Part shown: piece after piece, positions 1-28,481 of the stretch
Numbering within the stretch: the first letter of the stretch is position 1
How the letters are laid out: the number at the start of each line of letters is the position of its first letter
DNA from: a virus
DNA: 28,481 nucleotides
IMG/VR virus record: IMGVR_UViG_3300035220_000671
Location: 1 to 28,481 of that record
Direction: 5' to 3' (one strand)
Notes under the pieces: model-generated
Database searches by the model: none
Told to the model about the DNA's origin: nothing
The model's input: only the letters and a program-made list of their open reading frames with translations
Program-made: the position numbers and the translations under genes

Positions 1-1
1 A

Positions 2-1696
2 AAAATGTTGAATAACGACCCCAACCTAGCTAGAAGAGCGGGTTATGGTGGCGAGACTATAGACGACCTAATAAAAGAATTTAAGCCAGACCTTTATATA
101 GGAGCTGAAGATATCTGGGCATTCAACGAATTTTGGGATAAGAAATGGTGGAGTAAAACAAATTCGATGGTATGGACAACCCTTGATTCTGAACCTATAC
201 TACCTCTCGCACAACAAGCTGCACCTAAAATAGATAACTACTTTGTTTGGGCCTCTTTTGCTGAAAGGGAAATGGCTAAACTAGGTCACTCTCATGTAAA
301 AACACTAAGGGGGGCTATTGATACAGACTATTTTTTTAAAGCTACAGATGAATACAAATTAAAACTCAGAAAAAGTTTTGGGATTAGTGAAGATACTTTT
401 ATAATAGGTTTTGTTTTTAGAAACCAACTAAGGAAAAGCGTCCCTAACCTACTGGATGGATACTCTAAATTCCTCAAGGAACATCCAAAATCAAACGCAA
501 AACTATTGCTTCACACACACTGGAACGAAGGTTGGGACATACTCAGGTTACTGAAAGAGAAAAATATAGATCCTTCCCAAATATTAACAACATACTACTG
601 TCCAGAGTGTCAAAATTACCAAGTAACATCCTATAGGGGCGAGAACCAAAACTGTCCTTTCTGCGGTTCAGAGAAAACATTTAATACAACCAGCGTTAAA
701 GGTGGAGTATCAGAATCTCAGCTAAATGAAGTATACAACCTTATGGATGTCTACTGTCACCCCTTTACAAGTGGAGGTCAAGAAATTCCAGTTCAGGAAG
801 CTAAACTTTGCGAACTCATAACTCTTGTAACAAATTACTCATGTGGGGAAGATTGTTGCACCGAAGAGAGTGGAGGGCTACCCTTATCCTGGTCAGAATA
901 CAGAGAGCCAGGTACTCAATTTATAAAGGCCAGCACTAATCCAAACAGTATATCAGAGCAACTTTCAAATGTTTATGACATGAGTGTAGAGGAAAGAAAG
1001 CTTACTGGGGTTAAGGCTAGAAAGTTCGTGCTAAATAATTACTCCATAGATGTTATAGGTCCAAAGTTAGAAAATATAATCGATTCAATGCCAGATATAA
1101 AATGGGACTTTGACTTTACCGAAGAAGAAAGAGACCCCGATTATATCCCTAAAGACATAGAGAGTACACCAGAGTGGCTATCAGATATTTATAAAAATAT
1201 ACTAAAAGTAGATCTTGATGAGTCGGATCCTGGTCATAAACACTGGATGACTCAAATATCCAAAGGTATGAGTAGGGACGATGTATTAAAATATTTCAAA
1301 AAAGTAGCCCAAAAAGAAAACCAAGATATGTCTAACGAAAGTATAGAACTTCATCTTGGGAACGAGGGTCAAGAAAATAGGATAGCTGTAATAATCAATG
1401 GCGGCCCACGTGAAGCTATATTTTTAAATAGTTTTCTAGAAAATTTACAGAAACTTTATTCTGGTGATGCTATATATGTAATTTGCGACCCAAAATTAAA
1501 CCCACTAATTGAAGATAACCCTTATTGCCACAAAACAATCCCCTATGACAAAACATTAGATGATGGCTTTGTCCTCGAGGGGAAATCGGAACATGAGGGT
1601 TTATTCAAGGTGGCACTATACCCAAGCCATTTTGCCAACTCCCACCCGTATCATTTTCACAACGGACTTGATAGAACATTTTTTGACTTTAAATAA
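2..1696 (+). CDS. Multidomain glycosyltransferase (GT4-like + zinc ribbon + DUF4214-like + start of GT9), 5'-partial
   Basis: The frame is open from the window edge. The ATG at 5 is probably internal, because the first residues already resemble the middle of a GT-B N-terminal lobe (KPDLYIGAEDIW, residues 28-39 from that ATG). Residues 130-345 look like the nucleotide-sugar-binding lobe of a GT4 enzyme: IIGFVFRNQLRKSV, then SGGQEIPVQEAKL at 256-268 in place of the usual E-x7-E motif. An insertion at 199-220 has two CPxC pairs (C199, C202, C217, C220), a zinc-ribbon pattern. Residues 388-440 (IYKNILKVDLDESDPG, HWMTQISKGMSRDDV) match the pattern of DUF4214, often found in glycan-related proteins. 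From about 458 (RIAVIINGGPREAIF) the chain enters the N-terminal Rossmann half of a GT9-type domain and stops at TAA, overlapping the next ATG as TAATG. Likely role: transfer of sugars to virion proteins or host surface glycans. The donor and acceptor are unknown. Confidence 0.75.
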   Translation, partial: KMLNNDPNLARRAGYGGETIDDLIKEFKPDLYIGAEDIWAFNEFWDKKWWSKTNSMVWTTLDSEPILPLAQQAAPKIDNYFVWASFAEREMAKLGHSHVKTLRGAIDTDYFFKATDEYKLKLRKSFGISEDTFIIGFVFRNQLRKSVPNLLDGYSKFLKEHPKSNAKLLLHTHWNEGWDILRLLKEKNIDPSQILTTYYCPECQNYQVTSYRGENQNCPFCGSEKTFNTTSVKGGVSESQLNEVYNLMDVYCHPFTSGGQEIPVQEAKLCELITLVTNYSCGEDCCTEESGGLPLSWSEYREPGTQFIKASTNPNSISEQLSNVYDMSVEERKLTGVKARKFVLNNYSIDVIGPKLENIIDSMPDIKWDFDFTEEERDPDYIPKDIESTPEWLSDIYKNILKVDLDESDPGHKHWMTQISKGMSRDDVLKYFKKVAQKENQDMSNESIELHLGNEGQENRIAVIINGGPREAIFLNSFLENLQKLYSGDAIYVICDPKLNPLIEDNPYCHKTIPYDKTLDDGFVLEGKSEHEGLFKVALYPSHFANSHPYHFHNGLDRTFFDFK

Positions 1697-2871
1697 TGAG
1701 CCACATATTAGAAGAATATTCAAAATGCCTAGGTGTTAAATCTAGAAAACCAATATTAGAACCTCACTTCTTCCCAATTACAGCGGAAAGATATATCACA
1801 GTGGAGACTGCCCCAGAAAGCTTTAGCTCACTCGTGTATCCATACTGGAAAAATGTAGTTTCTTTAATTAAAGACTATGACCCAAGTATAGTTTTTATAG
1901 ACATAACGCATGGAAAAGAAAAAATAGATGACTGTTTCGATACCTCCATAAAAGGCCAATGTTCATATAGGCATTTATGTTACATAATCTCTAAAGCTAA
2001 AGCTCACATATCGGTTGACTCGTACACGGGTCACATCGCGGCTCTATTCAACATTCCCGCAGTTACCCTATTCAGTCACCTGCCCAGTAATGTAAGTAAA
2101 CCCTTATGGCACGAAGATGAAGACCTGCACGATTCCATTCGTGGACTAAAAGACGGAATAAAGCCTTGCTACTCAAAAGTAGATCCAGAGAACTTAATCA
2201 ACCTGATCAAGCCAGAGGAGATAGCAAAAAGCATACTTTCTAAAATTAATATTAAGAACGACTTAGCTTCATACAATACAATCAATATAGGTAAATACTA
2301 CAAAGATGAAATACTAGAAGTGGTTCCAGATTTTGACCCCTCCGAGTTCATTCAAAGTAAGCTTATAAACTTAAGATGTGACTATGAGTTTAATTTGGAT
2401 TTGATTAAAAAATGGCTACGTTTTAAACTTAATCTAATGATAGACCAACCCATACCTATAGATATTATATTACAAAATAGAAATAATATAGCAGGTGTTA
2501 CTGTTTTTATTAAAGACAAATCTATAACCCCATCTTACATTAATCAATTGAGTCAGGCTAGAATTAAGTTCGGCTTAGTATGCCCTAATAAAGATATCAT
2601 TTCTGATGTGAGATTGAAATTTTTTGAATCAGATGTAGAGGAATATAATATTAGCGATAAAAAAGATCTTGACTTTCATGAAGATATATGCGATAATTCA
2701 TTTTATCATAGTAATAAAACATTAATTTCTAAAAATAAAAAATACAAAAGTAAGGCCCATTGGCTTAACTCAAGTAGTATTAAAGACGATAATTTAATTA
2801 TAGATTGTCCAGATTTTTGGGAAGAAGTGGAACACTTCAACATATATAATCATGCCAAGAAAAAAAACTGA
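1696..2871 (+). CDS. GT9 (heptosyltransferase-like) C-terminal half plus extension of unknown function
   Basis: Residues 1-140 read as a direct continuation of the GT9-type domain begun at the end of the preceding gene. The segment SVDSYTGHIAALFNIPAVTL (106-125) followed by FSHLPSN is the family's D-S-x-x-x-H-x-A-A-x-x-x-x-P donor-site region (D108, H113). About 105 residues of the N-terminal lobe are missing here and are encoded upstream. The ATG overlaps the upstream stop (TAATG), so translation is probably coupled. The C-terminal 200 residues (from about 190) are rich in Lys, Asn, Ile and Asp and I do not recognise them; they end NLIIDCPDFWEEVEHFNIY. The last 20 bp overlap the next gene. 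It may pair with the upstream protein to rebuild a full GT9 domain, or be the remnant of a split gene. The GT9 assignment is firm by motif; activity is unproven. Confidence 0.7.
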   Translation: MSHILEEYSKCLGVKSRKPILEPHFFPITAERYITVETAPESFSSLVYPYWKNVVSLIKDYDPSIVFIDITHGKEKIDDCFDTSIKGQCSYRHLCYIISKAKAHISVDSYTGHIAALFNIPAVTLFSHLPSNVSKPLWHEDEDLHDSIRGLKDGIKPCYSKVDPENLINLIKPEEIAKSILSKINIKNDLASYNTINIGKYYKDEILEVVPDFDPSEFIQSKLINLRCDYEFNLDLIKKWLRFKLNLMIDQPIPIDIILQNRNNIAGVTVFIKDKSITPSYINQLSQARIKFGLVCPNKDIISDVRLKFFESDVEEYNISDKKDLDFHEDICDNSFYHSNKTLISKNKKYKSKAHWLNSSSIKDDNLIIDCPDFWEEVEHFNIYNHAKKKN

Positions 2872-3688
2872 ACCATCAGACCTAGAAGCCAAGAAAGAAT
2901 TAATAAAAAAAAGCAACAATAATAGGGTTGGCCCCGACCTGTATAGTAGAGATGAACATGGCCTACTCAAAAATGCAGACTACATTTTTAATGATGACGG
3001 TTCTGTAAACTGGAGGGCAATGATAAAGGATGATCACTTATTCCCTAATAAGTCTTGGTTTGAATTAAGAAATAAAGACTGCCCAAGGTCAGCAGAAGGT
3101 CTAGCAGACCACCAACTACTTATTAAACTTGGCGGAATTAAAGAGTTAGCCAAACTGAGAGGGTTCACTGATTGCTATTACGATGTAGTAAAATGTGAAG
3201 AAGATCACGTTGCAGTTAAGTGTAGTATAACATTTACACCTAATTACGAAACTCAAAATGAACCTATTGTCTTTTCTGATATGGCTAACGCCACATTAAA
3301 TAATACGAGCAGTTTTGCTACTAAATTTCTAGAAACTATAGCTTGTAACAGGGCATTTGTTAGGTGCGTAAGAAATTTCCTTAATGTACATATTGTGGGT
3401 GACGACGAAATCGATAAGTCATCGACCAATCAAAATGTACCATCCGTAGTTAAGTCGAAGAAAGAATCTAATCCATTTAGCCCACTGACTACTTTAATAA
3501 ATAAAGCGGAAACTAGCCTGCGTTGCCAAAATTTCTCAGATTTCAAGGAGCATGTAAGGGGATGGTGGAGAGATAAAGTCGAAGGCATTTACCAAAACGA
3601 AACGGTTTCTGATTGGCAAAAATGGGAAGACATTTCCGATAAAGATGCTAGGTTAATAGTCGGAATCATTTCCAGCCAAAATACTTAA
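2852..3688 (+). CDS. Putative single-strand annealing protein (Rad52/Erf-like)
   Basis: A 278-aa protein whose first 30 residues are charged and probably disordered. The core at about 85-185 has the layout of phage annealing proteins: LLIKLGGIKELAKLRGF, then alternating strands (YYDVVKCEEDHVAVKCSITF), then an Ala/Arg-rich helix with TKFLETIACNRAFVRCVRNF (157-176). That helix resembles the A-x-x-x-A-x-x-R-A-x-x-x-A-x-R signature of Rad52, Erf and Sak proteins. After a Ser/Lys linker (185-208), a C-terminal helical domain with WWRDKVEG and WQKWEDIS follows. Its likely role is annealing of single strands in phage recombination or replication; it is not a tail gene. It overlaps the upstream glycosyltransferase gene by 20 bp in another frame, and its 3' end overlaps the convergent tail gene by 36 bp. 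The family call is by pattern only; a different conserved phage DNA-binding family is possible. Confidence 0.45.
   Translation: MPRKKTEPSDLEAKKELIKKSNNNRVGPDLYSRDEHGLLKNADYIFNDDGSVNWRAMIKDDHLFPNKSWFELRNKDCPRSAEGLADHQLLIKLGGIKELAKLRGFTDCYYDVVKCEEDHVAVKCSITFTPNYETQNEPIVFSDMANATLNNTSSFATKFLETIACNRAFVRCVRNFLNVHIVGDDEIDKSSTNQNVPSVVKSKKESNPFSPLTTLINKAETSLRCQNFSDFKEHVRGWWRDKVEGIYQNETVSDWQKWEDISDKDARLIVGIISSQNT
3653..3688. other. Tail-to-tail (convergent) coding overlap, 36 bp
   Basis: The plus-strand annealing-protein gene ends with TAA at 3686-3688. The minus-strand 798-aa gene ends with TAA at 3655-3653, inside it. Both C-termini are encoded by the same 36 bp, and there is no intergenic space for a terminator at the only strand switch of the window. 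Any terminator must lie inside the opposing gene, so the two transcripts would be complementary here. Confidence 0.9.
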
Positions 3689-6049
3689 AGTTAAACAATA
3701 CCCCGTACTAGGAGGGGGTTGGCTTAATAAAAATTGAGCAGAATCTTCCTCTGGCTCTCCAACCATCATTGCGTTTATAAAAGTGGGTGGATCTATAGTA
3801 TTTTTTGTTGATACTGCGAATGTAATCTTTGGGGACTTAGTTTTAATAGGGAAACTAACACTAATGTTATCTGTATTGTTTGTGTAATTTTCATCTAAGC
3901 TTTCCTCTATTATTTGTTGTTGGGCATATAAGGAAATATGACCAACCTCATCTTCCAAGTTTTGGTTAAACCCAGACCCAAGATTATCATAACTAACAAT
4001 GACTATATTTTTTAATGAAACGCTCTCGCTATTTATATTTGCCGAATGTTGTATTGCTTCAATAGTAGGAGGATCAAACCCTGATATGGTTTGGAAAATA
4101 TTATCATCACTAGGTGTGTAACTTGACGTATCTCCAGTGTGAAAATCAAGTCTAATTATTTCTGGGTGATTATTATTACCTGAGAATGAAGATCCTTCTA
4201 GTTCATAACGTATTGATATTCCTTCAGAAGCTTCCGACTTGGATATATTTATAAGCTTAGGTCTATTGAAGGAAACTCTCTGTGTGTCCTCGGAGATAGA
4301 GGTCTCGTTGCCATCTATATATTCAGCTTGCAATGTTATCTGTGAATCCATATTTTCGTAACCACTATTTCCAGCATATTTATATATGTGATCCCCACTC
4401 GAATTAACCCATGACCAATTTTCTCCTACATTATTTTTAAGAAAATATCTATTATCTCCATCTTTATCTAAATACCCACTCACATCTTCACTTTTATCAA
4501 AATCAACTTCTTTAAAAAACATTTCATTTTGAATGTTTGTACTAAACAAGGAGTCTAAGCACCCCACATCCTGCCTCCTTAACCCTATCCAGCCCTTTAC
4601 GCCTGTAAACTGCTTCACTTTATTTAATTGTGTTTTGTTTAGTATTACAGCTGGCATCTCTTTTATTTCCTTCAGGTATGTGGATGCTTTTTCATATCTT
4701 TTGTTAAACTTAACGCCTTGCCTAAAGTTAATCTCATCGCTGTTTGGTTCATTGATTGGCATCGAAAAAGTTCCTTGAACGGGGCACAAACCAGAACTTA
4801 TCTCATCCATGGACACGCATGTAATCTTAGATGTTGAAGTATCTATATAAGCATATTTATATATTCCATTCTCCCCAGAATACCTTGGACCAGGGCTAGA
4901 CCACGTGCTTCCAGCATTACTTCCATAAGACCCTAATCCATCTTGTACCTTTTCCCCAGTGTTAGTACTATTCTGCCACGACATTAAATTGTCGAAAATA
5001 AATTTAGTTGAATCGTTTGAGTCTGTAGCAATTTCATCGTTTAAGTATGCATAATCATACAAAATTAAATCTTCATAACCAGAGACTGCATTCCTAATTT
5101 CTCCAGTAGGTATAGCCCTGTATTTTATACTTACAAAAGGGTTATCTACCCAATCATATTTATATTGAACTTCATAACTAGATCCACCGTATTTTTTAAT
5201 TAATTGCAACCCAGAGTAAGATGGTACAAAAAACAACCCACTAGGCTGCTCAACAGAACTCCCCTCTATTAAACTAACGGAATCAGATTCGCCAGCAGAG
5301 TCAAAAGGAGAAGCTAGTATATAAAACCGCTTCTTAGGGTACATAGGTATCTTTGCATAACCACCCTCATTAATAGTCTTTACCTTATGAAGGTTTTTAA
5401 AATTTTCATTATCTTCAATTTTTCCATATATATTAGAGCCAGTAAATCCATATAAATTCAAACCTTTAAGATCACTGGAACCAGTATAATTAAAATGAGC
5501 AAACCCACCCGAAGTATACATATCTGTAATACTTAACTCTGCGGGATCATTTCTTAATATTAAATTTCCAGTATGATTATTACCAAATATATCTTCAATT
5601 TTTATATCTAAATTTAAATATCTATCTATATTTTCTTCTAAATCTATACTTAACCTTCCTCCATTAATTCCACTAAATGTTTGGGCTACTGAGCCTATAC
5701 TTTTGTTAGGATTTTGTACTTCAGAAAGACTGCACCTTCTTTTTGAAACTGAAACATTCTCTATAAACGGGTTATTAGCTATAGCATCGTTATCCTTTAT
5801 TACATTTTTATTTCTAGGACTATACAGCGACCACTCTAAATCCAGCCTAATACCATCATAGCTTTGTATGTATATTTTATTCTCAGGTTCATCATCATTA
5901 TACTGTGCTCCAGAGACAGGTGTTAATCCATTAGACAGCATAGGATCAACAACTTTAAAAATATCACCAAACTTCTCCTTAGGATTAGACAAAGGTATTG
6001 TCATTGGGGAGGTCTTAGCTACATTAGTTTTATATATACCGTCGTTCAT
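3653..6049 (-). CDS. Distal tail-tip protein after gpJ, probable receptor-binding or hub-extension protein
   Basis: A 798-aa, Ser/Gly/Asn-rich, beta-predicted protein starting at the ATG of a TAATG junction with the gpJ-like gene. Only a weak ribosome site is visible, so coupling is likely. I see Fn3-like stretches, for example around 165-262 (NDPAELSITDMYTSGGFAHF ending RFYILASPFDSAGES) and 265-320, like the C-terminal Fn3 modules of gpJ proteins. Residues 486-550 contain WIGL (487-490) and WSWVNSSGD (545-553). These are two hallmarks of a C-type-lectin core, but they are too far apart for a standard domain. A second Fn3-like stretch is near 595-700. In lambda the genes after J encode side fibre and surface proteins, so a host-contact role fits. 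No enzyme motif was found. It may be a physically split-off C-terminal part of gpJ. Confidence 0.6.
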   Translation of the reverse strand: MNDGIYKTNVAKTSPMTIPLSNPKEKFGDIFKVVDPMLSNGLTPVSGAQYNDDEPENKIYIQSYDGIRLDLEWSLYSPRNKNVIKDNDAIANNPFIENVSVSKRRCSLSEVQNPNKSIGSVAQTFSGINGGRLSIDLEENIDRYLNLDIKIEDIFGNNHTGNLILRNDPAELSITDMYTSGGFAHFNYTGSSDLKGLNLYGFTGSNIYGKIEDNENFKNLHKVKTINEGGYAKIPMYPKKRFYILASPFDSAGESDSVSLIEGSSVEQPSGLFFVPSYSGLQLIKKYGGSSYEVQYKYDWVDNPFVSIKYRAIPTGEIRNAVSGYEDLILYDYAYLNDEIATDSNDSTKFIFDNLMSWQNSTNTGEKVQDGLGSYGSNAGSTWSSPGPRYSGENGIYKYAYIDTSTSKITCVSMDEISSGLCPVQGTFSMPINEPNSDEINFRQGVKFNKRYEKASTYLKEIKEMPAVILNKTQLNKVKQFTGVKGWIGLRRQDVGCLDSLFSTNIQNEMFFKEVDFDKSEDVSGYLDKDGDNRYFLKNNVGENWSWVNSSGDHIYKYAGNSGYENMDSQITLQAEYIDGNETSISEDTQRVSFNRPKLINISKSEASEGISIRYELEGSSFSGNNNHPEIIRLDFHTGDTSSYTPSDDNIFQTISGFDPPTIEAIQHSANINSESVSLKNIVIVSYDNLGSGFNQNLEDEVGHISLYAQQQIIEESLDENYTNNTDNISVSFPIKTKSPKITFAVSTKNTIDPPTFINAMMVGEPEEDSAQFLLSQPPPSTGYCLTLSILAGNDSDY

Positions 6050-9000
6050 TAGTGAAGTGATTCTACTCTAGCTGTATAGACACCACCTTCATTTATTGAA
6101 GAGTCCCTATATTTAATAGTTTGAGAAAACTTACCCCTTCTCTTGGTTTCTACAGTTTTCTTTAATTCTGATCCATCAAAAATCTGAACCCTATAAGCCC
6201 TAATAGTAGACTCAGGATGCTTCCAAGCTACCTCTATACCGTATGGCTTTTTTGCATCTATATCTTCTTCTAGGTATGTCAGAACTACAGAGTTAGGGGG
6301 AGGTAAAACTTTTTGGGTATATATTATTGGTGACTTTGGTATAGGCAGAGATTCATTATTTTCTATAACACCAAATTTACCAGAAGAGTATTCAATACCC
6401 TCAATATCGTATGTGTGATTGTCTCTCTCTTTTATATTTATAACCCTAAACTGCTTAGCCTTAGCCATATTAACATCATCCTCTAATAAATATGTTAAAC
6501 CATCAATACCGTTAAGTCTAAGGAGCCTATCATCCGCCCTTTTTTCTAGTATGTAACCCTGCCTAACTAACCCATCCTGTGTAATCCAGTCGGCATGCAC
6601 TTCTTTATCTTCAGATCCACTTACTGCTATAAAGTTTTTGTTGCCCGCCTCTAAATTATCTCGTGCAATTTCAAAACCCTCTTCGTAGCCTAACTCTGCA
6701 TAAGAATCAGTCATCAAATTACTACTATTGTCTGTCCCTATAGGTGCTGGTGTCAAGGGAAAACCATCGCCCCAGCTAAAAAAATCTATTCCATTATTAA
6801 TACAATCCTGAGAATCTAACCATACAAATTCTTCTGGTGGAGGTTGCTCTTTGTAGTATCCACCTATCCATGCTTTTTGCTTTCTATCTCTAGGCATTAC
6901 TGTTTGTACAAATCTTTGATCTACATCATTATTAATTGTTGCAACACCTCCACCCCTCAACCTAGCATCTCTTATGGCCTCATCCCAATTATAACTTCCA
7001 GATACAAAAGAATATGGATTATTAATTATTTCTATTCTAGTATCGTTATTGGTTATAGATCCAACGGTAAATGTATCCAGGTGACCAGCTCTTATCGATT
7101 TAATTTCTTCATCGGATATAGCTTGCCCGTCTACATTGTCTCCATCTTGATTTGGATCTGCCTTTAAATTAAGAGACTGAAGGGTATCGTAACCAGATAT
7201 GTTGTATAGCTTTATTGTCTTGAATGTATTACTATCTTCTTCATCAACCATAGTCCTGACAGGGAAGTCTATATCTAAATACCCAACTTTCCCGTCCCCA
7301 CTAGCATCGTAGTTTAAAACTTTTCCAGCAAATCTGCCTATAGTTTTCTTATTATCTATTACGTCTATTATATCTCCTGGTCTAAGATAGGACCCTGGCA
7401 TACTAGTGGTAAAACTAACTAACTCCGTCTCTAGATTACCCGCCTGGACTGTGTACTCAGCGACCCTATGGGCTTGAGTTTTTGTGCTTGTGCCCAAAGA
7501 ATTTATAGTTTCCTCGTATAGTCCGTTTTGTATAATTTTTTCTCTATTTTCAACATACTCAACTTTAGGTTTAAATGCATTATGCTCATCCAAGTATTTT
7601 ATCTTGCAAGCATTAGTTCTTGAGTGTCTTGGTGTATTTCCATAAGAAAAACCTTCTTCAGATACATTATTATTTCCAAATAAAAGTAAAGATTCTTTTG
7701 GTTCATCTAGGTAGAAATTTATTTTACCACCACCCCAATAAGTGAATGCCCTAAAGGAGTTAGCAAGTTCATTGATCATCTTAAATGCATTCTGAGGTGA
7801 AGTTAATAATGCATTAAACCTATACCTATTTTCTAAAACTGGATAATAGATCTCAGCACAACATACGGCAGACATTGACTCATCTAGTGCAAAGCCCACT
7901 TCTAGATCTAATGTTACCTCAAAGGTTTTTTGGACAGAATTGTATACAGACTTGGTGGCAATAATTTTTCTTTTTAAAAAAATTTCCTCTCCTTTTATGT
8001 TTTTATAAAACATTGACACAGATTTACCAGGATGCCCAAATTCTCTAACAAAATCTTTTTCATTACTGTATGAGTCTGGGTCTATGACCAAGACAAGCCC
8101 ACCTTTAGTCTTAAACCTTCTCTTCTTAAATGCTGAAGAGTATCCAGTAGGAATCAACTCGTCGCAATATTTTGCCGCCCTATAAAAAGTCCACTTATCT
8201 ATGAAACTTTCATCCATTCCATATTTACCGAGACCATAAGAGTTGTTGGATATTAAATCATACAAACACCAGGCTGGGTTATCACTCCATTGTAAATTCT
8301 TAGCGAAAGATCCATCCCACATTTCTCCATATGTCTTCATCAAGGGGTCATAGTTTGATGGAACTTTTATTTTCTTTAACAATAAGTGATAGTTTCTCTT
8401 AGGGATAGATGACATATCTTTAGAATTTACCCTAGTACCAATTGTAACTGTATTAGGGTAACTACATTTCACATTAGATATTTCAGTAATACTAGAAAGA
8501 CTAGCATCCTCCCTGTATCTCATTGCCTGCTCTCCCTCTTTTACTGGATTTCTTTCTCTGCTTATTTTAAAAACTTTAATAATTCTAGTTCTACCTAATG
8601 GATTCTTTGGTAGATAAAGCTTGATATCTTTTATATAAGGTGATGTTGCACAGCCAAAAAACGCTACATCAGTTTCATAGAGAGCTTCTCCCTCGTTTCC
8701 GTACTTTATCCTGAATCTTATCTTATTAGGCCAAGTTTCGCCTGAGTTTTCTATCTTAGTTCCTATCTTAAAACTAGTATTTCCCTGCAAAGCTATACCT
8801 AAAACATACCCAGCCAACCCCCCCCACATACCCGCAGCTATGAATGTTGTAACACCGAACGGTTCATCTGCCTCAGCCATTATGTCCGCCGCCGCACCAA
8901 CCGCAACTATTCCAGCCATTAATGCCAACATAAGTTTTCCAACTTCATATGTTACCTCTACTTTATCTCCTGGATATAAATAATTGAGAGATTGTATTTC

Positions 9001-11673
9001 TAGTGAAACTAGCACCTGATCAACTAGTTGATTAGCTATTATATGGTTCACTGGGTATTCCTCCTCTTGTCTAAATGTTAAATCACCAGCATCTCCTCCA
9101 GCCATTATAAATACAGGAGCTCTATCTTCAGTACCCTGAGAACCACCACCTGTTGGATCGTGATATAAAGGTCCACCTTCTGAACTCTTAAACTCATTAG
9201 GGGCTTCTCCAGCAAATATTTCAGTAAAAAAATTAGTATTACCAGGACTTATATTCAAAGGTGAGAATGTAGAAGAATCCAGAGAATTTATTGCAGCTAG
9301 GAATCCTTTATGTTTTTCTTTTGTAGCTTCTTCAAAATATTTTATACCAGACGGTTCTTGTTTTTCAGCAGTTAAACTGATAACTTCTACTTTTGCATTA
9401 AATGCATCAGTAGCTGACATACTTATAACAGAAGCATCCCACTCAGCTATAGGACTAATTACCTTGTAGGCTGCATTTCTTGATTCAAAAACTATATCAC
9501 CTACTTGGTAGGCCTGTCCAGGTTTCCACTTTTTAACAATACCTGCGTTGCCACCAGCCTCCCAGTATGCATTTTTTAAAGTTATAGAATCTGGGTCCTC
9601 AAAGTTATCTAAAAGTTCCTCATTATTTGCTATTTCAATCTCCTCATCGTCATTTCCAAAAGGATCTGAGCCTAAATACTCTGGTCTTTCGTAAACTATA
9701 TCACCAGCCTTATACGGAGAGTTAGCTATGTACTCTCCTATAGCAAACTCGTCATTCTCATCCCTTACGAAGACGTCTGTTGACTGATATAATCTCCCCC
9801 TAGATATGATCCCATTGGAGCCTGGCAGGAAAACTGGATCTTTAACTACAATATGAGGAGCTTCATATACATCTCTTATATAATTATCTAATGGATTGAA
9901 AGGCATAGACGTTGCCCTGTTACATAAATATTTTTGTCCATCATGGATAACATATGTCTTCTTGTTGTAAAAAGGAGACTCTTTAGACCAGTCCCTAATC
10001 TCGGTTCCAGCAGAATATGCAGCATCGTCATAATCAAGCATATGAGGTCCAAATAACTTAGCACCTATCTGCTTCGTCTCAGCTATGAATTGGTATTTTG
10101 GTTCCAGTAAATTTTGATCATTCGACCCCAATTCTCCAGCATCATTCCTTGAGACATCTATATCAAATTCATTTACATTATATACCGCTTGCCTCTTGGT
10201 TGAGCTAATTTCCTTAACTTCCTTTACAGGAAAATCATTCAAGAAAACTCCTCTTAAATAATCATCTTTTTCATCTGGTTGGGTCGCCTGATTGGTTGCT
10301 ACTTTTTCTTCCGAGAAGCTCATATGGTTACCATCTGCATCACAAAACCCCTCTATCGGACCCTCGCATATTAAATCTATAGACTTGGATACAGATACTG
10401 ACTCAAACTTATGCCAACCCAAGCCACCTGATTTTGTTCTGTCTTTATACCTACTACCGACCCTAATCATGTTTCCTAGTTTAGGGTTAAGTGGGTCAAT
10501 GAAATCTCCATCAGAAAAAGCTATAGGATAAAACCTCCTAGGTTCTTGGTCAAAATCCAAAGTCTCGATACATGGCTCGCTTTGAAGTATAGCAAATGCA
10601 GTTTGACGTATATCCGACTCTTCTACATAGTCAAAATACTGGGTGTCCTGCTCGTTTTTCCAATTTGGTAACTCGTAATATTTTTGAACAAGTTTCGCTA
10701 TCTCAGCTACCCATTTATTATAATTAAAAAATCTAAGCACAGCCAGTTGATCTTTTTCCACCTGAGGTATTTTATCTAACCTTCTGTCAGGCCATTGCTT
10801 GAGGCAGTCTGCTGGGGTGAAGTTCCCCCCTGTGGTCCAATTTGTTAGGAATGCTTCTTCTACACCCTGATTATATATTACCTTATAAGTTAATGTCCCG
10901 AAAAAACCTGAGCCCAACTTCTTTCTGTATTCATGTCCATCTACTACTACATTAGAACCATAAATACCATCATTGGACCCAAAACCTGTATCTGCAAGTT
11001 TGTTCTTTATTTCAGCGTAATTAGGGTTAGCATAAGTCATACCAGAGGTACCCTCTGCCACCTCCCTCAATGCACTAGACTTTAACGGACCAAGGTCAGC
11101 ATCGTAATACTTATTCCATGGGGAATAGTTGGGTAACATAGTATAGGAACCTACCTGCAAGGTATATATTTTACCCTTTTCCGCTTCTATATCGTAATTA
11201 TTTATAGATGCAGATATAACACTAGAACCAACCAGCATTCTTCCGTAACCTAACGGAACACCCGAGCCTTGCTCATACCTATTCTCCTTGCCTTTAAAAA
11301 TAAAAGAGTTTGTTTCTGCTGTTAAAACTGTATTGTCTTGCTTCATGCCCTCTGATATCTTCTTATTCATATACCCCGATATCATGGATGTAGCCATACC
11401 CATGAAAAGCATCATACCACCAGAAGGTGAAGGGCATATGTCAACCCCTCCACTTATACCCATATTAGCTTCTTCCTTACTCAGGAACCCTCCAGTTTTC
11501 CTACTCTTAATTCCGTAGTAAACACCCTCCTGTTCTTTCTGGGCTAGATAAATCCTTATTTCAGGAAAATTTGCATTAAGAGCTGACACTACTTCAATCG
11601 GTGTGGACACATCTAGATCCATTGATTTAACAAATCTGTCCCCAAGCTTTCCGTGTAACCTTATATTTTTCAT
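6049..11673 (-). CDS. J: gpI-gpJ fusion: tail tip/central fibre host-specificity protein with lectin-like insert
   Basis: An 1874-aa protein; lambda gpJ is about 1130 aa. Residues 1-160 are gpI-like: a beta-grasp start (KNIRLHGKLGDRFVKSMDLD), a short hydrophobic stretch at 86-100, and VPLGYGRMLVGSSVISASI (139-157), the gpI C-terminal signature. The gpJ part begins near 425 with the SxSIDLICEGPIEGFCD motif. Strong lambda-J landmarks follow: NYHLLLKKIKVPSNYDP (1094-1110), MWDGSF, NPAWCLYDLI (1132-1141), YGLGKYG, and the second hub domain from about 1285 with LRPGDIIDVID (1430-1440). Insertions not in lambda J are a 490-860 region with Y-x-x-GDIV modules, a hydrophobic hairpin at 912-962 and a C-type-lectin-like domain at 1550-1711. 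An Fn3 domain ends the protein (1795-1874). Role: hub and spike of the tail tip that contacts the receptor. The gene lies 18 bp after gpK and its ATG is preceded by AGGTAAAAGG. Confidence 0.92.
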   Translation of the reverse strand: MKNIRLHGKLGDRFVKSMDLDVSTPIEVVSALNANFPEIRIYLAQKEQEGVYYGIKSRKTGGFLSKEEANMGISGGVDICPSPSGGMMLFMGMATSMISGYMNKKISEGMKQDNTVLTAETNSFIFKGKENRYEQGSGVPLGYGRMLVGSSVISASINNYDIEAEKGKIYTLQVGSYTMLPNYSPWNKYYDADLGPLKSSALREVAEGTSGMTYANPNYAEIKNKLADTGFGSNDGIYGSNVVVDGHEYRKKLGSGFFGTLTYKVIYNQGVEEAFLTNWTTGGNFTPADCLKQWPDRRLDKIPQVEKDQLAVLRFFNYNKWVAEIAKLVQKYYELPNWKNEQDTQYFDYVEESDIRQTAFAILQSEPCIETLDFDQEPRRFYPIAFSDGDFIDPLNPKLGNMIRVGSRYKDRTKSGGLGWHKFESVSVSKSIDLICEGPIEGFCDADGNHMSFSEEKVATNQATQPDEKDDYLRGVFLNDFPVKEVKEISSTKRQAVYNVNEFDIDVSRNDAGELGSNDQNLLEPKYQFIAETKQIGAKLFGPHMLDYDDAAYSAGTEIRDWSKESPFYNKKTYVIHDGQKYLCNRATSMPFNPLDNYIRDVYEAPHIVVKDPVFLPGSNGIISRGRLYQSTDVFVRDENDEFAIGEYIANSPYKAGDIVYERPEYLGSDPFGNDDEEIEIANNEELLDNFEDPDSITLKNAYWEAGGNAGIVKKWKPGQAYQVGDIVFESRNAAYKVISPIAEWDASVISMSATDAFNAKVEVISLTAEKQEPSGIKYFEEATKEKHKGFLAAINSLDSSTFSPLNISPGNTNFFTEIFAGEAPNEFKSSEGGPLYHDPTGGGSQGTEDRAPVFIMAGGDAGDLTFRQEEEYPVNHIIANQLVDQVLVSLEIQSLNYLYPGDKVEVTYEVGKLMLALMAGIVAVGAAADIMAEADEPFGVTTFIAAGMWGGLAGYVLGIALQGNTSFKIGTKIENSGETWPNKIRFRIKYGNEGEALYETDVAFFGCATSPYIKDIKLYLPKNPLGRTRIIKVFKISRERNPVKEGEQAMRYREDASLSSITEISNVKCSYPNTVTIGTRVNSKDMSSIPKRNYHLLLKKIKVPSNYDPLMKTYGEMWDGSFAKNLQWSDNPAWCLYDLISNNSYGLGKYGMDESFIDKWTFYRAAKYCDELIPTGYSSAFKKRRFKTKGGLVLVIDPDSYSNEKDFVREFGHPGKSVSMFYKNIKGEEIFLKRKIIATKSVYNSVQKTFEVTLDLEVGFALDESMSAVCCAEIYYPVLENRYRFNALLTSPQNAFKMINELANSFRAFTYWGGGKINFYLDEPKESLLLFGNNNVSEEGFSYGNTPRHSRTNACKIKYLDEHNAFKPKVEYVENREKIIQNGLYEETINSLGTSTKTQAHRVAEYTVQAGNLETELVSFTTSMPGSYLRPGDIIDVIDNKKTIGRFAGKVLNYDASGDGKVGYLDIDFPVRTMVDEEDSNTFKTIKLYNISGYDTLQSLNLKADPNQDGDNVDGQAISDEEIKSIRAGHLDTFTVGSITNNDTRIEIINNPYSFVSGSYNWDEAIRDARLRGGGVATINNDVDQRFVQTVMPRDRKQKAWIGGYYKEQPPPEEFVWLDSQDCINNGIDFFSWGDGFPLTPAPIGTDNSSNLMTDSYAELGYEEGFEIARDNLEAGNKNFIAVSGSEDKEVHADWITQDGLVRQGYILEKRADDRLLRLNGIDGLTYLLEDDVNMAKAKQFRVINIKERDNHTYDIEGIEYSSGKFGVIENNESLPIPKSPIIYTQKVLPPPNSVVLTYLEEDIDAKKPYGIEVAWKHPESTIRAYRVQIFDGSELKKTVETKRRGKFSQTIKYRDSSINEGGVYTARVESLH
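6541..7026 (-). other. C-type-lectin-like domain inside gpJ
   Basis: Residues 1550-1711 of the gpJ-like protein. The order of motifs follows the C-type-lectin fold: YNWDEAIRDARLRGGGVATI (opening strand and helix, W-x-x-A...GG-x-x-A-x-I), AWIGGYY (the WIGL strand), EFVWLDSQ, FFSWGDGFPL (W-x-x-G-x-P), NFIAVSG, then ADWITQDGLVRQGYILEKR (W-x-D...Y-I-x-E closing strands). The usual disulphide cysteines are mostly absent; only C1624 is seen. The domain sits between gpJ beta domains and is followed by RLLRLNGIDG and QFRVINIKERDNHTYDIEGI, which resume the gpJ pattern. Likely role: glycan or protein receptor binding. Confidence 0.75.
11194..11673 (-). other. gpI-like domain fused to the N-terminus of gpJ
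   Basis: Residues 1-160 of the 1874-aa protein. In lambda, gpI is a separate tail assembly protein encoded between K and J. Here no separate I gene exists, and the gpI landmarks are in frame with J: an N-terminal ubiquitin-like strand pattern with L-x-G-x-L-G-x-x-F, and the G-x-x-x-P-L-x-Y-G-x-x-x-V-G-S-x-V-I-S motif. The hydrophobic segment between them is shorter than in lambda gpI. Confidence 0.8.
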
Positions 11674-11691
11674 CCTTTTACCTAATATAGG

Positions 11692-12426
11692 TTACACAAA
11701 AGAATTGTGTCTGAATACATATTTAACCCTCTTTTGCCATGAATTATTAAATTCATCCTTACTTGACAAATGAAATGCCCTCTGATGCACAAACTGGTTA
11801 GACCCAGTATACATTCCAACATGAAATATTTTCTCCCCAGCATTAAGTATTAATATATCATGTTTCTTAATGGTTTTATCTTTTATTCTTTTAAATCTTT
11901 TTGTTAATATGCTTATTAAATACTTATTAGCTTCTTCAGCTACACTTGACGGCCAGTAGTTATACTCGCTATAATCATCAACTATACCAGCCTCAAGCAT
12001 AAGGTAGTCTTTTATAGTGCAAACACATTCATAAAACCCAGTAACATAAGGTCTACCATATATATCAGTTGGCTTGTAAGATTTCGGGTAATAAAGATTA
12101 AAATTTTTAAATTCATTACTATATATAAGGTATGGTAAACACATTTCTTCTGAGTTTTTTTTATCAGATTCAGATGGATCAGCAGTTCCAATTGGGTGTG
12201 AATGGTAAACTCCTAAAACATTCTCAGTGTTCAGTATCTTATTAGTTGATATAATAAAAGAATTATTTTTATCTTGGCTTTCATTTATCTCTTTATTAAC
12301 TTGGGCTATTAATAATTTATCTAAAGACACAGTTCCACACACTTCCTCACCTGGAAACGATTCGGCATGTTCTATAATTTCTTTATAAAACTCCTTATTC
12401 TTAAGGTTAAACCTACTTAAAGTCAT
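11692..12426 (-). CDS. K: gpK-like tail assembly protease: JAMM/MPN + NlpC/P60 peptidase
   Basis: A 244-aa protein with the two catalytic domains of lambda gpK. The N-terminal JAMM metallopeptidase has E28 (PGEEVCG) and the full H-x-H-x7-S-x-x-D zinc motif, YHSHPIGTADPSESD (H75, H77, S85, D88). The C-terminal NlpC/P60 domain has the catalytic cysteine at C134 in GFYECVCTIKDYLML, where gpK usually has DCY, and the catalytic histidine at H202 in FHVGMYTGSNQFVHQ. All key residues are present, so it is probably active. Known gpK-family roles are tail-tip assembly and possible peptidoglycan cleavage at DNA entry. The gene starts 14 bp inside the end of the gpL-like gene and ends 18 bp before gpI-J, matching the lambda order L-K-I-J. 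The ATG at 12426 is kept because the JAMM domain begins within 15 residues of it. Confidence 0.93.
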   Translation of the reverse strand: MTLSRFNLKNKEFYKEIIEHAESFPGEEVCGTVSLDKLLIAQVNKEINESQDKNNSFIISTNKILNTENVLGVYHSHPIGTADPSESDKKNSEEMCLPYLIYSNEFKNFNLYYPKSYKPTDIYGRPYVTGFYECVCTIKDYLMLEAGIVDDYSEYNYWPSSVAEEANKYLISILTKRFKRIKDKTIKKHDILILNAGEKIFHVGMYTGSNQFVHQRAFHLSSKDEFNNSWQKRVKYVFRHNSFV

Positions 12427-13480
12427 ACGGCTCTACCCCAGGGAAAGCTCCAAAAGGCAGACCTTGTGAAGATTCTTTATATTCTTGGTTTACTTTCTCG
12501 TAGTCAGATGTCCCCCTTTTTCTGTGACAACCTCCAGCGTTTTTAGCATCATCACCGAACCTCATTCGACAACCGCACAAACTTCTATCACACGAATCCT
12601 CTATCCAGTTTTTTCTATCATTAATTGGATTTGACTTAACTCCGCTACCAACACACACATAAATTGTCTCTGGGTATAGCCTAGCGTCACCCTTAGTGGA
12701 TATTCTTTTAACCACATCTCCAGATATATACTGTGAATAAGGATCCCACTCTGGATAATCTCCAGCTACACCATTGTCTCCAGTGGCGGCAAACTCCAAT
12801 ATTGGGTGGTCTGGATTATGAACCATATCTTCATTGGTTAAATGAACTTCCCCACCAACCCCATCGCCGTTATACCCACTATCCACAAATCTAACATTTT
12901 TATTATCACTAATAGGTCTTCCATTATAACCACAACCTATACTTGACCTATACCTCCACGAGCAATAATTTGAATATACAGTCCTCGAGGGCATTACTGC
13001 ATTTTCCAGTTCAAGTGGGGACACCAACTCAAACTGAACCATAGAGTCAGTCTCTGCAGTTTTTTGATTAACGAAATAGATCTCTCTAGCAAATACTTCT
13101 TCATTATCTGGATCAGCATAAGGGTTTATATTATTAGGAAAATTTACATGATCTAAATATTTAACCAAAGTCTTAATTCTTTCTATTTTATAATTTATGA
13201 AATCATCAAATATTGGAAGTCTCATAGATATATTACCCCTAAAGTTAGCTAAAGTCATTTTAGGCCTAGGAAGCCTTCCGTCACCCTGCACATCGAACCC
13301 CTCTACCTCTATAGGATAATGATCATATGCCTTACCATCAAAAACAATTTTATTCTGAAAACCATTCTCTCCAGCATGAAAATAATACACACCCCTATCC
13401 TGCAAGTCCAACTCGTACATCACTATAGGCATTGTTGGGTCTGCATCAAATAAATCTTTTACTTTTTGTCTATCTACCAT
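12413..13480 (-). CDS. L: gpL-like minor tail protein with Fe-S-type cysteine cluster and inserted Y-x-x-GDVV module
   Basis: A 355-aa protein (lambda gpL is about 232 aa). The N-terminal part (about 15-165) is the tail-tip beta domain: MYELDLQDRGVYYFHAG, then DGRLPRPKMTLANF (67-80). The C-terminal part carries the gpL cysteine signature: C173 in NYCSWRYRSSIGCGYNG, C183, then C297, C302 and C304 in CDRSLCGCRMRFG, and the LPFGAFPGVEPY end (341-352). Lambda gpL is known to coordinate an iron-sulphur cluster through such cysteines. Between the two cysteine pairs lies an extra block (about 190-296) containing WDPYSQYISGDVVKR...TIYVCVG...NWIED, which resembles a small carbohydrate-binding module. 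C318 is a further cysteine. A strong Shine-Dalgarno (GGAGG, 7 nt spacing) precedes the ATG. Role: tail-tip ring joining the tube to the gpJ hub. Confidence 0.88.
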   Translation of the reverse strand: MVDRQKVKDLFDADPTMPIVMYELDLQDRGVYYFHAGENGFQNKIVFDGKAYDHYPIEVEGFDVQGDGRLPRPKMTLANFRGNISMRLPIFDDFINYKIERIKTLVKYLDHVNFPNNINPYADPDNEEVFAREIYFVNQKTAETDSMVQFELVSPLELENAVMPSRTVYSNYCSWRYRSSIGCGYNGRPISDNKNVRFVDSGYNGDGVGGEVHLTNEDMVHNPDHPILEFAATGDNGVAGDYPEWDPYSQYISGDVVKRISTKGDARLYPETIYVCVGSGVKSNPINDRKNWIEDSCDRSLCGCRMRFGDDAKNAGGCHRKRGTSDYEKVNQEYKESSQGLPFGAFPGVEPYDFK

Positions 13481-13483
13481 TTT

Positions 13484-15235
13484 TTATCCTCCATTTTCAT
13501 TAAAAAAATCAATTAAAAAAGACTGATTAGCATATTCTTGTATAGCATCTAGGTCTGTTATCCCTATACTATTTGCATAGTCGCCAGTATCAGGTGAGTA
13601 AATTCCCTCAAATAAACCATCAACCGCCTGGGTTTCGCCAGACACACTGACAGTTTCCTGTATGTATTGCTGAGCCTCTCCTGTTTGCGATGCATAAACC
13701 TCCAAATACTCTTCCTGTCCGCTAATATATGTATCTTGTGAAACTGAATCATAATCAAAATTTTGTGAACCTAAATAAGATATTAAAAGCTGAGGGTCGT
13801 AATCTCCATGAAAATATGTCACACCCGATGTTAATCCAGATGGCATATAATATTCCTTTTCATTAAAACTATAAGTAGAGCAATAACCTGCACCCTCTGT
13901 CTCTGCATAATTTTTAGAAGTATACAATGGATAATATCCAGACACAATCTTAGGCTTTTCAGTAAAACCTTCCCCCATATTATTAAACATTTTTTCGTCA
14001 GATTCTGATATTGCACTAAAGGAGTCCCTAGGAGGCATATCGTAAACTTTATATATATTTCTATAACCCCTGCTTGTAGGCAGGTAGGTGTATTCTCTTT
14101 TTAATTTCCTTCTCCTACCAGAAACTTTAGAAGGACCTCCAAGCCCAATATGCCATTCCATACACTTCCCTAGTCTATTTTTCTGCTGAGTATATTCTGA
14201 TAAAATTTTAATATCATCAGATACTCCATAGTAATATAATTGATAAAATATAGAGGACTTTAAACCTAGTGGTAGCTTTGTTGAGATATTACTTACGACC
14301 GCATTATCACTCAAGGAATCATTCCACAAAAACTGCCTCATAGATCCATCCCAATTTTTATCAAGAAATGCCCTAATTGCATCAATAAAACATTGATCCC
14401 TATTTTTACCGTTTGAAAACTCATCTTCTATATTACAGTTTTCATTTATTTTAAATATACTATTCCATTCATCTATTAATTTATCCTCAGTTTCCCCACC
14501 AACAAAGAACGGCAATATTTCTTGAGGTTTCTTGTTTATTTCAGAAGGGTCACCAATTATATTTGTTTCATATCCATAGTCTGGTACCCCAGTTGATGTT
14601 ATATCGTTTTCTAATTCTATTTCAAAGAAACACCCATTTAACTCTGAAGAAAATATATTAAATCTAGCTATGCCCCCATTACTTGTGTCTAAATTTTCGA
14701 TATCAATAAAAGGCAAGGTATCGTTAGGTGAAATTAAACTTGATATTTTAATTCCGCCAGACACGTTCCACTCTTCTTTAAAAATATCTTCAGGTATAAT
14801 TGAGTTACCAGATTCAAGACCCTCCATGGATACGTCGTATAAATTACTCTCATCTTCCTTTAGCTCCCCAGTTACGATACTCATCCCCATTGACCCAGAG
14901 TAAAAATGCGAACCCACAGGCATTCTATATTTATCTTCTATAATCTCAGAAGAAGAACTCGAACATATACTATCTCCTGGAATAAAACTTAACCCGCTTG
15001 GGTAGGCCAGGTTGTCAGCAAACAATGAATCTACCTGTTTTTCTTCTTTTAACTTGTACGAACTTCTCGAGACCTCATAAATGTAATCGGACTTAGTTAG
15101 GTAATTAATTATTCCAGTTCCGTCAATATTTCTCACTATCAAAGAAGAGCTTGAACCTGGATCCATAGCTACCCTAAGCCTAATATTATCATTATTAGGG
15201 TTCAAGCTACCAGAGTTAAAATTGTATTTATTCAT
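13484..15235 (-). CDS. Virion protein of unknown fold, between polyglycine protein and gpL
   Basis: A 583-aa acidic, Ser/Asn/Tyr-rich protein starting at the ATG of an ATGA junction with the polyglycine gene; the Shine-Dalgarno is weak. I do not recognise the first 400 residues. They include SYxYEVSRSS near 50-60, a Ser run (ICSSSSSE, about 90-97) and a helical segment near 265-325 (DQCFIDAIRAFLDKNWDGSM). Residues 434-480 hold a distinctive motif, YYPLYTSKNYAETEGAG...EKEYYMPSGLTSG...YFHGDYD, which resembles the YPLYT...YYMP-G...HG-x-Y short module I associate with structural proteins of marine phages; this is a recollection, not a search. The C-terminus is acidic. Its position inside the tail-tip operon, four genes after gpM and just before gpL, argues for a structural or adhesive role. 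No catalytic motif is seen. Confidence 0.55.
   Translation of the reverse strand: MNKYNFNSGSLNPNNDNIRLRVAMDPGSSSSLIVRNIDGTGIINYLTKSDYIYEVSRSSYKLKEEKQVDSLFADNLAYPSGLSFIPGDSICSSSSSEIIEDKYRMPVGSHFYSGSMGMSIVTGELKEDESNLYDVSMEGLESGNSIIPEDIFKEEWNVSGGIKISSLISPNDTLPFIDIENLDTSNGGIARFNIFSSELNGCFFEIELENDITSTGVPDYGYETNIIGDPSEINKKPQEILPFFVGGETEDKLIDEWNSIFKINENCNIEDEFSNGKNRDQCFIDAIRAFLDKNWDGSMRQFLWNDSLSDNAVVSNISTKLPLGLKSSIFYQLYYYGVSDDIKILSEYTQQKNRLGKCMEWHIGLGGPSKVSGRRRKLKREYTYLPTSRGYRNIYKVYDMPPRDSFSAISESDEKMFNNMGEGFTEKPKIVSGYYPLYTSKNYAETEGAGYCSTYSFNEKEYYMPSGLTSGVTYFHGDYDPQLLISYLGSQNFDYDSVSQDTYISGQEEYLEVYASQTGEAQQYIQETVSVSGETQAVDGLFEGIYSPDTGDYANSIGITDLDAIQEYANQSFLIDFFNENGG
13488..13492 (-). promoter_or_regulatory. 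Strong ribosome-binding site of the gpL-like gene
   Basis: GGAGG on the minus strand, 7 nt before the ATG at 13480, lying within the last codons of the upstream 583-aa gene. It is the best Shine-Dalgarno among the tail-block starts, most of which rely on overlapping stop/start codons. gpL may therefore start independently of upstream translation. Confidence 0.75.
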
Positions 15236-16464
15236 TCTAACTCTAACGTTAATTCATGAACCCCAGGTGTGGAAAATACATGAACATGATATCCATTATG
15301 CACTCCATAAGATCCTCCGAATTTTAATTTAGGGAAGCCGCCAGAAGCTTCCATTTTATACCTAATTACTGCTGCCCCAGGAGCTCCATTAGAGTGATCT
15401 AATGTTCTGTGCTCAGGCTGAGTTCCAGAGTATCCTCCAGTTCCCGCATTACTAGGCAATAATCCATTCCACCAACTACCAACCATCGATGATGGCGGAG
15501 TTCTAACTGTATACCCTTGTAGAGCGTAGCTTGAAGCATATACTGCACCAGGTTTTCCCGCCCTCAATTTCTTACTACTTATAGGGAATTGTGTCGCGTA
15601 CCTATCATTTATACCACTCATTCCTCCGCTAGCTCCACGGGAATGGTTCGATGGCGCTCCATCTCCACCTAAAATTCCAGCACCTCCTCCACCTCCTCCA
15701 GGACCATCCCCAAAGTTAATAAAACCTGTACCTCCATAATTATTCCTACCAACATCAATATTGATAAAATCTGGATCGTCACCGCCTCCACCTGGGTATG
15801 CGGGAAGTTCCCTCCTTCCAGTTCCTCCAGCACCAGCACCAGCAGCAGCTATAGCGGTCCACTTACGACTACCGAATTTTGGTTTTCTGTAAAACCCAAG
15901 ATAAGTTGCAGAGCCGCCGCCCCCGCCTGCCCCACTTGAGCCCCTACCTCCAGCATGACCCCCCGTTCCTCCGTAAAAATTATAGTTATATAGGCTTTCT
16001 CCCCCTACGCCTCCTGTAGTTGTATGGCTCCTGCCTCCATTGTTAAGTCCTCCTTTACCCCCCGAACCTATAACAAATGCCCACCTAATATCGTCTGTTA
16101 AATTTATTACAAAAGAATATTGAGAACCAGAACCTCCAGGAGCTCCATTACCATCATCCCCTCCTCCTCCTCCGCCTCCAGCGCCTAATATCATAACATC
16201 CACGTCTAGTTGACTAGGCTTTTCCTGTATGTCTAGTATATTTAATTGAATCTTTTTTTCAAAGGTGTTGTTTCTTTCATCGGTGACCCTTAACCTAACT
16301 GTTACGAAAGGGCTTGTCATCGCGCTGTATGCTTCATAATCTATAGGAACCCTAGTTCTTAAACTAGTATACCCTTGAGCATCTCGCTTTAAAATAAATA
16401 AATAATTTCCACTATCTCCATCCCCAGAGCAAAACTCATATTTATATTTGTATGTATTTGTCAT
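15232..16464 (-). CDS. Cadherin-like + polyglycine adhesin, tail fibre type
   Basis: A 410-aa protein. Residues 8-80 resemble a cadherin repeat: YLFILKRDAQGYTSLRTRVP then IDYEA, FVTVRLRVTDERNN (V-x-x-x-D) and the closing LNILDIQEKP (D-x-x-E-x-P), the family's calcium-binding end motif. Residues 88-370 form a glycine-rich domain (DVMILGAGGGGGGGDDGNG, repeated GG/GGG runs at 94-102, 179-184, 225-228 and 255-261) that ends with GAPGAAVIRYK, the usual closing strand of this domain type. Polyglycine-run domains form the receptor-binding tips of some phage adhesins such as T-even gp38. After it, residues 371-410 (GYHVHVFSTPGVHELTLELE) look like the opening strands of another glycine-rich unit that is then cut short. 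The gene has no clear Shine-Dalgarno and its stop overlaps the next ATG. Likely role: surface-exposed adhesion. Confidence 0.75.
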   Translation of the reverse strand: MTNTYKYKYEFCSGDGDSGNYLFILKRDAQGYTSLRTRVPIDYEAYSAMTSPFVTVRLRVTDERNNTFEKKIQLNILDIQEKPSQLDVDVMILGAGGGGGGGDDGNGAPGGSGSQYSFVINLTDDIRWAFVIGSGGKGGLNNGGRSHTTTGGVGGESLYNYNFYGGTGGHAGGRGSSGAGGGGGSATYLGFYRKPKFGSRKWTAIAAAGAGAGGTGRRELPAYPGGGGDDPDFINIDVGRNNYGGTGFINFGDGPGGGGGGAGILGGDGAPSNHSRGASGGMSGINDRYATQFPISSKKLRAGKPGAVYASSYALQGYTVRTPPSSMVGSWWNGLLPSNAGTGGYSGTQPEHRTLDHSNGAPGAAVIRYKMEASGGFPKLKFGGSYGVHNGYHVHVFSTPGVHELTLELE

Positions 16465-16469
16465 TTTAT

Positions 16470-17837
16470 TTAATTGCTATTCAGATACCCAACCCTATAA
16501 ACCTCTTCTTCTCTAACCTGAGTAACTGGAACCCCTCCGTTTGCAGGACTCCTACTCATTAAAGTAATGTCTGTTGGGGGGGAGTAAGGTTGTGTTTCTA
16601 ATTCTATATTACTTCTTGAGAAACAAAAACTGGTACTAGAGAAGTCGCCCCATTCTGATATAAATATTGCATGCTCTTGTCTGCCATCTTGTAAAATTTC
16701 TCTATTAAAAAATACACCAACATCATTAATAAAAGGACCACCCTCATCACAACTAACTTCTATCCTCATACCTGTGTATAGTTCCTCTTCATACTTAAGT
16801 ACGACATATTCCCCCCTGTACATTCCTGTAACATCCCACATTCTATCATTAGCTGTTAAACTATCATCACTATCTCTATTAGTTTTGATGCTATTAACGA
16901 TAAGACTATTCAATAGATTATTGTAACTACTAGAGGTAAAATTACCTTTCCTAAACGTCTCAATACCCATATACATACTTACATCTGGGGGATCCCTAGG
17001 GTCATAGTATTCTTCGCACACAGATAATGATAAATTCTGCAAAGATGTATATTCATCATAAGATGCTTCTCTAGTTTCCGTATATATACCCGAAGTTATA
17101 ATACAGTCGCTAGCCTCTATTTCACCAACAGGATTAACAGAGCAGCCATAAACACCTCTATAATTTGATATATTCGCCAATGGAGACCTGTTAAGCTCAG
17201 TACATAAAAGCTCTCCACTTAAAAGATAGAAAGAGTCACAGGGGTCGGTACCCTCACAACCCAAAATGGGAAAACCTGGATAAAAACCAATCCTCGCAGA
17301 CCATGAATCTCCCGTTCTATTTTCATAAGACCCAGCGTTTCCATCTTCTATCTCTACTCTTGATGGATGGAAGAAGCTAGGTATTTTGAATTTAGTATAA
17401 GGAGCTACAGTGAAAGGTAAATCCTCACAAATACCAGAATGGTAAAAACCAATCCCTCTATATTTTTCATCAAATATAGTAAACCTAGTTGGGTCTGAAT
17501 TACTAAGCCCAGTCACAGTTATAGATTCTGTACATACATTGACTATTTCAACAAATTTTCCACGATCCGTAGTCTGCACTGGCTCATTACATGGGAATGA
17601 TATATCAGTAGTCTCACAATCCTCCATGTAAATCATTTTTGGGAAACCCTTAGCGGCATCCCTCAACTGTATATCCGCCTCAAAAGGGTCTATCTGACCA
17701 TCTGTTAAAACTAATTTATTTCTAGTTAACTGACCTAATTCAACTCCAGTTTCCTGAAGTAACCCACCGCAGTTATCATAATATGTCTCCCCGCTGTATG
17801 CTAAGCATATTTGGTTTTCATTATTTATAATGCTCAT
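16470..17837 (-). CDS. Cysteine-rich tail protein with ASH/Ig-like domain
   Basis: A 455-aa protein with 14 cysteines, unusual for a phage structural protein. Residues 93-213 resemble the ASH (ASPM-SPD2-Hydin) type of Ig domain: FVEIVNVCTESITVTGLSNS, then DPTRFTIFDE, PFTVAPYTKFKIPSFFHPSR (141-160), SWSARIGFYPGFPI and DSFYLLSGELLC (201-212). This follows the family's order of N-x-x-x-x-x-L-x-I-x-x-I, F, L-x-P-G-x-x-x-x-x-V-x-F-x-P, and a closing L-x-G. Residues 260-455 are a second beta-rich region that I do not recognise, with RMWDVTGMYRGEYVVLKYEE and FISEWGDFSSTSFCFSR. The N-terminus has CLAYSGETYYDNCGG. It lies 6 bp after the vWA gene and 5 bp before the polyglycine gene. The role is probably structural or adhesive; no enzyme motif is seen. 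Confidence 0.6.
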   Translation of the reverse strand: MSIINNENQICLAYSGETYYDNCGGLLQETGVELGQLTRNKLVLTDGQIDPFEADIQLRDAAKGFPKMIYMEDCETTDISFPCNEPVQTTDRGKFVEIVNVCTESITVTGLSNSDPTRFTIFDEKYRGIGFYHSGICEDLPFTVAPYTKFKIPSFFHPSRVEIEDGNAGSYENRTGDSWSARIGFYPGFPILGCEGTDPCDSFYLLSGELLCTELNRSPLANISNYRGVYGCSVNPVGEIEASDCIITSGIYTETREASYDEYTSLQNLSLSVCEEYYDPRDPPDVSMYMGIETFRKGNFTSSSYNNLLNSLIVNSIKTNRDSDDSLTANDRMWDVTGMYRGEYVVLKYEEELYTGMRIEVSCDEGGPFINDVGVFFNREILQDGRQEHAIFISEWGDFSSTSFCFSRSNIELETQPYSPPTDITLMSRSPANGGVPVTQVREEEVYRVGYLNSN

Positions 17838-17843
17838 AACTTA

Positions 17844-20588
17844 TTAAACCCTACTAATGGTTACTGGTTTACTATTTATACCTATCCAGTTAGTTCCCTT
17901 CCCAGGGTCATCTGGGGTAGGCCCCTTAGTCGCGTCAACCAGATCAGCCCATGTCGTATTCATTGAATACCAAGCTCCATGAGAGTTTTTTAATGCAGAC
18001 TTAAAATCATTACCTTCTCCCACTGAGGTATCCTCTAGATCTGGGTCTATATTAAAGTTAAACTGCAAGCATGTATATGTTGCATCTACTACCCCAAGAG
18101 TTTGATTTCCAGCCGTAGGGTGCTGGGCTGAATAAGACAAAGACCTACCATTTACAGTGAATCCTGGAGGGGGAGGCTCTGCCCCAGATGCAGCAGTCCT
18201 AGGCCCTAAAATTAAATAAAATTCTTTTGTATTTATATTAAAAAATACAGTAGCAGAAGAATAAGATGTTGTTGTCCCAGGTGCCCCTACTGGTGCAGCA
18301 TATGCATTCTTAGCTGCAAGAGAAGAGGGGGTCAGGGTTCCTGTTATACCCGAACCTGGGTCAACTATAGTATTTGTTAAGCCACTAACAAACCCAGAGC
18401 AATCAAAATCTTTAAGATCAAAATTCATCGAAGCGACAACACTAGTGATAGCTTTAGTAGGATCAGAGCCATCTATTTCGCCTTTATTATTGTAAGTTGG
18501 TGCAGCCTCTGCTTTGTCTGGAATATTTATAGTAATCTTGGCGGTATTATGAATGTAAGCTGGATCATTAAATTCAATCTCCCATGTGCCACCCATTGGC
18601 ATATCTACCTCATCTCCTCCGTCGTCATCAACTGGGGGCAAACTAAGCTCTGTATCAAAAGGAACAAATAAGTCATAGCCTTGCTTGAAGACTTCCTTGG
18701 ATGGCCTAAATATAGGGCATATTAAATTAAAATCTACATTAGCGAAGCATCCCATTTTATTCATGGTTTTATCTTCTGAGTTTACAAATAATTGAACCTT
18801 CTCAAGCAATGCATCATAACTAATAAGATCCTGACTTGCGTCTAAAGATTCCCCAACTCTTACTCCAAAAAATAAATCTATTTCCCCACCTCTTTCTATT
18901 CTCGGTAAGTGTGAATAGTCCCCCATATAACCATTTTCCTCAACAGCGTTTCCTATGTTATAGTCTATAATTTCAAAACCCGTAGATTCAGACTTGAATA
19001 CCCTCACAGGCATTCCCTTAAATGCCACACCATCATTTTTTACACCCTTACTTTCTTTCCATTGACTTGCCCAGCCTCCATCTATATTAAATATTTTGCC
19101 CCTCCTGTATACCTCATACTTTGTGTTAAATGATTGCCATAATATATTATAGTTACTATTTATGTCTTCATATAGATCGGCATTTTCTTGATCTCCATAG
19201 AACTGCCCCCCTCTGCCTGCGAGGAGCGCATTATTCCTAGCCCCTATTATATCATCGGGGTCATCATTAACAGTTGCCTCAAATGCTAATCCAATGTCTT
19301 GTATATTATCCCTGTCAACTAGAAGTTCGGCTCCAGACTCTTCCCCAGCTTTCACTTTCCCGTAATCAAACGATCCATCCTCATTAGCAGTTAATGTTTC
19401 TATATTATATAAGTCATTTCCCTTAGGGATTCCAGACTTTAAAAACTCAGTAGTGTATTTTGTGGAGCCTACATAAGGTATAGATCTTTCATCTTCTGGG
19501 GTATCATCCGAATCATTCTCAAAGTTAACGATAGTATTCAACAAAGTAACCTCATGCGGTCCGCAATTATGTAGGGTTATTGAAAATACATTCTCAAATC
19601 CATTATCATAAGATATTCTATCTACTATATTAACTAAACCCAGTATCCTATTAAACTGGCCAGCTGAACTGTCATTCACTACATCAAAAAACCCCATAGG
19701 GTTCATTGGTCTCTGCTCGAAATCAAAGGCATATTCTTTACACTTTTTAGAAACCCCCCTTGATCTACTCCCCACACCCATAAAAAACGCAGCAGTCTTC
19801 ACGGGTTGACCAAACCATAAGCTCTTATTAGCACCGTTATACCTTACAGGTTTTCTGTCTTCGCTCAGTAATTGATTCCCCTTTAGCTCTATATCTAACG
19901 GCCTCCTCATTGATAATAAATTATTAGGCTTTAATAAATTGCACAATTCCACAGCGTCTTTATTCCTAGGTGTAAACCCATCTCCTATATAAAACAAGAA
20001 TCTCTTAAGAACCTGCTTAGATCTAGGTCCAAAAAACATCTCATAAAGAGCCATCCTTGTTGAGTGTAAATAATCCTTCTCTCTTGTAGTCCCAAATCCA
20101 TTTTTAATTTTTTCGTACAAATAATGCCTATCAAAACAATCTGGGTAATTCAAAATACTTGACATAACCTCAGAATCTTCTTTAGACGAAATCTTCACAA
20201 CTCCAATATTTAACTTTTGGCTTTCTATCTTAACACTAAACCTCCTTAAATAACCTATAGGCATGGACTCGAGTTCAGCCTGAGTCATCGAAGATCCGTC
20301 TGGATTAGTACCCCAAGGTGGCATCTTTTCTGTGTGATTAATAGCTGGAGTACTTACGGAAGAAAAACCGTAGTTCTCTGTACCTGGCATAACCTCGCAG
20401 TCATGCAGTGTTGTTATTTTTTTAATTGAATCATTAATTACATCTATTTTTTTAAACATCTTAACGCCAGTTTCTGTAGGCACTTTTATTTTATCATTCA
20501 TTGATGTTGATGCATCTATCAAGAATATAAGGTCTATTTGGTTATCCCTTATGTAAAATAGATCGTCGTACTGTCTTGGGGTAGTCAT
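17844..20588 (-). CDS. von Willebrand factor A-domain tail protein
   Basis: A 914-aa protein. The ATG at 20588 is chosen because it overlaps the upstream stop as ATGA and has AAGGTGAGG 8 nt upstream; a TTG at 20627 would add 13 residues but has no support. Residues 15-225 form a vWA domain. They carry the MIDAS metal motif D-x-S-x-S in LIFLIDASTSMND (D25, S27, S29), a plausible threonine in NGFGTTREKD (T167/T168) and a plausible aspartate in FLFYIGDGFTP (D203). A long insert separates the first strand from the rest. The remaining 690 residues are beta-rich with no match I recognise; an aspartate run (PPVDDDGGDE) lies in the middle, and the last third has Pro/Ala/Ser/Thr-rich stretches. vWA domains bind ligands through a divalent metal, so a tail-tip protein that contacts another tail protein or a host surface protein is likely. 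It sits in the M-to-L cassette. Confidence 0.8.
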   Translation of the reverse strand: MTTPRQYDDLFYIRDNQIDLIFLIDASTSMNDKIKVPTETGVKMFKKIDVINDSIKKITTLHDCEVMPGTENYGFSSVSTPAINHTEKMPPWGTNPDGSSMTQAELESMPIGYLRRFSVKIESQKLNIGVVKISSKEDSEVMSSILNYPDCFDRHYLYEKIKNGFGTTREKDYLHSTRMALYEMFFGPRSKQVLKRFLFYIGDGFTPRNKDAVELCNLLKPNNLLSMRRPLDIELKGNQLLSEDRKPVRYNGANKSLWFGQPVKTAAFFMGVGSRSRGVSKKCKEYAFDFEQRPMNPMGFFDVVNDSSAGQFNRILGLVNIVDRISYDNGFENVFSITLHNCGPHEVTLLNTIVNFENDSDDTPEDERSIPYVGSTKYTTEFLKSGIPKGNDLYNIETLTANEDGSFDYGKVKAGEESGAELLVDRDNIQDIGLAFEATVNDDPDDIIGARNNALLAGRGGQFYGDQENADLYEDINSNYNILWQSFNTKYEVYRRGKIFNIDGGWASQWKESKGVKNDGVAFKGMPVRVFKSESTGFEIIDYNIGNAVEENGYMGDYSHLPRIERGGEIDLFFGVRVGESLDASQDLISYDALLEKVQLFVNSEDKTMNKMGCFANVDFNLICPIFRPSKEVFKQGYDLFVPFDTELSLPPVDDDGGDEVDMPMGGTWEIEFNDPAYIHNTAKITINIPDKAEAAPTYNNKGEIDGSDPTKAITSVVASMNFDLKDFDCSGFVSGLTNTIVDPGSGITGTLTPSSLAAKNAYAAPVGAPGTTTSYSSATVFFNINTKEFYLILGPRTAASGAEPPPPGFTVNGRSLSYSAQHPTAGNQTLGVVDATYTCLQFNFNIDPDLEDTSVGEGNDFKSALKNSHGAWYSMNTTWADLVDATKGPTPDDPGKGTNWIGINSKPVTISRV

Positions 20589-23500
20589 CCTAGATACCTC
20601 ACCTTTATAGATCCTATTTCTCGCCAACTATTCTTAGCCCATTTCACATTACTTTGCTTTAATCCCTTCCAATAAAGCCAAGACTTATCTCTTACTACTG
20701 GCAGGTAAGCTTGGTTTCCACTATTTTCAGACTTAGTTGCAGTCCATACACCTTGAACCCCTACACCTAGCTCAAATTGATAATCAAATTCATAAACGGA
20801 TCTCTCTAATATTTGATCCCACAAGGTAAATCTATCAGGCAACTCCACCCAATAATTATTATATATAAGAGCTGGCCCCATTACATTCAGAACTAGATTC
20901 CCCTGATAGTTTTCCTGATCATACATCTCTACCTGAGTTAAAGGTCCGATAGAAATTGACTCAAGTTTACCTTTTTGCCGAGAAACCTCATCCTCAGGCT
21001 CACTTGAAACGGACAAGATATTTGGAATAACTATAGAAGCTACAGGGTACTCCCCTGGACCAACTAAATTAGAAAATTGATCCTGAACAAATGCCTGAGA
21101 AGTGCATGGTCCATTCTTGATTACCCCACCATACTGTTTTTTATTATTCACTATACCAGCAGCGTATTCGTGCTCCAAATCATAAAAATTATCCTGTATC
21201 GCTAACGACGAGAAGTGAACACCCAATGTAGATGGTCTAGGTGGCGGAGAGTACGGAAGAATTGAACCACCTCTAAAATAGCTAGCCCTAGTATATGCAG
21301 CTTCAAGGGTGGAGGAAAGAACACATAAACTATGAGAGGTTATTGGATTGTATATTTCCGCCCCATAACACGTCCCTTCCTCAGGCTGCCCTACTCCAAA
21401 TACAGACCTAAGATCTTCGGGGATAGATGTTGCGGATTCTATAAACGATGCTGTTATAGTGTTATTATTCTTGTACACATTAGTGTGACTCCAACTAGGG
21501 CAGTAAAATATAGAAGCAGAAGGAGTACTCCCCGTAGTTTGATGATCTAAATCTTTCCCATATGGCCTAGGCATCTGGAACCTAAACTTCTTGTAGCCTA
21601 AATGTGCCTCAAGGAAGAGTAGAATTTCCTTAGCCTCCTTATCACTCCTCTGGTAAAAAGAAACATTAAATGTAGATAAGTTTTGATTTATGGATCTTTT
21701 CGTATACTTTTTATATACTTTTGTGAACTGCGTCTGTAAGTTTTTAGGAGAATGCTCTATTGAGAACGCTTGAGAAGGCTTAAAGTCAAAACTCCTAACC
21801 TTAAGGAATTGGTAAGAAACAATCTCATCTGGATCATTTATGTATATACTAGACCTGCCATATATCGCTGGTATATGTAAATTAAAATCTTCGCTTACGG
21901 TAAAATCACTAGTCGGTTCTAAAGTTACAGAAGTTGTACTTGCACTTATCTCGTTTAGTATCTTTACCTTTCTGTAGTTTTTAAGAAAAACTTCTCTTGG
22001 CCTAGTGTTCCCATTTGAGTCTTGTGTTACTTCTTTTATTGAAGTAACCTCTGACGGTATAGTTGGCTGACTAGACACACAGTCACTAGGACACCTCGAA
22101 AGTCTAATCAAAGAGTAAGGTATCTCTGAGTCCTCTATGTCTTCATACACGGTTTCTATTTCATCTAAAGGAAAAGGGTCTATTATTACAGTGTTTCTTT
22201 TATCATCCACAACTAGCCCTTGGCCCACTCTGCTAGCAGCCCCAGGTGAAACTATTGTTGGCCACTCAACAGGGTCTTTACTGAAACCCCCATCTTCCTC
22301 CAATATGCCTGTGAACATATACCTCCTGGCATCTATTCTACTTTGTATTTGTATGTTTCCTGAATTAAATATCGAACCTTGGTTTGGGGGTTTAACCTCA
22401 AGGAACATGCAGGTTTTTGTTGCTATAACATAATCCTTTTTAAATTCTATTACTCCGCCCACCATAGGTAAAGTCTCATCTTCTGGGTATCTAGATATCC
22501 TTTTTACTATTTTCCTCAACTGCACGTTACCAGTTGTATTACTATCTATAGCATTGCTTTCTGAGTCGAATTTCTCCTCATTTGCCGCATCTAAACTAAA
22601 AAGATTAAACTCCCTAGCCTCTCCCTTTCTTAGTTCGACTTCAGCATCTACTGACACAGGAATTATTGCGTCTATTTTTCTATTATAACCAAAGTGACTA
22701 TCAACACTTTCTATCGTACTCTCCGTGTTACACAAAAATGTAGCTGCAATATTATTATTATTTCTATACGACTTTTCGTGCGCAAACTTTAAGCAAGTAT
22801 ACCTCAAATCTTTCTTATAAGGATATGAATATTCAAATTTAAATTTAGAAACCTCATTAGACAATAATCTTTCCCCTTTATAGTTTATAGAAAACATAGA
22901 GTCATATGGGAAGAATTTTTCCTGCAAGAAATGAAGTATTGATTTAGCTTCTTGATCAGTCCTGTTTTCAAATTTCAAACTCAACTCCATAGGTAGGCAA
23001 TTTATCGCCCTATTAGTTACCTGATCATAACCTTCTCCCATTTTTACTATTTCGTTTTGTGCTGCGAAACTTGCAGTAGACCCATAACTAGGTCTCCAGA
23101 AAAAATGTTGATCCCATACATCTTTAGATAAAGACCCATTAGGAGAAAACATAACTGAGGAATTATGATCTTTTTTGCAATAAAAAAAACTAGACAAATT
23201 ATAACAGCCTGGCTTTTTAAATATTAATCCTCCAGATTTTAAACCAGCAACCACAATGTAAACCCTTCCAGTAACAGCATCTTCTGGTATAAGATTATCT
23301 GGTATGTCAACTTGAGCGTACAAGAAATCCCTATGACTCAAGTCTTCCATAGCTACCATTCTGTAATACTCCCTTACATTAGTGTTTCTTACTTGTTTAT
23401 TTTTTAAATTATAAAACTTAACACCTATACCCACCCCTATACTTTCTTCTAAATCTATTTCATCCGCCCCTATCGTATTTAATTTCTCCTCTATAATAGT

Positions 23501-23833
23501 GACATAATCATCGTTAGATTCAGTTTGCTCTGAGGATTTTTTGATCATGCATTTTGCAGTGTATCCAAAACTAGGGTTAAGATCAAAGTCGAAACCTAAT
23601 TGCCTCTCTAAATTATTACTAACATCTGCATTCTCGTCATAATCAAATGTTATAGCATAACCCTCATCGTCATTAATGAAATTGAAAGGTTGCATTTTTG
23701 ATATATAATCGTCCGCAGCTAGGGTTCCCTTTAGTGAATCATCATCAGGAAACGCGAGGTTTGCAGTATGAACTATGTCGTGCTTTTTATACGCCCTGGA
23801 TTGCTCCCACTGCTCTGGTACTGGAATATCCAT
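20585..23833 (-). CDS. Double gpM-like minor tail protein
   Basis: A 1082-aa protein, about ten times lambda gpM (109 aa), placed where M belongs in the H-M-L order. It has two gpM-type (phage minor tail) domains. The first is at about 250-370: VKMGEGYDQVTNRAINCLPM, RTDQEAKSILHFLQEKF, then the closing NNNNIAATF. The second is at about 690-800: TKRSINQNLSTFNVSFYQRS, DKEAKEILLFLEAHLGYKKF (731-750), RFQMPRPYG, then NNNTITASFIES. Lambda gpM shows the same FGDGYEQ...FLDRHAG...F-x-W-x-P-P order. The N-terminus (QWEQSRAYKKHDIVHT, 8-23) has a Y-x-x-HDIV motif like the Y-x-x-GDIV modules in gpJ and gpL. The rest is beta-rich and not recognised. The gene starts at a TAATG junction with the 402-aa gene. 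Likely role: the first ring of the tail tip after the tube. Confidence 0.8.
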   Translation of the reverse strand: MDIPVPEQWEQSRAYKKHDIVHTANLAFPDDDSLKGTLAADDYISKMQPFNFINDDEGYAITFDYDENADVSNNLERQLGFDFDLNPSFGYTAKCMIKKSSEQTESNDDYVTIIEEKLNTIGADEIDLEESIGVGIGVKFYNLKNKQVRNTNVREYYRMVAMEDLSHRDFLYAQVDIPDNLIPEDAVTGRVYIVVAGLKSGGLIFKKPGCYNLSSFFYCKKDHNSSVMFSPNGSLSKDVWDQHFFWRPSYGSTASFAAQNEIVKMGEGYDQVTNRAINCLPMELSLKFENRTDQEAKSILHFLQEKFFPYDSMFSINYKGERLLSNEVSKFKFEYSYPYKKDLRYTCLKFAHEKSYRNNNNIAATFLCNTESTIESVDSHFGYNRKIDAIIPVSVDAEVELRKGEAREFNLFSLDAANEEKFDSESNAIDSNTTGNVQLRKIVKRISRYPEDETLPMVGGVIEFKKDYVIATKTCMFLEVKPPNQGSIFNSGNIQIQSRIDARRYMFTGILEEDGGFSKDPVEWPTIVSPGAASRVGQGLVVDDKRNTVIIDPFPLDEIETVYEDIEDSEIPYSLIRLSRCPSDCVSSQPTIPSEVTSIKEVTQDSNGNTRPREVFLKNYRKVKILNEISASTTSVTLEPTSDFTVSEDFNLHIPAIYGRSSIYINDPDEIVSYQFLKVRSFDFKPSQAFSIEHSPKNLQTQFTKVYKKYTKRSINQNLSTFNVSFYQRSDKEAKEILLFLEAHLGYKKFRFQMPRPYGKDLDHQTTGSTPSASIFYCPSWSHTNVYKNNNTITASFIESATSIPEDLRSVFGVGQPEEGTCYGAEIYNPITSHSLCVLSSTLEAAYTRASYFRGGSILPYSPPPRPSTLGVHFSSLAIQDNFYDLEHEYAAGIVNNKKQYGGVIKNGPCTSQAFVQDQFSNLVGPGEYPVASIVIPNILSVSSEPEDEVSRQKGKLESISIGPLTQVEMYDQENYQGNLVLNVMGPALIYNNYWVELPDRFTLWDQILERSVYEFDYQFELGVGVQGVWTATKSENSGNQAYLPVVRDKSWLYWKGLKQSNVKWAKNSWREIGSIKVRYLG
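20597..20605 (-). promoter_or_regulatory. Ribosome-binding site fixing the vWA protein start
   Basis: AAGGTGAGG on the minus strand, 8 nt before the ATG at 20588. Together with the ATGA overlap at 20588-20585 it decides the ATG over the TTG at 20627. Confidence 0.7.
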
Positions 23834-25041
23834 TATCTATAAGATTGCTTTATGCTCGCTCTTCCCTTTAGATAACCTTGATCACTAACAGAAAGATTAT
23901 CTGAATCAACCACACCATAACTTTCAAGAAGTTGCATTTCCTTTGTTTGCTCTGGGTATACTACATTGCCTATCAACCTGAACTCCCCAAGTAGACCCTG
24001 GTTATTATCTGTAAATTCTTTACTAAAACCTATGTCTGAAAGTTTTACATTAAGGTCTGCTCTTTGCCCTGTTATCTGTAAGTAAGGGTCTAGCTTTTCC
24101 CCCATTATTTGAGCCGTAATGTCTATAGATTGTTTATTTACCCTTACTGGAACCTCTCCCCCTTCACCCATATTCCCACTGGCATCTATTTCGTATGTCG
24201 GCACTCTTTCCACAGAAACAGTGTAGGTAAAATCCAAAGGATACTCCATACCTATATTCTCAATTCCCTCAATCTTGGTACCAACTGCATGTGGTACCGT
24301 TATCTGCTCTCTTCTAGTGGAATAATATCCATTCTCAAATAAATCCTGAGAAATACCTGACTGATAATCCAGGGTTCCAAATATATCTATAGAAACCCTA
24401 GCCTCTATTATCTCATAAGGCCTAGCACTAAAAGAAAGTTCTCTTATATATGCATCGTTAAACTTATAATCCCCTAGAGATCCAGTTATTTTACCCTCAT
24501 GAACCTGGGGATATACCTCTTTATTAATTAATCCAGTTATATTGAAAAAAGAATGAACATTCCCAGTATTCATGTAGTAGCTTATGCTTAAATTACCTCT
24601 TGCTCCGTTTTCAGCCGCATAATGCCTAACTACGTCCACCTCTCCAAACTCTATATCATTATTATAACTTAGCAGGGTCTCACCAGTAGATCTAACTCTT
24701 ACATGATAGTCTCCTGGGTGCAAATCTTCCGTGAGGACTAATGACTGCTCTGACGGGAATGATATTTTAGCCCCAGCCCTAATCACTTCAATAGATTCAG
24801 GAACTTTGTATGCTGGACCGTCTTTAGGTCCTAGAGTAAAGCCACTCTCCATAGCTTCTGGAAAATAAACATCCCCAGTTTGCATGGCTAAAGATACCTT
24901 ATAGTCGTCGTCAAATTTCTTAGAGTTTATTTGCTGGGAAACACCTATACTTGCATTATTAGCAAATATAAATGTAGGATCCTCTCCTTCATGTGCCAAC
25001 AGCAAAGGCACATCTTCATATCTAACAAAAGGCTTACTCAT
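23833..25041 (-). CDS. Tail protein, beta-rich (similar to its upstream neighbour)
   Basis: A 402-aa protein between tape measure and gpM, starting at the ATG of an ATGA junction with only a weak ribosome site (AAGAG next to the ATG). It is beta-predicted, with no signal peptide or membrane segment. Segments such as DAYIRELSFSARPYEIIEAR with DIFGTLDY, and LDFTYTVSVERVP...VNKQSIDITAQIMGEKLDPY with SDIGFS...GEFRLIGN, follow the same order as segments of the neighbouring 339-aa protein (NGYINSHSISCSVGQVPTTS, then TNFTIEVDEYDYGRLRSYLI, then EARLIGETV). This suggests that the pair are distant paralogues. The layout resembles tail-tube-type or distal-tail structural proteins, but I cannot name a family. 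A role at the tube-to-tip junction is likely from gene order. Confidence 0.55.
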   Translation of the reverse strand: MSKPFVRYEDVPLLLAHEGEDPTFIFANNASIGVSQQINSKKFDDDYKVSLAMQTGDVYFPEAMESGFTLGPKDGPAYKVPESIEVIRAGAKISFPSEQSLVLTEDLHPGDYHVRVRSTGETLLSYNNDIEFGEVDVVRHYAAENGARGNLSISYYMNTGNVHSFFNITGLINKEVYPQVHEGKITGSLGDYKFNDAYIRELSFSARPYEIIEARVSIDIFGTLDYQSGISQDLFENGYYSTRREQITVPHAVGTKIEGIENIGMEYPLDFTYTVSVERVPTYEIDASGNMGEGGEVPVRVNKQSIDITAQIMGEKLDPYLQITGQRADLNVKLSDIGFSKEFTDNNQGLLGEFRLIGNVVYPEQTKEMQLLESYGVVDSDNLSVSDQGYLKGRASIKQSYR

Positions 25042-26057
25042 CTCTTATTATAATAAGAATTATACGACAAATTTACAGTTAATCTTCCATCGGTAGATGC
25101 GTTAACAGTTTCCCCGATCAGCCTTGCTTCTTTAATTATATAGTGCTCTATCTTCTCTCCAAAGCAATCATTTATCCTTACAGCTATATCCTCTAGTGTG
25201 GGGGATATTAAATAACTCCTCAATCTTCCGTAATCATACTCATCTACCTCTATTGTAAAGTTAGTTGTAGTAGTAACTGGCCATCTTACATCGACTTGAG
25301 TACACTCGGAGGAACCTACTGTATATATAGCTTCTGTTGGTATATTAATACTGTGTTGAAAATTAGTAACCCTATTAGTTTTTGCACCCCTGCATTCGAC
25401 TATTATCGAACCATGGTTAGGTACCCTTATGTCTGGAAAAGGATTACTGCCAGATGCATTGTAACCCTTAAGACCCATACTAGTTTCTTCAGCTATCGCA
25501 AACCCATTGTCTTGCCTTATTATTCCTTCTTCGTTTTCTATTTTAAAAAAATCAGGATTACCACCTATGTCGCCGTATACAGATATACTCGTAGATGTTG
25601 TTGGTACCTGCCCCACCGAACAAGAAATACTATGACTGTTTATGTATCCATTATAAAAACCAAAGTAATGACTATTATGATGCATGCTTCCAGTAAAAGG
25701 ATTATCTCCAGTAAAATTAAGCATAAAGTCTTCACTAACTAAGACAGAATTAATCGAAAAGGAACCCTCAAGAGGAGAATTAACGACAGCCAGACTTTTA
25801 GGCATAACCGACCTACTAGTAAATCCGTTCTCATCTAGAACAAATCCCTCGTTTCTTACTGGTTCTTCATTTTCTACAAAACCATCAGGTTCTAATGTAG
25901 GTTGAAGATCGTTAAAGTTTTGATTTACATGCCCCCACCCAATTACATTGATTGGTTTTTCCTGAATAGCATACGACCCATCTATAGACTGAACTCCTGA
26001 TAACTGAGTTCCGTTTATAAAGAATTGTTTTTCATATCCAAGTATTGCCTGTTTCAT
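25038..26057 (-). CDS. Tail protein, beta-rich, possibly tail-tube-like
   Basis: A 339-aa protein directly after the tape measure gene. The ATG at 26057 is preferred: it forms TGATG with the tape measure stop and follows a purine-rich GGGGGAGAG about 10 nt upstream. A TTG at 26060 would add one residue. It begins MKQAILGYEKQFFINGTQLS, then GVQSIDGSYAI, and contains INSHSISCSVGQVPTTSTSI with SVYGDIGG (about 140-167), a pattern that resembles tube-type proteins where a central strand pair precedes P-x-x-S-x-S. The C-terminal half ends EARLIGETVNASTDGRLTVN with LSYNSYY. Its neighbour appears to be a distant paralogue. No catalytic motif is seen. A structural role near the tail tip is the safest call. 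Confidence 0.55.
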   Translation of the reverse strand: MKQAILGYEKQFFINGTQLSGVQSIDGSYAIQEKPINVIGWGHVNQNFNDLQPTLEPDGFVENEEPVRNEGFVLDENGFTSRSVMPKSLAVVNSPLEGSFSINSVLVSEDFMLNFTGDNPFTGSMHHNSHYFGFYNGYINSHSISCSVGQVPTTSTSISVYGDIGGNPDFFKIENEEGIIRQDNGFAIAEETSMGLKGYNASGSNPFPDIRVPNHGSIIVECRGAKTNRVTNFQHSINIPTEAIYTVGSSECTQVDVRWPVTTTTNFTIEVDEYDYGRLRSYLISPTLEDIAVRINDCFGEKIEHYIIKEARLIGETVNASTDGRLTVNLSYNSYYNKR

Positions 26058-28481
26058 CAACTAAGCTCTCCCCCTACTCTTTTTTCTTGCTTTATAACAT
26101 CAAGTACGGCAGCTTTAATCTTGGATGATAATTCTTTTTCTTTTGCATACGAAGATTCGCTACCTTGAGTATCATTAGAGCTACTAGACGATTCTCCTCC
26201 AGATTTATCTATTGTAACATTTACATTTATATTATTCGTAACTGCACCTTTTGACGAACTAGAACCCAAACCAGCATCTACTGAATCTGGCTGCGGTGAT
26301 AGCCCTGGTGACTGCCTGGTACCACCCGAACCTCCTACAGCCATTGATGTAGATGGGTATGTTAGTCCTTGATCTACTATCCCTCCATCGTAATAACCTT
26401 TTGAAGCCCTCCTAAACCCTTCTGGATTTTGAGAAGCAAACCTCATCATGTTGGGGTTATTTCTAGACAACTTCTCTGTGGAGGATTTCCTTAACACGAA
26501 GTCTCCGCTGTTTAGAGAAACTGGACCAACATTATCTATTCCTCCTTTACCTTGTACTATCGGGAAATCTCCCGTAGTATTCATTTGATTTAAATTTTCA
26601 TACCCTATTCTGCTTGCTACATTTCCAGGTATTACAGTTTCACCTTTCGTGAGCATAGCTGGAACTTGCCCGCCAGAATTGTATCCAAACCCGCCTTTAT
26701 CCTTAAATTCACCCTTAGATTTATAGAAATCAATAAGCTTTTGTTTGCCTGCTTTGTCTTTTATTTTTTGTTCCTTAGATTTCCTACCAAAGAAACCGTC
26801 AAAGAAACTTCCACTATCTCCGCTTGGTCTAGCGGCTTTATTTGCTCCAAATGTGCCTGTCCTATCTTTACTAGAACGGAAAGCATCTTTTGGGTTAAGG
26901 AATGCCCCAAAATTTGAACCCCCTTTAACTTCATCAAAGCTGGAGTAGTCTATTTCACTAACATCAACACCTTTAGCTAATTGAGATTTGTTAAACCTAG
27001 CAACCTCTGAGTAGTTTACATTTTTTTCAGCTGCTTTTAACTGTTGATATGCGGCTACATTCTCTTTTTTGCCTAGACCCATTTTTCCTTGAACAAAATT
27101 CTGAGTACCCGTCTTTAATGCTTGAGCACCAAGAGCTATTCCTTGGGTTGCGGCTCCCGCAGCCATACCTACGAATGTTCCAAGATACCCCTGTAGCTTA
27201 CCCATTTTCTCTGAGAATTTTTGGTTTGTTTTATCTGTATCATAGTCAGATAAATCTTTTAAGTAGCTTTTGTAATCTTGAGATACTTTATTGCCAGCTT
27301 GAAACCTAGAACTCAACCTCCTATCATTAGAGTTCATATTTACGTCTGAATCTAAACCTAATGTATTAAATCTTTTCATATCGAACGTGGGTCGTCCGTC
27401 TTCTTGGTTTTCATCTCCACCCATCCATTTGTCCACCAAATAGGAGCCAGCCACACCACCAGCCAGTCCAGCTATACCATCAACCCCTGCCCTGGTTCTT
27501 TCACCAGCCTTAGTTCTACCCCCTTTATTATACCTTGATACCGTATCTTTTGGTATCACATACTCTCCAGCTTCAAGCAAAGCAGGGACTTCTCCTCCTT
27601 TTCCGAAATTTTTAACTAGCCCTCCTTGATGGTATTTTTGAATCTTCCCGCCTTCGTATTCTGTTATTGGTTTGATAGTAGGAGTAGGAGTAGTAGCGGC
27701 CATGTCTAGCATCTTGGCTAATTTTTTGGAAGCTATTTCAAGATCTTTTAATGATTGAGCGGCTTTAGCTCCTCCTTCCGCTTCAAGTTCTGTAGTTTTC
27801 TTGACTGCTTCTTTATATACCAAAATTGCTCTAGCAGTTTCCATTATTTTGTCATTTGCATTATACCCACTAGTAATGTTAGTTGCCAATTGGGATTCTT
27901 TTACACCTACATCATGTAAGCCACTTTTACCAATACGCTCGCTCTTTTCCCTTAATTTAACACGATTACCTCCTGTCTCAAAGTATTTACCATCTCTATA
28001 AACTCCAAGTTCCTTTAATGTACCAATCCGTCTTTTTAATTGTTGTTGATCAACAAGGTCCTTATTCCTAGTTCCTTTTTTTGTTACTCCAGACATTGTA
28101 ACATCATATGCATTGTCTCCAAATTTTAGCATGTCCTTAAAACCTGAAATCTTTTTCTCTGCTACTGAGGCAAAAGATGCATGGTCAAATGATTTTTCAG
28201 CTTGGGGTGGAAACGCAGGAACAGGCGGCGGTATGGCTTCTTTTGCTTTTGCTTTTGCTGCTGCTCTTGCTATCACTGCTTCCTCTGTTGCTTCTTTTGA
28301 AGCAAGTTCACTAGCTTTACCTTCTATAGCTGTAGTTAATTTCTCTGTAGCATCTTTATTATTAAGGAGAGCTATGTTATTACTTTTTAGTAATGTATCC
28401 CAAATACTTTTATCTCCAAGTGTATCTTGTATTATTTTCCTAAAGCTAGCCCCTCCATTTTCAAATCCTACAGAAATTACA
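26057..28481 (-). CDS. H: Tail tape measure protein, C-terminal part (5'-partial)
   Basis: The frame stays open to the window edge, so at least 807 residues are visible and the true start lies outside; a GTG at 28276 is not needed as a start. The sequence shows an Ala/Lys-rich helical stretch followed by Pro (IPPPVPAFPPQ), long Lys/Glu/Ala helices, two hydrophobic Gly/Ala segments (DGIAGLAGGVAGSYLVDKWM and YLGTFVGMAAGAATQGIALG), and repeats of GGxVPAxLxxGExVIP. Such repeats are typical of the C-terminal part of many phage tape measures. The end is Ser-rich and then helical (ELSSKIKAAVLDVIKQEKRV). Tape measures set tail length and are ejected with the DNA; the hydrophobic segments fit passage through the membrane. 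Its position at the head of the gpM-L-K-I-J series supports the call. Confidence 0.82.
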   Translation of the reverse strand, partial: VISVGFENGGASFRKIIQDTLGDKSIWDTLLKSNNIALLNNKDATEKLTTAIEGKASELASKEATEEAVIARAAAKAKAKEAIPPPVPAFPPQAEKSFDHASFASVAEKKISGFKDMLKFGDNAYDVTMSGVTKKGTRNKDLVDQQQLKRRIGTLKELGVYRDGKYFETGGNRVKLREKSERIGKSGLHDVGVKESQLATNITSGYNANDKIMETARAILVYKEAVKKTTELEAEGGAKAAQSLKDLEIASKKLAKMLDMAATTPTPTIKPITEYEGGKIQKYHQGGLVKNFGKGGEVPALLEAGEYVIPKDTVSRYNKGGRTKAGERTRAGVDGIAGLAGGVAGSYLVDKWMGGDENQEDGRPTFDMKRFNTLGLDSDVNMNSNDRRLSSRFQAGNKVSQDYKSYLKDLSDYDTDKTNQKFSEKMGKLQGYLGTFVGMAAGAATQGIALGAQALKTGTQNFVQGKMGLGKKENVAAYQQLKAAEKNVNYSEVARFNKSQLAKGVDVSEIDYSSFDEVKGGSNFGAFLNPKDAFRSSKDRTGTFGANKAARPSGDSGSFFDGFFGRKSKEQKIKDKAGKQKLIDFYKSKGEFKDKGGFGYNSGGQVPAMLTKGETVIPGNVASRIGYENLNQMNTTGDFPIVQGKGGIDNVGPVSLNSGDFVLRKSSTEKLSRNNPNMMRFASQNPEGFRRASKGYYDGGIVDQGLTYPSTSMAVGGSGGTRQSPGLSPQPDSVDAGLGSSSSKGAVTNNINVNVTIDKSGGESSSSSNDTQGSESSYAKEKELSSKIKAAVLDVIKQEKRVGGELS
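26627..26674 (-). repeat. Tape measure GGxVPA...GExVIP repeat, copy 2
   Basis: Encodes GGQVPAMLTKGETVIP, followed by GNVASRIG. A third, degenerate copy (GGIDNVGPVSLNSGDFVLRK) is at 26486-26545. Confidence 0.75.
27551..27598 (-). repeat. Tape measure GGxVPA...GExVIP repeat, copy 1
   Basis: Encodes GGEVPALLEAGEYVIP, followed by VSRYNKGG. Copies 1 and 2 are about 0.93 kb apart and agree at most positions in protein sequence. Confidence 0.75.

Follow-up and report, generated by a model that had tools for sequence, protein, structure and literature searches.

Four genes between the gpM- and gpL-type genes of an uncultured lambda-like phage: a probable elaboration of a Dit-centred tail tip

What are four contiguous genes doing between the gpM-type and gpL-type genes of a lambda-like tail module? 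They lie in IMG/VR record IMGVR_UViG_3300035220_000671, a stretch of 28,481 b that was analysed whole and is called the window here. Its lambda-like tail module is on the minus strand, with glycosyltransferase-like genes on the plus strand. The minus-strand content runs from a tape-measure-like end through g340, g402, M, vWA, Cys, Gly, g583, L, K and I-J to g798; the tape-measure-like protein was named by visual inspection of its position and repeats. The main features are as follows.

25038..26060, minus strand: g340, conserved, between tape measure and M
23833..25041, minus strand: g402, conserved, between tape measure and M
20585..23833, minus strand: M, gpM-type distal tail protein, 1082 aa (PF05939)
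17844..20588, minus strand: vWA protein, 914 aa, predicted vWA fold; on one chain with M in 22 of 25 relatives
16470..17837, minus strand: Cys protein, 455 aa, N-terminal half conserved; found in every one of the 25 relatives spanning M to L
15232..16464, minus strand: Gly protein, 410 aa, N-terminal module plus glycine-rich domain; window clade only
13484..15235, minus strand: g583 protein, 583 aa, conserved core; in 17 of 25 relatives
12413..13480, minus strand: L, gpL-type hub protein, 355 aa (PF05100)
11692..12426, minus strand: gpK-type protein (Prok-JAB and NlpC/P60)
6049..11673, minus strand: I-J, gpI-like N-terminus fused to a gpJ-type central fibre, 1874 aa

A sequence-only reading of this locus had described the four frames at 13484-20588 as an inserted adhesion cassette of about 7.1 kb. 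The four minus-strand frames are present between the gpM-type and gpL-type genes, and their frame-coupled or near-contiguous order was confirmed from M to L: M and vWA overlap by 4 nt, gaps of 6 and 5 nt separate vWA from Cys and Cys from Gly, Gly and g583 overlap by 4 nt, and 3 nt separate g583 from L. The most likely vWA start is the ATG at 20588, where the starts of the relatives align; a TTG at 20627 would give a longer protein.

The neighbouring genes also have features of their own. L was matched to PF05100 with E 1.8e-48; its cysteines 173, 183, 276, 297 and 304 are invariant and Cys302 is kept in 18 of 19 proteins. It is longer than lambda gpL, and the later conserved cysteines (276-304) follow an internal insertion. 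The I-J frame (6049-11673) has sub-threshold matches to CBM5/12 and to C-type lectin. On the plus strand, positions 2-3688 hold two glycosyltransferase-like genes and p278, and homologues of p278 and GT2 adjoin tail genes in several relatives. Both g402 and g340 (23833-26060) are kept in relatives and have no counterpart in lambda; g340 also adjoins M in the distant relatives whose M has a single domain. Paralogy among g340, g402 and M received no support.

The premise that lambda-like phages have M directly followed by L was checked in 11 isolate genomes read around L, in several of which M was recognized by annotation and position only. It holds for nine of them (lambda, SSU5, T1, ST13-OXA48phi12.3, S-H1, RHph_Y2_11, VPBES, JP1 and BR141a) but fails in ZQG1, where an SGNH hydrolase lies between M and L, and in CUB19, where a tailspike and further genes do. 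Given the gene content of these two, other phages already place surface-type proteins at the M–L junction.

Relatives of the window were collected by searching IMG/VR with L, M, vWA and g583, which returned many related contigs of up to 200 kb. Overlapping loci were merged and the contig regions annotated with profiles; 25 contigs hold both M and L. In every one of these a vWA region comes next after the M core: 22 have the two on one chain, and three, all of the window's clade, give vWA a gene of its own. Cys is carried by 25 of 25 of these contigs, g583 by 17 of 25 and Gly by 3 of 25. Many of the contigs are near copies of one another, and the L tree was built on 19 distinct L proteins. The state of the vWA region is known for 17 of these, counting the window (14 fused, 3 separate). 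The lineages with a separate vWA gene group in one supported clade; the tree does not resolve at its base and the outgroup branches are long, so that either the fused or the split state may be the older. In the distant relatives L043-L048, M is short, its Dit fold is single, and neither vWA nor Cys was detected.

The cassette claim was thus only partly borne out: four genes do occupy the M–L slot, but the vWA region is part of M in 22 of the 25 relatives. Nor do the four behave as a single unit, with Cys universal, g583 optional and Gly private to one clade, and foreign insertion as one unit is ruled out by the gene order of relatives. The order seen in the window does recur in metagenomic relatives, as had been anticipated, and the four genes were not found scattered elsewhere, which had been named as contrary evidence. 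All four proteins are 51–67% identical in L002, and the same order is kept in L003 and L004, so the set is conserved far beyond chance. Between the window and L002, identity is 84% for L, 74% for M, 67% for vWA, 65% for Cys, 57% for g583 and 51% for Gly; the accessory genes have diverged faster than L. No relative of vWA or M was found among 50,697 phage records, and in genomes of bacteria and archaea the vWA profile gave no confirmed relative. A search of phages with a capsid-like protein from the 200-kb relative also gave no match and so pointed to no isolate or host.

M itself is firmly a gpM-type protein: it was matched to PF05939 with E 9.5e-19 (68.2 bits against a cut-off of 39), and two matches were resolved in the chain, at residues ~243-306 and ~681-799 (E 1.2e-13 and 8.4e-9). 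The M profile also matches the structure of lambda gpM (8iyk, E 0.0023). Residues 846-1082 form a C-terminal domain that is kept in the window clade and weakly matched in two relatives. The lambda order tape measure–M–L does not hold in the window, with g340 and g402 before M and four genes before L. Lambda gpM forms a six-copy distal tail ring on the three-fold gpL/gpJ hub (PMC10721106). Because each M chain here has two gpM/Dit folds, three chains could, by analogy, make a six-fold ring fitting a three-fold hub.

The vWA assignment held up on several lines of evidence. The domain spans about residues 15-330 and is followed by a conserved middle region to about residue 620 and a clade-specific C-terminus. 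In the AlphaFold model, residues ~15-330 are of moderate-to-good confidence (pLDDT ~75-90 in most) and the remainder is mostly low. Alignment of the model with VIA-align to the vWA domain of human ANTXR2 gave Z 17.8 and an rmsd of 2.1 Å over 170 aligned residues (model residues 14-329), and Foldseek agrees on vWA with a probability of 1.00. With a limit of E 1, Pfam VWA was matched by 11 of 21 members (best E 1.9e-4), while the window's own protein gave no match. A predicted vWA fold is therefore supported. Sequence searches of the PDB with the vWA, Cys and g583 profiles gave non-significant matches only, and vWA-named matches in the viral structure library were only weak or marginal.

A MIDAS site had also been proposed. 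The window protein has the loop motifs DASTS (loop 1) and GDG, and in 21 aligned members Asp25 is present in 20, Ser29 in 19 and Asp203 in 21. The loop-1 and loop-3 aspartates are thus well kept, but the loop-1 Ser/Thr is kept less often, no conserved loop-2 Thr was seen in these 21 sequences, and the loop-1 Asp is lost in one member (L025; L006/L025). As judged from the alignment, the site appears incomplete and variable and a working metal site is without support. Because the motif appears incomplete and L006/L025 are without the loop-1 Asp, canonical metal-dependent adhesion is unlikely to be general in the family.

Cys was described earlier as a cysteine-rich, ASH-like protein. The cysteines are real: Cys83, 102, 200 and 212 are invariant and Cys194 is kept in 19 of 21. 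The ASH/Ig-like similarity is only marginal, with family models reaching E 0.24 (choice_anch_D) and E 0.02 (Cep192_D4) in one member each and none in the window. Cys194, Cys200 and Cys212 lie in a conserved cluster, a candidate metal or disulphide site. In Gly, an N-terminal module of ~85 aa, cadherin-like by eye, is followed by a glycine-rich domain for which Gly_rich_2 (PF21722) scored below its cut-off (21.0 against 24.3 bits, E 3.7e-4). The cadherin assignment was not sustained: PF00028 gave no match in the window, and in L004 it reached 14.5 bits against a cut-off of 28.8 (E 0.047). In g583, core residues 1-407 are conserved and the C-terminal extension is clade-specific. This protein was matched to no known family or fold; its model is of low confidence (pLDDT 56.5) and matched nothing in Foldseek at E 0.001, which is no proof of a new fold. 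Sub-threshold Pfam matches in its relatives to ACR9 (E 0.004) and Toxin-deaminase (E 0.075) were treated as noise. Profile comparison of five pairs among Cys, g583, vWA and M revealed no homology. The absence of enzymes from the four genes was upheld, no significant enzyme family being matched.

The slot and its surroundings are also a place of domain exchange. In L003 and L004, a PA14-like outer domain (significant in L004, E 1.8e-8) replaces the glycine-rich one behind the same N-terminal module of Gly. SprB-repeat proteins follow M-vWA in L033 and L075, and L092 has a collagen and CBM5/12 protein between g583 and L and a LamG-like domain on a chain with a Cys-like ending. No enzyme families were found among the proteins scanned in or near the slot of the relatives. 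A module of ~65 aa recurs in M, g583 and Cys and in one fibre-like protein encoded by the 200-kb relative. That relative, L119, has a cluster of large fibre-like genes at 765-10166, away from its tail genes.

Taken together, the four genes probably encode the outer face of an elaborated tail tip that is centred on gpM/Dit and has exchangeable adhesive modules that would probably grip the host, a reading to which we give a probability of about 0.6. It is built on the gene order, the M–vWA fusion in relatives, the domain exchange and the faster divergence of the accessory genes, together with the predicted vWA fold. From these we infer stoichiometry, position in the virion, host binding and any role for metal. 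Three M chains with two Dit folds each would form a lambda-type six-fold ring, seated on a gpL/gpJ hub of three-fold symmetry. The vWA protein would be the counterpart of what is, in most relatives, the C-terminal half of M, and three copies of it would surround the ring; it is a separate polypeptide in the window, so its attachment to M there is read across from the fused relatives. Cys may be a constant component of the ring or hub neighbourhood. Gly, with an outer domain swapped between relatives, and g583, with its variable C-terminus, would be accessory proteins. Together they would provide probably reversible, multivalent binding to a polymer or protein of the host surface, before gpJ meets its receptor.

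It counts against this reading that Cys and g583 gave no assignable fold. The accessory domains could instead serve fibre docking or assembly. The main rival is a docking collar resembling T5 p132, in which vWA and Cys on the M ring would anchor side tail fibres and host binding would be left to fibres encoded elsewhere. The constancy of Cys and of the M–vWA junction suits this, as does the fibre-like gene cluster of L119, one protein of which shares the 65-aa module with Cys. Nevertheless, it does not account for the domains seen in or near the slot (PA14, glycine-rich, SprB, collagen/CBM and LamG), and we consider a collar possible but distinctly the less likely account.

The metal-dependent apparatus of the sequence-only reading, combining MIDAS with cadherin-type calcium binding, is improbable. 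The vWA fold and the loop-1 and loop-3 aspartates (20/21 and 21/21) speak for it, against a variable loop-1 Ser/Thr, a loop-2 Thr not seen to be conserved, the member without a loop-1 Asp, and a cadherin match that is sub-threshold and confined to one clade. Least credible is a role as assembly factors, in which vWA, Cys and g583 would aid tail-tip assembly and bind no receptor. Such a role has been proposed in the virion assembly of jumbo phages, for vWA proteins that pair with MoxR ATPases (PMC7824862), but the window revealed no AAA+ partner gene, and a vWA fused to a structural ring protein points to a virion component.

If the elaborated tip is read correctly, lambda-type Dit proteins, plain in lambda, can bear large adhesive parts in an uncultured lineage that is widespread. 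Relatives with M and vWA in one chain offer a direct structural hypothesis, and the swapped outer domains are candidates for host-range determinants in a group of phages without an isolate. It is doubtful that an integrin-like vWA domain in a Dit ring protein acts as a metal- or force-tuned gripper, in three copies around the hub. Were it so, this would be an adhesion principle without a description for phages in the literature searched. That library was a partial one; nothing on vWA with distal tail proteins was found in it, and the vWA papers retrieved concern other roles.

The tip had been called undescribed. A multi-protein tail-tip set is indeed present, but Dit platforms with adhesion modules have been described: evolved Dits carry binding modules that bind hosts, with CBMs in loops of a peripheral galectin domain (PMC7291167). 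As in these proteins of Gram-positive siphophages, extra binding-type domains are found with a Dit ring protein adjoining the tape measure and hub genes. Here, by contrast, a vWA fold stands at the C-terminus of a duplicated gpM-type Dit and has Cys and g583 as companions; such a domain shares a chain with the Dit fold in 22 of 25 relatives, and in the window it has its own gene. The lambda tip has M, L, K and I-J homologues in the same order and conserved gpL cysteines. The window departs from lambda in that each M carries two Dit folds, I and J form one protein and L is longer; it also places two additional proteins ahead of M and four genes in the M–L interval.

Extra and probably surface-acting proteins at the M–L junction are shared with Pseudomonas phage ZQG1 and Stenotrophomonas phage CUB19, although the products, compared by annotation, differ and one is an enzyme. 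The T5 p132 collar would be analogous as an accessory protein at the Dit ring, but p132 serves fibre attachment. The vWA adhesins (ANTXR2, integrin I domains and the SpaC pilus adhesin) have the predicted fold and part of the MIDAS motif in common with the window protein, at only ~10-16% identity; the apparently incomplete MIDAS and the tail-tip context set it apart. The locus is best read as an elaboration of a known kind of phage adhesion device, not an unrelated invention.
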